Of a stretch of 64,000 nt of DNA, positions 1 to 64,000 are shown piece after piece; the first letter of the stretch is position 1, and the number at the start of each line of letters is the position of its first letter. The stretch lies in assembly GCA_040223695.1 (NCBI GenBank), contig JAVKFU010000007.1, positions 1 through 64,000 on the forward strand, written 5' to 3'. The translations under genes were made by a program, and so were the position numbers. The notes beneath the pieces were generated by a model. It saw only the letters and a list, made by a program, of their open reading frames with translations, did not search any database and was not told where the DNA came from. The stretch is from Deltaproteobacteria bacterium (lineage in GTDB: Bacteria; Desulfobacterota_D; UBA1144; Nemesobacterales; UBA2774).

Positions 1-1
1 A

Positions 2-358
2 TTGGGATATGACCTCGTGTCGTATCATACGGAAGGAAAACCGGTAAGGGGAGACGGTAATAACCTAGTGGTTTATGAAGGCGTAACCTATTTATTCGCG
101 AATGAGGAGAATAAGAACGCATTCGAGAAGAACCCCGAAAAATATCTTCCCGCCTACGGGGGATGGTGCGCATTCGGAGTCTCGGTAAATAAGAAGTTTG
201 TAGGAGACCCCGAGGTGTGGAAGATAGTTGACGGGAAGCTTTACCTGAATCTGGATAGAAACATTCAGAAAATGTGGTTTGAAGATATTCCCGGCAATAT
301 AGCAAAGGCGGATAAGAACTGGGAACAGATTAAAGATAAATCCCCGGATCAACTTTAA
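2..358 (+). CDS. YHS domain-containing protein (5' end outside window)
   Basis: The reading frame is open to the left edge, so the N-terminus (probably a signal peptide) is missing. The visible 118 residues start with GYDLVSYHTEGKPVRG and contain YEGVTYLFANEENKNAFEKN and YGGWCAF. This is the pattern of the YHS family, a small domain found in metal-associated or exported proteins of unknown role. The TTG at base 2 is only the first possible start codon in view, not evidence of a true start. A strong intrinsic terminator follows the stop. The family call is fairly secure; the function is not. Confidence 0.75.
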   Translation: MGYDLVSYHTEGKPVRGDGNNLVVYEGVTYLFANEENKNAFEKNPEKYLPAYGGWCAFGVSVNKKFVGDPEVWKIVDGKLYLNLDRNIQKMWFEDIPGNIAKADKNWEQIKDKSPDQL

Positions 359-386
359 TCATCCACAGTTTGTAATCAAATGTATT

Positions 387-446
387 ATAGCTCAAGGAGA
401 GAAAGGAGCGACGAAGCTTCAACACTCCTTGAGCTATCTCTTTTTA
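387..446 (+). terminator. intrinsic terminator after YHS gene
   Basis: A perfect 13-bp stem (387-399 with 425-437, ATAGCTCAAGGAG/CTCCTTGAGCTAT) encloses a 25-nt loop and is followed by CTCTTTTT. It lies 28 bp after the YHS stop codon. Confidence 0.8.
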
Positions 447-554
447 TGTATTAAAGCAACGCAGCAAATTATTAAAAACCGTTTTTAACAACCTGTTTCT
501 TGTTGCAATTATACAACAAATTATTCTACAATAATAGAAATGGGGTAACGGATT

Positions 555-2540
555 GTGTCCAAACAATCTAACTCAGATCGGAATAAGAGTAAAAGAGCCG
601 CTCTTCAACGTGAGTCAGAGGCACGATATCGCACTTTGCTTGAAATTAATAATTCAATTATTTCTACCTTCACACTGAACGATTTACTTCTAAAAATTTC
701 CAAGGCTATAATCGATAAGCTGCCCTTTGATTATTCATCTATATCTTTATATAAGGTTGAAAAGGATGTACTAGAGTTGCATTCTTTTGGGGAAAAGATT
801 CCGTTATCGCCGGGTTCAGAACTACCACGAAAGGGCAGTCACGTTGGATGGGTTTTTGAGAATAAAAGGATACTCATTGCCAATGACTTATCTAAAGAAC
901 AGAAGTTCACCACGGATAAACTTCTACAGGAAGTAGGAATAGCTTCTTACATAATCACACCACTTATTAGCCGAGAGAAGATAATAGGAACCCTAAACTT
1001 GGGATTCTATATGCCTAATGATTTTAAAGAATGTGACACAGATTTTCTATCGCTGGTTTCGAAGCAAATAGCCCTTGCTGTTGATAATGCAAAATCTCAT
1101 GAGCGAATCGAAAAATTAAAAAAGCAAAATGAGTTAATCTTAAACTCGGCCGGGGAAGGCATATATGGGCTTGACTCAAACGGAATTACCACCTTTGTAA
1201 ACCCGGCAGCCGCTCAAATGATTGGATGGGAGCTGGAAGAGCTTATCGGCAAACCTCAACACCAGATTTTACACCATACTAAGCCTGATGGTACTCCCTA
1301 CCCTAATACAGAATGTCCTATATATGCTGCGTTTAAAGACGGGAAGATACACTCGGTTAAAAATGAAGTCTTTTGGAGAAAGGACGGTAGCAGCTTTCCA
1401 GTTGAGTATGTAAGCACACCGATTTGGGAATACGGTAATTTGGTCGGAGCGGTAGTTGTATTCAGGGATGTGACTAATGAAAAAATAGCAGAAGAAAAAC
1501 TCAGGAAGGCTTATTTAGAAGTAGAGCGATTAAAAAACAAACTACAGCAAGAGAATTTATATCTTCAGGAAGAAATCAAGTTCGAACATAACTTCGAAGA
1601 GATAGTTGGCGAGAGCAAGGTTATAAAAGATGTTCTGCGTCAAGTTGAAATGGTTGCCGGCACCGACTCGACTGTGCTAATCAGAGGAGAGACCGGAACA
1701 GGCAAGGAGCGAATCGCAAGAGCAATTCATAATAACAGTTCCAGAAGAGATAGGCCATTAGTAAAAGTAAACTGCCCCGCGATTCCCTCCGGTTTAATTG
1801 AAAGCGAATTATTCGGACATGAAAAGGGGGCGTTCACAGGAGCACTTACAAAGAAAATAGGGAAATTCGAACTCGCTGACGGTGGGACCATATTTCTGGA
1901 TGAGCTGGGGGATTTGCCACTCGACGCACAGGCCAAGCTGCTCAGGGTGCTTCAGGAGAGGGAGTTTGAGAGAGTAGGTAGTATTGAGACACGGAACGTG
2001 GACGTCCGGGTCATAGCTGCGACTAATAGGGATCTGGAGAGCGCGGTAAAAGAAGGAAAATTTCGTGCAGACTTATATTACCGCTTAAATGTTTTTCCTA
2101 TTGTAGTTCCAGCCTTGGCGAAACGTAAAGAGGATATCCCCCTCCTTGCGACGTACTTTACACAAAAGTATGCAAATAAATTGGGCAAAGCGATAAAGTC
2201 AATAAGCGAGGAAAACATAGAAGCTCTGAAGAACTATTCGTGGCCGGGAAACATCAGGGAATTAGAGAATATAGTTGAAAGGGCAGTCATCGTTTCGACG
2301 GGCGAAACACTCAATATAGATAAAAATCTTTTTGATTCATCATTAGAATCATCTTTCAATGACAATGAACTTTCGAACCTGGAAGATAATGAGCGAGAAC
2401 ATATCATTAAGGTATTAAACAAGACAAAATGGCAAATTTATGGAGAGAAAGGTGCGGCAAAAATACTGGGTATAAATCCCAGTACACTCAGAAGCCGCAT
2501 GGACAAACTGGGCATAAAAAAGGAAATAAAGTTGCTTTAG
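555..2540 (+). CDS. sigma-54-dependent transcriptional activator (GAF-PAS-AAA+-Fis)
   Basis: This 661-residue bacterial enhancer-binding protein opens sigma-54 promoters by ATP hydrolysis. In order it shows a GAF-like sensor (about 30-180), a PAS domain (about 188-310), a coiled linker (about 315-350), an AAA+ domain, and a C-terminal Fis-type helix-turn-helix (about 620-660). The AAA+ domain has Walker A GETGTGKE near residue 378, the sigma-54-contacting loop GAFTGA near 424, and Walker [13 protein letters not shown]. There is no receiver domain, so it probably senses a small ligand or redox/haem signal directly through GAF or PAS. The start is GTG, with GGGG about 9 bases upstream. A consensus -24/-12 promoter lies 145 bp downstream and is the obvious target. 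The ligand is unknown. Confidence 0.9.
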
Positions 2541-2685
2541 CAAAAGCCCCGTAATCTTGAAATTTCGCTATTCCTCGATATTTCGTGAGTATTAATATCC
2601 AGAATTTTATATCTAGTTGGAATAAGGTCTTAAAAAACTCTATCATACCAGTCACTTAAACATGCTGTTGATTGCACGTTTTTTG

Positions 2686-2701
2686 TGGCACAGCCCTTGC
2701 A
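2686..2701 (+). promoter_or_regulatory. sigma-54 (-24/-12) promoter
   Basis: TGGCAC (2686-2691), a 5-base spacer, then TTGCA (2697-2701) match the sigma-54 consensus exactly, with GG and GC dinucleotides at the right spacing. Transcription should start near 2711-2713, upstream of the STAS/ECF sigma genes. Confidence 0.85.
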
Positions 2702-2750
2702 CTATATACAACCGTAAAAAGTATTGAAATCAAGAACGAGGTTATTAGAC

Positions 2751-3041
2751 GTGCTAAGAATTACATTAATATTCCAGGATGCAGAAGCTGTGACATTGAG
2801 ATTAGATGGGAAATTGATTGGAACATGTGTATCTACTTTAAAAAAGGAGTGTCTGAACTATAAGGACAAAAAAAATAAGACCGTGATATTGGATTTCTCT
2901 GGCCTTTCTTTTATTGACCGCGATGGAGTGACAATGTTGGAAAGCATTAATGACGAAAAATTGCAGATTGTTAATTGTCCAATATTCATAGAAAAGCTTC
3001 TAGAAAATCTGATATCGGTTATGAAAGGAGATATAAAATGA
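2751..3041 (+). CDS. STAS domain protein (anti-sigma factor antagonist-like)
   Basis: About 96 residues with a STAS-like core: LRITLIFQDAEAVTLRLDGKL, a strand-helix stretch, then VILDFSGLSFIDRDGVTML. STAS proteins act in partner-switching cascades, where a phosphorylatable Ser/Thr decides binding to an anti-sigma kinase. Here the DFSGLSFIDRDG segment holds the usual helix start. GTG at 2751 is preferred because GAGG sits about 9 bases upstream; TTG at 2724 is an alternative. The stop overlaps the sigma-factor start (ATGA), implying translational coupling. No serine kinase is encoded in the window, so the classical partner is missing locally. Confidence 0.65.
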   Translation: MLRITLIFQDAEAVTLRLDGKLIGTCVSTLKKECLNYKDKKNKTVILDFSGLSFIDRDGVTMLESINDEKLQIVNCPIFIEKLLENLISVMKGDIK

Positions 3042-3763
3042 GTAACAATAGCTTGATAAATTCACTACAACATAACCAAGAATTAGCTTACAACTATGAC
3101 TCGATTAGTAACGATGAAACCTCACTATACGAATCATCAGACAAGGCATACTCAGATGGTTTTGAAATAAATTATAAAGAGATGGCTGATGAGGAAATTA
3201 TCAGTCTCTATATCGATAACGAAGATGAATCTGCTTTTAATGAAATTGTTGATCGCTATGGGTGGAAGCTACACAGGCTTGCGTTCAGAATCACACATGA
3301 TATGCGTAACGCTGACGATGTTCTTCAGGATGTCTTCCTAACACTGGTGGAAAAACTACAAACCTTCCGTCAACAGTCAAAATTCTCTACCTGGCTTTAT
3401 AGAGTTGCTGTAAATGCGAGTTTTATGTTCTTGAAAAGACAAAAGAAATACCAGCGGGAATTGAGCCTGGACGATTTTGAAACGTATGATAATAACGGAT
3501 ACCTGGAAGGGGTTGTACTACAAGATTGGAGCTGCGTCCCGGAAGATGTAGTAATGAGAAGAGAGGAGATGGATAAGATAGAAAAAGCAATCAGCGAGTT
3601 GCCTGAATTACATAGAGTCGCGTTTCATCTTAGTCATATAGAAGGACTTACCAATGCTGAAATTGGAAATATTTTGGGACTGACTCTACCTGCGGTTAAA
3701 TCCAGGGTTCGTAGAGCAAGAATGTTTCTAAGAGATAGGCTCTCCGATAATTTATACAATTAA
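3038..3763 (+). CDS. ECF-type RNA polymerase sigma factor
   Basis: A 241-residue sigma-70 family protein. Region 2 contains DESAFNEIVDRYGWKLHRLAFRI and DADDVLQDVF-like residues (NADDVLQDVFLTLVEKL), with FSTWLYRVAVNASFMFLKR. Region 4 contains LPELHRVAFHLSHIEGLTNAEIGNILGLTLPAVKSRVRRAR. The N-terminal 65 residues are acidic, low in complexity and lack a family match, which makes it longer than usual for ECF factors. ATG 3038 follows AAGGAG by 8 bases. It is the second gene of the sigma-54-driven operon, so this looks like a cascade in which sigma-54 turns on an alternative sigma factor. Downstream zinc-ribbon and cytochrome genes are candidate targets. Confidence 0.9.
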   Translation: MSNNSLINSLQHNQELAYNYDSISNDETSLYESSDKAYSDGFEINYKEMADEEIISLYIDNEDESAFNEIVDRYGWKLHRLAFRITHDMRNADDVLQDVFLTLVEKLQTFRQQSKFSTWLYRVAVNASFMFLKRQKKYQRELSLDDFETYDNNGYLEGVVLQDWSCVPEDVVMRREEMDKIEKAISELPELHRVAFHLSHIEGLTNAEIGNILGLTLPAVKSRVRRARMFLRDRLSDNLYN

Positions 3764-3805
3764 GGGAATTAATCGAGTTAATTACATTGCAATAGAGGTG
3801 CCAGA

Positions 3806-4204
3806 ATGAAACAGAAGAATGAAACTTCTACTATCGAGGAAATAAGAGAGGCGTTCAATCCATTCTCTCTCCACGCGGGTCCCCGGATGCTCATGTATAT
3901 GTATATTGATGAAGAGTACTACGAGAGAAAGCGCAACGAGTATGCCTTGAGCCGCGTATTGGACCATAACACGACGTTTCAGTCATTGTATGACGGGTAT
4001 CACCGGAGTGAGCAAGCAGAGCAGGATATAAGGCCTCTTGAAGCCTTTCGCTGCTGGGCGTGCGGTCACACAGGCGGCAGCATGATCATGGTTTCTATAA
4101 ACCTGTTCATATGTCCGCATTGTCATGAAAATCTGGCGAAGCTATTCCCAACCAGACAGAATAATCTATCTGTTATACATATTGATACGACTTCAACTCT
4201 GTGA
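3806..4204 (+). CDS. zinc-ribbon protein of unknown function
   Basis: A 132-residue soluble protein that I do not recognise. The first 85 residues are charged and helical. The C-terminal part holds two CxxC knuckles (CWACGHTGG and CPHCHE, 20 residues apart) typical of a zinc ribbon. ATG 3806 follows GAGGTG. It lies 42 bp after the ECF sigma gene on the same strand and could be cotranscribed. A zinc-binding anti-sigma role is possible by position, but it lacks the HxxxCxxC motif of ZAS anti-sigma factors and has no membrane segment. Confidence 0.6.
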   Translation: MKQKNETSTIEEIREAFNPFSLHAGPRMLMYMYIDEEYYERKRNEYALSRVLDHNTTFQSLYDGYHRSEQAEQDIRPLEAFRCWACGHTGGSMIMVSINLFICPHCHENLAKLFPTRQNNLSVIHIDTTSTL

Positions 4205-4353
4205 TAATATCGAAATGATTAGGGATGCTAAATATTTTGGGTTGCTGCTAACGGGTCAATCAATCATAGATTTAACATAGGAAGATAAATTTATTAAAGA
4301 ATATGGCTGTCACATAACTAACAGTAATTACAATAAATTTAAGGAGGTGTTAC

Positions 4354-4953
4354 ATGATTAAATTTATTTCGCACTACGGGTCATGGAGATCGTTTACTTA
4401 TATGGTTATGATTCTTTTCATTGTTATGATGGGATTTTCGATTCCCCAAGCCGAATCGAAAGAACATGCGAAATTCGATAAAGAAGGGAATTTGATTCAA
4501 CCGGAGAACTTTGTTTGGAGAAAATGGATGTATGTGGGAACTCCGCTTACTCCAAATTCGCTCAATCCACCTGAAGCGCCATTTCCAGAATTTCATAATG
4601 TATACATCGATCCGGCCAGCTACGAGAGTTACACAAAAACAGGTAAATTCCCTGATGGCACGTTATTGATTAAGGAGCTAGTGAGCGTTGGGGCAACCAA
4701 AGCTGCCAGCGGTAACGGGTTTTTCCAGGGAGACTTCATAGGGTTGGAAGCCGCATATAAGGATTCTAAACGCTATCCGGATGAGCCGGGGAATTGGGCC
4801 TATTTTACATTTAGTCACGAGGCGCCGCCCTATCCATCAAGTGCAAAACTGCAGCCGACTGCAGCTTGCAATGCGTGTCATGAAGCTAATGCAGCGGAAG
4901 ATTGGGTTTTTACACAATTTTATCCCGTGCTCAGAGCAGCAAAACCCAAATAG
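4354..4953 (+). CDS. cytochrome P460 family protein, exported (copy 1)
   Basis: A 199-residue exported c-type haemoprotein. An N-terminal hydrophobic segment (about 12-30) acts as signal peptide. The body carries P460-family features: NFVWRKWMYVGTPLTP, EFHNVYIDP, KTGKFPDGTLLIKEL. The C-terminal haem site is CNACHE (CxxCH). Cytochrome P460 and cytochrome c'-beta proteins bind or oxidise NO, hydroxylamine or related nitrogen species. The spectroscopic P460 class depends on a lysine crosslink to haem that cannot be judged here. ATG 4354 has the strong site AAGGAGGTG. Copy 2 follows after only 19 bp, so the two are probably one operon. Confidence 0.8.
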   Translation: MIKFISHYGSWRSFTYMVMILFIVMMGFSIPQAESKEHAKFDKEGNLIQPENFVWRKWMYVGTPLTPNSLNPPEAPFPEFHNVYIDPASYESYTKTGKFPDGTLLIKELVSVGATKAASGNGFFQGDFIGLEAAYKDSKRYPDEPGNWAYFTFSHEAPPYPSSAKLQPTAACNACHEANAAEDWVFTQFYPVLRAAKPK

Positions 4954-4972
4954 AAGGAGATAAGCGGTAACT

Positions 4973-5539
4973 ATGATGAAACTCAAATTAACTATTGTTA
5001 CAGTGGCAGCCATATTTGCATCGTTAATTGTTGCCGTTCATTTTGTCGAAACGGAAGAGGACGAGTCGTTTTCCCCCTACGTGGACAAAGATGGGAAAAT
5101 TACTCGTCTTACTGATTTTAAAGAAAATTGGACTTTTCTCGGCTCATGGACTCTGCCGGATAAAAAAGATGATGGTATGCACATTGTATATACTCAGCCG
5201 GGTGTTGTGGAAGAGTACAAAAAGAGTGGTGGGAAATTTCCTGATGGAGCAGTTCTCGTAAAAGAAGTAAGATCAACTAAATCTGAAGCAATGACTACAG
5301 GACCAAACGTAATTCATGCCAAAGACGAAGTTCTCTGGTTTGTTATGATAAAAGATGCAAAGGGGAGATACCCGGATAATCCTTTATGGGGTGACGGTTG
5401 GGGCTGGGCTCTATACTATGCGAATGATCCTTCCAAAAATGTTGCTACTGACTATAAAATAGACTGCCTCGGCTGCCATGTTCCTGCTAAGCAGACCGAT
5501 TGGGTGTACGTGCAAGGTTATCCGGTTTTAAAGGAATAA
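4973..5539 (+). CDS. cytochrome P460 family protein, exported (copy 2)
   Basis: A 188-residue homologue of the preceding gene. It has a signal peptide (residues 1-22), the shared blocks FKENWTFLGSWTLPD, GGKFPDGAVLVKEVRS and WALYYANDP, and a C-terminal CLGCHV haem site (CxxCH). GAAGGAGAT sits upstream of tandem ATG codons at 4973/4976. The tandem arrangement suggests duplication and divergence, with both copies in the periplasm. A role in nitric oxide or hydroxylamine chemistry is inferred from the family. Confidence 0.8.
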   Translation: MMKLKLTIVTVAAIFASLIVAVHFVETEEDESFSPYVDKDGKITRLTDFKENWTFLGSWTLPDKKDDGMHIVYTQPGVVEEYKKSGGKFPDGAVLVKEVRSTKSEAMTTGPNVIHAKDEVLWFVMIKDAKGRYPDNPLWGDGWGWALYYANDPSKNVATDYKIDCLGCHVPAKQTDWVYVQGYPVLKE

Positions 5540-5608
5540 ATTTATACTAGACACATTAAGTTTTTTTAAATTTTACTATAGACATAAATATATGTTAAGG
5601 AGATATAC

Positions 5609-6013
5609 ATGAGCAGAACAGCGATGGAAACGGTAAAAGAGTTTTACAGCCTTATAAATTCAGACCCGAGCGCACTTCCCAGTGTGCTGCACTCCGAGAT
5701 TAAATGGGAGATCATAGGTGGTTTTCCCTACGGCGGAGAGTATAACGGGCTTGGCTCGGCAATGGAGGACTTCTTCGGAAAAGTGATGCAACATTTTGAA
5801 TTCTGGAACGATCACCCTGATGAGTATATAGACGCCGGGGATAAAATAATCGTACTTGGACACTATAAGACAAGGGCCAAAGGCGCAAACTCAGACGTCA
5901 TGCCGTCCTTCGCGCATGTGTGGACAGTTGATGACGGCATGTTAACGAGGCTCCAGCAATACACGGACACCGTCGTACTGTCAGATGCGCTCGGCCACAA
6001 CGTCCCTCACTGA
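5609..6013 (+). CDS. SnoaL-like/NTF2-fold protein
   Basis: A 134-residue protein of the nuclear transport factor 2-like superfamily, with the characteristic METVKEFYSLINS... start, LHSEIKWEIIGGFPYGGEYNG, and a C-terminal HVWTVDDGMLTRLQQYTDT strand pair. The fold hosts isomerases, hydrolases and plain ligand-binding proteins, so no reaction can be assigned. AAGGAGATATACATG gives an almost ideal start. It has no signal peptide and probably stands alone. Confidence 0.75.
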   Translation: MSRTAMETVKEFYSLINSDPSALPSVLHSEIKWEIIGGFPYGGEYNGLGSAMEDFFGKVMQHFEFWNDHPDEYIDAGDKIIVLGHYKTRAKGANSDVMPSFAHVWTVDDGMLTRLQQYTDTVVLSDALGHNVPH

Positions 6014-6081
6014 TGGATTAGCCAATTACCGGCAAGTTCATAGTCGCGCAGTTTAACTGCGTAACTAAATTTAGCTTTGCA

Positions 6082-6177
6082 GTATAGCTGTACCCAATTT
6101 ATTCTTTATCCGCGCATTACTTCGCCTTTAGATTCTAACGGCTGTATAGGTGTTTCAAATTTAGTATAGATGTTTCA
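6082..6177 (+). promoter_or_regulatory. direct repeats upstream of MBL-fold gene
   Basis: GTATAGGTGTTTCA (6144-6157) and GTATAGATGTTTCA (6164-6177) match at 13 of 14 bases and start exactly 20 bp apart. A weaker copy (GTATAGCTGT) begins at 6082. Spacing near two helical turns on one DNA face suggests an activator binding array. No family is assigned. Confidence 0.45.
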
Positions 6178-6196
6178 GCTAATTTTATAAATTGTC

Positions 6197-7054
6197 ATGA
6201 CGATCTACTTATACATTTGTTTTATTTTTTTCACTTTTTTCTTTTTAAATATAGCTTTGTCAGCTCCAACTGATTCAAAGTCTTCCCTATCCGTCATTAC
6301 TTATAAAGCATCTCCTGAGGGCTTTATGAGCAATTCCCATTTAATAATGGGAAAGAATGAGGCTATTCTGATTGATGCACAATTTTCCTCCAAAGAGGCT
6401 GAAAAACTCGTAGACCTAATCAATACCACAGGAAAAAAATTATCAAAGATAATAATTACTCATCCACATCCTGACCATTACTATGGTCTTGAAGTTTTGG
6501 GTGTTAAGTATGGGGATACCGAAATCACAGGAGGTCTTCGTACAATTGATTATGTTAAGAATACAATGAAGTATTGGCAGGGTGACAAAGAGGAGCCTCC
6601 GATTTTTGGGAGATTAACCGTTTTGGAAGGGAATAGCTTTAAGTTTGAAGATCGTGATGTTGTATTTAAAACTTTCACAAACGGCGAGAGCATTGAGAAT
6701 ACGGTCTTATATATCCCATCACTAGAAATGCTATTCGTAGGTGATCTGGCTAGTAACGGCGTGCACATGTGGTTGGGTGAGAACAACCTTGATAAGTGGC
6801 TTGAGCAACTCAGGATTATTCGTTCTATCGGTCCAATTTCTTATATTTATCCCGGGCACGGGCCGGTTGGGACAGTTGATATCCTAGACGAAGCTGAAAG
6901 ATATATATTGAATTTCAGGAATACCCTTAAAGACTCAAACAGTTTTGACGAAGCCGTAAAAAGAATGAAAGAATTGTACCCCGATTATGAAATGACTGAA
7001 ATCCTGGAGGGTAGCGTCAGGTCTGTAATGGGGCCTGATAATAAAATTCACTAG
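6197..7054 (+). CDS. exported metallo-beta-lactamase-fold hydrolase
   Basis: A 285-residue MBL-fold enzyme. A hydrophobic N-terminal segment (residues 1-22) predicts export or membrane anchoring. The zinc-binding signature THPHPDH (HxHxDH) is present near residue 95, followed by the downstream aspartate in FVGDLASNGVH and the PGHGPVG motif. Overall length and the order of motifs fit stand-alone MBL hydrolases, not beta-lactamases proper, so the substrate is open. The start has little ribosome-binding signal. Direct repeats 20 bp apart lie just upstream. Confidence 0.8.
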   Translation: MTIYLYICFIFFTFFFLNIALSAPTDSKSSLSVITYKASPEGFMSNSHLIMGKNEAILIDAQFSSKEAEKLVDLINTTGKKLSKIIITHPHPDHYYGLEVLGVKYGDTEITGGLRTIDYVKNTMKYWQGDKEEPPIFGRLTVLEGNSFKFEDRDVVFKTFTNGESIENTVLYIPSLEMLFVGDLASNGVHMWLGENNLDKWLEQLRIIRSIGPISYIYPGHGPVGTVDILDEAERYILNFRNTLKDSNSFDEAVKRMKELYPDYEMTEILEGSVRSVMGPDNKIH

Positions 7055-7126
7055 AGCAATGTTCGCTCTTATTATTGTGTTGACTTCAAGTACTTTTTGA
7101 TAAATATATATAATCAGGGTGATTCA

Positions 7127-7552
7127 ATGAACAGATCTATACTGCGTAACTTATATAGAGCATTTCTATTTGTTTTATTTATTCTGTTAATTTCACAAAT
7201 GGCATATGCAGAATGTGACGACCCTCCAAGCCCCGGTGTGGACTGGCACGGCTGTAATAAGGTAGGCGCTTACCTGAAAGGTGAGGATTTAAGCAAGGCT
7301 AACCTCTCAGGCGCTAATTTAAGACAAGCTAATCTTGAAGGTGCTAATCTTTCCGAGGCTAATCTTACCGGAGCTTCGCTTTTAGGTGTAAATCTGCAGG
7401 GAACTAATTTTGAAGGCGCTACAGTTATTTCCGCCTTTCTGACAAAATCGTTGATAGGGGGAGCGAAGCTGGACGGCGCTGTTTTTGATAATAGCTACTG
7501 GGTTAATGGAATGCAGTGTAAGCCCGGATCAATCGGGGAATGTAAGTACTAA
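7127..7552 (+). CDS. secreted pentapeptide-repeat protein
   Basis: A 141-residue protein with a signal peptide (about 1-28, ending QMAYA) and a run of about ten A(N/D)LxG repeats: DLSKANLSGANLRQANLEGA and on. These build a right-handed quadrilateral beta-helix. A short domain with two cysteines (QCKPGSIGEC) closes it. ATG 7127 with AGGGTG upstream is preferred over ATG 7097, because it places the signal peptide at the very N-terminus. The family fold is clear, the role unknown. Confidence 0.75.
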   Translation: MNRSILRNLYRAFLFVLFILLISQMAYAECDDPPSPGVDWHGCNKVGAYLKGEDLSKANLSGANLRQANLEGANLSEANLTGASLLGVNLQGTNFEGATVISAFLTKSLIGGAKLDGAVFDNSYWVNGMQCKPGSIGECKY

Positions 7553-7588
7553 GCAAGTTCCTGGGGAATTAAATTTATATACGTGATC

Positions 7589-8020
7589 TCAACGATCGTG
7601 TTTATTATGTCGGTAACGACGTTCGGACTCCTTTATAGGAATGTCGTTTATGCTAGCCTGGCGAATTCTCATTAATCCATTATCTGCGAATTCCCATAGT
7701 TCGATGCCGTGTGAACGGTACCAAAAACCCGAATCGTCATGCCACTCATATTCAAAGCGGACAGAAATTCGGTTTTCAGTAAAACTCCATAGCTCCTTTC
7801 TCAGTACGTAGTCCAGCTCTTTCTCCCATTTTCTCTTAAGAAAGGCTCTTATTTGATCACGACCGTTAAGAAACTCCGCTCTATTGCGCCAATGCGAATC
7901 TTCGGTATACGCTAGAGCGACTCTCTCCGGATTACGTGTGTTCCATAAATCCTCAGCTGCTTGTACTTTCGCTTTTGCAGTCTCAATCGTAAATGGCGGT
8001 AACGGTGGTTTTGATTCCAT
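7589..8020 (-). CDS. DUF1348-like NTF2-fold protein
   Basis: A 143-residue protein beginning [40 protein letters not shown]. It continues with REFL-type block [26 protein letters not shown] and [19 protein letters not shown]. This matches the widespread nuclear transport factor 2-like DUF1348 family. Function is unknown; members are often stress- or plant-associated. It is the second NTF2-fold gene within 2 kb and is unrelated in detail to the one at 5609. Confidence 0.75.
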
Positions 8021-8130
8021 AGCATTTCCCTTTTATATTTAATTTATAGTAAGCATTAATTTATTCATCTGAATTGTTGTTAATCTTAACATAACTTATC
8101 CCATAAACCCGTTTCGAGTTAATAAAAGTA

Positions 8131-8898
8131 TTAGTTTCGACCGGCCATTACTCCACCGTCAACATCCCAGACTGCCCCTGTCACCCAACTTGCTTCATCG
8201 GAAAGCAGAAAATCGATGACAGCGGCTACGTCGTCAACGTCTCCTACCCTTCCAATAGGGTGAAAGTCATTGAAACCCACTAGTGTCTCCTCAATTTTAT
8301 CGGGCTCGATGAACCCTTCATAAATTGGTGTGGCTACAACTGCAGGAGAAACTGCGTTTGCTCGGATGTTATATTCTGAAAGCTCCATAGCCAAATGCTG
8401 AGTAAATGAGTGCAGACCGGCTTTTGCCATTGAGTATGCCGATGACGGAGTTGCCTTTATAGACTGTTTTGCCCACATCGACCCTATGTTTATAATGGCA
8501 CCACCGCCATTCTTTTTCATGTTTTCTGCTACTGCTTGTGTTATGAAGAAAATACTCTTGTTCAGGTCGAGATACTTGTCGTAATCGGATTTCGTGTGTT
8601 CTAAAAAGGGTGTTGGCTTAAAAGTACCCGCAGAGTTAATCAGATATTTAATATGCTTCTGTTCTTGTTTTATCCGATTAATAAATATTTCAACTTGATC
8701 TTCATTGTACAGATCAACACATACAGTTTGAACTTTACCGTTCACATTTAATTCTTCCTTTGCTAATTTAAGCCGATCATCATTATGAGATAGCAGTATA
8801 GTTTCCACGCCTCGCCCGATGAGTCGCTTGGCCGTTTGTTTCCCAATACCTGTGGAACCCCCAACGATGAGAGCTAAATGCTCATGCAACTTATTCAT
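8131..8898 (-). CDS. SDR-family NAD(P)-dependent oxidoreductase
   Basis: A 255-residue classical short-chain dehydrogenase. The cofactor loop is GGSTGIGKQ near residue 13, the NSAG motif follows strand 4 (INSAGTF), and catalytic Ser, Tyr and Lys lie in IGSMWA and YSMAK. C-terminal [12 protein letters not shown] is the usual SDR end. It looks like a complete, active enzyme, with substrate unknown. GAGG precedes the ATG. A stable hairpin lies between it and the upstream small secreted protein. Confidence 0.85.
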
Positions 8899-8932
8899 AA
8901 TAAAAACCTCTATTTGTATCCATTTTGAAATT

Positions 8933-8973
8933 TACGCTTATGGGTATGTAATTAATGCACACCCATAAGCGTA
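8933..8973 (-). promoter_or_regulatory. 13-bp-stem hairpin between genes
   Basis: TACGCTTATGGGT (8933-8945) pairs perfectly with ACCCATAAGCGTA (8961-8973) across a 15-nt loop. No U-run follows on the minus strand, so it is either a weak terminator or a processing/stability element between the small secreted protein and the SDR gene. Confidence 0.6.
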
Positions 8974-8983
8974 GGTAAATTCC

Positions 8984-9295
8984 TTAGCTCCTCATTACAG
9001 GAACTTTAACGCCAAAGACCAAGATGTAGTCTTTGTCATCATCTGATTCTTTGCCAGCCATATACAAAGTTTCAGTGTCAGCTGCATTTCTCTTAACTAA
9101 CGGAAGCTGAACGCCAAAAACATTGTATGTTCCCTTTGAATTCGAGGATATGTAATCACCATTTATTTGGTTCTTAACCTCTTTTTTCTCAATGGGAAGC
9201 TGAACACCAAAGACGTTAAGATCATCTTGGGCGAAAGAAGCAGAGGACATGTAAAACGCAAGTCCTAAAGCCGCTAATGTAAATAGCTTCTTCAT
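8984..9295 (-). CDS. small secreted protein with three FGVQLP repeats
   Basis: A 103-residue protein with a clear signal peptide (MKKLFTLAALGLAFYMSSASFA). The mature part carries the motif VFGVQLPIEKK, VFGVQLPLVKR and VFGVKVPVMRS at intervals of about 33 and 38 residues, separated by acidic, poorly structured linkers. I recognise no family. The ribosome-binding site AGGAGG is strong and the gene is tightly linked (17 bp) to the alpha/beta hydrolase upstream, so it may be highly expressed with it. The repeat suggests triplicate binding strands. Confidence 0.65.
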   Translation of the reverse strand: MKKLFTLAALGLAFYMSSASFAQDDLNVFGVQLPIEKKEVKNQINGDYISSNSKGTYNVFGVQLPLVKRNAADTETLYMAGKESDDDKDYILVFGVKVPVMRS

Positions 9296-9312
9296 TTGTG
9301 TTACCTCCTTAT

Positions 9313-10251
9313 TTATTTGAACTTGTTTTTTATCATAAAGCTTTTAATATGACGCACTATCACATTTAAATCCTCTTCCAGGGCGAAGTGACCCGTATCA
9401 ATCAAATGGAAATCGATATTTTTTAAGTCACGTTTATAGGGGTGCGCTCCTTCAGCCGGGAAAATCTGATCGTTTTTGCCCCATACTATCAGAGTCGGGG
9501 GCTGATGCTCTCTCAAGTAGGCTTGCCACGAGGGATACAACGGTGGATTAGAACCATAACTATAGAATAGCTGCAGTTGTATTTCCTGATTGCCCGGACG
9601 GTCTAGCAGCGGTTGGACGTGACCCCAATTCTCGGGACTGATTGTTTCAACGTTTCGAACTCCATGCGTGAATTGCCACTTCGTCGCATCCAGGGTTAAA
9701 AACCCCTTGAGCGGCTCTGCATTAGCCGGAGTCCTTTCTTTCCAATAAGTCTTGAGGGGAATCCAGAAATCACGGAGACCTTCATCGTATGCATTGCCAT
9801 TTTGAATAATCAGTGCCTCAACTTTATCGGGGTTCTTCACAGCAATACGAAATCCCACTGGGGCACCATAATCCTGAAAATAAAGGCTATGTTTTTCTAT
9901 ACCGATTTTACTGATGAATTTTTCAACTATTGCGGCCAGATTGTCGAAGGTATAGTCAAATTCATTAACTGTCGGCATGGAGCTGTAACCATATCCCGGA
10001 TAATCAGGGGCTATAAGATGGTATTTATGGGAAAGTTCAGGAATTAGATTCCTAAACATATGTGATGATGTGGGGAAACCGTGAAGGAGTATAATAGTCG
10101 GAGCATCTCTAGGCCCGGCCTCTCGATAGAATATATCGAGATCATCTATCTTGACGGTTTTATAAAGAGTGGGATAATTGCTTGTTTTACCCTCTTCCGC
10201 GTTGACCCATGTACTGGCTTTATCACTATCGTTTCTTGAGAAATTATTCAT
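9313..10251 (-). CDS. alpha/beta hydrolase (epoxide hydrolase/haloalkane dehalogenase-like)
   Basis: About 312 residues. [15 protein letters not shown] forms the oxyanion-hole region. The nucleophile elbow reads [11 protein letters not shown], with aspartate rather than serine, as in epoxide hydrolases and haloalkane dehalogenases. The acid lies in WGKNDQIFP and the catalytic histidine in [12 protein letters not shown] 10251 is chosen because GGAGG stands 7 bases before it; an upstream ATG at 10269 lacks this. Cytoplasmic, no signal peptide. It is the leading gene of a two-gene unit with the FGVQLP protein. Confidence 0.8.
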
Positions 10252-10294
10252 ATTAATGCCTCCACGCATGTTGATATTTCTACTATTTCAATAA

Positions 10295-10324
10295 GGGGGG
10301 CTACTCCTTCGAGAATAGCCCCCC
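10295..10324 (-). terminator. intrinsic terminator after rhodanese gene
   Basis: GGGGGGCTA (10295-10303) pairs with TAGCCCCCC (10316-10324) across a 12-nt loop. On the minus strand TTATT follows. It lies just after the rhodanese stop. Confidence 0.75.
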
Positions 10325-10328
10325 AAGA

Positions 10329-10664
10329 TCAATTCCCATTTCTGGATACAAGCGGAAACCCCGCATCTGCCCAATCCTGCTTACCTTCGACGTACTCGTA
10401 AACTTCATTGTATCCTAGCGACTCCAAAATTTGTGCCGCTTTCGTTGAGTTCTGACACTCTGTATTCGCACAGTAAACAACAATCTTCGATTCCTTATCC
10501 GGCAGGAACCTATCCGCCTTTTCTTCAATCTCGGTATAATCGATCTGTAACGCGCCCGGCAGATGAGCTTTCCTCCAGTACTTCTCAGGCAGAGCCTCTA
10601 CGAGCGTCATACTTCTTCCGTTATCCAACTGATCCTTTAACTCCTCTCTTGTAATACGTTTCAT
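10329..10664 (-). CDS. rhodanese-like sulfurtransferase
   Basis: A 111-residue single-domain rhodanese. Key blocks are TLVEALPEKYWRKAHLPGALQ and the active-site loop VYCANTECQNS with the catalytic cysteine, then EYVEGKQDWADAGFP. Such proteins carry sulfane sulfur or act in redox signalling. ATG 10664 has GGAGG 8 bases upstream, so it is preferred over 10706. A 34-bp perfect palindrome sits 20 bp upstream of the start, and an intrinsic terminator follows, so this is a single-gene unit with its own operator. Confidence 0.85.
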   Translation of the reverse strand: MKRITREELKDQLDNGRSMTLVEALPEKYWRKAHLPGALQIDYTEIEEKADRFLPDKESKIVVYCANTECQNSTKAAQILESLGYNEVYEYVEGKQDWADAGFPLVSRNGN

Positions 10665-10683
10665 ATTTGCTACCTCCATGCTT

Positions 10684-10717
10684 GTATTAAGTAGTTGCAA
10701 TTGCAACTACTTAATAC
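10684..10717. promoter_or_regulatory. 34-bp perfect palindrome (operator candidate)
   Basis: The stretch GTATTAAGTAGTTGCAA (10684-10700) is followed at once by its exact reverse complement (10701-10717), 34 bp without a mismatch. It stands 20 bp before the rhodanese start. No U-run follows, so a dimeric or tetrameric repressor/activator site is more likely than a terminator. Confidence 0.7.
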
Positions 10718-10718
10718 G

Positions 10719-10801
10719 TTAGATGGTTACAATTCCAAAAAGGATGCGTCAAACTTTTTTCATAATTGAAAAATCACCGAATGGCATTTTTAACCATCTA
10801 A
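10719..10801. repeat. 11-bp inverted repeat upstream of rhodanese operator
   Basis: TTAGATGGTTA (10719-10729) is repeated inverted and exactly at 10791-10801 (TAACCATCTAA), 61 bp apart. It lies immediately upstream of the 34-bp palindrome and could be paired sites of a second regulator or a DNA loop. Confidence 0.5.
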
Positions 10802-10939
10802 ATGTTGGCCTTCTTAAGCTACGGTTGAGTGAAGACCAATGTTACGAATCCTCATAAATTGTTGTTTTCACTGGGAATGGAATTTATTATTGGCCTGCTC
10901 TATCAACTACTCAGATCATACTCGCTAACACGCGCAAGA

Positions 10940-11974
10940 TCACGCTGCCCAAGGTAGTAACACAATATTACCACTGATCCTATTTTCTGAAATTAATCTG
11001 TGTGCTTTTGATGCATTTTTTAAAGGTATAGCTTGATCCAGCAACGGTTTAATCTTTCTTTCTCTAATAAGCTCCAGTCCATAGACTAAATCTTCCTTAT
11101 CACTGGCCATCGTGCCGCGCAGTTTCTTTTCGAAAAAGAATAGGCTTCTTATATCGAACTTAACCTCGGGCCCCGCAGCAAAACCATATGCAACTATTAC
11201 TCCAGCTGGTTTTACAGCTTCAATACTTCTAGCCAATATGTCACCACCTAGGTTATCAATAACAACATCAGCTCCGTTTCCGTCTGTCCACTCTTTTACT
11301 TTCTCAACAAAATCATCTTCGTTGACGTTTATTATTAAATCTGCACCTGCTTTTTTAACAAAGTCATATTTATTTTCCTTTCTGATTGTACTAGCAACTT
11401 TAGCTCCTAAAGCTTTTGCAACTTGAATCTGCATGCTTCCAGAACCCGATGCTCCCGATTGAACCAAAACATTGTCTCCTTTCTTTACCTCGCCTATTTT
11501 CTTGACAGCATGCACAGCTGTACCCAAAACAACGGGGAGCGTTGCCACTTCTTCAGGCTCAAGATCAGTATCATCTTTAATTAATGCATATGCTGGAACT
11601 TCAATGTATTGAGCATATGTTCCCGAAATATGTAAACCCGGAAGTGCAAAGCTTGGAGCAGCAATTGTTGGCCTTATTTCTAGTTCGTTTACATTAGTGG
11701 GGTATCCCGGAACCAGTATCACCCTTTCACCGATACTAAAGCCGGACACTCCCAGACCTATATCCGCAACCTCTCCAGACGCGTCGGCACCCAAAATATG
11801 CGGGAACTTCAGCTCCGGCGTTATTGACCCTTCGCGAATATAGTGATCCAATCTATTAACACCGCTTGCTAAAACCTTTACCAATACATGTCCTTCTCTG
11901 GGGTTTGGTGTATCAATGTCCTCATACTTTAGTACATTTGCATCACCAAATTCCCTAATTACTGTTGCCTTCAT
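10940..11974 (-). CDS. zinc-independent MDR-family quinone oxidoreductase
   Basis: A 344-residue medium-chain dehydrogenase/reductase. It has the GroES-like N-domain (HILGADASGEVADIG) and a Rossmann domain with SGASGSGSMQIQVAKALGA. The structural-zinc cysteines of alcohol dehydrogenases are absent, so an NADPH:quinone reductase or zeta-crystallin type is likely. RBS AGGAGG precedes ATG. A 22-bp palindrome matching the TetR gene's operator lies 33 bp upstream, so the divergently placed regulator logic points to induction by a toxic or electrophilic ligand. It stands just downstream of the tetR gene on the same strand. Confidence 0.85.
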   Translation of the reverse strand: MKATVIREFGDANVLKYEDIDTPNPREGHVLVKVLASGVNRLDHYIREGSITPELKFPHILGADASGEVADIGLGVSGFSIGERVILVPGYPTNVNELEIRPTIAAPSFALPGLHISGTYAQYIEVPAYALIKDDTDLEPEEVATLPVVLGTAVHAVKKIGEVKKGDNVLVQSGASGSGSMQIQVAKALGAKVASTIRKENKYDFVKKAGADLIINVNEDDFVEKVKEWTDGNGADVVIDNLGGDILARSIEAVKPAGVIVAYGFAAGPEVKFDIRSLFFFEKKLRGTMASDKEDLVYGLELIRERKIKPLLDQAIPLKNASKAHRLISENRISGNIVLLPWAA

Positions 11975-12006
11975 TTTAATGCCTCCTGTAAATGTATCTG
12001 TTTTAT

Positions 12007-12028
12007 ATCTACCTATTACTAGATAGAT
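12007..12028. promoter_or_regulatory. TetR-type operator upstream of quinone oxidoreductase
   Basis: The minus-strand 22-mer ATCTATCTAGTAATAGGTAG plus AT is near-palindromic and agrees at 18 of 22 positions with the site in the tetR promoter (12621-12642). It lies between tetR and the oxidoreductase start. Confidence 0.7.
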
Positions 12029-12045
12029 ATAATCCTTAAAATTTT

Positions 12046-12612
12046 TTATGTAATACTATTCAGTATCATATCTTCCGCTAATTTTATTCTTTCTGAATCT
12101 GCAAAAGCTCTAGAGGAAATTGTTGAACCTTCAAGGGCTGAAAAAATCGACTTAGCTTTGTCCTCGGGTTTTCCCTTAAATTTAAAAACCTTATTTCTTA
12201 TTCCTGATTCCAGGACTTTAGTCAGCCATCTCTCGTGTAATTGAATAAGGTTTATAACCTCTTTTTGCACTTCTTCAGGTAGATTTGCGTAGTCAGAAGC
12301 TAACATGGCACAAAAACAAACTCTATCTCCTGCTTTTAAGTTTTCATGAAAAACTTGTATGTATTTTTTGATCTTCTCTTTTGGGTTCTCGGTAGTTGAA
12401 TCGATCAGTTCTAACGATTCTCTAACATTTTGGATAAATCTCTCTGTTAAGGTTTTACCAAGATCACCTTTGCTTGGAAAATAATAATGGATGCTCGAAG
12501 TCTTAATTCCTATTTCCTTGGATAGGTCTTTATAGCTGAAAGCCTTATAACCTCTTTCCATTATAAAATCCTGTGCGACGTCTAATATTTTTTCAGACAT
12601 TTCATTGCTCAT
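12046..12612 (-). CDS. TetR/AcrR family repressor
   Basis: About 188 residues. The N-terminal helix-turn-helix reads MERGYKAFSYKDLSKEIGIKTSSIHYYFPSKGDL, typical of TetR. The C-terminal part (VCFCAMLASDYANLPEEVQ) resembles the TetR_C domain of repressors controlling oxidoreductases. The start was placed at 12612: the -10 hexamer is at 12620-12625, so the longer start at 12648 would precede transcription. The transcript may be leaderless; ATG 12600 is an alternative. An operator sits in its own promoter and a second before the next gene, so it represses both. Confidence 0.85.
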   Translation of the reverse strand: MSNEMSEKILDVAQDFIMERGYKAFSYKDLSKEIGIKTSSIHYYFPSKGDLGKTLTERFIQNVRESLELIDSTTENPKEKIKKYIQVFHENLKAGDRVCFCAMLASDYANLPEEVQKEVINLIQLHERWLTKVLESGIRNKVFKFKGKPEDKAKSIFSALEGSTISSRAFADSERIKLAEDMILNSIT

Positions 12613-12619
12613 GATACAT

Positions 12620-12648
12620 AATCTATCTACTAGTAGACAGATTGTCAA
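12620..12648 (-). promoter_or_regulatory. tetR promoter with embedded operator
   Basis: On the minus strand TTGACA (12643-12648), a 17-base spacer and TAGATT (12620-12625) form a sigma-70 type promoter. The spacer contains the perfect palindrome TCTACTAGTAGA within the 22-bp operator 12621-12642, so bound repressor would block polymerase. Confidence 0.75.
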
Positions 12649-12858
12649 GTATTTTTTTTAGTTGTCAAAAAAAATATCCACCGCGTTTAATTAGATTTTG
12701 AACGGGATATTTAAGCACAACAAGGAAATATCTAATGCTCTCAGATAGTTATAAAAATTCCCCCCCCCATTCCTTTCATGCCACGCATCTTTTTACAGAT
12801 TTCATTATCAAACTTTTATATGATGAAATTCTTTCGTAAATAGACAGGAGGCTGTTCC

Positions 12859-13161
12859 ATGATTGAAATTTTAGTTGGATTGAATGTAAAAAACGAACAA
12901 GGCTACCAAGACTACAGAAAAGCAATGTATCCGCTTCTAGAAAAGATCGGTGGGGGCTTTAGATATGACTTCGTAGTTGCAAAAACTCTTAAAAGCCAAG
13001 TGTCTCATGACATAAATAGGGTATTTACAATTTACTTCCCAAGCACTGAGGCAAAAAATACTTTCTTCAGCAATCATGAATATAAGAAGATAAGAGAAAA
13101 GTATTTTGACAATTCAGTTTCAGATACAGTGTTTATCGCCGAATATAAAATCGGAAACTGA
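12859..13161 (+). CDS. DUF1330-like small protein
   Basis: A 100-residue protein (IEILVGLNVKNEQGYQDYRKAMYPLLEKIGGGF...RVFTIYFPSTEAKNTFFSNHEYKKIREK) with the ferredoxin-like dimeric alpha/beta-barrel pattern of DUF1330. The characteristic Y..Y start, central GG, and FPS...A..F..S..Y block are present. Function is unknown in the family. AGGAGG stands 8 bases before ATG. The following 293 bp up to the insertion sequence show no gene. Confidence 0.65.
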   Translation: MIEILVGLNVKNEQGYQDYRKAMYPLLEKIGGGFRYDFVVAKTLKSQVSHDINRVFTIYFPSTEAKNTFFSNHEYKKIREKYFDNSVSDTVFIAEYKIGN

Positions 13162-13454
13162 TAAATGACCCTCACTCAAAAGACAGAAAGCAGTCCAAAT
13201 AGAGGGATTTTCGTAACTTCGCGACATTGTTGAAATCCTTATAATTTGCTAAAAATAAAAGATTTCCATCTATTCTGTATAGTATGTTGATTCTGTGTTG
13301 TGTCAGGAATTATGGATGGTTCTTAGAAAATGTTTAGAAAGGAAAATGATCTATTTTATATTAACTTTATTATTGCTAAGTAAAGAGCATGTCGATACAC
13401 ATTGCGTCTGGTGGGAAGAGAAACCCCGATCATTAAATACGTATTCCCATAAAA

Positions 13455-14689
13455 TGTCCTGAACGGTAAAAGCGCTTACAGCGGGTCTTCCGGTAAGCAT
13501 TCTTAATTTCCTATTTTACTGTATCACCTCCTCTGTCTCAATGGGATTTTCAAAGACGTACTGCTGATATAATTCTAGACCATCCGTAAAGGTTTCATAG
13601 GGAGTCCTTCCCTGACAGTACTTACCTTGATTCGTGCGCTCGTGGTTGTAATAATCCATAAACCCATCCAGATCAGCCTGAATCTCCTCAAGGCTCCTAT
13701 AAAGCTTCTTGCGGAACGACACCTCGTAGAACTCGGTCTTTATCGTTTGATTGAGTCTCTCCACGGCTCCGTTGGTCTTGGGACTCCTGGGCTTCGTCTT
13801 CGTATGCTCAATGTCGTTGAGGTGCAGGTAAAGCTCATAGGGGTGTGTCTCAGCTCTGCCGCAGTACTCAGTGCCCCTGTCTGTTAATACCCTGAGCACA
13901 CTTACCCCCTCTTTGTCGAAGAACGGCAGCACCTTGTCGTTCATAAAATCGGCGGCAGTAAGAGAGGTCTTCTCCAGATATACCTTTGCAAATCCGACGT
14001 TGGAATAAGTATCTATCAAGGTCTGCTGGTAAAGACGACCTATACCTTTTATGTAGCCCATATAACAGGTGTCCTGGGCAACGAGGTATCCCGGATGGTG
14101 ACTCTCTATTTCCCCATGGGCTTCTTCCTCTTCTTTGGCAGCTTCGAGTGCCTGAATCTGAGACTCGCTCAGAACCCCTGTGTTCTCGGCTGCCCACACC
14201 TCAAGCCGTTTTAAACGAAGGGATTTTGTCTGAAGATTGTGACGGAGCCACACGCTTCTTACTCCCCCGGCACTTATCTGAATCCCCTGCCGTTTGAGCT
14301 CATTGGCGGCCCTGACCTGCCCATGAGTAGGAAACTCCAAAGAGTATTCCAAAAGCTTCTGCTCTATCTCAGGGGCTACTCTGTTCCCTATACGGGGGAC
14401 CCTCCGTGATTTCTCCAAAAGACCCTCAAGACCGTCCTCTTCGATTGCCTGCTTTATGTCGTAGTAGTGCTGTCGGCTTACTCCGAGCCTCCGACACGCT
14501 TCTGAGATGTTCCCGAGCACTTGCCCGAGTTCAAGGATATTGAGCTTTCTTGATATGATATACTGTTGTTGAGTCATGGTTATTCCTCCTAATGTTAAGA
14601 TTTTTTCGCTAAATCTATCTTAATCGGAAGACCATGACTCTTACTTCTTTAAGTCACATCTTGTAAACACTTTTCTGTACTAGGTCACA
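13455..14689. mobile_element. IS481-like insertion sequence, complete
   Basis: The 1,235-bp element contains one transposase gene. Imperfect terminal inverted repeats begin TGTCCTGAACGGTAAAAGCG at the left and TGTGACCTAGTACAGAAAAG at the right (read inward). About 17 of 23 positions match in the CCTnnnACnGnAAAAGYGYT core after a 2-base offset. The flanks carry TAAAA on both sides (13450-13454 and 14690-14694), a 5-bp target duplication, so it arrived by transposition and both ends are intact. Confidence 0.75.
13516..14577 (-). CDS. IS481-like DDE transposase
   Basis: A 353-residue transposase. N-terminal helix-turn-helix region: NISEACRRLGVSRQHYYDIKQ. The rve/DDE integrase core has the first aspartate in VAQDTCYMG, the second in VLTDRGTEYC, and the glutamate in PKTNGAVERLNQTIKTEF. 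The C-terminus has YNHERTNQGKYCQGRTP. The order and spacing fit the IS481 group. No frameshift or stop is seen, so it is probably active. Confidence 0.85.
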   Translation of the reverse strand: MTQQQYIISRKLNILELGQVLGNISEACRRLGVSRQHYYDIKQAIEEDGLEGLLEKSRRVPRIGNRVAPEIEQKLLEYSLEFPTHGQVRAANELKRQGIQISAGGVRSVWLRHNLQTKSLRLKRLEVWAAENTGVLSESQIQALEAAKEEEEAHGEIESHHPGYLVAQDTCYMGYIKGIGRLYQQTLIDTYSNVGFAKVYLEKTSLTAADFMNDKVLPFFDKEGVSVLRVLTDRGTEYCGRAETHPYELYLHLNDIEHTKTKPRSPKTNGAVERLNQTIKTEFYEVSFRKKLYRSLEEIQADLDGFMDYYNHERTNQGKYCQGRTPYETFTDGLELYQQYVFENPIETEEVIQ

Positions 14690-14828
14690 TAAAACGATGT
14701 GCATAACTTAACAAGCCCATTGAGTGTGATATAGCTTGCTTTAAAAGAGGGTTTATACCTATTCTATTTGGTCAATGAATTTTGTATGTAAGGCATAATT
14801 TTGAATGAATCTTTTGCTATTCTTTAAT

Positions 14829-14855
14829 AAAAAAGAGGGGCTACTAGGTAGCCCC
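14829..14855 (-). terminator. intrinsic terminator after xis-like gene
   Basis: GGGGCTAC-TAG-GTAGCCCC (14837-14855) is followed on the minus strand by CTCTTTTTT. It terminates the 69-codon gene that ends at 14922. Confidence 0.8.
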
Positions 14856-14921
14856 TTGTTGTTATTTTGATTGCTTTTTACTTGTGTGTTTGTTCGTCAA
14901 ATAAATCTTTTAATAATGCGG

Positions 14922-15131
14922 TTACATGCATTCTATTTTACCGTACGGCACGTTTACTTGCTCCGACTTCTTCGATTTCATCCATTCTTCAACCTCACTC
15001 AGCTTGAATCGAATTAACCTGCCGACCCTATAGTGAGGGATGTTCAGGGTGGCTACAATGTGATATGCGGTTTGCTTTTTCAATTTTAAAAACTTTGCAA
15101 GGTCAACAATATCAATAAACGGCTCTTGCAT
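14922..15131 (-). CDS. excisionase-like helix-turn-helix protein
   Basis: A 69-residue protein with a winged-helix DNA-binding pattern: FIDIVDLAKFLKLKKQTAYHIVATLNIPHYRVGRLIRFKLSEVEEWMKSKK. This is the excisionase/MerR-like (HTH_17) signature used by Xis proteins. GAGGTGATATAGG stands before ATG. It lies at the left end of the element whose tyrosine integrase is 44 kb away beside tRNA-Arg. Xis for that integrase is a plausible role; a small regulator is the alternative. Confidence 0.7.
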   Translation of the reverse strand: MQEPFIDIVDLAKFLKLKKQTAYHIVATLNIPHYRVGRLIRFKLSEVEEWMKSKKSEQVNVPYGKIECM

Positions 15132-15376
15132 AAAGTCCTATATCACCTCCCCGCAAACTTATTGCGTACTCCTGTTTTTTTTAAAACACCTCCTATATAT
15201 GGATTTAATGAACTGTTTTAATATACGTGACCTATGCGAAAATTCAAATTAATTAGACTATAAGTCGGATTGTTTATAAGATTGTCTTATTATCTGAGTT
15301 AGTTCTATAATGCCTATGTTTCATAGCATTTATTAATCATACCTTAAATATTGTAGAGGATCACACAAGTGTAATA

Positions 15377-15563
15377 TTGACAAAATATTTATTACAATAT
15401 ACTTTAAAATAAGCACCTTACAGTATTGGAATTGAACGATGAGGGGTCGAAGTCGCTCAAATTAATATTAGTTTCTACTTGTTGAGAGCTATGACAATCT
15501 TGAATATTACTCTACGTGGGTATAATAGAGGAGGCCATGGAGGACACTAGCGTCCTCCTTTTT
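15377..15563 (+). ncRNA. candidate small RNA (promoter to terminator, no ORF)
   Basis: TTGACA (15377-15382) is followed after 15 bases by TATACT (15398-15403). A perfect terminator hairpin stands at 15539-15563. No plausible plus-strand coding region lies between, which predicts an RNA of about 150 nt. A second promoter-like pair, TTGAAT/TATAAT at 15500-15526, would give only about 35 nt. The region 15132-15628 holds no protein gene otherwise. Not matched to any RNA family. Confidence 0.4.
15539..15563 (+). terminator. intrinsic terminator without an upstream gene
   Basis: GGAGGAC (15539-15545), 6-nt loop, GTCCTCC (15552-15558), then TTTTT. Oriented for plus-strand transcription. Confidence 0.75.
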
Positions 15564-15628
15564 ACTTTGGAATACTATTCACGCTTCACGTCCTTCACAG
15601 GGTTGGTATACGGTGAAATTGAAATCGC

Positions 15629-16696
15629 TTATGGAAGATTAGGTTTATTCCAACTAGCATAGTAACTTTGTCCTGGTAATAAACCTCCTTTAAATGTCCA
15701 TTCGTTTTTAAACAATGTTTTAGTAAATTCCTTTCCCCTTCTGTGGTTCAATTTCATAGTAACATGATCTGATGAAACTAAGCCAGATACTTGATTTTCT
15801 AGATTTATTGTCAGGTCTTCCGTTAATTCATAGAGTACCCAGAGGTCAAAGTCATTTGGATATTTTAATATATCTTCCTTAATTATTTGAATCTTACGGG
15901 GCTTATCTTTTTCTTCCGGAAGTTTCATAACATGTTCCAGATTCCTTCTATCCGGGTCTTTACTTTTAAAAATTTCGTTCAGATTTTTTTCTATGTTATC
16001 TATAGCTAATCCAATATGCCCCGGAAGAAAATAAGTTTTTCCATCTTTAAGTACTTTAATTAATTGAGGATACATAAGATTAGACGCATCGGATCTTATT
16101 ACATATGGATGGTCCTTTTTGCCAGTTAAATTATATATGAGATATTCCACTTCAGATCTTACTATCATATGATTATCCGGCAGATCTGAATAGCCTTCTA
16201 TTATAAAAGTTATTTTATGTTTAAACTCTCGTCTGATGACGTCCATTTTAATAATTGCATCTAGTTCTTCTGTAATAGGAGATGTAATTGACCTATTAGA
16301 GATTGCTTTCCACACCGAGTTGGATATTAAGTTTGCATACTCAATTATTATTTTATAGTTTCTCCACTCAGAAGGCAGTTCAACAAATATTATTACAATT
16401 GCAGCTATAATAAATGCTAATGCTAAATGACGTGCAATTTCTTGCTTATGAGTTCTCGCTTGTGCATTTCCAATTTCATTCATTAGTATTTTTCTCTTTT
16501 CCTTATCATTCTGGGAATTATTAATATTACTTACTATTTTGTCAGCCAAATCTTCAGCGCCTTCGTATGAATACTTTGCATAGTAATAACTAGCAAAAGA
16601 AAACAAAAATAAAAATAAAAGCAGTAAAAACATTTTATACTTCGAATAAAACCATTCTTTAAAATTAATTTTTCCAAGTTCAATTTCTATTTTCAT
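15629..16696 (-). CDS. two-pass membrane protein of unknown function
   Basis: About 355 residues. Hydrophobic segments lie near residues 22-40 (FLLLLFLFLFSFASYYY) and 88-108 (LALAFIIAAIVIIFVEL), with a roughly 50-residue charged loop between them. The C-terminal 240 residues are soluble and contain IIEGYSDLPDNHMIVRSEVEYL and YFLPGHIGLAIDNIEKNLNEIF. I recognise no family. ATG 16696 follows GGAGG by 9 bases and is preferred over the start at 16729. It stands apart from its neighbours at the left end of the element and is A+T-rich, as cargo often is. Confidence 0.6.
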   Translation of the reverse strand: MKIEIELGKINFKEWFYSKYKMFLLLLFLFLFSFASYYYAKYSYEGAEDLADKIVSNINNSQNDKEKRKILMNEIGNAQARTHKQEIARHLALAFIIAAIVIIFVELPSEWRNYKIIIEYANLISNSVWKAISNRSITSPITEELDAIIKMDVIRREFKHKITFIIEGYSDLPDNHMIVRSEVEYLIYNLTGKKDHPYVIRSDASNLMYPQLIKVLKDGKTYFLPGHIGLAIDNIEKNLNEIFKSKDPDRRNLEHVMKLPEEKDKPRKIQIIKEDILKYPNDFDLWVLYELTEDLTINLENQVSGLVSSDHVTMKLNHRRGKEFTKTLFKNEWTFKGGLLPGQSYYASWNKPNLP

Positions 16697-16960
16697 TTCT
16701 ATCGATCCTCCATTTATTCTTATGATCAAATTATTTTATTGATTAATATTATGGCGTTCAGAAATACCATTTTTACTACTCCACTAAATAATTATTGTCT
16801 TGATAATTTCTTATAATTTAGTTCGTCAACATAAAAATCATGATCCATATGGGCCTCTCTTCAGAAACATCCCATTTGGAAACGATGTCAAATATCCGAA
16901 TGTCTTAGGTATATTTAAATTTGTTCATTGTCTTCTGTCTTGTTCTCAATGCATCGCCAC

Positions 16961-17824
16961 CTAAATTGCCATTAATTCAACGCGAGAGTCAGCCCTTACC
17001 CATATTTCTCTCAGGATTTCCTCAGGAGTAATCACATCTGAGGTAGTAAACCAATACATGATCCCAAACCCCAACTTTCTTGTGACTTTCATGATAGATT
17101 GAAGTCTCGTATTATTAGTAGTTACTGTGAGAACCCTGAAATTTTTTCCGCCAAACCTGTCTCGAAACAGCCCTCTTTCAAAGTACATCTTATATCCTTT
17201 CATCTTCCTCTTAAACACTTTAGAAGCTGTCTCTGTATACCTGTCAACCTCCAGGAAAAAGTGCGCAGTCCCCTTAGGCGTATGTAAAACAAAATAGGCA
17301 TCGGGAATTAGAATTATGCTCCTCCCTCTTTCTCGTATCTTTTCTCCATAAGAGATGTTGCCTTTCTTAAGCTTTAGTTCCTCCCTATTACTCCACTCCT
17401 TAAGTGAATAGCCGTCATTATTCCTGCACGCTTCTTCTAGCGCTAATCTGAACCGTATTAACTCTAGCTCATGTTCAAGGAACTCTCCCCCTACCCTGTT
17501 TTTGCTCTTTGACCATCCAAGCTCTTCTCTGGATACTTTAAGCTTTCTTGAAAGCACTCTCGCTCCTTCAGTCCAGAGAGCATAGAGAAGCTCGCTTTTA
17601 CCCTCGGTCACTGGTCTTTGAATCCGGTCAAGAAACCCGTGATCGTAGAGCTTCCTAAGACGCCTGTCCGCAAAGCTCTTTGAATTAAAAAACATTTTGG
17701 TCATCTGCGATGAAGTTAAAAAGCGATATGTATAGATCGATTTTAATATTTCTATATCCCTTAGGCTTAACTCAAGCCTTTCGTGAGGAATTCTCTCTGT
17801 CCATGCCCTTCTTCTTTTCTGCAT
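16961..17824 (-). CDS. replication-relaxation family protein
   Basis: A 287-residue protein with an N-terminal winged helix: RLELSLRDIEILKSIYTYRFLTSSQMTKMFFNSKSFADRRLRKLYDHGFLDRI. A later nuclease-like part includes LIPDAYFVLHTPKGTAHFFLEVDRYTE (D...E.D). This pattern fits the replication-relaxation (Replic_Relax) family found beside TraD-type ATPases on mobilizable elements, probably helping DNA processing for transfer or replication. The gene follows the ATPase after only 4 bp, so they form an operon. Catalytic activity is not certain. Confidence 0.7.
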   Translation of the reverse strand: MQKRRRAWTERIPHERLELSLRDIEILKSIYTYRFLTSSQMTKMFFNSKSFADRRLRKLYDHGFLDRIQRPVTEGKSELLYALWTEGARVLSRKLKVSREELGWSKSKNRVGGEFLEHELELIRFRLALEEACRNNDGYSLKEWSNREELKLKKGNISYGEKIRERGRSIILIPDAYFVLHTPKGTAHFFLEVDRYTETASKVFKRKMKGYKMYFERGLFRDRFGGKNFRVLTVTTNNTRLQSIMKVTRKLGFGIMYWFTTSDVITPEEILREIWVRADSRVELMAI

Positions 17825-17828
17825 ATCC

Positions 17829-20366
17829 CTATTCCTTTTCGTAGAAATCTTCTATGTCTTTTGGGATAGGTTCTTCCTTTTGCCGCTCTGCTTTAAGCTC
17901 TCTTTCTATACTCTCGCGCGTTGTTGCATATGTATTCCTTGACATACTGCGGATTGTTTCCTTTCTCTTCTTTGCTATGTCTTCCGAAGGCATCTCTGGG
18001 GGAGGATAGGTAGATAAGTTAAAATCAAACTCCGCCCTATCAATCCTTGCGACAGCTTCCCCAATACTTAAGTTCTGAAGATCGTTTGCGTCAAAAGAGG
18101 AAAACCCCTCATACAGTTTTCTTGCATCAAAATCCCCGAGCCTGAAGCACACACGTGTGATAGGGTTTGATATAACAGATGAAGCTACCTCTCTGTCCTT
18201 CCCCCAGATTTGCATAAGGTCTTGGTGAGCTAATATGAGTCCAAGCCTGTATTTCCGTGCTCCTGAAAGAATGGACTCCATGGACTTCGTGATGAAGTTT
18301 TGAAACTCATCAATGTAGAGATAGAAGTTCTTCCTCTCGGTTTCTTCTATCTCTTGTCGTGACATTACCGTCTGCTGGAGCTTTGAGACGATAAGAGCTC
18401 CAAGCGTATATGCGTTCTCTTCTCCTATCCCTCCGTGAGAGAGCTTGCAGAAAAGAATTTTCCCCTCATCCATAATCTTTCTGAAATCAAGCCTGTTTTC
18501 CCGTTGAGAAACTATGTTTCGTATGATCTTAGGTCTCAGGAATGTATCGAGCCGTGTAAGAACAGCTCCCTCCGGTCTTCCGGGAAGAAGAGGAAATTCT
18601 CTTCTCCAGTAAAACACTATCTCTTCATCCGTTACGGTATCAAGATACTCTTCTCTATAATCCTCATCCACTAGAAATCTTCTCAGGTCTCGTAACGTTC
18701 CACCTTTTGGACTCTCAAGGAATGCGAGAATTGCATTTGAAAGAACAGAGTTCATCTGATCTCCCCAGCTTGTAGAAAACCTCCGAAATATCGATGCGAG
18801 GTCTGATGCCAGGAGGGTCTTTTCATGCTCACTATGTGCATACAGGATATTAAAGCCTACGGGGTACTCCTCATCTGAGGGGTCAAAGAGTATCACGTCT
18901 TGAAATCTATCTTCCGGTATTCTTGGAAGAATCTGCTGGTCAATCAAATCTCCGTGCGGGTCGAGCACAGCTAGTCCCTCTCCGTTGTGAATGTCTTGCA
19001 CAATCATATTGAGAATAAGGTTGGTTTTTCCTGTCCCGGATGCGCCAATTACATACATGTGTTTAGTTCTGTATTCAGGGTTTAAGGTTACTATCTTTTT
19101 CTCGCCCCGGTGAATGTTCTCCCCAAGAATGAGCTTATGGCCTAGTGCAATAACAGGACATGCCTTTGTTCGGGTTGTTACCTCTTCGAGTTTCTCGGAA
19201 TGAATGGATGGTGACGGCAGATGCACCATGGAGGCAAGCTCTTCTGCATTAAGGAGCATGCCGAATCTGAAGCTTGCACGGTTGAGAACACAACTAAGGA
19301 GTTCGCCTGGTGCATACAATCCATCCCCCGGAAACATTGTAAATCTCTGGAACGTGGTAGAGAACTGATTGAGAAATCCTTCGAGTCTTTGGGCTATATG
19401 TTCATGAGAGGCAATCACGTTTAAGCAGATAGCAAAGAGGGGAGATTTAGTCTTCTGCTTTGCCATCTCAAGTATATTCGGCTCGGTTATAGAGGGGAGT
19501 GACGGGTTAAATTCATCTCGTGCAGCGGTAAGTATGTTTAGCGCCCAGTTGTGCTTTACAGGGACCAAGGTAACCTGAAGAACTCCGAATTCATCCTCCC
19601 CAAGGTCTTCGAAAGCTCCCATAACTACACCGAGAGGGTCTGTATTGAAATTTGAGAAGATCTTTAAAGCACAGAAATGGGTATTTGAAAGAACGTATTC
19701 CCGTATGATGTATCCGTTTGTATTCTCTTCCGTATCCTTATTAGATTGAGGAATAATATCAGATAGAAGGTCGCTTGATTCTACGAACTCGGTATATGGG
19801 AAGTGTGTGAGGAGCTGACCCATTAGGTGCTTGAAGTGCGGAGACCGGCAACAGAATTGCGTTGAGATTTTCTCGTGGGACCCTACAATTTCAAAGCTTG
19901 CCGGATGAAATACTTCTCTTAAGGAAAGAAGGAATTGAATAGATATAGCAGGGTTTACTTCTTCATCTTTTGAGCGAAGAATTCGTATATATTTCTCCTC
20001 ACCCTCGGGGATGTAATAGTCAGGAGTAAACGGATTTATGTATTCTCTATTTCGATTGAGCCATCTATGGAATGGACTTGACTCAAAGGGTTTTTCTATA
20101 CCCATGAGATAGAGATCTGCGGGGGCAAGCTCTCCGTAATTATATTTTGAGAATGGCGGCTCTAATGATACGAAGTCGTTAAAGACAATATGTCCTCCCA
20201 TTCCCCGTGCCATCTCTGCTTCGAGCTTTAATTCCTTAGCCTGTGATACCTTTTTTATCTCAAATCTTTGTTGCGGAGAATATGATTCCTCTACTTTTCT
20301 AAGAGGGAGGTGTTCTGTTTTTACAAGTTTTCTCCCCGCTACGTCTATCTCTTTCTCAGATGTCAA
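17829..20366 (-). CDS. HerA/TraD-type conjugative DNA-transfer ATPase
   Basis: About 845 residues. The N-terminal half (about 400 residues) has no clear match but resembles the N-region of conjugation ATPases. The C-terminal motor has Walker A GASGTGKTN, the block AVLDPHGDLIDQQIL, Walker B YLYIDEFQNF, and the GARKYRLGLILAHQDLMQI segment typical of TraD/VirD4-like pumps. It would drive ssDNA or dsDNA transfer. TTG 20366 is preferred because GAGGTGG stands before it and it overlaps the upstream zinc-ribbon gene by 11 bp. A second, shorter paralogue lies at 43748. No other type IV secretion genes are seen. Confidence 0.8.
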   Translation of the reverse strand: MTSEKEIDVAGRKLVKTEHLPLRKVEESYSPQQRFEIKKVSQAKELKLEAEMARGMGGHIVFNDFVSLEPPFSKYNYGELAPADLYLMGIEKPFESSPFHRWLNRNREYINPFTPDYYIPEGEEKYIRILRSKDEEVNPAISIQFLLSLREVFHPASFEIVGSHEKISTQFCCRSPHFKHLMGQLLTHFPYTEFVESSDLLSDIIPQSNKDTEENTNGYIIREYVLSNTHFCALKIFSNFNTDPLGVVMGAFEDLGEDEFGVLQVTLVPVKHNWALNILTAARDEFNPSLPSITEPNILEMAKQKTKSPLFAICLNVIASHEHIAQRLEGFLNQFSTTFQRFTMFPGDGLYAPGELLSCVLNRASFRFGMLLNAEELASMVHLPSPSIHSEKLEEVTTRTKACPVIALGHKLILGENIHRGEKKIVTLNPEYRTKHMYVIGASGTGKTNLILNMIVQDIHNGEGLAVLDPHGDLIDQQILPRIPEDRFQDVILFDPSDEEYPVGFNILYAHSEHEKTLLASDLASIFRRFSTSWGDQMNSVLSNAILAFLESPKGGTLRDLRRFLVDEDYREEYLDTVTDEEIVFYWRREFPLLPGRPEGAVLTRLDTFLRPKIIRNIVSQRENRLDFRKIMDEGKILFCKLSHGGIGEENAYTLGALIVSKLQQTVMSRQEIEETERKNFYLYIDEFQNFITKSMESILSGARKYRLGLILAHQDLMQIWGKDREVASSVISNPITRVCFRLGDFDARKLYEGFSSFDANDLQNLSIGEAVARIDRAEFDFNLSTYPPPEMPSEDIAKKRKETIRSMSRNTYATTRESIERELKAERQKEEPIPKDIEDFYEKE

Positions 20367-20706
20367 TTGCCACCTCACACTTTGGACATGGGATATATCC
20401 AAAAGAGCCTTTACAGTTGTTGCACTTATCGAATGCATGGCGTGAGGCTACATACCCACAACCGCATTTCCATTTGCCGTAGAGGTCCAACATGGTCCCG
20501 CAGTGAGAACATTGGGCTACAGCTATAAAGGATTTATGGAGGGCGCGTGTGATCCAGTAGGAAGCTATGAGGTTGATAATAATGAGAAAACCAAAGAATG
20601 CCGAGGCACCTCCGCTTCCAGAGGCAGGGGCAATGATTACCAAAATTATAGTTGACCCAATAACGTATCCCCAGGTAATAAGCCTTTTTTTGCCTCGTAT
20701 ACCCAC
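20356..20706 (-). CDS. membrane protein with double zinc ribbon
   Basis: A 116-residue protein. Two hydrophobic segments (about 12-28 and 33-52) are followed by CSHCGTML, CGCGY, CNNCKG and CPKCEV, four cysteine pairs that form two zinc knuckles on one side of the membrane. GTG start with GGAGGGAG upstream. It overlaps the transfer ATPase gene, so it may be a partner at the membrane. No family recognised. Confidence 0.6.
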   Translation of the reverse strand: MGIRGKKRLITWGYVIGSTIILVIIAPASGSGGASAFFGFLIIINLIASYWITRALHKSFIAVAQCSHCGTMLDLYGKWKCGCGYVASRHAFDKCNNCKGSFGYIPCPKCEVAIDI

Positions 20707-20738
20707 CCTTTTCTCCCTCCAAAAAAGCCTTTCTACAT

Positions 20739-21017
20739 CTAATCCAGCTTCTCTGGCTTCTGATTATGCATTTGAGCCATAAAGAGACTGTTTATCCTTT
20801 GAGCTCCGGTGTATGCGGTAATAACAGCTATAAAACAGACGGCAGCGTAGGTAACAAATCCTATGAATATGAAAGCGAGAGGAATAGATAACAGCGCAAT
20901 TATTATATAGAGAATACCAACCCCTGTATGTCCGTTATAGAGTTGTCCAAGACCGGGAAGTAATGCAGATAAAAAAAGAGCGAATAATGGACTCTTTATC
21001 TGTACGGGTTTTTGCAC
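20739..21017 (-). CDS. small TM2-domain-like membrane protein
   Basis: A 92-residue protein with PLFALFLSALLPGLGQLYNGHTGVGILYIIIALLSIPLAF, the GxGxxYxG-type hairpin of TM2-like proteins, and a further hydrophobic stretch. GTG start with AGGAGG. It precedes the zinc-ribbon and ATPase genes on the same strand and probably belongs to the same operon. The 296 bp upstream (21018-21313) show no gene. Confidence 0.6.
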   Translation of the reverse strand: MQKPVQIKSPLFALFLSALLPGLGQLYNGHTGVGILYIIIALLSIPLAFIFIGFVTYAAVCFIAVITAYTGAQRINSLFMAQMHNQKPEKLD

Positions 21018-21313
21018 CCCAACCTCCTAGGGGGGTGATTAGGAGGGTACTTGTTTTTTCCATAGCGAATGGTGAAATAAGGAAATAATTGGAGAAAGAA
21101 AAGGTCTTTGGAAAAGAAGTAATGAAGCTAACTTTCTGTCGTTAGTAGAAAATTCTGTTCGGCGTCCTCATGCCCATGTAGTTATCATAAACACCCCTTA
21201 AACCACTCCCCCTTATGTATTTCTTATTTAAAGTTTTTACTATTCTTGGAATAAAAAGTCAATAGTTTTTTTATCTCACATCCTAATAGCCATAGGCATA
21301 CTTGATTTAAAGA

Positions 21314-22642
21314 CTATTTTTTCTTAACATTCACTTCGCTCACATCCGAGTAAATGCTAAACGCACCGCTTGTTATCTCTATTTCATCTACAAAAAGTTC
21401 TACCGTATAATCCCCCTCGTGCCATTTCCCGCCGTACTTCTCTCCGAAGCCCTCATTCCAGGAAGAATATGTCTGATGTGGGGGAAGAAAAGCATCTACA
21501 ATTTGTTCTGTCAAAATACTTCCGTCAGGTTTGTAATAAATTGCATGTATTTTGAAGTCAATCTTCTGGGGCGGCGCTGGGTGCTTTAGGAGAAGCTCCC
21601 AAGAGAGATATTTCGCTTTTGATTGAGGGAAGCGATTCGTATACACCTTTTCTTGGGTAGAAGAATTACTCTCAAAAAACCGTAACTGGGTTATATCCGC
21701 ATTTAATGATGGAATATATTCAAGCCCAGAACCTTTTACACCTTCGCCACTTATAGTAAACAACCTCCACACATCATACGCTTGTTTGTTTCTGTATAAT
21801 TTAAGCGCCTCATACTCGCGCGCGTAAAGTTCCAATTTGCTCTCCTCGGGAATTGTCTCGTCTTTACTCAACAGGTGAAGGGCTTTCTCTTGCGTCACTA
21901 CTGCTTTCGTATACTGGCCGTCTCGTGCATATGCGACAGCAAGTACTCCTACATATTGCCAATTACCCTCTTTTTGGGATACTGCATTCAATGCATATGT
22001 GATCGCCTTTTTGCTGTCCTTAGGATTTCGAGAAGTAGCATAAATCCATGCCAGCTGATATTGCGCACCCACAAGACCCTGATCTGCGGCTTTTTGTAAC
22101 AACGTAATCGCGGTTTGTGTATCTCGTGGAAGGTGAAAACCATATAAGTACCATCTCCCTAACAAGTCTTGCGCTTTCGCATTCCCCATAGAAGATGCTT
22201 CTTTCAAAAGCACAATAGCCTCGTCGTATTTCCCTTCGCGTGAAAACAACCGTTCGGCCTCAAGAACCATATTCGCCGCCTTCACTTCCTTCTCTATACG
22301 TCCCGCTTCCATTGAGTACGCAGAGACAAATGTCATATACTCACCGTTCATGTCTATCTGTAAGAGCGCATTGTTTTGGGATCCTATCATGACGAGTTCA
22401 GTACCACATTTGTTCATTTCAATTTTTATGCGGCCATCGTTCAGTACAGTCCATCTGCACGCCCTTCGTATGTCGTACTCCTGGAGGTAACAGCTATGAT
22501 CATCGAAAAATTCAAGTATATCTCGTCCATAGGTAAATTCCGTATAGCCCATCCATACTCCTTCTAACTGATATGGAGTATCTCTCCCTCCGCAGCTTAC
22601 ACATAAAAAAAGCAGTACAAAAACTGCTCTATATGTTTTCAC
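21314..22642 (-). CDS. exported Sel1-repeat protein (probable lipoprotein)
   Basis: A 442-residue protein. The signal sequence MKTYRAVFVLLFLCVSCGG ends in a cysteine that could be lipidated, although the lipobox (CVSC) is not ideal. Residues about 130-260 carry Sel1-like TPR units (NAKAQDLLGRWYLYG, GLVGAQYQLAWIYATS). The C-terminal 150 residues form a beta-rich domain ending GDYTVELFVDEIEITSGAF. Start overlaps the preceding small regulator by 14 bp. Sel1 repeats mediate protein contacts; role unknown. Confidence 0.7.
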   Translation of the reverse strand: MKTYRAVFVLLFLCVSCGGRDTPYQLEGVWMGYTEFTYGRDILEFFDDHSCYLQEYDIRRACRWTVLNDGRIKIEMNKCGTELVMIGSQNNALLQIDMNGEYMTFVSAYSMEAGRIEKEVKAANMVLEAERLFSREGKYDEAIVLLKEASSMGNAKAQDLLGRWYLYGFHLPRDTQTAITLLQKAADQGLVGAQYQLAWIYATSRNPKDSKKAITYALNAVSQKEGNWQYVGVLAVAYARDGQYTKAVVTQEKALHLLSKDETIPEESKLELYAREYEALKLYRNKQAYDVWRLFTISGEGVKGSGLEYIPSLNADITQLRFFESNSSTQEKVYTNRFPQSKAKYLSWELLLKHPAPPQKIDFKIHAIYYKPDGSILTEQIVDAFLPPHQTYSSWNEGFGEKYGGKWHEGDYTVELFVDEIEITSGAFSIYSDVSEVNVKKK

Positions 22643-22871
22643 GATTTTGTTCCTTTGTAAGCTCAGGGATATCGAGGAAGCGGGATATTTTTTTGAGAAT
22701 CCGGGTTGCTACTATACCCCTTTCATTCCCCCACTTGCCATGCATTACGTCATAAACCGAGTTGTAGTGCTCATCTATAGCTTCAGCCAGGTCTTTGATC
22801 GTCATTCCACGCAACGCAAGCTTGCTCTTGACTACCCGATCAATCAAAAGTAGTATCCCTTTACTTTCCAA
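22629..22871 (-). CDS. small Cro/C1-type DNA-binding protein
   Basis: An 80-residue protein with VKSKLALRGMTIKDLAEAIDEHYNSVYDVMHGKWGNERG, an XRE-like helix-turn-helix. The TTG start lies inside a 19-bp palindrome (22866-22884). It is divergent from the XRE regulator at 22941, with operators between, a layout like a phage lysogeny switch. Confidence 0.6.
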   Translation of the reverse strand: MESKGILLLIDRVVKSKLALRGMTIKDLAEAIDEHYNSVYDVMHGKWGNERGIVATRILKKISRFLDIPELTKEQNRENI

Positions 22872-22944
22872 ATTTAATTTGGAATTTAGAGTTTATTATA
22901 TCTCACTCAGCGAGATATGTCAAGATATTATTTTCACTAGGTGA
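22866..22944. promoter_or_regulatory. operator cluster between divergent XRE genes
   Basis: Three palindromes are seen: TTCCAAATT-T-AATTTGGAA (22866-22884), ATATCTC-N7-GAGATAT (22898-22918), and TCACTAGGTGA (22934-22944). The last two share CACT/AGTG-like half sites. The cluster lies between, and partly over, both start codons. Confidence 0.55.
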
Positions 22945-23315
22945 GCTTGTTGCATATCGGAGAAAGAATTAAAGCCGTTCGGCAAGAGTTTGGAATATCC
23001 CAGAAAGTATTTGGAGAAGGCATAGGTATTGCTGACAGTTATGTGTCTGAGATTGAATCGGGGAAAAAGACGCCTTCTTTAACGATTTTACTCGCTATAG
23101 CGTTTAAATACGGGGTCAGTTTAGATTGGCTCAAGTCTGGTAAAGGAGAAAAGTATATAAAAGAGGCCACCTATCTTACCAATAAAGAGATTCAAATATT
23201 AAAAACTCTTAGAAATAAAAAAGAGTTACATGCATTCGTTGTACTCCTCATAGAAAAGTTTAAAGACAAGAAGGAAATTGTTAAGCGCTTAACTGAGTTC
23301 TTGAAGAGTCTCTGA
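22941..23315 (+). CDS. XRE-family transcriptional regulator
   Basis: A 124-residue protein. N-terminal HTH (residues about 6-62): IGERIKAVRQEFGISQKVFGEGIGIADSYVSEIESGKKTPSL. This is followed by VSLDWLKSGKGEKY, as in C1/SinR-like repressors, and a short helical tail. Start GTG 22941 is provisional; TTG 22947 or 22950 are also possible after AGGTGAG. It probably controls the divergent operon and itself. Confidence 0.75.
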   Translation: MSLLHIGERIKAVRQEFGISQKVFGEGIGIADSYVSEIESGKKTPSLTILLAIAFKYGVSLDWLKSGKGEKYIKEATYLTNKEIQILKTLRNKKELHAFVVLLIEKFKDKKEIVKRLTEFLKSL

Positions 23316-23333
23316 ACTTACAAGAAATTCCAA

Positions 23334-23677
23334 AAACCTCCCTCCCCACAAAAAGAAACGGCTTTAGTTCTCAAAGAGCAAATTCAAAATTAGTAATTAC
23401 CCAGGTTTATAAGAGATTGGCCCAATCCCTTTTATTATTTATGCCGTTCCTGATTGACGCTTTATCAGCGTTTATGGGGAGGGAGGTTTCCAGAAGCTTG
23501 CCAGAGCACCGTCAGTCTTATAGATAAGTTCATAATGTTCATACGTTCAGAAACCCTTATATGAGGCCGTAATTTCAGGATTCGTCAAAAAACCATAACC
23601 CTCTAAAAAGCCTTATTTGAAGCCCTATATGAACATATGAACGTTATGAACATTGTATTGAGTTAGACAGGGAGGTT
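23334..23677. other. candidate replication origin (inverted repeats/iterons)
   Basis: The gene-free interval 23316-23686 holds two nested sets of inverted repeats. Perfect 14-bp arms AAACCTCCCTCCCC lie at 23334-23347 and inverted at 23476-23489, with a third partial copy at 23669-23677. A 21-bp arm GTTCATAATGTTCATACGTT+C (23528-23548) is inverted at 23631-23651 with 19 of 21 matches. Each 21-mer itself contains GTTCAT units. An A+T-rich stretch lies between. The position beside the primase-helicase gene suggests an origin. Confidence 0.5.
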
Positions 23678-23686
23678 CCGGTAGTT

Positions 23687-26011
23687 TTAAGACACGATCA
23701 ATTCATCAGAGCTACCTTTATCCAGGATTCCATACTTCTCGTATAACCGCTCAACTTTTGCATTTTCCCGTTCCGGTATGACAAAACCACCCATTCTCTT
23801 CTCCGGCTTGAGCTGAAGCTTCTTTCTGATTATGCTGCCTATCCATTTGGGAGTAATCTGCCTTGAGTAATCTTCTGCGTACTTATAGACAAACTCATTC
23901 GTTATGTCTTTTATGGAAGGCTCCTCCTCTGATTCTCCTAAGCTACGGATACATTCAAGAACCTGAGCCTCCATCTCCATACCCCGCTCTGTAATAATCT
24001 GTTTGTGATAGTCTCTCGCAATATTCTTTAAATCGAGTTTTGTCTTCTCATCTTCGATTACACTAAGGAGTGGAACGAAGACCTGATTAAGTCTCGGTTC
24101 GATTGACCTATCCACAAGATCGGGGTTCACCTTCCTTTTCCCAAGATTTCTGAGCCTGAACATAAGAAGCTTGTTTCTCAAACGCTCTGCTCTTTCCTTG
24201 TGTTCATCTGTGAGGTTAATGGGAATATCCGCTCTCAATCTCCTTTGACCCATCTCTTCTGTAATGCACCGTGACTCCAAAGCTCTATCTTGAAATAAAC
24301 CTCTTGTTGCCACTATCTTGGGACCGAACACCTGGTATGCCTTTGGACTGAATTCCTTTCCGTTTTTAGATTCACTCCTCAAGACCGGGAAGCCCTTAGC
24401 GTTTCCGTTATTGAGTATCTTCACTACCTCTGCTTTCTCATCACTCATCCTGAAATCACCTTCATCTATAATTAGTGTCCCTTTGAATATGTGAAGTATC
24501 CTAAAGATTGGAGAAACAGTAGAGGCTCCGCTAGCAAATATAGGTTTGTAACATAGGGAGCCGAGCGTGAGAAGAAATCTCGTTTTTCCGCTTCCCGCGT
24601 CCCCTATGACCCTTAAATATGGAAGCTCCTTGAAATCATCATAAATCCAGCTAAATAGAACGTAATATGAAGATATATTTTCAAAAAGAGGAGAAAGGTC
24701 AACATAGTCGTGAATGAACTCACTAATTTCCTGGATAAGCTTTTCTTCTGATACGTACTCCTCAGCATGAGAAGGAAAAAGAACCACCTCGTTTTTGATG
24801 AGATTATTTTTGGGAGAATAAGGGGTGAGATGCACTTTACTTCCAATTTGCACATTATTTTGATAGCTGATTTCCTCACCATTAAAGACTGCGAATTGAG
24901 TTTCTTTCTTGTGCGGATCGTAAACCATCTCAGCAATCCTCCCGTCAGCGAGATTTGCTGAGGGAACATACACTGCATTGTCTTTTCCTTTTCTTGTATA
25001 CTTACGAGTCACTAATGGTACTGATTGTTTTTTTCTTGCTCCTATAAATCTCTTTGCATTCTCCATGGATTTCATAAGGTACTGTCTCTGTCGGTTCCCC
25101 TTTTCTTTGTATTTTCCTGTCGTTGGATACTTCTCAAAAACTCTGATTATTACCTCTTCACCGTAGCCTTTGCTTAGAAGTGAAGCAATTATAGCTTCGT
25201 CCGCCTCTGAGCGGGAAGGGTAGGTAGCTGTCTCTCCTGTTTTGGAGTCCCCAACGTTATTCTGATCCTGAGAGAAATCTCCTGTGATCAGCTTCTTCAC
25301 CTTATCGCTTATCTCAAGGCGGTTAATATCGATATCTGGCATCTCCCTTTGTTCTTCTTTATATGGAGCGGATAACTCAACTGGCATTTTGGGAAGCTCA
25401 TCAAGTATGGCTTCAATAACGTCAGGAGTGATTAAAGAACTCTCAGCATTGTTCAGAAACCCGACAAGCGGCAGTGGTGTAAGATTGTTATTGCCAAGAA
25501 TAACCCTTCGCTCAGGGGTGTGCTTGAGACCGCCGTAATAAGGCAGGTTGATGTAATTCCCGATCTCCACTTTTCTGAGAAAATCCTGTTTTGGAAATAC
25601 CTCCAAGCTATGATTCAATTTTGAAAGGACTGTGTTTAAAATGTGTCGTATCTCCTTTGCCTTTACGGGTGCGGAGAAGAAAACCCAGATATGATACCCC
25701 TTCGATTTAGAGCGTTCGATAAATGTAGGCTTTAATCCCAGATTCCATAATTCATCACGTATCTGTAGCACGAGCTCCATATCGTCTCTGTCTATATCTA
25801 TCGCTCCGAATCGGCATGATCCATCGTCAAGAAGCGAATAAATTCCTAATGACTCCTTGCCTATAAGGTGAAGGAAATAATTCCTCTGCTTGACAGGCTG
25901 TTTTATGCACTCCCCATGCAGCGCACCCCAGGCATCGGTTCTTCCTGAGAAAAGTCTTTCAAATCTATCCGTAATGTTTCTGAGTTGGTCCTGCGGATAA
26001 AGATCGTTCAT
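23687..26011 (-). CDS. primase-helicase (AEP-like primase plus P-loop ATPase)
   Basis: A 774-residue replication protein. The N-terminal part shows archaeo-eukaryotic primase features: FGAIDIDRDD (hhhDhD) near residue 70 and SKGYHIWVFF (the SxH element) near 105. The middle is variable. The C-terminal half has Walker A IGDAGSGKTRF near residue 475 and Walker B TLIIDEGDF, like the helicases fused or linked to plasmid and phage-satellite primases. Start overlaps the CHC2 gene stop (ATGA). Together with the zinc-finger protein and RuvC-like protein it forms a replication-initiation operon with a candidate origin just downstream. Confidence 0.8.
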   Translation of the reverse strand: MNDLYPQDQLRNITDRFERLFSGRTDAWGALHGECIKQPVKQRNYFLHLIGKESLGIYSLLDDGSCRFGAIDIDRDDMELVLQIRDELWNLGLKPTFIERSKSKGYHIWVFFSAPVKAKEIRHILNTVLSKLNHSLEVFPKQDFLRKVEIGNYINLPYYGGLKHTPERRVILGNNNLTPLPLVGFLNNAESSLITPDVIEAILDELPKMPVELSAPYKEEQREMPDIDINRLEISDKVKKLITGDFSQDQNNVGDSKTGETATYPSRSEADEAIIASLLSKGYGEEVIIRVFEKYPTTGKYKEKGNRQRQYLMKSMENAKRFIGARKKQSVPLVTRKYTRKGKDNAVYVPSANLADGRIAEMVYDPHKKETQFAVFNGEEISYQNNVQIGSKVHLTPYSPKNNLIKNEVVLFPSHAEEYVSEEKLIQEISEFIHDYVDLSPLFENISSYYVLFSWIYDDFKELPYLRVIGDAGSGKTRFLLTLGSLCYKPIFASGASTVSPIFRILHIFKGTLIIDEGDFRMSDEKAEVVKILNNGNAKGFPVLRSESKNGKEFSPKAYQVFGPKIVATRGLFQDRALESRCITEEMGQRRLRADIPINLTDEHKERAERLRNKLLMFRLRNLGKRKVNPDLVDRSIEPRLNQVFVPLLSVIEDEKTKLDLKNIARDYHKQIITERGMEMEAQVLECIRSLGESEEEPSIKDITNEFVYKYAEDYSRQITPKWIGSIIRKKLQLKPEKRMGGFVIPERENAKVERLYEKYGILDKGSSDELIVS

Positions 26012-26319
26012 AGCCCTGCATATCGGCTAAGAATAACCTGTATCGTTTCTTTGAGTGTCAGGTTTTCAATCTCCATAATGAATGTCAGAACATCTCCGTT
26101 CCTTTCACAGTTATCGCAGTGGTAAGTTGAATTGATTTTATCCACAGCTATGGAGCCACCACACCCAATGAAGGGGCACTGTCCTATGAGTTCATTCCCT
26201 GAATCGAAGAGAAGTGCATATTCTCTCACTACTTCTTCAATTGATAAATTCGATTTTATGATTGCTATGAGTGCTGGCATCAGGTTATTTGGTTTGTATT
26301 CTTTAGAAAATCTATTCAT
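26008..26319 (-). CDS. CHC2-type zinc-finger protein (detached primase zinc domain)
   Basis: A 103-residue protein with CPFIGCGGSIAVDKINSTYHCDNCERNGDVLTFIMEIENLTLKE, the zinc-binding fold of DnaG-type primases (C..C(G)..C..C; the family histidine position is changed). In DnaG it reads the template; here it is a separate polypeptide next to an AEP-type primase. 4-bp overlaps (ATGA) link it to both neighbours, so expression is coupled. Confidence 0.8.
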   Translation of the reverse strand: MNRFSKEYKPNNLMPALIAIIKSNLSIEEVVREYALLFDSGNELIGQCPFIGCGGSIAVDKINSTYHCDNCERNGDVLTFIMEIENLTLKETIQVILSRYAGL

Positions 26320-26867
26320 ATACTTTTGCGTTTTGAATTCTTGTCTTCAGCAACATCTTTTCCGCTTTTTCGGATGTAGTAGAGTCCAAGCGTAAAGGCG
26401 TCAAACATATTCATCCAGTACTTATCCTTATGAGTCCACAGAATTCTTGTTTTCCGAGGGAGGTAAAGAGAAAGCTCTGGGTATGTAGATACTATGAGCG
26501 CCGCAACGTTCATTTTTGTGGGCTGTCTATCTTTGTTGAGAAATTTTCTAGCTGCCGAGGGTTCAATTTCATGAACGTAAATTCCATTGTGGGAAGCGAG
26601 CAGTTTTACCTGACTTGTGTAATTTTTAAGAATCGGATTTTTCTTTCTTTGCGGGTGAGTAAGTTTTCCTATGATCAAAACATTGGGCTTGAAACTTTCG
26701 ATGAGTTCTGTTCCCGGAATTTTTCCCTTGCTTTGTTTCTCCAATCTCTTCTTAAGATTCCTTACTCCATACCGAATCAGTGTAGCGCCATCAAACAAAG
26801 CAAATCCTATCTCCCTTGTGCCGGGATCGAGCGCGAGTATGCGAGTTGGTCTGTGGATGGAAGACAT
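26316..26867 (-). CDS. RuvC-like RNase H-fold protein
   Basis: A 183-residue protein. RILALDPGTREIGFALFDG carries the first catalytic aspartate, LIIGKLTHPQRKK the central strand (the usual E is not in its standard position), and MNMFDAFTLGLYYIR the C-terminal acidic residues. This suits a RuvC-like Holliday-junction nuclease of phage or plasmid type. It lies between a small XRE protein and the CHC2 gene in the replication operon and may resolve replication or recombination intermediates. Confidence 0.65.
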   Translation of the reverse strand: MSSIHRPTRILALDPGTREIGFALFDGATLIRYGVRNLKKRLEKQSKGKIPGTELIESFKPNVLIIGKLTHPQRKKNPILKNYTSQVKLLASHNGIYVHEIEPSAARKFLNKDRQPTKMNVAALIVSTYPELSLYLPRKTRILWTHKDKYWMNMFDAFTLGLYYIRKSGKDVAEDKNSKRKSI

Positions 26868-26869
26868 TC

Positions 26870-27163
26870 TTAAAACTGCTTATTGCTTTCCTTCGACCTT
26901 TTTGTATCTCCGAAGAGTGCTAATTCTTTTTTATCTACGTCCTTTCTGAGATCGCTGAATAAATCTCCAAAAAGTGACTCAACTGGGGCATCGAGTATGT
27001 ATGCAAGCTTGAGCGCGTTCTCGAGATTTGGGAGTATCTTTCCACTTTCCCACTTCGAGAATTGCGTAGGGCACGTGTGTCCCAGAAGATAGGCTATCCG
27101 TTTCTGGCCTAGCCTTTTTCTTTTTCTATATTTCCAGATGTGGTTGATTGAACTAATCTCCAT
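26870..27163 (-). CDS. XRE-family regulator of the replication operon
   Basis: A 97-residue protein with IWKYRKRKRLGQKRIAYLLGHTCPTQFSKWESGKILPNLENALKLAYILD, a clear HTH_3 domain. ATG 27163 follows GGAGAG by 10 bases and is preferred over TTG 27181. First gene of the operon leading to the RuvC-like, CHC2 and primase genes; the promoter is at 27409-27437, within a divergent palindromic region. Confidence 0.7.
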   Translation of the reverse strand: MEISSINHIWKYRKRKRLGQKRIAYLLGHTCPTQFSKWESGKILPNLENALKLAYILDAPVESLFGDLFSDLRKDVDKKELALFGDTKRSKESNKQF

Positions 27164-27233
27164 GACGTAAATACTCTCCAAAGAAACATATGGGTGCAGA
27201 ATATCAGCCTCACTAGATTCAGGGAGTCTGGTA

Positions 27234-27253
27234 AATTTGCCTAAACAGGCAAC
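27234..27253 (+). repeat. recurrent 20-bp motif, copy A
   Basis: AATTTGCC-TAAACA-GGCAAC. Conserved element AATTYGCC-N6-GRCAAC with a near-palindromic TTGCC...GGCAA core. Copy lies 71 bp upstream of the XRE gene start and about 570 bp before the serine recombinase. Confidence 0.5.
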
Positions 27254-27408
27254 TCTGAGGGATATAAAAAAACTGCTTAAACGCAGTCTACATTTGAGAT
27301 GAAGTTAAAAATAAAGAGGAATTTCTTCCTCTTTTAGACGATTATATGTTTACTTTGGGTTTGTTAAATAGGGGTTTTGGTCTATTTTATGGCTAAAGAA
27401 TTGGGAAC

Positions 27409-27449
27409 ATAGTAGCACATATTGACAGATTTGTCAATAGTAATAGTAT
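27409..27449. promoter_or_regulatory. overlapping divergent promoters on a palindrome
   Basis: The palindrome TATTGACA-GATT-TGTCAATA (27420-27439) supplies a -35 box to both directions. Minus: TTGACA (27432-27437), 17-base spacer, TACTAT (27409-27414), toward the replication operon. Plus: TTGACA (27422-27427), 16-base spacer, TAGTAT (27444-27449), toward the small protein and serine recombinase. A regulator bound here would control both. Confidence 0.65.
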
Positions 27450-27464
27450 GTTACCACATTCTAG

Positions 27465-27484
27465 TTTGGTTTATTGGGCAAGTT
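27465..27484 (-). repeat. recurrent 20-bp motif, degenerate copy E
   Basis: AACTTGCC-CAATAA-ACCAAA on the minus strand, with GGGAGGG immediately before it as in copies B and D. The right half is poor, so the copy is only tentative. Confidence 0.3.
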
Positions 27485-27530
27485 TCCCTCCCTTTTGCTT
27501 CTTCCGTTTGTATTTCAAGCTTGATACATT

Positions 27531-27737
27531 ATGAACCGCAATGAATCGAAACAAGGCATTAAACAAGGGTACGTAGAAAGATATAAAGAAATGTATAAAG
27601 ACAAAACTGGACAAGAAATCAGTGATCAAGAAGCATTGAGACACTTTGAGAAGCTTCTTATGCTCGCAAAAGCAGTCTATAAACCAATTCCAATTTCTGA
27701 CAACGATGAGAAGCAGAGAAACAGTCATTCACGGTAG
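27531..27737 (+). CDS. small protein preceding serine recombinase
   Basis: A 68-residue charged, helical protein (NRNESKQGIKQGYVERYKEMYKDKTGQEISDQEALRHFEKLLMLAKAVYKP). It lies 88 bp before the recombinase on the same strand and behind the plus-strand divergent promoter. No family recognised and no strong ribosome-binding site. Codon-like composition and position support it. A recombination directionality or accessory role is only a guess from position. Confidence 0.5.
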   Translation: MNRNESKQGIKQGYVERYKEMYKDKTGQEISDQEALRHFEKLLMLAKAVYKPIPISDNDEKQRNSHSR

Positions 27738-27825
27738 GTGGATACCGTAACCTTGTATATTTATCGGCCGGGAGATACAATGCAGATTGTGCTCCATTAT
27801 TAGAAGCAATGCCATCCTTTGATTC

Positions 27826-29622
27826 GTGTACTCGTCACAAGTAAAAATTAAATATTTCGCTTACTGCAGAAAATCTACGGAAGATTCCAAGCGGCAGGTA
27901 GCCTCTATCAACGACCAAAAAAGCGTTATTTTAACACTCGTTGAGCGTGAAAACCTCAATCTTATAGGAGACCCTTTTACTGAAGAAAAAAGCGCGAAGA
28001 AACCGGGGAGACAAGTGTTTAATGAAATGCTCGACAGGATAGAAAAAGAGGAGGCAAATGGGATTCTGTGTTGGGATATTGACAGGCTCTATAGAAACCC
28101 TATAGATGAGGGGAGGCTACGATGGATGCTCCAAAATGGGATTATAAAAGAAATCCGTACACCATATCGGATGTTTTATCCTGACGATGCCGGACTTTTA
28201 ATGGGAGTTGAAGGTGGCCGAGCAACAGATTATGTAATTAGGCTTTCAAAAAACGTAAAGCGTGCCTTCGGAAGAAAACTCAATGAGGGATGGCGACCTG
28301 GGCCCGCCCCTGTCGGGTATATGAACATGGGTGAGACCGGCGCTAAAATAATAGTCCCCGACCCCGAGCGTTTTGAGCTTATACGTAAAATGTGGGACCT
28401 GATGCTTACGGGAAACTATTCGGTTTTGCGCATTAGAGATATCGCAACCCATGAGTGGGGATTAAGAACAAGAGCCACAAGAAAAATGGGAGGCAAGCCG
28501 CTGAGTATGAGTCATATCTACAAGATTTTCAGCGATACATTCTATTACGGATGGTATTTATGGAAAGACCCGGATACTGGAGAGCAGAGATTGTATCAAG
28601 GAATGCATCAACCAATGATCACAGAGCAAGAATTCGCAAGGATACAAATACTGCTCGGTAAAAATACTAACCCCCGGCCCAAGAAACGCACATTTCCATA
28701 TAGTGGGCTAATGAGGTGTGGTGAGTGCACTTCTAGTATTACTGCTGAAGAAAAGAATCAACTTATTTGTGATGGATGCAAACATAAGTTTTCGTATGAA
28801 AATAAAACTTCTTGCCCTAAGTGTGACATCCAAATATCCGAGATGAGAGGACCTAAATTTTTGCATTACGTCTATTATCACTGCACAAAAAAGAAAAATA
28901 CTGCATGCACACAAAAATCGATACGGGTGAAAGAGCTTGAGAGGCAGTACAATGAGCAGCTCCTACGTCTCAAGATTGACAAGGATTATTTTAAGCTCGC
29001 TCTTGATTACCTTCGAGAGACTCAAATGACGACGGCAGAAGAAGAGAAAGCCATTCGCCAGTCATTGCAGAAAGCATACGATAACTGTCAAATCCGTATC
29101 AACAATCTTAATAAGGAATATACCTCGCCCCAGAATGAGAATTACGCTCTTTACTCTCCTGATGAATTTAAATCATTGAAAGGCGAGCTTTTGAAGGAAA
29201 GAAATGGGATTGAACAAGAGCTGAAGAATATAAAACATAATCTTGATAGAACATATGAGCTTTCTGAACGCACATTTAATTTCTGCGTTTACGCCTCTTA
29301 CCATTTCACGAATGGGGATTTTCAAACCAAAAAGGAGATATTCTCTGCCATAGGTTCGAACCTGACGCTAAAGGACGGAAAACTTAGAATTGAAGCCCTT
29401 GAACCGTATATTCTGATTGAGAATGCGCTTTCAACTATACACGATGAAATTAGCAGGTTCGAACCTAACAATAATGGCTTCAATAAAAGAAAAGAAGCAG
29501 CTTTTGCTGCTTCCATTCCAATCTGGCTGGGGACCTTGGAGGACGTTAGAACCTGGATTTATGAAAACCAAGGATGGTTTGATGTTCCGGTATTAGTAAA
29601 AATACTTAGAAAATTATCCTAA
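27826..29622 (+). CDS. large serine recombinase (site-specific integrase)
   Basis: A 598-residue recombinase. N-terminal resolvase domain: YFAYCRKSTEDSKRQVASINDQ, with the nucleophilic serine in RKS. The recombinase domain covers about residues 160-270 (FGRKLNEGWRPGPAPVGYMNMG). A zinc beta-ribbon follows (MRCGECTSSITAEE...CDGCKHKF...CPKCD), then a coiled-coil (about 375-480). This is the architecture of large serine integrases that move phage and mobile cassettes. The GTG start has weak ribosome-binding support. A short hairpin lies inside the 3' coding region at 29494-29513. A related remnant of its C-terminus is found at 30221. Confidence 0.85.
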   Translation: MYSSQVKIKYFAYCRKSTEDSKRQVASINDQKSVILTLVERENLNLIGDPFTEEKSAKKPGRQVFNEMLDRIEKEEANGILCWDIDRLYRNPIDEGRLRWMLQNGIIKEIRTPYRMFYPDDAGLLMGVEGGRATDYVIRLSKNVKRAFGRKLNEGWRPGPAPVGYMNMGETGAKIIVPDPERFELIRKMWDLMLTGNYSVLRIRDIATHEWGLRTRATRKMGGKPLSMSHIYKIFSDTFYYGWYLWKDPDTGEQRLYQGMHQPMITEQEFARIQILLGKNTNPRPKKRTFPYSGLMRCGECTSSITAEEKNQLICDGCKHKFSYENKTSCPKCDIQISEMRGPKFLHYVYYHCTKKKNTACTQKSIRVKELERQYNEQLLRLKIDKDYFKLALDYLRETQMTTAEEEKAIRQSLQKAYDNCQIRINNLNKEYTSPQNENYALYSPDEFKSLKGELLKERNGIEQELKNIKHNLDRTYELSERTFNFCVYASYHFTNGDFQTKKEIFSAIGSNLTLKDGKLRIEALEPYILIENALSTIHDEISRFEPNNNGFNKRKEAAFAASIPIWLGTLEDVRTWIYENQGWFDVPVLVKILRKLS

Positions 29623-29869
29623 TTAACCACACCAAGACACCGCTAACAATTCCGAGGACTCCAATCATGGTTATCATTGAATTGCTGACGAACGATGACT
29701 CGCCTCGTTTTATATTTTCTCCAGTCATCGCGGCTTTCCCAAATAGAGTAACCAAAAAGCCGACTAAAACACCAATAAGTGCTCCTATTTTTAGGCCGGT
29801 TATTATTTTTGCGCCAAAAACGACTCCCCAGAAACTTCCAGTAATGGCCCCTAAAAAAAGCGCTGTAGA
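29606..29869 (-). pseudogene. start-less membrane-protein frame convergent with recombinase
   Basis: An open frame of 87 codons translates to GAITGSFWGVVFGAKIITGLK, then GALIGVLVGFLVTLF and MITMIGVLGIVSGVLVWLI: three glycine-rich hydrophobic segments, clearly membrane-like. A stop codon lies just upstream and no ATG, GTG or TTG precedes the first segment. It overlaps the recombinase 3' end. It is either a remnant, uses a rare start (ATT), or contains a sequencing error. Too strange to call a gene, too protein-like to ignore. Confidence 0.35.
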
Positions 29870-29902
29870 TTATTGAGACAAACATTAATAATATACAAAA
29901 AA

Positions 29903-30148
29903 TTAATGCTCAAGTTTGATGCCGATTTTTTGGGCAATTTCCTGAAACCATCGGTCATGACGGTCCATTCTATTTTTCATCGCTGCCATTTCTTGAAAAT
30001 AGGTATCTGCTTTCTTTATGTACGCGTCTACCGCATTAGTTAAGTTATTTACATCAGCCTTATCCGCTTTATTCTCTAACGTCATCCCTATCTTCTCAAA
30101 CTTCCCATCCAAATATTCAATTAATTCTTTGGAATCATTTTCGTTCAT
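29903..30148 (-). CDS. small coiled-coil protein
   Basis: An 81-residue charged helical protein: LIEYLDGKFEKIGMTLENKADKADVNNLTNAVDAYIKKADTYFQEMAAMKNRMDRHDRWFQEIAQKIG. Heptad-like hydrophobic spacing suggests a coiled coil. No family recognised. It lies between the recombinase and copy B of the recurrent motif. Confidence 0.5.
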   Translation of the reverse strand: MNENDSKELIEYLDGKFEKIGMTLENKADKADVNNLTNAVDAYIKKADTYFQEMAAMKNRMDRHDRWFQEIAQKIGIKLEH

Positions 30149-30195
30149 ATATGTCTATAATAGATTATTTATACTCGCCAAGTCAAAGGAGGGTA

Positions 30196-30215
30196 AATTC
30201 GCCTTTCCAGGCAAC
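30196..30215 (+). repeat. recurrent 20-bp motif, copy B
   Basis: AATTCGCC-TTTCCA-GGCAAC, preceded by GGAGGG (30188-30193). It ends 5 bp before the recombinase 3' remnant, so copies A and B bracket the serine-recombinase cassette. Confidence 0.5.
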
Positions 30216-30220
30216 TTTTG

Positions 30221-30307
30221 CTGGGGACCTTGGGGGACGTTAGAACATGGATTCATGAAAACCAAGGGTGGTTTCAAGTTCCGGTGCTAACTCAAATTGA
30301 ATTATAA
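30221..30307 (+). pseudogene. 3' remnant of a second serine recombinase gene
   Basis: Translates in frame to LGTLGDVRTWIHENQGWFQV + PVLTQIEL then stop. The intact recombinase ends LGTLEDVRTWIYENQGWFDV + PVLVKILRKLS. 20 of the first 23 residues agree. Only the last 28 codons remain, joined directly to motif copy B. This shows that an earlier, related recombinase gene was cut away here. Confidence 0.75.
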
Positions 30308-30347
30308 TTCCATTATATTGTTTTCAGGTTGAATAAGAAGTGCGGGG

Positions 30348-30367
30348 AATTTGCCCATTAAGACAAC
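30348..30367 (+). repeat. recurrent 20-bp motif, copy C
   Basis: AATTTGCC-CATTAA-GACAAC, flanked by TGCGGGG and CACCGCA in inverted orientation. It lies 40 bp after the recombinase remnant and 101 bp before the 3' end of the OLD-family gene. Confidence 0.5.
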
Positions 30368-30468
30368 TCTCACCGCAGGAACAGCTGTCTTTCAAAAAAC
30401 AGGAAATTACCGACTATTAGATTTTACAGTTAGTGTCCTTTGAGATATTAAGCTTGTCAGCCTAATCA

Positions 30469-32280
30469 TCATGGAATCCCGTAAATCTGGCGAAGTTTTG
30501 CTGTGAATGGAGTCGGCAGACTGCCACTATCTACCAATGAAACAAAATGATTCAAAACCGCTAGTGGCTTATTACGGCCTTGATAAGAAAAACCAAGTTC
30601 ATCCTCTATAGTAGGGTTGTAGGTTATTACTGGCGTTCCAGCACGAACAGTGCTTGCTATAAGAGCATTGTCTGGATCGGTGGAATTGTCAATATCATGA
30701 ACAACAAGATAATCAATTTGAAAATGATTTAGGACCCTACAAAACAAAGGGATAAGGTCCTTTGAATGACAATTGATAAACGTCGTATCGCGCTTCTGGC
30801 CTGGATCGGCTGAAAAGAAACTAAGCAGATCGGGTGCCTTTTGGAAAACTGCCATTTCTGTATCACCCTCTACAAGTACGACTCTTTTTGCAAAAAACAG
30901 TTCGTTCACCGCCGGATCAAACTCCAGAATCATACGAAAACGATCTCTCTCCTCTCGTGCACTCGTACCTGAAAATATATCAGTCATAACTTGCAATGTA
31001 CTCACATTACGATTCGCATCCTTCTGAAAGCGGACAATATTCTTATGACTATCGGAAATATCTATAAGCGTAGGAGAGTGCGTGGTACAAATGACCTGAT
31101 ATTTATCTTGAGCCGTGAGTGACATAAGTACATCTTTCATACGCCGTAACATATGCGGGTGCATATAGATCTCAGGCTCTTCAATTCCAAAAATTACCGA
31201 TCGTTTGTCCCAGCCTTCCGTATTCACGCCATCAACCGCTCGTGAATAATCATTAAGGATTTGCAACAATGTAATGACAAGACAACGTTGTAAACCATGT
31301 CCTTGTAGTGGCACATCTGTTTTGAATCCATCGTCTATTTTCAAAACCGTGCCTGGTAAAATATGAGCATTTAGATCAATGTCTTTAGGTTCGATGAAGG
31401 CTTGCGCTTGTATCACTGACGAAAGTTTGTCAGTGATATCGGTTTCAAGTTGCGAAATCTCTCCAGCCTGAGTCCACTCCGGATGTGCAGCGTCTGGTTT
31501 GAACAGAGCCTGAACACGCTTCAATTGTTCATTTAGAGCAATTACTTCGGGCTTCACAGCTAGCTTTCTTTCAAGAATTAGGTTAATAATTTTCCCGTAA
31601 GTAGTTATGTCTTTTGCCTTCGTTTCTTCACTTACATCTTGAACGGCTGGAACATAAACGAATTGAGGCAAAATGCTGTTTGCATTTGATTTCCAACTTC
31701 CCCCGCCCCCAGGATTGTTGGCCCAGTCGTTAGTATATGTTATTAATTCCGGGCGTGTTTCTCTTATTTTTTGTCTAAGCAACTCTTTGGTTGCTTCGTT
31801 ACATCGATTATGTCCGGCTTCTGTTCTAACTTCTGCTATCAATTCATTAAATTCATCGGGCCAGCCATTTGTCCAGGTCGTTCCTTGCTCCGGCCACCCA
31901 GTTATTAATTCAATACGTTGATATGAAAAGTATTGTTCTTCCCATACCTCCTTATCACCATCGACTTCAAGCCAGAATTTCTTCCGTAGTATCCACTTAT
32001 CACCATTCATGCGGCCCTGAACTGCGGGCTTAAGCCTTTCTTCCTCAGTCAATTCCGTGAAATGGCCAATAAATTCAATTGCAGACACCTCATCGCAGAT
32101 TTCATTTCGATAAAGTCCCCTGTCTTTGATCTGCTTACCGCTCAAGAAAAGCTCCAGTGCTTGTAACACTGTAGATTTACCAGCATTATTTTCTCCAATA
32201 AGAAAAAGAATTTCATCCCATTCGAGACTGATTGAACTTAAGTTCTTGAAGTTTTTGATTTCAAATTTTATGAGCTTCAT
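30469..32280 (-). CDS. OLD-family AAA+ ATPase/TOPRIM nuclease
   Basis: A 603-residue protein. N-terminal ABC/SMC-like ATPase: Walker A LIGENNAGKSTVLQALELF (residues about 28-46), and Walker B/D-loop in VIFGIEEPEIYMHPHMLRRM. H-loop region TTHSPTLIDI follows. A C-terminal TOPRIM domain has the glutamate in VVLVEGDTEMAVF (about 465) and DxD in VVHDIDNSTD. This is the OLD (overcoming lysogenization defect) nuclease layout used in antiphage systems such as Gabija GajA, but no GajB-type helicase is adjacent, so it is a class-1 solitary type. A hairpin lies just upstream. The gene is A+T-rich cargo. Confidence 0.85.
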   Translation of the reverse strand: MKLIKFEIKNFKNLSSISLEWDEILFLIGENNAGKSTVLQALELFLSGKQIKDRGLYRNEICDEVSAIEFIGHFTELTEEERLKPAVQGRMNGDKWILRKKFWLEVDGDKEVWEEQYFSYQRIELITGWPEQGTTWTNGWPDEFNELIAEVRTEAGHNRCNEATKELLRQKIRETRPELITYTNDWANNPGGGGSWKSNANSILPQFVYVPAVQDVSEETKAKDITTYGKIINLILERKLAVKPEVIALNEQLKRVQALFKPDAAHPEWTQAGEISQLETDITDKLSSVIQAQAFIEPKDIDLNAHILPGTVLKIDDGFKTDVPLQGHGLQRCLVITLLQILNDYSRAVDGVNTEGWDKRSVIFGIEEPEIYMHPHMLRRMKDVLMSLTAQDKYQVICTTHSPTLIDISDSHKNIVRFQKDANRNVSTLQVMTDIFSGTSAREERDRFRMILEFDPAVNELFFAKRVVLVEGDTEMAVFQKAPDLLSFFSADPGQKRDTTFINCHSKDLIPLFCRVLNHFQIDYLVVHDIDNSTDPDNALIASTVRAGTPVITYNPTIEDELGFSYQGRNKPLAVLNHFVSLVDSGSLPTPFTAKLRQIYGIP

Positions 32281-32326
32281 GGATTCAAGGTTATAAGCAT
32301 TTTTATGATTCTCAGACTCCGAATCA

Positions 32327-32353
32327 ATATTTCATTTTTTTAGAATGAAATAT
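32327..32353. promoter_or_regulatory. 10-bp-stem hairpin upstream of OLD gene
   Basis: ATATTTCATT and AATGAAATAT pair perfectly across a 7-nt loop. It lies 47 bp upstream of the OLD-family start. The rest of 32281-32828 is A+T-rich with no gene. Confidence 0.45.
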
Positions 32354-32828
32354 AAGCAGTAACATTAATTAAACATCAAATTGATGCAATTTTTCAAGTC
32401 GGATAAAGTGGCTATGAAATGATATCACCTCCACAGTATTTCATTTTTCTTTGTTCCTTGAAGTCCCTATATTTTCGCTATGGTACATCCCACGAATGAT
32501 GTTGTAAAGAATAATCATTTTTTTGATTAATTGCCGACATGATCAATGTCAGTCTTGAGTAAGCAGATTAATGTCATTAGTATCGTAATAATCCTTATAT
32601 TATCCTTCACATTGCTGAGTTCTCGAAGAATGATAACGTCATACATTGATTTCGACAATCTGCTGAACTGCTCCCTATAGTAGGCGAATAAGTTAAGTTA
32701 GATTTATGACAAATAACTCTATATATTGTTCATTGGAATGCTTTGGTAGCGTAAATTCATCTTAACTTAAATTTAAGCTTAAACCGAAACTCACAAAAGG
32801 GGATCAGTCCTTAAAGAGGTAACACTAA

Positions 32829-33965
32829 TCATAACATCAAATCTGCATATAATTCTCCAAAATTAATATCTTTAATATTTCTTCTGTCATATTCGTTCCT
32901 TAATGTTATTAAAGTCTCTTGAAAATTTATGCTAGAACATCCATTTTTTATTGCTTCACGGGCTTCTATAAATGCAGCGAGATGATCGCATGCTTTAATA
33001 ATATCACCATCTCTTATAAGTTCTCCGTTAGATGGATCAGTAATATCCTCAAATTCATTTTCACAGAAAAGTCCTAACTCTTTATGCCATTCTTCTGGTA
33101 CTAGTTTGTATATAATATCCATCTCTTCTTTTTCGTATTTTTTGATCAATTCATCAAGACCCGGAATAGATCTCTTTACAGGCGATATGATATCTCGAGT
33201 GAGAACTTCAGGTAAATCGTGAAAAAGACCAGTGAAATAATTATTGAAAGTCCTTTCGTGAGAAGCACCGTTCGTCAGAGAAAAAAGATAGGACATTATA
33301 GCAACAAACAGTGAATGTCCAAGAACAGAAGTTTTAGGTATCCTATGAAGATTAGACCATCTAGCCTGAAACCTGAGTTGCGCACAAAGATCTATGAATT
33401 TTAGAATACTAGGTTTGGCGCTCAATGATTTCACACATTCTAATTCTGAATAACGCTCTATTTGATCTATCAAGTTTTTTTCAACATCCTCAATTTCGAA
33501 TCCACCAGGATTGATATTCTTAATAAACTTGAATTCCCAATATGAGGCTTTAAGATGAGCATACTCCAGAATTTTTTTATTTTTTGTTTCCTCATAATTT
33601 GAAAAATAATCATTAAATCTTTGAAAAAACTCATCATCCATGTTTGATATTAATTGCTCCCATTCTTTAACTACATTTTTTCTTAAAGTTTCATACTTTT
33701 CTGGATCACTTTTTATCTTATAGAAAATTGGTGGTTTTAAGTCAGTTACAACAATCCGTTGAAGAAGTTCAAAAATTCCCCCCTCAATTATCTCGATCCA
33801 ACTAATACCTCCATTCTCCTCCTCTAATTTGCCTAGAACATAGGCAATCACCATCTTATGAGCTTGTTTATCTAGTTCTATGAATTCTATAGGTCGTGGT
33901 TTATCATTCCATCTTTGCATGTACGCAGAATCAAAAATCCTTAATAATAGTGAAATTCGTATCAT
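32829..33965 (-). CDS. HD-domain phosphohydrolase
   Basis: A 378-residue protein. The C-terminal half has RIPKTSVLGHSLFVAIMSYLFS, FHDLPEVLTRDI and IKACDHLAAFIEA, giving the H...HD...D metal ligands of YfbR/HDDC2-like HD phosphohydrolases (nucleotide 5'-phosphatases). The N-terminal half, about 160 residues, also begins HD-like (IELDKQAHKMVIAYVLG) but lacks the HD pair and is unassigned. GGAGG stands 8 bases before ATG. It stands in a cargo island, where nucleotide depletion would be a plausible antiphage role; direct evidence is absent. Confidence 0.75.
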   Translation of the reverse strand: MIRISLLLRIFDSAYMQRWNDKPRPIEFIELDKQAHKMVIAYVLGKLEEENGGISWIEIIEGGIFELLQRIVVTDLKPPIFYKIKSDPEKYETLRKNVVKEWEQLISNMDDEFFQRFNDYFSNYEETKNKKILEYAHLKASYWEFKFIKNINPGGFEIEDVEKNLIDQIERYSELECVKSLSAKPSILKFIDLCAQLRFQARWSNLHRIPKTSVLGHSLFVAIMSYLFSLTNGASHERTFNNYFTGLFHDLPEVLTRDIISPVKRSIPGLDELIKKYEKEEMDIIYKLVPEEWHKELGLFCENEFEDITDPSNGELIRDGDIIKACDHLAAFIEAREAIKNGCSSINFQETLITLRNEYDRRNIKDINFGELYADLML

Positions 33966-34974
33966 GCCTGAAACCTCCGCATTGGTTATTTGGAACTCTG
34001 TTACTCTTTATTTTTATAGGTTACGAGTTCCATAGACGTTTGGTGTAAAGCAGATGTAATTTTACTATGGATTACCAATAAAACTGGGTGATAAAAATCT
34101 AGTGATGTGAAAATAAAAACTAAATTTAGATTAGGCATAAGTATACTAACCACAATTAAGCATTCTCCTTAATTAATCTTAATATATTTGAGTCTTTCTA
34201 TAGAAAATGATTATAATGTGATTTGAAACTAGAACTTATTAACTTATAAATTTTATCAACGTAATTTTAAGATTTGGTTCATCGTTGATTTCGCATTCCA
34301 ATATTTCAATGATTGACAAGCCTTTTCTCTGTAACAGGTTTATGTTTTTCATCCCTAGGCTTATTTCTTTGAGTTATATTTTCCCGAAAATTTAAATTTG
34401 TTTTTGGGAGTTTTGCTCTCTTAAAAGCATCGTGAGCATGCCAAAAAATCCATCCACTAAAGTGATTTTTTTGTGCCATTGAAGAACAATATCCGTTTTA
34501 CTATATAGCCTATTATCGTGTAATTGATATCTAAAACCCAAGTTAAAATAGTAAACTTTGGACAATCAATTCTGGAGCTGTATTTTTACATTTTCCACAA
34601 GCCATTATCTCACTTCTTGTAGTCGCTTGAACGCTTAAGCTTCCTAACTGTATTATTAGACTTCTTACAAATAATAATCCAATGTATGTGATTTCTAAGA
34701 TTCAACTATTATGATATCATACACTTGGATATAGACCACCTGCTCCACAGGTTACCTTATCATGGAATAAAAGACGGATCTTGAAAGCAAATTTCTTTCA
34801 ACTAACGAGAGAATTATATAAAAATATCTAACTCTAAAGGTAGACCGGTTTCCGGAGACTTGACAATAAAATATTGCTGCTTTGTGAATGGATATAGAAA
34901 GTAATTTTATGTTTTACCGGACTATTGGTAATAATTAAATAACATAACAGATAATTGTGTGGGAAGTTCAGCAA
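33966..34974. other. about 1 kb A+T-rich interval with little coding signal
   Basis: I see no protein gene above 60 codons, no repeat array and no RNA gene. The one item of note is a minus-strand frame at 34306-34479. Promoter-like A+T-rich hexamers are many and not informative. Confidence 0.4.
34306..34479 (-). CDS. possible 57-residue basic protein
   Basis: An ATG-initiated frame gives MAQKNHFSGWIFWHAHDAFK and continues RAKLPKTNLNFRENITQRNK to a stop after RLVNH. It is basic, with tryptophan and histidine clusters that are uncommon in random A+T-rich frames. No family and no good ribosome-binding site, so it may be a remnant. Confidence 0.3.
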   Translation of the reverse strand: MAQKNHFSGWIFWHAHDAFKRAKLPKTNLNFRENITQRNKPRDEKHKPVTEKRLVNH

Positions 34975-36840
34975 GTGGGATTCTTATCACGACTAATTGG
35001 AAAACTAGGCAAACATACAGGAGAAAACACAGTAGCTCGTGGTAGTGAAAGAGGAAAGCACCATGGTCAAGGGGAGGTGCCTAACAACATTAATTTAGAT
35101 TCTATCGAATATATTCCTTTACCTCAGTCACCTTGTACATGGGAACTTGATGGGCGTGACGGTTTTCAACGGGAATATGAAGATCCTCTATTAAAGGAAA
35201 TATTTCAATATGGGTGGCAAGGAAAATATACAAAGGTAATAAATCTATCCAAGAAGTTAAGTATAGATCGTCTCTCTGGCCAACTAGGTCAGATAGTTGC
35301 CAAAGCTTATCGTAATACTGTCCTGAAGCGTCTCAGGGCCAATCAAATTAAGTCTGCTGCACGATGGGCAAAGGAAATGCTCGATACTGTCCCCACACAT
35401 TGTACTGATACCGACAAAAGACGTTTGAACAAAATCATCCTTAAATTAGACAAGGCAAAGATTAAACATAAATTTCTACCAGTAGATGTTCCTCCGCCAA
35501 GTAGTGAACCACTATTCACATTATCCAAGGGGGATAAATGGAATATTCTTGAAGTCAAAACGCTCCCGAAGGATGAAAGACCGGATAAAACATTTCAGAT
35601 CTTGGGTGTCACTTTTGATGGGGTTTTATATGCTGACCGAAATGGAAAGAGCGAGTTGGCTTCTGGCGGTCCTTCTGCACTGCGGAAACTTGATCGATCA
35701 GGGAAAGTTGTTGCTGAGCGTGCTATAAATCATGACATATATAGAGTTGGTTTCAAAGCAACAAGTAAGTACTGCATTATCATGGATAGTAATGGGTGCA
35801 TTTATATATATGATAACTTTCTTAAATTGATAGCTAAAAGCGACTTACAAGAAGATAGACGAGTTAAAGAACATTTTAGAACCACAGATACGAACTATTG
35901 GGGCGAGTTTCGAAGTCAGGTCCGAGCCGTTGACGCGAGCACTGACGGGAGATATTACTTGTTTACGCTTGCCGACGAGGCTTGGTGTTGTTCATTGGAT
36001 GGTGAGACGGTCTGGGGTGTTCGGATGCCACTAAATGAAGGGTGGGTGCGTGCAGTTGGTCAGAGTGCGCAACCTGATCTAGGAATTGAAGTCGAGGAAG
36101 CGCTAAAAACACTTGGACTGACTCTTCCGATAACTCCACAGGAAATCAAACAAAAATATAAGAAGTTGGCACTAAGACATCACCCTGATCGAAACCCTGG
36201 AGACACTGAAGCAGACAAACGCATGCAAGAAATAAATGAAGCTTTCCAAATACTTACCGGCATAGACCCGGCTAAAATCGATATCGTGGTTGAAGATTCA
36301 GAAACAACATATTTTCGCCGTGAGACGCCGGACCACGTGATTGAATCTGGATCAATTCGACTGGAATTTTGGGGTCTAAGCGGACCAGCGCAAGACTGGA
36401 TTTACTGTGCTTCATTTTTAGCACACAGCACTGGAGCATTTCTCCTAACATACTCGGGTAAAGTGGTTGAGGTGGATAGTAAAGGTCTACCTTTACGGGT
36501 CTACGATATTGGTGTAGTTCCAGACGAAATTGTAGAGGTAGGTAACTATATCTACATACTCACTTCAACTCGTTTATATGTCTTAGAACAAAAAAATAAT
36601 CTCATAGCTTTCGTAGATGTGTTCCGCAAGGGAAGATTGCTTGTGACAACTACAGGCTTCGGCCTTCTGGATAGTAAGTGTTTCAAGTGGTTTACACCAT
36701 CTGGTGACCAGTCGGGAGAGGTCATTACACGTCACCCAATTCGAGCATTATACAATTCAGAGTACGGCATTGTGATTGAGACTCGACAACATCGCACAAC
36801 CATAAGTGGTCTGAGTCTATTTGATTCAACCAAACATTAG
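34975..36840 (+). CDS. J-domain protein with propeller-like flanks
   Basis: About 621 residues. A canonical J domain sits at about residues 380-430: ALKTLGLTLPITPQEIKQKYKKLALRHHPDRNPGD, with the HPD triad that stimulates Hsp70. Before it lie about 200 residues of repeated short beta strands (FQILGVTFDGVLYADRNG, YCIIMDSNGCIYIYDNF, VRAVDASTDGRYYLFTLADE). After it the same style resumes (GAFLLTYSGKVVEVDSKG, NYIYILTSTRLYVLEQ). These are WD40/propeller-like strands interrupted by a J domain. The N-terminal 180 residues are helical and TPR-like. GTG 34975 follows GGGAAG by 8 bases. Function unknown; cargo-island position suggests defence or chaperone-linked sensing. Confidence 0.7.
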   Translation: MGFLSRLIGKLGKHTGENTVARGSERGKHHGQGEVPNNINLDSIEYIPLPQSPCTWELDGRDGFQREYEDPLLKEIFQYGWQGKYTKVINLSKKLSIDRLSGQLGQIVAKAYRNTVLKRLRANQIKSAARWAKEMLDTVPTHCTDTDKRRLNKIILKLDKAKIKHKFLPVDVPPPSSEPLFTLSKGDKWNILEVKTLPKDERPDKTFQILGVTFDGVLYADRNGKSELASGGPSALRKLDRSGKVVAERAINHDIYRVGFKATSKYCIIMDSNGCIYIYDNFLKLIAKSDLQEDRRVKEHFRTTDTNYWGEFRSQVRAVDASTDGRYYLFTLADEAWCCSLDGETVWGVRMPLNEGWVRAVGQSAQPDLGIEVEEALKTLGLTLPITPQEIKQKYKKLALRHHPDRNPGDTEADKRMQEINEAFQILTGIDPAKIDIVVEDSETTYFRRETPDHVIESGSIRLEFWGLSGPAQDWIYCASFLAHSTGAFLLTYSGKVVEVDSKGLPLRVYDIGVVPDEIVEVGNYIYILTSTRLYVLEQKNNLIAFVDVFRKGRLLVTTTGFGLLDSKCFKWFTPSGDQSGEVITRHPIRALYNSEYGIVIETRQHRTTISGLSLFDSTKH

Positions 36841-36994
36841 TCAAGGTAAACTAAGGCTTATGAGTTATTTTAAAATAAATAGCTACTGACTCATATACAG
36901 AAACGTATTTTGAATAATATACTTTGAGAAAACTTTTTGATATTATCCCTTTTTCCACTTCCCAAGATGATTATTGTTCTACTATCAGCAGACT

Positions 36995-39436
36995 TCACCC
37001 AAATTTCACCTCATACCCTTGTTCCATCTCCTTGGCATGCTCCGGATGGCAGGTCATCACCAGCACTTGATGTTTCTTTGAAAACTCATAGATACCATCA
37101 ACAGCCTGGTTTCGGCGATCAGGATCCATATCGACCAGAGGATCATCCAGTACAACCACACCCAACCGCTTATCCATGAGATGATCACACAAGGCAAACC
37201 GCCAAGCCAAGGCCACTGACCCTTTTGTACCATGGGAAAGCAGTTGAAAAGTCAATTCCTGCTTATTATTCGTCACAAACGCCTCCGGCATATCCTGCTC
37301 CATCCTCACCGTCTTGAACCGCTTGCCAGAAACAATTGAAAGCCACTTCAGAAATGAATCCTTTACACCTTTAAAAGTATCCACATCAAGAGAATTCAAC
37401 AGCTCTTCCGTCTTTTCTTGAACACGGGCCAGAATCTCTGCTTCTCTGTTAATTCGCTCAAATTCCGCCTCGGCTTCTTGCTTTTGTGCATTAAGCTCTT
37501 CAGAAGAAGTATCTGATGCCTGACCTTCCAAACGGGCCCGCCCCTCCTTATTTTCTGAAATCTTTTCCTTAAGTTCGCTAATTTCCTGATCCAATTGATC
37601 CATATAATTTAAAAAAGATTCAGCAGATTCAAATTCCTTCGGTAAGTCAGGAAGTACCTCGACCTCTTTATTCAAATCCCGATATTGAACTAGAAGATCA
37701 CCCAGTGCCTCGGCGACTTTATCATGATTATCATATTTATTCTTCCATTCAGCCAACTGGCCTTCCTTCTCCAGCTTCTCTTTTTCGAGTCCATCTCTTC
37801 TGGATGTAGCCTCTGCCAAATCTTCAGAAATCTTTATAGAGTCCCGTACCTCTTTATCAGGCTTGTATTCTTCTAGCTTCTGCTTCAACATCTCTAGATC
37901 ATCATCTCCCAACCCTTCCCGGAATTGGTTTTCGGCCTGTTCCAGATGAAACAGCTTATCCCGGTACAGTCGCTCCATCGACTCCGCCTCTTGAAGATCC
38001 TGCGCCCCTGCCTCCTTAAGCTTCCTACTAAATGATTCTCCTTTTTCCTCAAGCTCCTGTACAGTCTGCTCGATATCCCCGTCACCAGAAAAAACGCTGA
38101 TCTTCAGCTCATTGGTTTCCAGCGTAAATCCACCAGTAGCTGTCCTCTTTTTCTCATCTCCCTTATTAAGAGAAATAGTCTCAGAATTTTCCTTACTAAC
38201 CTCCTGCCAATCAAATTCCGTATCGACTTTACCTTCCACCGATATTCTTAGCTTCGCCGCTTCCACCCGAGCTTCCAGACGATCCATATGCACATTAAAA
38301 TTCCGCAGATCAGTAATTTGCTCTTCGGTTACCTGTGTGGCTTCCTCCACCTCTCGTTTCATCTCACCGGCTTTTTTCTTTAAATCCTCCAGATTTTGGA
38401 TCCGTTCTTTAAGCATTCTCAATTCCTGCTGCTTCTGCACTTGTTGTAATTCCTGCTGATACTGATTAATGTGCTGCTCTAATTCTTTAATTTGAGTCGC
38501 AATACTCTCAAGCCGCTGATCCAACAACGGCCACTGCTTATTGATCTCCCGAATAGATTCCAGTTCTTGTCCAATTTCCTTCAGTTTATACTCTTTATTC
38601 TGTCGCCGTTGGATTCCACTCTTCAGAGGACTGAGCTTCTCATGATCTTGCTTTTTCTCCTGAAGCTGCTCTGTCAGCCATCCTATTTCCTTATTCAAAC
38701 CATCAAGTCTTTGCTCAAATTCCAGCGCAGATTCATAATCGATCTTGGACTTTTCCTTTCGATAAAATGCTTCCACCACCTTACCGAGTCCAACTTTATA
38801 CGGATTTTGAATACCCCGGTTGTTTTCAGGATACTGCTGTCCTCGGTTCCATTTTTTAAAATAGTTTTCAAACTTGTCATCCACGATCTTCCGGAAACGA
38901 TCCACAGAAATCCCACCCGTCTCCATCACGCTTTTCCGCAACACCGCTCCCAGCTCATTCCGCACCTGTTCTTCCTGCTTCATCTGTTTCAGTGTCTCCT
39001 GAAGGCCAGACTGATTCGACAACAAAATCGTTCGCATTGTGGCCGGTGATACAGGTAACAACTCAAAAATCTGTTTTTGAACGTCCTCTTCGTTAGTGAT
39101 TTCCGTTCCATCCGGAAGGCGGATACTAGCACTCCCCTCACGATTCCCTTTTTTCCAGGTTTTCTGAATGTGCACCTGCGAACCTTCTTCCAGTTCGAGT
39201 AATATCTTCAGGCGGATAATGTCACCTCCACCAACCGGGAAAAAGTTGCCCATTTCATCTTCCAGTTGCCTAGCCGTCTTGCTGGTGGATGTTAGAAGTC
39301 CGTGTACCACCGCCTGAAACAGTGTAGACTTGCCCGCCTCATTAGGCCCAAGCAATATATTCAGTCCATTTTCAAATGAAAAGGTTTTGTCTTGGATCGC
39401 CGCATATGGGTGTAGCCGGATGGATCTAATTCTCAT
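36995..39436 (-). CDS. SbcC/YhaN-like SMC-family ATPase
   Basis: An 813-residue protein with split ABC ATPase halves around a long coiled coil (about 200-700). Walker A is LLGPNEAGKSTLFQAVVHG (residues about 31-49). The C-terminal signature is LLSHGTKGSVALAWRFAL and Walker B VVVLDDPLVDMDPDRRNQ. It is shorter than E. coli SbcC (about 1,050). It overlaps the metallophosphoesterase gene by 11 bp, the arrangement of SbcD-SbcC and of YhaO-YhaN, the nuclease complexes that process DNA ends and hairpins. Situated in the cargo island rather than with chromosomal repair genes. Confidence 0.8.
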   Translation of the reverse strand: MRIRSIRLHPYAAIQDKTFSFENGLNILLGPNEAGKSTLFQAVVHGLLTSTSKTARQLEDEMGNFFPVGGGDIIRLKILLELEEGSQVHIQKTWKKGNREGSASIRLPDGTEITNEEDVQKQIFELLPVSPATMRTILLSNQSGLQETLKQMKQEEQVRNELGAVLRKSVMETGGISVDRFRKIVDDKFENYFKKWNRGQQYPENNRGIQNPYKVGLGKVVEAFYRKEKSKIDYESALEFEQRLDGLNKEIGWLTEQLQEKKQDHEKLSPLKSGIQRRQNKEYKLKEIGQELESIREINKQWPLLDQRLESIATQIKELEQHINQYQQELQQVQKQQELRMLKERIQNLEDLKKKAGEMKREVEEATQVTEEQITDLRNFNVHMDRLEARVEAAKLRISVEGKVDTEFDWQEVSKENSETISLNKGDEKKRTATGGFTLETNELKISVFSGDGDIEQTVQELEEKGESFSRKLKEAGAQDLQEAESMERLYRDKLFHLEQAENQFREGLGDDDLEMLKQKLEEYKPDKEVRDSIKISEDLAEATSRRDGLEKEKLEKEGQLAEWKNKYDNHDKVAEALGDLLVQYRDLNKEVEVLPDLPKEFESAESFLNYMDQLDQEISELKEKISENKEGRARLEGQASDTSSEELNAQKQEAEAEFERINREAEILARVQEKTEELLNSLDVDTFKGVKDSFLKWLSIVSGKRFKTVRMEQDMPEAFVTNNKQELTFQLLSHGTKGSVALAWRFALCDHLMDKRLGVVVLDDPLVDMDPDRRNQAVDGIYEFSKKHQVLVMTCHPEHAKEMEQGYEVKFG

Positions 39437-40538
39437 CTTTTACCTCTTGGATTATTTCGTAGGCCATTTGCAATGCCTGTTCATCCTCATCTTCAAAGAA
39501 TTCAGAAAGCAGCCGATAGGGAAAAGACCCTTCGGGGAATTCCTGCCTGATCTGCTCTCTAGTCACCCGTTGTACTAAATCGCTATCATGCAATTTCAAT
39601 TCCAGCACGTTTTTTCTAAGCGTCGGGAGGGTTGACCTCCACTCATCATACAACTCAGGATCCAGATGCCCTTCCAAGGTAAGTTGAAGGACTACATGGG
39701 AATAATCATCCTTGGTAATAGAATCCACCAGCTTCTTCAGATCCTGCTCCTTTTCCAACGTCTCGAGACGCTGTACAAACAGGTAGGTTCCGGTGCTAAG
39801 TATTTCGGCCTCAATTTCTTTATTTTCATTTATTGTGATAAAGAAAGCGTGTCCTTCATGCCGGCAGTCGAAACCGTCAGGCTCGGGGGTACCCGGATTA
39901 AAAATTAAATCCCTGTTCCCCGGTTTTTCAGGCCAGGTAACATGCGTATGACCCAACAGCCAGATATTCACTCCGGTATTCTTGAGTTCTTTTAGTATCA
40001 TGGGATAATATCGCTGTTCAAAATCCGGTGATACTCCTTCGATACTTCCATGAGCTATGCCAATTTGAATCATTTCCTGGTTCTTTTCAACTTCCCTGAT
40101 CCAGCCGATAGCGTTTTCATTCGAATGCTTGGCATTGCAGGGACCGGGATAGACCATAGCTTTCAAGTCATATTCTTGCAGATCCATTGGTTTAGGGTTA
40201 CTTAGCACAATAACATGCTCATCTGCCTCCTTAGCAAACCGGCTCCACAGTTCGCTGTCTTCTGTTATATAGTCATGATTCCCTGGTAGCACTAAGACTA
40301 CCTTTCCCGAAAATCCATTGATAGCCCTCACAGCCCTTTGTACATCACTAGTATTCATAGAAGTGCGATCAAACAGGTCACCGGCAATACTCAGAATGTC
40401 AGACTTTTTTTCATTTGCCAGTCTTACAACAGATTCGAGAGTATCATATCTTGCCTGGATCAACTTATCCTGAGCTTCAGGATGGTCACGAAAGTGGCGA
40501 CCGAGGTGAAAATCAGCAGTGTGGAGAATATTAATCAT
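39426..40538 (-). CDS. SbcD/YhaO-like metallophosphoesterase nuclease
   Basis: A 370-residue calcineurin-like phosphoesterase. Metal-binding motifs run in order: INILHTADFHLGRHF (D.H), ILSIAGDLFDRT (GD), VLPGNHDYI (GNHD), GIAHGSIEG, and WLLGHTHVTWP (GHTH). It is the partner of the overlapping SMC-like ATPase. The C-terminal 120 residues form the usual capping domain. Start ATG 40538 is the first in frame, with no strong ribosome-binding site. The upstream interval to 40973 has no gene except a terminator. Confidence 0.8.
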   Translation of the reverse strand: MINILHTADFHLGRHFRDHPEAQDKLIQARYDTLESVVRLANEKKSDILSIAGDLFDRTSMNTSDVQRAVRAINGFSGKVVLVLPGNHDYITEDSELWSRFAKEADEHVIVLSNPKPMDLQEYDLKAMVYPGPCNAKHSNENAIGWIREVEKNQEMIQIGIAHGSIEGVSPDFEQRYYPMILKELKNTGVNIWLLGHTHVTWPEKPGNRDLIFNPGTPEPDGFDCRHEGHAFFITINENKEIEAEILSTGTYLFVQRLETLEKEQDLKKLVDSITKDDYSHVVLQLTLEGHLDPELYDEWRSTLPTLRKNVLELKLHDSDLVQRVTREQIRQEFPEGSFPYRLLSEFFEDEDEQALQMAYEIIQEVKDEN

Positions 40539-40905
40539 TTCGATTTAATTGCAACTTTTAACCAACATGTTATATCAGTTTTTATCCATTGGCGGGTTCG
40601 GATCATTACCGTGACTGTCGGAACAAGAAATTCGCCCATCTTGATTATGGGTACGGAGTTCGTTGAGCTTTTTTATATTTTAGAAGTGATTCAAAATAGC
40701 TCTTCCTACTCCCGAATTGTAACCACAACACAATCTAAATTTCAACCACGCCTATTGAGTATTATTAACACGTACATTTTTTTCTTCAATAGGCCTGAAT
40801 AAGTATTTTCATAACACTTTTTAATGTTGCTCAAAGTTGCTGACCAACTTTTTAAGATAAATTTTACTTTCGATCTGTATTAGAGTTAACAAAAGAATAA
40901 AAATA

Positions 40906-40926
40906 GGACGGTAATTACTACCGTCC
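40906..40926 (-). terminator. intrinsic terminator
   Basis: GGACGGTA-ATTAC-TACCGTCC forms an 8-bp stem and 5-nt loop. On the minus strand TATTTTTATTC follows, ending the 42.1-40.97 kb operon; on the plus strand TTTATAG follows, weaker. Confidence 0.75.
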
Positions 40927-40973
40927 TTTATAGCGTGTTATTATGCTGATATTAAGTTGTAAATGTACTGATA

Positions 40974-41265
40974 CTAAGGAGTGTTCCTCTCTGCTGTTTT
41001 CAATACTCCAGTCAAAACTACCATTAGAATATGCTTGCAGATATTCTCATGCACGAATCTGTCAGGGCACGAACAAAAGTACTTCCCCGATCCATTGATC
41101 CCTACAGCATATTCCTTCGTTTCATCTTGAACATACGCTCTTGTCTCATTCGCTTCTTGCTTGCTTGAGTATGTTTATCTTATAGCTTCCATCTACAACA
41201 GCTTTCAACGCCCTTCCTACCCGTGCTTCATCCGCTTTGTGGATGAACTCAAATTCTGCCTTCAT
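40974..41265 (-). pseudogene. frameshifted SWIM zinc-finger protein gene
   Basis: ATG 41265 with GGAGGTGA upstream begins MKAEFEFIHKADEARVGRAL and stops after 39 codons. A +1 shift near that stop (about 41148) opens a second frame: NETRAYVQDETKEYAVGING, then KYFCSCPDRFVHENICKHIL, to a stop at 40974. CxC followed by CxH is the SWIM zinc finger. The two halves join well, so this is a small SWIM-domain gene broken by one frameshift, or else a programmed shift or read error. Start overlaps the preceding gene. Confidence 0.65.
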
Positions 41266-41698
41266 GGTGAGTCACCTCCCCGCTATCAAGTGAATTCAGG
41301 AGATAGCTTTCGATCCTCACGAGCGTCACGATTTGCTCCAGGACTCTTAATCTCCTTTCAAGAATTTCAACCTCAGCCTTCATGAACCTTTCTTGCTTTT
41401 CGAGATGGTCGTACTGCATCTTGAGTGTTTCGTACTCGGAATTATTCTTAAGCCTTTTCTGAATTTCGGCATTTCTCAGAGTATCGTTTGAGAACATCTT
41501 CTTGCCGTTATCATCTGACTCGGTTGCTACCTCATAAGCAACTGCGGTTTCAAATTCCTTCATCTGTTCTGTAAGCGAATGCTTTTCATCAAATAGCGTT
41601 ACAAAATCCAACTTCTTTCTCTGGAATGAAGCTATGAGCTCCTTAAGCTCATTCTTTAGATATATTGTTTCAGATATGATTTGATCCATGTTCATCAT
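41249..41698 (-). CDS. coiled-coil protein of unknown function
   Basis: A 149-residue charged helical protein: IISETIYLKNELKELIASFQRKKLDFVTLFDEKHSLTEQMKEFE in the first half and a long heptad-like helix in the second. No family recognised. It lies between the SSB-like gene (9 bp away) and the SWIM gene (overlapping), so the three are an operon. Probably a DNA-maintenance accessory protein of the element, by position only. Confidence 0.55.
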   Translation of the reverse strand: MMNMDQIISETIYLKNELKELIASFQRKKLDFVTLFDEKHSLTEQMKEFETAVAYEVATESDDNGKKMFSNDTLRNAEIQKRLKNNSEYETLKMQYDHLEKQERFMKAEVEILERRLRVLEQIVTLVRIESYLLNSLDSGEVTHHEGRI

Positions 41699-41707
41699 TA
41701 CCCTCCG

Positions 41708-42106
41708 TTAAAATGGAATGTCTTGCTGATCGTCATGCACTTCATCATCTTTCTTGATCGGTTCATAGACATACTCCTCCAATTGCCGTGCGGCAGATTC
41801 CACCTCTTCAGTAGTGACAGAATTCCCGTTGGTCTTCAGCATCTCAACAGCCGAGCGTATTAGAGAAAGCCTCGTGATACGGACATCTTTTGCCGTTATG
41901 CTCGCTTTCATTGCTTCCTCCGCATTTATAAACTTCAGCTCCTTTATCCACTTTTTGTTTTTACCGTCTACCCTGATTTCAACCGCGTCTCCCTCTTGCG
42001 GATTATCTACAGGGTCATAGTGGGAGAAGTTAAACCAGTTGTTCCCTATCTTTATCCCTTTATCGTTTACTGACTCTACGATTCCTTTTACTGTCTTTGT
42101 TTTCAT
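41708..42106 (-). CDS. SSB-like OB-fold protein with acidic tip
   Basis: A 132-residue protein. The N-terminal 60 residues alternate short strands (VKGIVESVNDKGIKIGNNWF, GDAVEIRVDGKNKKWIKELKF), consistent with an OB-fold. The C-terminus DDEVHDDQQDIPF closely matches the DDDIPF tail by which single-stranded DNA-binding proteins recruit repair and replication enzymes. Sequence elsewhere is too different to call it SSB. First gene of the three-gene operon. A ssDNA-binding maintenance role is likely. Confidence 0.65.
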   Translation of the reverse strand: MKTKTVKGIVESVNDKGIKIGNNWFNFSHYDPVDNPQEGDAVEIRVDGKNKKWIKELKFINAEEAMKASITAKDVRITRLSLIRSAVEMLKTNGNSVTTEEVESAARQLEEYVYEPIKKDDEVHDDQQDIPF

Positions 42107-42294
42107 AAATGACCTCCTTGTCTTTGGAATATATAGACGGGAGGGGTGAGCCTACCGCCTGGATAGTACACATCACCCCCTTTACCGTTTACCGGATACA
42201 CCCCTGCCATATATCCTTAAGGACTGGACTCATTCCGGCTTGAGTGCAGTTGGTCCGTTAGAACCAGACTCTGGCAGGAGAAAACAGGCAGGTA

Positions 42295-43413
42295 TCAGTG
42301 AACTGCGTACTGGACTTGAGGGTTCTCCCAGTTTGAAAAATCAACCTGGGGAGCGAGATTGTCCAGGTCCCAGTTTTTCTTGAACATGAGTCCCCCTGCA
42401 TGGATCAGGAGATTGAGCCTGTCCTTTTCAGGGATATGGGTATAGTGAGACCCTATCTCGGTCAAATGATTAAACACCTCATAGGCGTTTATAGGAGTTC
42501 GTGCAGAGGATTTCCAGGACAGGGATGCCGGTATCGCCTCGGGATTCTCGTAGCCGTATGCTATTGCAACTCGCGTGATAGGAATCCTTCTTTCAAGATC
42601 AGGTACAAGTATTTCCCCGTCTTCATCTTTGAGCCTTGCTATATACGAGTAGGAATTCTCGAGCTCTCTGTATGAGAGCCTCTTTTCGGTCAGCGCTGAT
42701 AGAGCTTCGGGATAGCGCGATATTCTTTCGGGTTCATCCAAAATCAGATCGACAGCGTTTAAAATCCTCTCAACATTCCTGCTCTTAAAATGCATCCCTC
42801 CATAAGTGGGAGCGTAAGTCATGTTTGTACAGATTAGCCGTAAGAGGGATTCCGATATTGAGGGCGCGTACATCTCTAGGCTTGATGCCGAGAATCCTAT
42901 TCCGTATCTGAACAGGTCTTCGCTCTTAGCTTCGATTGGACAGAAAGTAACCGGGGTGTAGAAAAATGCTGATGACGAAACATCGTCAATATCGACAACC
43001 ATATTTTCTACACCAGCCTCCTCATGTACTTTCCTGTATATATCGTCAGTTATCTCAAGGAATCTCCTCAGAGATATGAAACTGCTCCGTCTCGGGAAAA
43101 GACCGATCACGGTGAGTGATTCGTCATCCACCTTGAATGTGATCTCCTTCTGAGACCCCGTGGTTATCCTGCCCGAAAGCTCCTTCCACAGATCAGGCAT
43201 CTGTGAAGACATTGAGCACGCAAAGTAGTAGGGCACTCTGAGTACCCGGCATAACTGGCTTGCGGCTCTTTCGGAAAGTATGTATTCCCTGAAGTCCAAG
43301 GCTATCTTCCCTATTTCGGATGTTGGAACAATATCCGAGAGCCGCGCATGAACATATGACTCGTCAATCGAGCCGTTCAAATCCCTGACCTCTTCGATTG
43401 AGGTTAAACGCAT
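42295..43413 (-). CDS. DUF932-like phage/plasmid protein
   Basis: A 372-residue protein. Its general pattern (DFREYILSERAASQLCRVLRVPYYFACSM, VTFCPIEAKSEDLFRYGIGF, THIPEKDRLNLLIHAGG) resembles DUF932 / phage-plasmid-like proteins, found on mobile elements and sometimes linked with anti-restriction. No enzyme motif is visible. The match is from general pattern, not a decisive motif. The interval 42107-42294 upstream of the SSB-like gene is C-rich with short inverted repeats but no gene. Confidence 0.5.
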   Translation of the reverse strand: MRLTSIEEVRDLNGSIDESYVHARLSDIVPTSEIGKIALDFREYILSERAASQLCRVLRVPYYFACSMSSQMPDLWKELSGRITTGSQKEITFKVDDESLTVIGLFPRRSSFISLRRFLEITDDIYRKVHEEAGVENMVVDIDDVSSSAFFYTPVTFCPIEAKSEDLFRYGIGFSASSLEMYAPSISESLLRLICTNMTYAPTYGGMHFKSRNVERILNAVDLILDEPERISRYPEALSALTEKRLSYRELENSYSYIARLKDEDGEILVPDLERRIPITRVAIAYGYENPEAIPASLSWKSSARTPINAYEVFNHLTEIGSHYTHIPEKDRLNLLIHAGGLMFKKNWDLDNLAPQVDFSNWENPQVQYAVH

Positions 43414-43466
43414 ATATACACCTCCTTAATATGGATTTTTTAAAGAACTTACGGCAATCCTCTTTC

Positions 43467-43631
43467 TTACAAGGACGGGCCGTGAAATAACGCTTTCACA
43501 AGCTCAACGACGAAGTTCCCTCCGGCGACTATCAGACCTAGGAAGACCTCGACGCTGAAGCCTTGGTTGACTCCGATCCCCAGCATGATGAGGAGAATTG
43601 CCACTGAAACTATGAAGCTTAAAATGCTCAT
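43467..43631 (-). CDS. 54-residue two-segment membrane protein
   Basis: Short ATG frame with GGGGAG upstream: MSILSFIVSVAILLIMLGIG, then NQGFSVEVFLGLIVAGGNF and a tail ending HGPSL. Two hydrophobic segments, like small conjugation or holin-type proteins. It lies just before the DUF932-like gene on the same strand and opposite the second transfer ATPase. No family assigned. Confidence 0.55.
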   Translation of the reverse strand: MSILSFIVSVAILLIMLGIGVNQGFSVEVFLGLIVAGGNFVVELVKALFHGPSL

Positions 43632-43676
43632 ATGCTCCCCATCTTAATGAACTGTGTAGATTGCAATAGGAGGGAT

Positions 43677-43696
43677 AATTTGCCTGAAGAGACAAC
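43677..43696 (+). repeat. recurrent 20-bp motif, copy D
   Basis: AATTTGCC-TGAAGA-GACAAC. It is nested in a larger inverted repeat: AGGAGGGATAATTTG (43669-43683) with CAAATTTCCCCTCCT (43698-43712), 13 of 15 paired. It lies 51 bp before the second transfer ATPase gene. Confidence 0.55.
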
Positions 43697-43747
43697 CCAA
43701 ATTTCCCCTCCTATCTGGTCACTTCTTTGAACTATAGAGTAGAAAGA

Positions 43748-44932
43748 ATGCGTGGAGACAAAGAAAATGAGGTTTTCTATATCGGGGAGACTAATTACAG
43801 GAACGAAAGGAAGAGGTTCGGGATTAAAAGAAAAGACAGGCGATCACACCTGTATGTGATTGGAAAGACCGGGACCGGGAAGTCTACGCTCATAAAGAAT
43901 CTGATTATTCAGGATTTACAAAAAGGAGACGGGCTTGCGCTCCAAGACCCTCACGGTGACCTTGTTGAAACCATTGTGAGCTTGGTTCCGGAAGAACGAA
44001 CTGAAGACGTGATCTATATAAACCCTTCGGATAGAAGAAACTCGATAGGTTTTAATGTATTGGAGGGTGTCAACTCCACAGAAGGAAGATATTTAATCGC
44101 TTCAGGTCTTGTCAGTATATTTAAAAAGCTCTGGGCCGACTCGTGGGGCCAGAGAACAGAGCACATTTTGAGAAACTTGATTTTGACTTTAGCTGAGTAT
44201 CCAGGGGCGACACTTCTTGATTTGAATAAACTTCTTGTAGACGCGCGTTTTAGAAAAACAGTACTCCTTTATGTAAAAGACGAGAAAGTGAAGGAGTTCT
44301 GGGGGAAGGAGTTTGATAAGTGGCCACTCCGGTTCAGGGCTGAAGCGATAGCTCCTATCCAGAACAAAGCCGGGGCATTTTTAAGCAGTCCGTTTATACG
44401 AGATATAATCGGGAAGAAGAAAAGCTCCTTTAACATGAGAGAGTTGATGGATACCGGAAAAGTGCTATTGGTAAACCTTGCGAAGGGAAGGATTGGCGAG
44501 GATACGTCAATGCTTTTGGGGTCGCTATTTGTGATAAAGATTTATCTTACTGCATTGAGCAGAACAGACATACCCGAGGAGAAAAGGCAGGACTTCTATC
44601 TCTATTTAGACGAGCTCCAGAGCTTTGCCGCGGGTAGCTATGCAGACATGCTACCAGAGGCGCGTAAGTATAGGCTTTGCCTTAATTTGGTTCACCAATA
44701 CATTGACCAGATTGATAAAAAAACCGTCTCCGCGATTCTTGGGAATGTAGGAACGATTATTTCATTTAGAGTAAGTGCCAGGGATGCGGAGTATTTGGAA
44801 AAGGAATTTTATCCCAACTTTAAAGTGGGAGATTTGGTTCATCTTCCAGGCTTTCATATCTATATCAGGCTTATGATTGATGGGGCTAGTTCGAAGGCGT
44901 TTAGTGCAACATCTCTTCCAGATCAAATTTGA
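43748..44932 (+). CDS. second HerA/TraD-type transfer ATPase (compact)
   Basis: About 394 residues. It lacks the long N-terminal domain of the ATPase at 17829 and begins almost at the motor: Walker A VIGKTGTGKSTLIKN near residue 35, ALQDPHGDLVETIV, Walker B FYLYLDELQSFA, and EARKYRLCLNLVHQYIDQI. The order and wording match the larger paralogue closely, so both are transfer-type pumps. ATG 43748 is used; TTG 43727 is possible. It is transcribed alone on the plus strand behind motif copy D. It may come from a second, fused element. Confidence 0.75.
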   Translation: MRGDKENEVFYIGETNYRNERKRFGIKRKDRRSHLYVIGKTGTGKSTLIKNLIIQDLQKGDGLALQDPHGDLVETIVSLVPEERTEDVIYINPSDRRNSIGFNVLEGVNSTEGRYLIASGLVSIFKKLWADSWGQRTEHILRNLILTLAEYPGATLLDLNKLLVDARFRKTVLLYVKDEKVKEFWGKEFDKWPLRFRAEAIAPIQNKAGAFLSSPFIRDIIGKKKSSFNMRELMDTGKVLLVNLAKGRIGEDTSMLLGSLFVIKIYLTALSRTDIPEEKRQDFYLYLDELQSFAAGSYADMLPEARKYRLCLNLVHQYIDQIDKKTVSAILGNVGTIISFRVSARDAEYLEKEFYPNFKVGDLVHLPGFHIYIRLMIDGASSKAFSATSLPDQI

Positions 44933-44958
44933 AGAATATTCTAGATTTTTTCTAAGAG

Positions 44959-45846
44959 TTAATCATCATCTGACATATCAATTCTGAAGTCAGCCCATAC
45001 AGGCCTATGATCAGACACGGCTAATCTTGAATATCTTTCACGATAATCATCGGAGTCGCCTTTTGGATCTTCATACAGCACTTCATCGAATTTAAATATG
45101 TCATGCTCACCAGTGTATTCCTGAACTTGAGTTTCGCTATACCATATATTATCAATGAGATTTGAATCCCTGGTTGTGGTAGCGTTCTGTTTGCATTCTG
45201 ATAAAGTTGAACAAGGGTAAACTGGTAAGGTATTTTCAACTGATTTCAAGTTGATAAAGGAATTGTTATTTGGATTGAGGTTGAAGTCACCAACTACCAG
45301 AATGTCTTTTTCGGATTGACTCATGAGATTGTTGTAAATAATGCCCAGGCGTGCGATTTCCAGTTCCCTTCCAGCTTCTCCAAGACTCCCGCATCCCGAG
45401 CAGATATGGACAGAGATAATAGTAAAATCAAAGTCGCCTGCTCTGAAGGATGCAATGTAAGGCGGTCTTGCGAAGGTTCCTTTGGCAAGATGGCCGGAAT
45501 CTAAAGGCTCAATAACATCTTCCCTAAAGAGAAACGCGTAGTGCTCTGCTTCACTGCCGGTTCCTGAGACAGGGCTAAAAAGCTTGGCGTATGAATGTCC
45601 AATGGTCTCAAGCCATGCAATTATCATATCGAGAGAATCCTCATCGTTCACTTCCTGGATCGCAATTAAGTCAAAATTCTTAAGAATGTACGCTATCTGT
45701 AAGAGCTCGAAATCACTTCTGCTCGAAGTCGAAAGGTCCCGAATATTCCATGTCGCAATCTTAATAGTCTTGTTTGCTGAAGAAAAAGAAGTAAGGCTGG
45801 TTATTATGAGGACTGAAATTAGAACTACAAAGTGTTTATGTTTCAT
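44959..45846 (-). CDS. exported endonuclease/exonuclease/phosphatase family protein
   Basis: A 295-residue protein with a signal peptide (about 1-24, ending FSSA). The DNase I-like fold is shown by IKIATWNIRDLS, LIAIQEVND, VVGDFNLNPNNNSF and VSDHRPVWADF, which contain the metal-binding Glu and the catalytic Asp/His residues. Nuclease or phosphodiesterase outside the cytoplasm, substrate unknown. Three to four cysteines could form disulfides. It converges on the transfer ATPase gene with 26 bp between them. Confidence 0.75.
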   Translation of the reverse strand: MKHKHFVVLISVLIITSLTSFSSANKTIKIATWNIRDLSTSSRSDFELLQIAYILKNFDLIAIQEVNDEDSLDMIIAWLETIGHSYAKLFSPVSGTGSEAEHYAFLFREDVIEPLDSGHLAKGTFARPPYIASFRAGDFDFTIISVHICSGCGSLGEAGRELEIARLGIIYNNLMSQSEKDILVVGDFNLNPNNNSFINLKSVENTLPVYPCSTLSECKQNATTTRDSNLIDNIWYSETQVQEYTGEHDIFKFDEVLYEDPKGDSDDYRERYSRLAVSDHRPVWADFRIDMSDDD

Positions 45847-45955
45847 GGCTCAGTGAAAAATATTATCTTAAACGCTTGCTTCTGCCCATTCTTCCGGAAA
45901 TGTCTATTTCAAATGTGCTCAATATAGGTTTGAAAAGTCCTCTGATCTGCCGAAT

Positions 45956-46225
45956 TTAATCCTTAACAGTCATCAACTCCTCCCATTTAGTTGTAAATCT
46001 ATTCGAAATCCTTGCTCTTTTCATCCCCCACTGTCTTTCATATCCAGAAGCTCCGGACCTTACTGTCACTCTGCCCCATTGACCGTTAATTCTATCCATC
46101 GCCTTCATCAGTCTATTGTGCTTTGAACTATCCATAAGGCGAACACTTACAGTATTGCAGGATAGAATTATTTCTACAATTTCCCCTATTTTTCGTTGTC
46201 CCAGGTCTTGGTGTATAAATTTCAT
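45956..46225 (-). pseudogene. C-terminal fragment of a second umuC
   Basis: Residues about 36-89 read HNRLMKAMDRINGQWGRVTV, RSGASGYERQWGMKRARISN, RFTTKWEELMTV. The intact polymerase at 49959 ends KRLTDAMDKINTQWGRETVRSG etc., about 75% identical. The polymerase domains are gone; the first 35 residues have no match. It is a decayed copy, lying on the other side of the restriction-modification gene from the intact umuC. Confidence 0.75.
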
Positions 46226-46267
46226 ACTTCTTTCATATCCCTATATAGTCTACTCGGGGCAAATTAC

Positions 46268-49252
46268 TTATTCTAAGGTGTTCGGTAAAAAATCTATATT
46301 ATCAATTTCCTTCATAATACGATCGGTTTCTACAAGAGCCACTATAATCCGCTGCCAGTGCTTAATATCCTCAATCGTTAACTTCCTGCCCTTACGGTCT
46401 TTCAGCCATTTCTGAGCGGGCTGGTATCCGCCGATATGGAAGTTCCATGCCACTTCCGACACGTTACCAAAATACTGTGTTTCATTGATCCAAACCTTGC
46501 CTTTATCAAAGCGCGGCTTTTTAACTTCGTGATCACCATCAACAGGATACGTAGTAAGCAGTTCATTCAACTTCTCACTTTCCATCAGATGTAGTTTACG
46601 CAGTCCAGTGCCCTGCTTAGCCAACGCATGGAAGTTTTTGGAATCTTTTGGATAGGGAATTCGCGGAAAGTCTGACTTTAAGAATTCAGCATAACGCTTG
46701 CGAAATTCGGGACTATGTAACACAGCATAGATGTAATCGAACAGGCTTTCTGGTGTTACATTTGGCACAATATTCTTGATTTGTGCATAGATATTCGGGT
46801 TAAGATTTGGGGTCATTGTTTCAACTGTGCCGAGATCAGGATGATAAATATACAAAGGGAAGCAGAAGCTGTTATCTAATGATGAGACATAGCTTTTGTC
46901 CGTAATTTCCTTTGATAGAAAATAAGTCGAGCTATCGTCTCTATTTCTTTTACATGTAATTAACGCAATATTTTCTTTGAAAAAGTTGCGCATGATAAAC
47001 TCTCGCGCTCTTGCTAGCATTTCAGTTTTATACTCAATAAATCTTGTATCAAATGGTCTGTAAGAATATGACCGAACATTATCATTTTGATATTTTTCAA
47101 ACATTACCCGTTCTTTATCGCCCCCGGTGGTCACGCCCATAGAGCCTTCCACAAATAATTCAGAAACTAGAATTCCTTTTTCGTATTCTTCCAGTAGACC
47201 ATAGTCTTTCGGAATAAAGAAATAATCACTTTCAATGGGTTTCAGCTTCTTCCACTTTACACCGATCAGCATGCTTTTTAGTAGAAAGTCATATTTTTTC
47301 TGCCTGTCGCCCCACAGGTCTGCGTGATGGACGGTCGCCAACGGCTTCTTACCAACCATACGGCGATTTTTTACGGCTACAACAATCGCAACGCCCTGCT
47401 TTATATCAAATACATTTTTGTCTGGCTTTCCTTCAGGGGTTGTTTCTTTTTGTTGTGCATTACCGTGTAAATCAATAATGTAAATATCATCAAAGGTGTT
47501 TAATAAATGCCACCGCATCCCGCGAAAGGTTGGATTATCCAAATAAGAGTGGTTAGTAATATACGCTAAAACCCCTTCACCGTTTTTTTCAATATAATAC
47601 TCACCCATCCTCATAAACTTGACGTAATCATCATTTAGCCATTTAGAATTTCTTTCTTTCAGTTTGCCACCTCTAGGTTCTTGTTTATAGGCATCCACAA
47701 TATCCATAATCCAGTCCCCTTTATTGGAGCTTTCCCCACTATACGGTGGATTGCCTAAAGCAACCATTATGGGCATATCCTTTTTTATCCTGTTGGCTTC
47801 ATTGGCTTCTCTTGACAGCCAGCTTGCGAACAAAGTTTCCACTTTTGGATGATATTCTTCAAGGCTGTTTGTGAGATAAACACTCACACGAGGTGGGTTA
47901 TTGGGATTTAAAGGGTGGTATCCGGTTTCCTGTAATAGCAAGTCCAGCTTCATGTGACACATGGCATAGCTCGCCATCAGCAATTCAAAGCCATGCAGAC
48001 GGGGAAGTAGGTCATTTTCAACGTAACTGCTCCACAAACCTTCCTGTCCTTTGAAGCGTGCATAGATCAGTTTAATAACTTCGGCAAGGAAAGTACCGGT
48101 TCCGGTTGCCACATCAAGGAGTTGTACTTTATGCACTTCTTTATCAACCATTTTGCGTCTTGTTGTCCGCTTGTCCGTGTCCTGCACTTCAACCTGAATC
48201 TTGACTTTGGATGTATCCGCAAGCCCGGCTCTCAGGCCAAAATGCTCCTTCAATACATCATCAATGGCACGGACAATAAAATTCACAACAGGTTCCGGCG
48301 TGTACCAGATTCCCCGGCTTTTACGCAGTTTCGGATCATACTCGGCAAGGAATGTTTCATAGAAATGCAGGATCGGGTCGTTCTGGCCAGTAGCCATACC
48401 AAAGTCATGCATGATGGCCCGAAGGTCTGTGGATCGATAAACTTCACACAAAGCATCAACAATCCAGACTACGCGGTCATCAAGGTCTGGACCAGCGACA
48501 TAGTGAAAAAGTTGTCTCAAAAAGGGGTTGCTCTTCGGAATCAATGTCAGGGCTTCAGCACGAGTAAAGTCATCGAGACTTGTGTCGTGAAGACGTGCTG
48601 TGAACAGGCCGTAAGCTATTGTCTGCGCGTATACATCTGCAAACTGCACCTCGTCCATGTCGTGCACAAGTACTTTTTTGAAAGCTTTAAGCTGGTCATG
48701 TAATGCGCTATTTCCGATTTTATCCTGAACAACTTTGAAAAACACATCTCTCATAAGGCGGGCTTTATGGGCCATCATCTCCGCTAGTTTTTTGGCGGAC
48801 TTAATTGTTTGTCCCTGAAATGCCGCAAAGTCTATCAGAAGGGTTTTCAGACGAGAAAAGTTTTCGGCAAGCGGTCTTACACTTTTCCCTTGAACATCAC
48901 CAATATGGATTACTTCTACCTTTTCACCATGAAGGAAAAAGCGAAATTCCAGATAGTCTGTCAAAATCAGGTTGTCGAGGGACTCACGATAACGTTTGAG
49001 CTGTTCGGTCTTTTCAGTTTTATCTAGTTCATCACCTATATCTTTTGCTTCGATATAACCTACATCAATCTTACGCCGTGAAAGGATAAAATCCGGTGCT
49101 CCGCATTCGATACGTGCGGGGTCATTACTGGCTATAATGCCTGGTATTACATCTTCCAATAGGTTCTGTAGGGCTGGGCGGTATGTGTGCTCCCGTGCAG
49201 TTCCCATGGCGTAACGTTTGCTGATGTCATCGATATATTTCTGGAATGGCAT
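46268..49252 (-). CDS. single-chain restriction-modification enzyme (type IIG/ISP-like)
   Basis: A 994-residue protein. N-terminal nuclease motif PDFILSRRKIDVGYIEAKDIG (PD...EAK, residues about 52-72). Adenine methyltransferase domain: SAM motif LLDVATGTGTFLAEVI (about 378-393) and catalytic NPPY (VALGNPPYSG, about 500). The C-terminal 300 residues (AQIKNIVPNVTPESLFDYIY, RFDKGKVWINETQYFGNVSE) resemble the ISP target-recognition domain. No SF2 helicase domain is present, unlike 1,500-residue LlaBIII-like enzymes, so it should cut and modify as a type IIG/IIL enzyme. Well-separated from neighbours and flanked by umuC copies. Confidence 0.8.
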   Translation of the reverse strand: MPFQKYIDDISKRYAMGTAREHTYRPALQNLLEDVIPGIIASNDPARIECGAPDFILSRRKIDVGYIEAKDIGDELDKTEKTEQLKRYRESLDNLILTDYLEFRFFLHGEKVEVIHIGDVQGKSVRPLAENFSRLKTLLIDFAAFQGQTIKSAKKLAEMMAHKARLMRDVFFKVVQDKIGNSALHDQLKAFKKVLVHDMDEVQFADVYAQTIAYGLFTARLHDTSLDDFTRAEALTLIPKSNPFLRQLFHYVAGPDLDDRVVWIVDALCEVYRSTDLRAIMHDFGMATGQNDPILHFYETFLAEYDPKLRKSRGIWYTPEPVVNFIVRAIDDVLKEHFGLRAGLADTSKVKIQVEVQDTDKRTTRRKMVDKEVHKVQLLDVATGTGTFLAEVIKLIYARFKGQEGLWSSYVENDLLPRLHGFELLMASYAMCHMKLDLLLQETGYHPLNPNNPPRVSVYLTNSLEEYHPKVETLFASWLSREANEANRIKKDMPIMVALGNPPYSGESSNKGDWIMDIVDAYKQEPRGGKLKERNSKWLNDDYVKFMRMGEYYIEKNGEGVLAYITNHSYLDNPTFRGMRWHLLNTFDDIYIIDLHGNAQQKETTPEGKPDKNVFDIKQGVAIVVAVKNRRMVGKKPLATVHHADLWGDRQKKYDFLLKSMLIGVKWKKLKPIESDYFFIPKDYGLLEEYEKGILVSELFVEGSMGVTTGGDKERVMFEKYQNDNVRSYSYRPFDTRFIEYKTEMLARAREFIMRNFFKENIALITCKRNRDDSSTYFLSKEITDKSYVSSLDNSFCFPLYIYHPDLGTVETMTPNLNPNIYAQIKNIVPNVTPESLFDYIYAVLHSPEFRKRYAEFLKSDFPRIPYPKDSKNFHALAKQGTGLRKLHLMESEKLNELLTTYPVDGDHEVKKPRFDKGKVWINETQYFGNVSEVAWNFHIGGYQPAQKWLKDRKGRKLTIEDIKHWQRIIVALVETDRIMKEIDNIDFLPNTLE

Positions 49253-49439
49253 TATAAACCTGATTCACAGAGAGTTTTTAGAAATATGATTAAAGAACAA
49301 GATAAACTAAATACATGTATGTATCAAAAATGATACTATCTCGTTCATCATGAAAGAAGAGTTAAGAATTGAATATAATCATAACTGTTAATTCAGAAGT
49401 GTTAATAAAAAATTTGAGATTAGTTTATAATTATTTCAT

Positions 49440-49613
49440 ATGTCAGATAAAAAAGAAGACAAGTTCTCACCCGATCTCAATTTCCACAACAAAAATGAGG
49501 AAGAGGTTGAGAACCTTACGTTCTACAGTAAAGATGGAAAGTTTTATCAAAAAACAGATGACGATGAATGGGTAGAGGTTACTGCGCTCAGCGAGGGAGA
49601 GGAGAAGCAATAA
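49440..49613 (+). CDS. small acidic protein (57 residues)
   Basis: ATG frame: MSDKKEDKFSPDLNFHNKNE, then EEVENLTFYSKDGKFYQKTD, ending EGEEKQ. Very acidic and hydrophilic with a short beta motif. It ends 3 bp before the next small gene, with GGAGAAG serving that gene. No family recognised. Supported by composition and tight linkage. Confidence 0.5.
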   Translation: MSDKKEDKFSPDLNFHNKNEEEVENLTFYSKDGKFYQKTDDDEWVEVTALSEGEEKQ

Positions 49614-49616
49614 AAA

Positions 49617-49808
49617 ATGAGCGAAAAGGTAAATCCGCACACACTCTTGAAAGAAGTGATAGAACCAGTGCTTGAAAACATAGCGGGCGAAATAAATTCA
49701 ACCAGAGGAGCTGAAGGTTATATTGCTAAGACAGGCTCCTGCAAGCCGTACTTAAATCCCGAGCACCCCGTACTTGGTGCACGGTCTATATCTATATATC
49801 GCGACTGA
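49617..49808 (+). CDS. small protein of unknown function (63 residues)
   Basis: MSEKVNPHTLLKEVIEPVLE start, then IAGEINSTRGAEGYIAKTGS and a C-terminal segment HPVLGARSISIYRD. GAGGAGAAGC stands 9 bases upstream. Cotranscribed with the preceding small gene. No family recognised. Confidence 0.45.
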   Translation: MSEKVNPHTLLKEVIEPVLENIAGEINSTRGAEGYIAKTGSCKPYLNPEHPVLGARSISIYRD

Positions 49809-49958
49809 TATCACGAAACTACAGTCTCAGTATTTTGTACCAGCGACTCAGATGTATTATTTATTCAAGATGTCCGTGTAATAATGGGGCTTTCTAGGAT
49901 AAAATTAGAAATGGTTAATGAAGTAAATGTAGAATCCGCTGTAACAGAGAAACTAGAA

Positions 49959-51239
49959 TTATAGCTTTTCGATTCCTGCTCTAACAGTTACTAATTCATC
50001 CCACCTCGTAGTATATCTATTTGAAATTCTAGCTCGTCTCATACCCCAGGGTCTTTCATACCCGGAGGCTCCGGACCTTACTGTCTCTCTTCCCCACTGA
50101 GTGTTGATTTTGTCCATCGCATCTGTCAATCTCTTGTGCCCTGAATGATCAAACTTAGTAAAGAGGTTTTGTTGGACTTCACAAGCCGGAGCTAAATTCA
50201 TGAGGGCAACGCCTGCTTTTTTGTACGCATAACCTTTTCTGTAAATTTTGCTTAGAAGATGGAGTGCATATTTAATAAGCATTGGAGTGTATGCCGTTGG
50301 CTCTGGTAATCTGCATGACATGATATTGCTATATTGTGGGTTCTCAGGTTTAAATCGGTTTGTCTCAATCCAGACCGATATGTGATCACAAATAGATTTT
50401 TGTGCACGGAGCTTTTCAGCGGCTCGGGTTGCATATGTGGCTATGGCCTCGGAAACCTCCGTGTAATCTTCTACATCCTTTCCGAAGGACCTCGAGCTTA
50501 CAATCTCTTTTTTGTCCGGGATTGCTTCTTCAAGATCGATGCATGACTGGCCGCGCAACTCCCACACAGTTCTAAGTCCCTGTACGGTCATGTTCTTTCT
50601 AATAAAACCGTCATAAGCATTCTTAAGATCATGTGCTGTCTTTATACCGTGTCTGCTTAAGAGCTTCGTATATTGCCAGCCAACCCCCCATACATCTTCA
50701 ACCTCCACGCTTGCGAGAAAATCATCGAGCCTGGGGTGATCCGTAATATCCAGCACCCCCTGACACATCTTGTTTTTCTTGGCTAATTTATTGGCTATTT
50801 TTGCAAGCGTCTTTGTAGGCCCGATTCCCACCGAGACAGGTATGCCCGTCCATCGAAGAACCTCGGCCCTTATCTCTCGTCCATAAGCGGTGAGATTTGT
50901 TTTTCCAAAGCCGTCAAGTGAGAGAAACGATTCATCGATAGAATAGTTTTCAATATGGGGAGAGAATTGAGATAACACCTCATGTACTCTATGCGACATG
51001 TCTGCATAGAGCGTATAATTGCTTGAGTAGAGATGGATGTTGTGTTTCTTTACAATGCCCATGAATTTGAATATAGGAGCTCCCATAGAAACGAATTGCT
51101 TGGCTTCTTCAGATAACGCCACTGCACACCCATCATTGTTAGAAAGGACAATTACTGGCCTGCCGTTGAGTCCGGGATTAAAGACTCTTTCACAGGAAAC
51201 ATAGAAGTTATTGCAATCTACTAGGGCGAATATGGTCAT
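49959..51239 (-). CDS. umuC: Y-family DNA polymerase V subunit (UmuC)
   Basis: A 426-residue error-prone polymerase. MTIFALVDCNNFYVSCERVFNP and YSIDESFLSLDG hold the catalytic acidic residues (D8 and the DE pair). The palm and finger motif RPVIVLSNNDGCAVA and the HhH region follow, then a little-finger domain. The C-terminal DUF4113 block is present (RLTDAMDKINTQWGRETVRSG...YTTRWDELVTV). The length matches UmuC. It follows umuD after 7 bp, so they form polymerase V for damage bypass and mutation. The fragment at 45956 is a decayed paralogue. Confidence 0.92.
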   Translation of the reverse strand: MTIFALVDCNNFYVSCERVFNPGLNGRPVIVLSNNDGCAVALSEEAKQFVSMGAPIFKFMGIVKKHNIHLYSSNYTLYADMSHRVHEVLSQFSPHIENYSIDESFLSLDGFGKTNLTAYGREIRAEVLRWTGIPVSVGIGPTKTLAKIANKLAKKNKMCQGVLDITDHPRLDDFLASVEVEDVWGVGWQYTKLLSRHGIKTAHDLKNAYDGFIRKNMTVQGLRTVWELRGQSCIDLEEAIPDKKEIVSSRSFGKDVEDYTEVSEAIATYATRAAEKLRAQKSICDHISVWIETNRFKPENPQYSNIMSCRLPEPTAYTPMLIKYALHLLSKIYRKGYAYKKAGVALMNLAPACEVQQNLFTKFDHSGHKRLTDAMDKINTQWGRETVRSGASGYERPWGMRRARISNRYTTRWDELVTVRAGIEKL

Positions 51240-51246
51240 GGGAATA

Positions 51247-51684
51247 TCAGAGCTTATGTATGCTGTAGGTAACCACTCCCCAGATCATAAAGTCCATCTC
51301 CGGCGTTATCTCATGTGGGAAGAACTTCGGGTTCTCCGGCACGAGGTAAACCTTTCCAAGCCGGTTATCCACATGGTATCTCTTAACCGTAAACTCTCCG
51401 TTGAGCCATGCGATGATAATCCTATCTTTCACCTCTTCAATCGCCTTGTCTATTACTAATATATCGTTCGGGAAAATACCTGCGCCTACCATGCTATCTC
51501 CTTCAGCTCGGGCATAGTATGTGGCCGCGGGGTGTTTGATGAGATACTTGTTCAAATCTAGTTTCTCTTCCAGATAGTCATCCGCAGGTGATGGGAAACC
51601 AGTTCCGCAGGGAATACGTAATGTTGCCAGCGGAAGTCTCGGGCTGTGCGCTGTATCAAGTATTCCAAGCTCTCTTAATATCAT
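51247..51684 (-). CDS. umuD: UmuD translesion-polymerase subunit (S24 self-cleaving)
   Basis: A 145-residue LexA-like S24 peptidase. The autocleavage site is Cys-Gly in IPCGTGFPSPADDY. The nucleophile serine is in EGDSMVGAGIFPNDILVID, and the general-base lysine in NGEFTVKRYH. After RecA-induced cleavage UmuD' joins UmuC. AAAAGGAGATAACC precedes ATG. All catalytic parts are intact, so the operon should be functional and SOS-inducible; the LexA site of this organism is unknown. Confidence 0.9.
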   Translation of the reverse strand: MILRELGILDTAHSPRLPLATLRIPCGTGFPSPADDYLEEKLDLNKYLIKHPAATYYARAEGDSMVGAGIFPNDILVIDKAIEEVKDRIIIAWLNGEFTVKRYHVDNRLGKVYLVPENPKFFPHEITPEMDFMIWGVVTYSIHKL

Positions 51685-51697
51685 GGTTATCTCCTTT

Positions 51698-52369
51698 TTA
51701 TGTCACACATTTTACACATTCCGGTATATCGTTTTTGGGTGAATTGACTATTGTTGAGACCTCATACATTTCCATTTCTTTTGATGGATAGGGTTTTAAG
51801 AGTGGCTTTAATTTCTCGGGGTCTTTGAGTTCAGGATCGAGCCATGTGCCTTCATCTTTCTGGTGTAGTATGACCGGCATCTGATTGTGGATCGGTTTTA
51901 GAAGTTCATTGTTGTCTGTGGTAATGATGGTGAATGTAGTAAGCGGCTCTTCTCCCTTGGTCCATATGTCCCACAATCCGGCGAAAGCAAACGGCTCCCC
52001 TGAAGAGAGCCTGATGAAATAGGGTATCTTCGATTTTTTATCGGTCTTTTTCCATTCATAGAATCCGTCTGCCAATACGAGACAGCGCCGTTTTCTGAGC
52101 GGATTTTTAAAGCTGTTCTTATTTTCAATTCCTTCTGCTTTGGCGTTAATCATTTTGTATCCGATGTTAGTGTTCTTCGCCCAGAACGGCACCAGGCTCC
52201 ATCTCGTCAGTTTCAGCACACGCTGGTCATCCTCGACGATGACGACCGGGTGCATCTGCGAGGGGGCGATGTTATAGCGCGGCTCCAGAAGGACCCCTTG
52301 CGGATCGGTAAAGCCGAACCTGCTTTGAAGATCGTCCTTGTCCGTCGATCTGACAAACCGTCCGCACAT
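51698..52369 (-). CDS. SRAP domain protein (HMCES/YedK-like)
   Basis: A 223-residue protein. MCGRFVRS exposes Cys2, which forms a covalent link with abasic sites in single-stranded DNA. YNIAPSQMHPVV, CLVLADGFYEWKK and HNQMPVILH carry the other conserved residues (N, E and H). It protects ssDNA abasic lesions at forks. The gene directly precedes umuD on the same strand (13-bp gap), giving a lesion-tolerance operon SRAP-umuD-umuC. Confidence 0.9.
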   Translation of the reverse strand: MCGRFVRSTDKDDLQSRFGFTDPQGVLLEPRYNIAPSQMHPVVIVEDDQRVLKLTRWSLVPFWAKNTNIGYKMINAKAEGIENKNSFKNPLRKRRCLVLADGFYEWKKTDKKSKIPYFIRLSSGEPFAFAGLWDIWTKGEEPLTTFTIITTDNNELLKPIHNQMPVILHQKDEGTWLDPELKDPEKLKPLLKPYPSKEMEMYEVSTIVNSPKNDIPECVKCVT

Positions 52370-52505
52370 AGATATTTCATAGGATATGTCAGGATCGGGA
52401 GGTCAACTAGGTATGAATTTTGCTATAAATTAGGGCAGGGAACTACTATCTCGGCCAATAATATATGTCGAGGTCAAGAAATCTGTATTACATAAAATGT
52501 TCTTG

Positions 52506-52658
52506 CTACTTCTTTTTGCCGCGTCCAGTGTCACCGCGTCCGGGATTGGGGATTGATTCCTTCTGCGTCGTTGCCGGATGCTTTTCAGCATAACTCTTTT
52601 TAACGAACTTACCCGTTGTTGAACTCCGGTAACCCGTGTGGCTTTGCTTCTTCGCCAT
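52506..52658 (-). CDS. 50-residue basic protein
   Basis: MAKKQSHTGYRSSTTGKFVK, then KSYAEKHPATTQKESIPNPG and RGDTGRGKKK. Lysine-rich and presumably nucleic-acid binding. The motif FVKKSYAEKHPxTT looks like a recurring small-protein family, but I cannot name it. AGGAGG stands 7 bases before ATG, a strong start. It lies between the SRAP gene and the HEPN-like gene on the same strand. Confidence 0.65.
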   Translation of the reverse strand: MAKKQSHTGYRSSTTGKFVKKSYAEKHPATTQKESIPNPGRGDTGRGKKK

Positions 52659-52700
52659 GATACTTCCTCCTATATTAATGTATCTGAAAGCTCCATATAT

Positions 52701-53144
52701 TCATTGCTCTTTTACAACAACATCTGCAAGCCAATTAAGATCCTCTGTTAGCTGACAAACACGGTCGGTAAAGAGATCGACATCTGAATTGAGCAAGCCA
52801 GACCCCGGTAAAATGGTTTCCTCGATGAAACCTGAAAATAGTGCATAGATATTGTGAGCCAGATAGTTTCTCTGATCTCTCAATATTTCCAGTACCGGTA
52901 CCATTTTCGTTAACAACTCATGTTTCCTGGCGTATTCAATCAGTATACCAAGGGTAGCCTTTTTTGTCTTTTCTCCCACATTTTTGTTGTCCATGTATTT
53001 TATCAGTTCCGTTTCGAGCCTGCCCGTTGCCAGTACAGCCCTGCCAAGCTCTTTGCAGAATTCATCATCTGCATATAGCAGCTTGTAAAACTCTATCCCT
53101 TCCGCTGGTTCTCCCTTCCGCATATTTATAGTTTTATTACACAT
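52701..53144 (-). CDS. HEPN-like protein
   Basis: A 147-residue helical protein. VLEILRDQRNYLAHNIYALF contains R-x4-H in RNYLAH, the RNase motif of HEPN domains, in its usual helix context. The rest (AVLATGRLETELIKYMDNK) also resembles HEPN-like toxins. The gene ends the operon after the ImmA/IrrE gene (9 bp). Whether it cleaves RNA is inference. ATG 53144 is used; 53123 is an alternative. Confidence 0.6.
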   Translation of the reverse strand: MCNKTINMRKGEPAEGIEFYKLLYADDEFCKELGRAVLATGRLETELIKYMDNKNVGEKTKKATLGILIEYARKHELLTKMVPVLEILRDQRNYLAHNIYALFSGFIEETILPGSGLLNSDVDLFTDRVCQLTEDLNWLADVVVKEQ

Positions 53145-53153
53145 ATGTTTGGC

Positions 53154-53978
53154 TTATTCATCCCACTTGCGGTAAGCTTTTCTTTCCTCGTAATCGTCGA
53201 TATCAATTAGCATCTGCTCGTTCTTCCACCAAAGAAGAGATAATACGACGCCATAGCTTGTTCGCAGAGAATGCTCCTGAATGTTATAACGCTCGGCTAT
53301 CGGGTGATCGAACCATGCTTCTGCTGAAACTTGCCCCTTAAACTCACGCTCCGCTCCACCTTTAAGCAAATCATAAGCGTACGCGCCCGGTTCGAGCTTC
53401 TCAGGTGGCCAGAGTTGATCGGGAACGTATGAACCGCGTACAAACCACTGCCGTCCCGCATCGCTGTAACAGACAAGCATTGCCGGAAGCGGTCCGTGTT
53501 CAACAAGGCGGATCGCTGTGGAAGTCAAGCTCGTGGTGAATGCTCTAGCCAAACTTTTGACTGTGTTGAAATCAATTGCCCTGAATGTGGACACCATTGG
53601 CTTAAAAAGCGAGACAGAGAGCAGGAGATTGCTGGCGTAGCTGTTTGCCCGCGATTCAGGGTCGTGCTTGAACCACTTTTCTACGAATTGTGCTTCCTGG
53701 CAGCTATAGGAGATTTTTCCCCTGTCATACATCCAGTGTCCGAGCTCGTGAGCGGCGGAAAAACGTTGTCTTTCGCGGTTAGAGGAACCTGAATCTACCG
53801 TAATGATGGCGTTGTCCCCATTCCCGACAATGCGGGCGGCACAACCGGTCAGGGGACGGTACCGGATAATTGCACCGCAGTGGAAAGCGATTGCCTCAAT
53901 ATCGATTTCATCCGGGGTTGTAATGCCAAGCTCGTCCAAAATCTGGTCGGGAGTCAAAAAATGATTATTTTTTTCCAT
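53154..53978 (-). CDS. ImmA/IrrE-family metalloprotease
   Basis: About 274 residues. The zinc site HELGH sits in RFSAAHELGHWMYDR near residue 92, with the downstream acidic residue in ESRANSYASNLLLS. ImmA-type proteases cleave phage repressors; IrrE/PprI cleaves DdrO after DNA damage. The C-terminal half (about 130 residues) includes GAYAYDLLKGGAEREF and ISAEAWFDHP-like residues (VSAEAWFDHPIAERYNIQEH). No helix-turn-helix is fused. ATG 53978 is used, overlapping the previous gene by 14 bp. Confidence 0.85.
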   Translation of the reverse strand: MEKNNHFLTPDQILDELGITTPDEIDIEAIAFHCGAIIRYRPLTGCAARIVGNGDNAIITVDSGSSNRERQRFSAAHELGHWMYDRGKISYSCQEAQFVEKWFKHDPESRANSYASNLLLSVSLFKPMVSTFRAIDFNTVKSLARAFTTSLTSTAIRLVEHGPLPAMLVCYSDAGRQWFVRGSYVPDQLWPPEKLEPGAYAYDLLKGGAEREFKGQVSAEAWFDHPIAERYNIQEHSLRTSYGVVLSLLWWKNEQMLIDIDDYEERKAYRKWDE

Positions 53979-54414
53979 CGGGTTCGTCACGATCAAGCTC
54001 TTGCAGTATGCCCAGCTCGGCAAGATCCTCCAGATAGGTTTTGATGTCGTTGTCGGTAAGTTCTTCCAGGTTCCGGTACTGGGCTGTTACATATTGCGCG
54101 TATTGCTTCTGCTGTGTAAGTAATAAGAACAGTTCTCGCCGTTCCTCTGCTGTCTCTGGGATCGGGTATGGCTCTTTCTCCATCTGCTCGATTTCACGAT
54201 CATAAGCCGTGCGGGCGGCCTTCAAGGAGCGCTGACGGAATACTTTGACTGTATCCAGCATCATGGTTTTCAGGCGTACGGCTTCTGCGTCCATATCAAC
54301 CCCGCTCCTGCGAAGTTCATCCATGATTTCGTCATCGCTCTCATCAAGGACGGATGTACCGAGCGAGTCGATTATGATATAAAATTTTTCTTCGTCGGTT
54401 TTTTTATCAGGCAT
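53965..54414 (-). CDS. unknown protein between sigma-like and protease genes
   Basis: A 149-residue protein: MPDKKTDEEKFYIIIDSLGT, then helical charged stretches and DRDEPDGKK at the end. No zinc motif, helix-turn-helix or membrane segment. ATG 54414 with GGGGG upstream is chosen over 54456. It is overlapped by the protease gene and lies 16 bp after the sigma-like gene, so it is part of the same operon. It may be the substrate or partner of the protease; that is inference. Confidence 0.6.
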   Translation of the reverse strand: MPDKKTDEEKFYIIIDSLGTSVLDESDDEIMDELRRSGVDMDAEAVRLKTMMLDTVKVFRQRSLKAARTAYDREIEQMEKEPYPIPETAEERRELFLLLTQQKQYAQYVTAQYRNLEELTDNDIKTYLEDLAELGILQELDRDEPDGKK

Positions 54415-54430
54415 TAGGTCCCCCTTTATT

Positions 54431-55042
54431 TCAATCGGGAGTGATACCAGCAGCAATTAATCGCCGGCGAATTCTGCGTACAATGGTATTGTACTCGTTC
54501 TGAGATAGCTCCCAAAGATCACGCACACCGGTTGGGTCATATCCCTCTTGCCAAGCTTCCAATACCATCTGAGCCCTTTGATCATCTCTGAATAAATCCC
54601 CGATCTGCTCCAAAATTTGCCTGTCACTGAGCTGTTTGTCAGGATTCGGAGTGTGTCCCTGTACTTTCTCCAACGGGTTAAAAACGTCGCCCTCCTCGTT
54701 TTCTCGCCGGAGATCGGATTCCAATATTAGGGTCTCATCTTTTTTATACGACCTTGCCCAGTTACTCGATATGCTTCTCATGGCTTCAGTCAGAAACTTT
54801 ACAAAATCGACGTTACTTTTGTTCCATCGCCGGGTATCAGCCAATAGGTCTCTTAGAGCTGTCTGCATGAGGTCCTCAACTGTTCTGTAATCTGCCTTCG
54901 GCCCCAGCTTGGATATAAAGTCTTTCGCAGAACGCTTCAATCTAGCCCAGTCAACTTTAGTGAGCGCCTCAATCGCCTCCGCTATTTCCCCAGGTGTTGC
55001 CGCCGCTTCTACCGGTACGCGGCGTGGAGGTTTTGCCGTCAT
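54431..55042 (-). CDS. sigma-70-like DNA-binding protein
   Basis: A 203-residue protein. The middle DYRTVEDLMQTALRDLLADTRRWN plus VDFVKFLTEAMRSISSNWARS resembles sigma region 2 (cf. region 2.2-2.4), and the C-terminal block DDQRAQMVLEAWQEGYDPTGVRDLWELSQNEYNTIVRRIRRRL resembles the region 4 helix-turn-helix. The wording is unlike ECF sigma factors of the chromosome. It is the first gene of the four-gene unit with the ImmA/IrrE protease and HEPN-like protein. GAGGACATTC precedes ATG. The level of similarity is moderate. Confidence 0.65.
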   Translation of the reverse strand: MTAKPPRRVPVEAAATPGEIAEAIEALTKVDWARLKRSAKDFISKLGPKADYRTVEDLMQTALRDLLADTRRWNKSNVDFVKFLTEAMRSISSNWARSYKKDETLILESDLRRENEEGDVFNPLEKVQGHTPNPDKQLSDRQILEQIGDLFRDDQRAQMVLEAWQEGYDPTGVRDLWELSQNEYNTIVRRIRRRLIAAGITPD

Positions 55043-55113
55043 TCGAATGTCCTCAAAATTTTACCATCTGCAGGCCCACTAACTAAAATGCTCGTTTCGG
55101 GACGGTCATTGAC

Positions 55114-55150
55114 AGACCGGTCTAAAAATTTTTTTCCAACACCGTGTCAA
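55114..55150 (-). promoter_or_regulatory. promoter/operator of the sigma-like/ImmA operon
   Basis: Minus strand TTGACA (55145-55150) with a poor -10 (TTTTAG or TTTAGA) about 17-18 bases on. The perfect palindrome AGACCGGTCT (55114-55123) overlaps the -10/+1 region, flanked by TGTCAATGACC. This looks like an autoregulated promoter. Confidence 0.5.
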
Positions 55151-55260
55151 TGGTACGCCAAAAATAAGCATTTATATACTATGGGGCGATTTGAAAATGT
55201 CCCAAAAACTAAAGAATGAAGGGCCGGTATCCGAAGATGCACCTGGTCCGAGGAGAAAAA

Positions 55261-55546
55261 ATGGCAGATGTTACAGTCACTTGCATCACCAAACCAAGCC
55301 CACAGAGCCCACACAAACACATAACTCATTTGGGCAATCCGGCTCGCCGGGTGGATATGGACCCGAGAGCAAGTAATAGCCAGCATCGAGGCGAGAACAA
55401 ATACGTTTTATGTGATCGATCCCAAAACAAAGAAGCGCTCCGATGTGGGAATCGTGCGTCCGGCTGGAAGAGCACCGTATCTTCGTACATATGCTGACGG
55501 AGAATGGAATAACAATTTGCTTTCATTAGATCAATGTCCGCTATGA
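55261..55546 (+). pseudogene. frameshifted DUF3892-like gene
   Basis: ATG 55261 follows GAGGAG. The first frame gives MADVTVTCITKPSPQSPHKH then ITHLGNP and loses sense. Another frame starting near 55344 gives GWIWTREQVIASIEARTNTF, YVIDPKTKKRSDVGIVRPAG, RAPYLRTYADGEWNNNLLSL and ends at 55546. Joined they make an intact DUF3892 protein of about 95 residues. One frameshift separates them, near GGCTCGCCGGGTGG. Confidence 0.7.
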
Positions 55547-55642
55547 GCGATTCGTAGTCTGTTTTTGATTTATTCACCGAAGCGTAGAAGAAAAATAAAT
55601 CAATTAATTTCGGGGAATGAATAACCCGAAAAGGAGCTATAT

Positions 55643-55870
55643 ATGACACATTATAAGAACTTGGGAGGGGATTCCGGAGTCGCAGCCTATGAAATCGGAA
55701 CCGATTTTATAAAGGTCCAGTTTCATGACGGGTCAATTTATTTATATACCTATCAAAGTGCGGGGAGTGGCAACATTGAACAAATGAAAGACTTGGCTAT
55801 GGCTGGGATGGGGCTGAACAGTTTTATAAACAAACATGTCAAATATAAGTATGCTTCACGGTTGAACTAA
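55643..55870 (+). CDS. small conserved protein (KTSC-like)
   Basis: A 75-residue protein: MTHYKNLGGDSGVAAYEIGT, DFIKVQFHDGSIYLYTYQSA, GSGNIEQMKDLAMAGMGLNS. The pattern resembles the small KTSC-type proteins that are widespread on plasmids and islands, though the name is provisional. AAAAGGAGCTATAT precedes ATG. It converges with and overlaps the next gene by 15 bp. Confidence 0.6.
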   Translation: MTHYKNLGGDSGVAAYEIGTDFIKVQFHDGSIYLYTYQSAGSGNIEQMKDLAMAGMGLNSFINKHVKYKYASRLN

Positions 55871-56740
55871 TTGTCTGATACCATCCAGCAATACGCGGGT
55901 TGCGATACAATCATCCTCGTTGTAATCAAGGATGCGCTGGCGCACGTCGAGATCGGCGATTTTAACCCACCGGTTGAACCATTCAATCGAGGCCGCGCCT
56001 GACGGGTGCGTATCACTCCAATTGAAACCGAGATATTTTGCAAGAGTTTTTATAGAGTAATCCCTGGTGGGCCATTCCATTACTTTTATTACAACGTCGT
56101 TGTAAAGATTGATTGCGTGCGCAGGGTCGAACAGTTCCTCTATTTCCTCGGCGCTGCAAATATCGGGATATTTTTCCTGGAGCGTGCGGTAAATCGTGCG
56201 TTCATTTTTGGAATAATAATAAATTGCGCAGGGACGTATTGTCCGCATATAATCCAGTGCATCCGCAAAAGCGCTTTTTTCATACTGTGGTGTCGGTTGA
56301 TCCGCAAAGAAATAGATAAATTTTTCCGTCGCGCTGTCGAAACCGCGCCGCTCGACGAAACCGTGCAGATAACATATATCCCGCATGGGATCGACTTCGA
56401 TATCAAAAAACAGCTCCAGCTCATAGTCAGGCAGCTCAGTGGGAGCTAACAGCAAGGGGCCAGCTCCATCAGATGTCTGTACTCTGGCCCGTTCATAAAA
56501 CTTTCTGAGCGTGTCAGGACCGATGCCGGGAAATATGGTCTTTTTGCCGAAAACAAAACTATCAGGATGGTTTCTGGCAAGATCGTGAATCGTTCTGATA
56601 CGATCCATCATGACGTCGCGCATCGCTCGCCCCAGCTCTGGTATCAGAGTGAGGTCACCCTCTTTGATGAGCCGTCTGGTGCATTCGGTATGCCAATGGC
56701 AAAGTTTACATGCACTGCTATAGGCCGGTAGTTTGAACAT
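55856..56740 (-). CDS. TM0106-like RecB/RNase H-type nuclease, N-terminally truncated
   Basis: A 294-residue protein. The start CKLCHWHTECTRRL keeps the cysteine cluster that closes a Cas4/RecB-like nuclease, while the nuclease core itself is missing. Residues about 95-294 form an RNase H-like exonuclease domain: ELFFDIEVDPMRDICYLHGF, IYYYSKNERTIYRTLQ, and ILDYNEDDCIATRVLLDGI. These carry the D-E, N/D and D-D acidic residues. Complete family members are about 450-500 residues, so the 5' part was lost, with the break at the junction with the next gene (1 bp apart). Confidence 0.7.
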   Translation of the reverse strand: MFKLPAYSSACKLCHWHTECTRRLIKEGDLTLIPELGRAMRDVMMDRIRTIHDLARNHPDSFVFGKKTIFPGIGPDTLRKFYERARVQTSDGAGPLLLAPTELPDYELELFFDIEVDPMRDICYLHGFVERRGFDSATEKFIYFFADQPTPQYEKSAFADALDYMRTIRPCAIYYYSKNERTIYRTLQEKYPDICSAEEIEELFDPAHAINLYNDVVIKVMEWPTRDYSIKTLAKYLGFNWSDTHPSGAASIEWFNRWVKIADLDVRQRILDYNEDDCIATRVLLDGIRQLVQP

Positions 56741-56741
56741 A

Positions 56742-58223
56742 CTAAATAGACTTCAGGTGGTTGTAAATTTCAACCATTGCTAATGTGTCCATTTTACAAT
56801 ATTCTAAAAGCGCCTTCTTTATAATTTCTTTTTCGCTGTCTGGGATATCGTCGAAAATCATTTTTCGCCAACCCTCCATTGCAGCTGTCCCATCCTGAAT
56901 AACAAGATCTTCATAAGAGAACCGTGGCAATAGGACAGGTAATACATTCTTTATAGATGTTCTTCCCTTAAATTCAGGATGTAAATAATCATTTTTAAAG
57001 AGTTGTTCCAAGTCAAAAGTTCTGTTATTTAGGTCGAGCAGAAAATCACTATGTTCAGGATGCAACTCTGCCAGTCCCTTATTGATGGCATTTTCAAATG
57101 ATGCATGCCATGAAATTACAGTTCCTTCAGGCAAAATAATTTCTTTTAAAAACTCAATGAGTCTGATAGTTGCATACTCAATGTTATCCGCTAAATACTC
57201 AAAGTGTAATAGCTTCCCGTCAATATCTATTTTATGAATAGAAACCTGGAACGGCATGTGCTGATGAGGTCTGTACCCATCTAGAATTGGAATAGCCACC
57301 ATAAATGTTTCATAATCTAAAAAGTAGAGCGGGTATTCTAACTGGCTTAAGGCTTGATATACACTTTCTCTATCAATGAGGGGTTTTTGTGATGTTTCCA
57401 AATTCACTTGCAATCTTTGCTTATCAGTGAGCTGAAAACTATCCGGAATGTCGGTGATAGCTACTACACCAGAGTCGATCAGGGATTGAATTTTGTTAGA
57501 ACGAATTCTTGAAACGTCATGTACAGAATAATCCGGAACATTCGGGTTAAAAACGCTGAAAGAAGAACAATGATTCCCCCTCGTCATATAAATGCAGGGA
57601 CATGAACTCAGGTCAATGTCATTGTACTCTAGAAGCTCCAAAGCCTCATCGGTTTCTAATTTGGTTATATCATAATGATTAATAATCTTCTCTGAAACAT
57701 TTTCTTTTACAAAGAGTTCTTCCAAATCTACATCTCCGTTTTTTATATAATCTTTATTCAGATGAACTATATAAACTTCCCCCACTGGGATGTCCGCACC
57801 TCTCATCACAAGAGCTTGGAATGTAACATCTTTTATATGGTTATGCTCTCTATCGGTTTTAATATCATTCGATGACTTTACCTCATATATATCCCAGCAT
57901 CCGGACCTTTTGTTGGAGTCTAGAATGTCAATTTTTGCTATTAAACCTCTATCAGTGATAAATGTCGCTTGAAATATTGGTGATTTCTTTAAAGTTATTA
58001 GTTCGTTCGTTTGTTCTGCTAACCTTTTTGGATCACCATTGAGAAGATAACCGTCGGAAAACAAGTTGCGTGCAAGTGCTTCAACTTCCTGACCTTCACG
58101 AAAGTTCTTTAAATCAAAATCTGAGGGTGGTATCGAAATATACAACTCGGGTTTTTTCTTTTTCAGCCACAGATTCTTAGGGCACTGAAGATATTCTAAG
58201 TAGTCCGTTTTAGATAGATACAT
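56742..58223 (-). CDS. DUF2779-like RecB/RNase H-type nuclease
   Basis: A 493-residue protein: an N-terminal RecB/Cas4-like part (MYLSKTDYLEYLQCPKNLWL; WDIYEVKSSNDIK gives the E-x-K motif) and a C-terminal RNase H-like domain beginning YPLYFLDYETFMVAIPILDG and ending LEYCKMDTLAMVEIYNHLK. Cysteines in the middle (CPCIYMTRGNHC) may bind an Fe-S cluster. This layout matches DUF2779. The same design in the adjacent truncated gene suggests shared ancestry or function, probably in DNA or RNA degradation linked to defence. Confidence 0.7.
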   Translation of the reverse strand: MYLSKTDYLEYLQCPKNLWLKKKKPELYISIPPSDFDLKNFREGQEVEALARNLFSDGYLLNGDPKRLAEQTNELITLKKSPIFQATFITDRGLIAKIDILDSNKRSGCWDIYEVKSSNDIKTDREHNHIKDVTFQALVMRGADIPVGEVYIVHLNKDYIKNGDVDLEELFVKENVSEKIINHYDITKLETDEALELLEYNDIDLSSCPCIYMTRGNHCSSFSVFNPNVPDYSVHDVSRIRSNKIQSLIDSGVVAITDIPDSFQLTDKQRLQVNLETSQKPLIDRESVYQALSQLEYPLYFLDYETFMVAIPILDGYRPHQHMPFQVSIHKIDIDGKLLHFEYLADNIEYATIRLIEFLKEIILPEGTVISWHASFENAINKGLAELHPEHSDFLLDLNNRTFDLEQLFKNDYLHPEFKGRTSIKNVLPVLLPRFSYEDLVIQDGTAAMEGWRKMIFDDIPDSEKEIIKKALLEYCKMDTLAMVEIYNHLKSI

Positions 58224-58459
58224 TTTAAGTCACTCACAGTAAGCTCAAATTGGTTACTTATTAATCCAATTTTACGACAAGAATAACTTTCTTTGTATAT
58301 CATTGAGTACTTTAAATGATAATTCCATTGCCTTCCCGATTACTTCAGCTACTCATATTAATAGGCAAACTCTATACTGCACGGAATGTAGAATAACACG
58401 AAACACTAAAAATTGTGACTAAATGAAAACCTAAAATTCGGCAGATAACTTCCGAAAGT

Positions 58460-58780
58460 CTACGTAGTATCTCTCCCCCTTCCTCCAATAAAGCTCTGTT
58501 CCCAAAAACAAATTGTATCTTCCTTGTACAGACAGGCATCTGCTTTCTGAATTTCCATATCGCCTATTGTATGCAAATCTTCTCTCAGCATGTGTTTGTT
58601 ATACCAAATTTCACTAGAATATATGTTTACCCTTACTGCCGTATAACTCTTGCACTTCTTTGAGGTTGTTGAAATTAAACGTCCCTCCATAACCATATAG
58701 AAGCTCTCTTTAAACTCCTCTTGATCAAGAAGGTTCATGTAAGCATATTCATTGAAGCTTACACTTACATGCCAGTCCAA
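58460..58780 (-). CDS. unknown protein, possibly N-terminally truncated
   Basis: A 106-residue frame from TTG 58780: MDWHVSVSFNEYAYMNLLDQ, mid-part KSYTAVRVNIYSSEIWYNKH. The frame stays open for about 30 codons upstream (SKSGYQDDYNAQASKKNKEQ HCKYEISV) but without ATG or GTG, so the true N-terminus may be lost at a junction. No family recognised. Confidence 0.4.
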   Translation of the reverse strand: MDWHVSVSFNEYAYMNLLDQEEFKESFYMVMEGRLISTTSKKCKSYTAVRVNIYSSEIWYNKHMLREDLHTIGDMEIQKADACLYKEDTICFWEQSFIGGRGRDTT

Positions 58781-58925
58781 AACCGATATTTCATATTTGC
58801 AATGTTGTTCTTTGTTTTTTTTGGAAGCCTGGGCATTATAGTCATCCTGGTATCCCGATTTGGATCAAGCATAGCACTTTAGACAATGCTTCAAGTTTTT
58901 GTTTTGAAATAGTTTGCAGAAATGA

Positions 58926-59990
58926 TTATAGGCAATCCTCACCTTTTTTTTCAACCCAACTCAATTTCTCCACACCCCTCGCCAAATGATCTTCCGTCAA
59001 ATGAGAATACATCATCGTAGTACTAATATTCTTATGACCCAACAATCTCTGCACAGTCCTCAAATCAACTCCAGACATTACCAGGTGAGATGCAAAGGTA
59101 TGGCGTAATGTGTGCGGCGAGACACCTTTTAGCCCCGCTTTCCTACAAGCATTAGCAAGCGATGTCTTTATGGATAAGACAGGAGAACCGTCTTCACTAC
59201 AGAATACATACTCTATTTGATGTTCTTTTCGTGGATATGAAACGTTTGTATGAGGTGGTATGTAGTTCTTCGTGAGCCATTTAAGCGTCTTTTCAGTCTC
59301 TTCATTCATAGGAATTGATCTGAAGTCTTTCGTTTTTGAAGACCTGACAAGTATTCGTTTATTTTCAAAATCAATATCTTCGAATTTTAGCCTTCTGCGC
59401 TCTCCTTCTCGAATGCCAGTATTTAGCATGACAATGAAAATAGGCTTAGACCAGAGAGTTGAAGCCTCAAGTAATTTAGATACTTCTTCTTTTGTCAGAA
59501 ACCGTGGAGGCTTTTTTTCATAGGTAAGCAGTTTTATGTTCTTAAAGGGACTTTCCCTGATGTAGCCCCACTCTACCGCCTTGTTGAGCATGTGAGACAA
59601 ACACCTCAACTCAATGTTAACGGTTCTGGGTGATACACCCTCAGCCAATCTTTTTGTCTTCATATTCTCAATATGCCGAGATTTAAGTCTTGGAAGATGA
59701 ATCGATCGAAAGAACCTAAGAAGCGTATGCATACTGGTTTTATCTCGCTCATAACTTTTTTCTGCCTTGTTCGTCCTTGAGTAATCAAGATATTCACGCG
59801 CATAGTTTTCAAATGGAACCTGTTTTTCATCTATGATGCCGAATTTCTTTCTGTCATGTTCTTCTTCAAGTTTTCTGAGAACTTCTTTTGCGGCGGTTTT
59901 AGACATCCGTCCTATTTTTATCCACTTCTGTTTATAATTTACAGTAAAGACGCCGTACCAAACCCCTTTCTTAGAGAATAAGGAAGCCAC
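58926..59990 (-). CDS. tyrosine recombinase/integrase
   Basis: A 354-residue integrase. SAM-like N-terminal arm-binding and core-binding part (about 1-150), then the catalytic domain: arginine in LNTGIREGERRRLKFEDID, the HxxR box in SPHTLRHTFASHLVMSG, and the nucleophile in TTMMYSHLT after LLGHKNIS. It lies 113 bp from tRNA-Arg, transcribed away from it, the usual position for an island integrase using the tRNA 3' end as attachment site. Start ATG is in good context. Confidence 0.9.
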   Translation of the reverse strand: MASLFSKKGVWYGVFTVNYKQKWIKIGRMSKTAAKEVLRKLEEEHDRKKFGIIDEKQVPFENYAREYLDYSRTNKAEKSYERDKTSMHTLLRFFRSIHLPRLKSRHIENMKTKRLAEGVSPRTVNIELRCLSHMLNKAVEWGYIRESPFKNIKLLTYEKKPPRFLTKEEVSKLLEASTLWSKPIFIVMLNTGIREGERRRLKFEDIDFENKRILVRSSKTKDFRSIPMNEETEKTLKWLTKNYIPPHTNVSYPRKEHQIEYVFCSEDGSPVLSIKTSLANACRKAGLKGVSPHTLRHTFASHLVMSGVDLRTVQRLLGHKNISTTMMYSHLTEDHLARGVEKLSWVEKKGEDCL

Positions 59991-60103
59991 GAATCGCTAC
60001 CCCACATGTAGGATTTACGGATTGATTCTTTGAATATTCTTTGAAAGGAAATTATAGACTATTTTGGAAGGAAATGCAACTGACTGTGATTATTTGAGAA
60101 AAT

Positions 60104-60180
<77 letters not shown>

Positions 60181-60290
60181 AAAGTGTAAATCCTCCAGAA
60201 AAGAGGTGAAAATTCTACCTGCCGCCTTCTTTTTCTTCAATAAGCGAACTCAATTCCGGCAGACTATAGCCAATTCGGTATCCTAGATTT

Positions 60291-62249
60291 TCAGAATGTA
60301 AGTTTGACCCCGGCTCTCGGACTTATTCCCGGCGCTGGAAATCCGACAAACTGTTCGTATCGTTCATTAAAAAGATTGTCTACAGCCAGAAAAATTCTCA
60401 TCTTTTTATGAGGATTCCATGTAGCAGCAAGATCAAATACAGAATAAGAATCGAGAGTCACATCCCCTGTAGGGATCGAAGAATCAAATACTTTACCTAC
60501 AAAAAGTGCGTCTATATTGATGTCAAATACCCTTGTCGGCCGAAATAAAATAGAGAATCCTCCCCACCATCTCGGGCGGTTTCTGAGCACCTCATTCGTC
60601 CCTTTTATATCGCTGGCCGCATATGTCAGATTCCCGTTCAGCTTCAGCTTCTTCCAAGACTCGGCCTCAATTATGAATTCGAAACCCTTGATAGTTACTC
60701 GTGAGCGGTTTACAAGCCTCGGGGGAGGTCCTTCATCAAAATCAATTAGATTCTGATATTCACTATAATAAAAATTTAGCAAGGCCTCGACCCTCCCATC
60801 CCAGATAAACTGATTAATACCCAGATCGATGCTTCTGCTCTTCTCAGGATCAAGCCCGGGGTTTCCGACTATAGGATTTGAGAGTGCGAAAAAACTGGGG
60901 AGCTTGAATCCCTCTCCCCAGTTAGCCCTTAGAATCGTATCGGTCGCTTTGATCTTATAAGAAACTCCTACTCTCGGACTGAACTCGGAGTCGAAGTCCT
61001 TGGGAAAATCGACCCGTGAGCCCAATACCAGAGTTAGGTCCTCAAGCATAGCCCAGTGCAACTCCAGATACGGCGACAGAATGTATCTGTTAAGGTCGAA
61101 TCCCGTAGATACGGGAATTTCTCCGAATAACGTCCCGCTGCCTGAACCGTCGTCTATCTCAGTTTCAAAACCTGCTACAAGGTCCAATGTATCGTAAAGG
61201 GAGAATCTGTTTATCAGGTTAACATCATATCGTGAGAATTTGGTGTCGGATTCATTCGGCGGTATCCCGAGAGGATCGCGAATACCAGGCGCCACGCCTG
61301 GAGAGGAAAATTTTTCCTTATTGTAGTAGAATCCGAATTTGACCTCATAATCCCACCACTCGAAAGGCACGTGGACGAGCTTAATCCCCAACAGAAATTG
61401 ATCGATATTCCGCTCATCTACCGAGCGTATAACGGCGAATTCAGGCCCCCCGCTATCATCAGGAAAACTGGAGCTGTCGATATGCGAATACCTCAACGTG
61501 GAATTTATCTCTACGGTGTCCGTGCTAAACAGTCCGAGGTTCGCATTGAACGTGGGGCTTTTGAATTTACTCCCTTCAACCTGCTCTCCTTCGTCAATAT
61601 AGGAGCCTGTGAATGAATAACTCAATATATCGGGCGAGCCCGACATACCAGCTAGAAATCGGTACTGTCCGTACCGTCCCCCTGAGAATTCAGGACTGAT
61701 TCGAGTTTTGCCCTTCCCCTTTTTGGTGATGATGTTGATAACACCACTTAGGGCGTCTGAGCCGTAGATCGAAGACATAGGGTCGCGTACGACCTCAATT
61801 CTCTCGATATTATCTGTACTCAGGGTTGAGAAATCAAATGAACCGCCGCGGCTGTTCGTAGGGTCGTTGACCTTTACGCCGTCTATCAGGACAAGTGTAA
61901 AATTCGGATCTCCTCCGCGTATGTAAACGGAGGTTACGCCGCCACGCGACGCCGGCTGATCTACATAAAGACCCGGCACCCGCTGAAGGAGCTCTGAGAC
62001 AGTATCGGCACGCCGCGCTTCTATTTCCTCCCGTGTAATAACAGTTACACTCGCAGTGCTTCTCCCGAGAGTAGTCGGGTAAGCCGTTCCGGTTACCACT
62101 ACAGGGTCGAGGGCCTCTTCGTTATCCGGAGATACAACCTGGCTGTAGGAGCCTCTTGTGCCTGCGACCCAGAGACCAGTAAACACAACAAATAAAATGA
62201 AATTCTTACTCAGAGTTTTTTTGAATGGATTAATCGTCAAAGCAGTCAA
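60291..62249 (-). CDS. TonB-dependent outer-membrane receptor (BtuB/Cir-like)
   Basis: A 652-residue receptor. The signal region (about 1-35) is followed by the TonB box area EALDPVVVTGTAYPTT. The plug domain reads VTVITREEIEARRADTVSELLQRVPGLYVDQ, VYIRGGDPNFTLVLIDGVKVNDP and SSIYGSDALSGVINIITKKGKGK. The barrel ends GVKLTF with a terminal aromatic residue. Size fits vitamin B12 or siderophore-type receptors. No cobalamin riboswitch is visible upstream in the 53-bp gap. TTG start with GGGGGG upstream. Substrate undetermined. Confidence 0.85.
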   Translation of the reverse strand: MTALTINPFKKTLSKNFILFVVFTGLWVAGTRGSYSQVVSPDNEEALDPVVVTGTAYPTTLGRSTASVTVITREEIEARRADTVSELLQRVPGLYVDQPASRGGVTSVYIRGGDPNFTLVLIDGVKVNDPTNSRGGSFDFSTLSTDNIERIEVVRDPMSSIYGSDALSGVINIITKKGKGKTRISPEFSGGRYGQYRFLAGMSGSPDILSYSFTGSYIDEGEQVEGSKFKSPTFNANLGLFSTDTVEINSTLRYSHIDSSSFPDDSGGPEFAVIRSVDERNIDQFLLGIKLVHVPFEWWDYEVKFGFYYNKEKFSSPGVAPGIRDPLGIPPNESDTKFSRYDVNLINRFSLYDTLDLVAGFETEIDDGSGSGTLFGEIPVSTGFDLNRYILSPYLELHWAMLEDLTLVLGSRVDFPKDFDSEFSPRVGVSYKIKATDTILRANWGEGFKLPSFFALSNPIVGNPGLDPEKSRSIDLGINQFIWDGRVEALLNFYYSEYQNLIDFDEGPPPRLVNRSRVTIKGFEFIIEAESWKKLKLNGNLTYAASDIKGTNEVLRNRPRWWGGFSILFRPTRVFDINIDALFVGKVFDSSIPTGDVTLDSYSVFDLAATWNPHKKMRIFLAVDNLFNERYEQFVGFPAPGISPRAGVKLTF

Positions 62250-62302
62250 GAACCGTAAAGCTCCCCCCTAGCATACTGAAAAAATCATAGCCCCATGAGA
62301 GA

Positions 62303-64000
62303 TTATCGCCTTTTCCGGTAGAATCTGTACGTAACAGCGAGTAGAAGAGATATTAACAGAAATGAAAAGACAAACCCAACTATAAATGAATAAAGCATAT
62401 ACTTGTATGTTAGCCGCGGGATTAGCTGCCTTAGTAATCTTCTTATTTTAACTCTTAAGCTTTCTTCCGGCACCAGATGGTCTGTTATTAAAACGGCTTC
62501 ATGTTCAGAAAGCCCTAAATTGGGCATTTGTGACCGGGGATTATCAAACTTCGGCTCAAGCAAATGATACTTGATCCAAATCCTAACCTTATCGATCCCT
62601 TTCTTCTCCAGCACCTCTTTTCTGGCTTCTCTAAAATTCAGATAAGGCTCTTCCTCGAGGAGGTCTAATTTTTTAACGGATTCAGCATACTCCTGAGAAT
62701 CGAGTCTTTCTTCAATTCTTGAAATCATAGGATCCCTATCAAGGGCCGGACCGAGAGTACCAAAGCCATATTCGTACAAGGTATGACATCTAAAACACCC
62801 TTTATCTGCCATTAAGGCTGGAGCAGTTGTAAATTCATTCAAAAGGTATGGGTGTGCTTTGTTTTTGTCGTAAATGACCTTGAATACCGAACTTCGTCCA
62901 ACTGAGTCCGGCATAAGGGGGACGAAATATAGCCCATCCGGTCCTAATCCGACGCCGACGACAATTTGCAACCCGCTACCAATATACTTTAAAAAATGTT
63001 TAGGAACACTTAACATCCTGCTTTCATTGAGGCTGTAATCAAGCATTATAATGCTTTTCCCTCCGTCCAAATCAGGACCGGCTTTACCCGTAGTACCGCT
63101 AAGCGCTACGTAGAATTTCCCCTTAAATTTTTCGGGGAATATATCCAGGTTTTCTTTATAGTAATCCATTTGTACCGGACCAACGGCAGGCGCAAAGACA
63201 GCAGCAGAATTAATCCCTATGCTCCAATCAGTGCCATCCCAAAGGTAGTTTTCGCCTTCTTGGACTTCAAGGAATTTGTCCGCGTCCTTACCGTTTTCCA
63301 CTACAAAGACTCTGTCTTTCAAAACTTTTAATCCGAACGGATTTCTAAAACCATAAGCCCATACATAATTTCTGGCCTTCTTGATATCGTTATCAACATA
63401 AAAAGGGTTGTCCGGAAGAGGCTTTCCATCGAGCGTCATGCGAAGCACCTTTCCAAGAGTAGAATCAATACTTTGACTCTTGATATTGTCATATCCATTG
63501 CCTACGCTGACATAAAGTAAATCGTCGTAAATTTGACAACCCCCAATCTGGTGAGACGGACTCGATTGATCTCTGGAGAAAACTTCTGTAAAACTTAGCA
63601 TGGAAGCTGGCTTGAGAGAAAATATCCCGGGCTTGGATTGAAACCTGACTATATTATTCCGCAGTATGTTATTTGCATCCTGATAGGCAAAAGTGACGAA
63701 TACGTAACCGCTTGCCGGATCGAGACATATACCGGCCAAGCCTAGCTCGCCCGCTAATGCAGGCAGTTCCTCAGAAGGCTTTAACTTGAAGAAATCCTCA
63801 GAGAAAGTATAAATAGTCCGGTCGTTTGTAACTACCTTCACTCTCCCCCTGAGTTCAGTCACGAAATATAGCGGATCCTTGGGTTTTTTGCCGGGGTTCG
63901 GGATAAAGGCAATGGCTGAAGGCAAGTGGTAACCCTCAGTGTCTATGCTGATCGAAAAGTTGTTTTCAACCGCCCAATCACTTTTCCAATCATTTGAGTC
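62303..64000 (-). CDS. PQQ-type sugar dehydrogenase-like protein with cytochrome c domain (5' end outside window)
   Basis: The frame is open to the right edge; 25 more codons precede TTG 63925, so the N-terminus is absent. The main part is a six-blade propeller of the GSDH type (LPSAIAFIPNPGKKPKDPLY, GGCQIYDDLLYVSVGNGYDN, NYVWAYGFRNPFGLKVLKDR). A CFRCHTLYEYG (CxxCH) haem site lies in the later part, then a C-terminal membrane helix (YSFIVGFVFSFLLISLLLAV) and a basic tail. Exported and anchored; probably a quinoprotein donating electrons to haem. Lies 53 bp after the TonB gene's start. Confidence 0.8.
   Translation of the reverse strand, partial: DSNDWKSDWAVENNFSISIDTEGYHLPSAIAFIPNPGKKPKDPLYFVTELRGRVKVVTNDRTIYTFSEDFFKLKPSEELPALAGELGLAGICLDPASGYVFVTFAYQDANNILRNNIVRFQSKPGIFSLKPASMLSFTEVFSRDQSSPSHQIGGCQIYDDLLYVSVGNGYDNIKSQSIDSTLGKVLRMTLDGKPLPDNPFYVDNDIKKARNYVWAYGFRNPFGLKVLKDRVFVVENGKDADKFLEVQEGENYLWDGTDWSIGINSAAVFAPAVGPVQMDYYKENLDIFPEKFKGKFYVALSGTTGKAGPDLDGGKSIIMLDYSLNESRMLSVPKHFLKYIGSGLQIVVGVGLGPDGLYFVPLMPDSVGRSSVFKVIYDKNKAHPYLLNEFTTAPALMADKGCFRCHTLYEYGFGTLGPALDRDPMISRIEERLDSQEYAESVKKLDLLEEEPYLNFREARKEVLEKKGIDKVRIWIKYHLLEPKFDNPRSQMPNLGLSEHEAVLITDHLVPEESLRVKIRRLLRQLIPRLTYKYMLYSFIVGFVFSFLLISLLLAVTYRFYRKRR

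Follow-up and report, generated by a model that had tools for sequence, protein, structure and literature searches.

Organisation of the element

The window, that is, the whole 64,000-nucleotide stretch of DNA that was analysed, was found to encode an XRE-type HTH regulator, a large serine recombinase (LSR1) and a TrwB/TraG-like ATPase (TraG2), with copies of a short dyad motif (sites A to E) situated among these genes (Table 1). A tyrosine integrase gene (58926-59990) was identified beside a tRNA-Arg gene at 60104, and this segment (58926-60180) probably represents the element's own integrase and right end. Together with the presence of a Replic_Relax-domain gene, this suggests that the element is integrative and mobilizable. 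A second copy of the tRNA-Arg end, which would mark the left end of the element, was not found within the window.

A related element, likewise near a tRNA-Arg gene, was identified in a genome of the same family but another genus (G002). Positions 14932-27493 and 40900-44907 of the window align to it in blocks (72-81% and 78%, respectively), with the homology stopping at 27493, the last base of site E, and the content of 27493-40893 being replaced by other genes. The counterparts of sites A, D and E (A', D' and E') are retained in this sister element. No relative of LSR1 was found in G002, which possesses another large serine recombinase (L129:2022-3860) that is approximately 22% identical to the LSR1 family where alignable; the recombinase type differs between the two elements while the motif stayed. 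Genes of anti-phage type were found in the variable region of both elements, being OLD/AriA-like and LmuB-like in the window and GajB-like, PD-Lambda-3_B and PDC-S06 in G002. The first-pass annotation had proposed that sites A and B, and sites C and D, bracket two modules. This is only partly right: the variable region covers approximately 27493-40893, sites A and D lie inside the conserved backbone, and the left border is formed by site E and not by site A.

Table 1. Features of the window discussed in the text.
Feature	Coordinates	Strand	Remarks
XRE-type HTH regulator gene	26870-27163	-	Pfam HTH_19; ATG at 27163; 83% identical in G002; proposed reader of the motif
Site A	27225-27253	-	Operator-like dyad; XRE start codon (27163) 61 bp downstream; A' is its conserved counterpart in G002
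Site E	27465-27493	+	Degenerate copy, oriented towards the 68-aa ORF and LSR1; left border of variable region; profile score 28.2 (also a training site); conserved as E' in G002
68-aa ORF	27531-27737	+	Between site E and recombinase gene; resembles small ORFs upstream of the family's other recombinases (G099, L044, L059 and L054)
Large serine recombinase LSR1 (598 aa)	27826-29622	+	Pfam Resolvase and Recombinase
Site B	30187-30215	-	Operator-like dyad; start of ORF 29903-30148 (-) 38 bp downstream
Orphan recombinase tail, LSR1 type	30221-30307	+	Directly right of site B
Site C	30339-30367	-	Operator-like dyad; no intact gene in front
Orphan recombinase tail, G002-recombinase type	30361-30420	+	At site C; frame read by hand
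Cargo of variable region	30469-40538		OLD/AriA-like gene; HD-domain, DnaJ-domain, SMC-like ATPase and phosphoesterase genes
Site D	43668-43696		Operator-like dyad between small membrane ORF (43631, -) and TraG2 (43748, +); conserved as D' in G002
TraG2, TrwB/TraG-like ATPase gene	43748-44932	+	Pfam TrwB_AAD_bind; 89% identical in G002

The motif and its association with promoters

A pattern search of the window with AATTYGCC-N6-GRCAAC gave exact matches at 27234, 30196, 30348 and 43677, all on the plus strand. When the search was extended to the whole 3.03-Mb genome (G000), no exact match was found beyond these four, the chance expectation being approximately 0.1 per genome from base-count arithmetic. 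The four clear copies described previously are thus real. Among 195 genomes searched, G000 included, the exact pattern was present in 25, mostly as a single copy per genome and unclustered. With three mismatches permitted, matches in the window reached background level, which calls for caution with weak candidates. Site E, the degenerate copy at 27465, which also belongs to the ten-site training set of the profile described below, scored level with sites A to D and is kept in G002, while a further candidate at 46246 fell below the profile threshold and is unsupported.

The core of the motif is the dyad TTGCC-N6-GGCAA, whose 6-base spacer differs among copies, as had been claimed. The dyad usually continues as NTTTNCCCTCC on the gene-facing side, with the gene start 36-61 bp away. 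The GGAGGG reported just before several copies is indeed present (or its complement), but it lies on the gene-facing side or sides. This C-rich arm is oriented towards a gene start, and at sites situated between divergent genes (site D, and 9647 in L054) it is present on both sides. This explains the inverted repeat noted at site D, for which arms of 15 bp had been given; its outer arms, ATAGGAGGG...CCCTCCTAT, pair at 15 of 17 positions as read from the sequence.

A profile of 29 columns was built from ten sites of the window and G002 only, with the spacer set to zero, and was run on independent elements with relatives of XRE, TraG2 and the recombinase. For promoters chosen while exploring, each tested as a single region with 200 shuffles, matches were obtained upstream of XRE in G099 and L101 (P 0.005 each) and in L054 and L046 (P 0.010 each), upstream of TraG2 in G099 and L054 (P 0.005 each) and L101 (P 0.015), and upstream of an ArdC-like gene in L054 (P 0.015). 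The XRE promoter of L051 (P 0.13) and the TraG2 promoter of L046 (P 0.095) were without a profile match, and the site at the XRE promoter of L059 (P 0.025) was low-scoring, unlike the motif and not convincing. In scans of whole elements, the two best matches in G099 and L101, and the best in L054 and L046, were the XRE and/or TraG2 promoters. Overall, six elements have the motif at the XRE promoter, and five of these also have it at the TraG2 promoter (L046 being the exception), whichever recombinase was present. In contrast, the 3' junctions of 22 recombinase relatives, a comparison that had been proposed for the att sites of related enzymes, showed the motif at background by the profile, other than in L054, where the match is the XRE promoter; values of P 0.03-0.05 at the junctions of L055 and L056 are as expected among so many tests. 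The motif therefore goes with the XRE and TraG2 promoters and not with the recombinase. An alignment search of IMG/VR with the XRE protein returned three weak matches, the promoters of which lacked a strong site.

These results support the earlier suggestion that the copies are operators of an element regulator, and we consider it likely that they form the operators of an XRE regulon of a mobile element. One point in favour of this reading is that the G002 recombinase is of a different type (approximately 22% identical) while A', D' and E' stay. The XRE protein would bind its own promoter (site A), the promoter of the operon of the small ORF and recombinase (E), the region between the divergent membrane ORF and TraG2 (D) and the promoter of a module gene (B), with site C being a probable relic. 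Against XRE operators stand the observations that the recognition helices of the XRE proteins vary between elements sharing nearly the same motif, that the XRE relatives of L051 and L059 have no convincing site, that site C does not precede any intact gene, and that two near-identical copies flank a module in G099. Small HTH regulators adjoining dyad sites at their own promoter and at transfer or recombination promoters are familiar from the repressor-operator regulons of phages and ICEs, such as those with lambda/434-type operators or SetR-type regulators. The present case differs in its conserved C-rich arm facing the gene, in the position of some copies at module junctions and in that binding is predicted. 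The extended dyad, TTGCC-N6-GGCAA-NTTTNCCCTCC, provides a portable signature for the predicted regulon of this type of mobile element, which occurs in unrelated, mostly uncultured bacteria.

Recombinase tails and module arrays

Relatives of LSR1 were identified at 22 loci (34-44% identical); a search of IMG/VR with LSR1 found none. Most of these proteins end in tRNA-antisense peptides (e.g. RDSNPR), and ARAGORN located an antisense tRNA at the point where LSR1 homology ends in 13 of the 22 loci. The overlap amounts to 3-9 bp in 11 loci and to 18 bp in L058, while in L049 the tRNA begins 51 bp further on. LSR1 itself, L054, L046 and G099 instead carry a native tail (LEDVRTWI-like). In L043, L045, L049, L050 and L058, matches to this tail were found at a distance of 6-10 kb on the upstream side of the recombinase; these are weak (tblastn E 0.006 at best, the others 0.08-1.7) and each alone is compatible with chance, although all five share a VR or VRT core and the same strand. 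The data fit an attachment core that lies within the recombinase's own ORF, at its 3' end, with a family crossover point at approximately 29526 in LSR1 as judged from the alignment and the tRNA junctions. Integration would fuse the recombinase body to the tRNA and strand the native tail at the other end of the element, where it seems to lie displaced in integrated copies (L041-L058). Myxophage Mx8, in which attP lies inside int and integration replaces the integrase C-terminus, may offer a parallel for this exchange, though with another recombinase class and no known arrays. A serine recombinase family of this kind would swap its C-terminus on integration, and whether the tail controls the direction of recombination is testable.

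Further repeats of recombinase 3' segments were observed in other elements. In L133 (6091-6177, 7811-7939 and 11319-11365) such a segment recurs as a 100% inverted copy adjacent to a tRNA-Ile gene, and another inverted copy, of 47 bp, lies at a distance of 3.4 kb; these look like att duplications. An inverted repeat of a recombinase 3' segment was seen in G116. Additionally, an acidic small ORF recurs just upstream of the recombinase gene (window 27531-27737, L131:13603-13761, L044, L059 and L054:9714), and at a guess it could be a candidate directionality factor.

Recombinase tails detached from any recombinase gene were found beside the motif. The stretch to the right of site B encodes 26 residues with 81% identity to the tail of LSR1 (E 1.3e-10), and it starts at the crossover codon of the family. 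In G002, copies s1 and s2 precede tails of the type of that genome's own recombinase (E 2.6e-28 and 2.5e-9), with which the stretch after site C shares 80-83% identity over 53-60 bp. These tails start approximately 5-20 bp to the right of the motif at B and C, and likewise at the two G002 copies. Sequence comparison gives good support for serine-recombinase insertion scars next to B and C, so that the scar reading of the first-pass annotation is partly right for these two copies; the scars are the orphan tails and not the motif itself. As orphan tails adjoin B, C and two G002 copies, the insertions appear to have occurred beside operators. The recombinase would be an internal gene of the element. 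Earlier insertions next to module ends that carry an operator would have stranded the tails now found immediately to the right of B and C, and defence modules would have come to form integron-like arrays by a mode of capture that we infer.

Several modules with similar sites between them adjoin a single recombinase in G002, which has three tail-containing repeats, and in L104 (from IMG/VR), which has four sites. The latter is a recent-looking array with four copies of another site, one of them inside the recombinase 3' end; a 194-nt segment is repeated at 95%, and each site opens a recombinase-like tail (read by hand). Its four site-plus-tail units stand in tandem behind the serine recombinase (L104:12703-13940), two of them being approximately 160 bp and without another gene. 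A serine-recombinase counterpart of the integron is a tentative proposal, in which non-autonomous defence modules would insert in the recombinase 3' end, each bringing a new C-terminal tail for the recombinase at one end and an operator of the host element's regulator at the other. As in integrons, one recombinase gene heads a row of modules separated by short sites; the differences are a serine rather than a tyrosine recombinase, double-stranded dyads rather than folded attC sites, and an activity that is putative. Accretion beside ICEs and IMEs is described for CIMEs and microCIMEs (PMC7563491), which are similar in that non-autonomous modules, and here tail-only units of approximately 160 bp (L104), are stacked beside a recombinase gene at a gene 3' end, but in the present case this 3' end is the recombinase's own, with displacement of integrase tails as the consequence. 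A literature search, in which subscription journals were thinly covered, did not turn up any account of cassette arrays of serine recombinases in which tails are displaced, which is weak evidence of novelty. Whether defence modules accumulate via the recombinase is likewise open to testing.

Alternative readings of the motif

The motif could itself be a serine-recombinase attachment site, with A to D being attL/attR scars of successive insertions, as had also been proposed. The location of B, C, s1 and s2 at module borders agrees with this, and the best remaining evidence for the motif itself as a recombination border comes from G099, in which exact 22-nt copies flank a 1.67-kb module and one copy is not at a promoter. 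However, A, D and E belong to the conserved backbone and their centres drift, the motif persists despite a change of recombinase type, the junctions of related recombinases with tRNA genes lack it, the attachment core of the family lies in the recombinase's own 3' end, and the crossover at B is to the right of the motif. The outer arms of D show a 5-bp offset relative to the inner dyad, as would be expected of zinc-domain motifs in a hybrid att site (PMC3783163); this interpretation of D was rejected, as the two arms face two divergent genes, which is also the case in L054. Sites A and D were also considered as attL and attR of one element, and this was rejected as G002 keeps both sites in conserved backbone with different centres. 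The central dinucleotide is AA in both A and D of the window but is not shared by A' and D'. On balance, an attachment site is an unlikely explanation.

It is very improbable that the motif is a composite, that is, an operator adopted by the recombinase or by module ends, with modules arriving with an operator aboard. The motif lies within approximately 5-20 bp at all four orphan-tail junctions of the window and G002, compared to three other copies per element, but in L104 and in the tRNA-integrated relatives the tails are not accompanied by this motif. Binding by another element protein (e.g. a RuvX-like nuclease) or a promoter for a special sigma factor would suit the directionality of the motif towards genes and the RuvX-like genes of the same elements, yet there is little probability in it, given that the dyad is of the kind bound by HTH dimers and that a copy precedes XRE itself in all six elements. 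The XRE operator reading is retained as the preferred one.

Beyond these sites, a stand-alone DUF4113-domain ORF and a UmuC-like polymerase gene were observed close together (45956-46225 and 49959-51239); the polymerase gene has this domain at its end, and a type IIG restriction-methylase gene is situated between the two.
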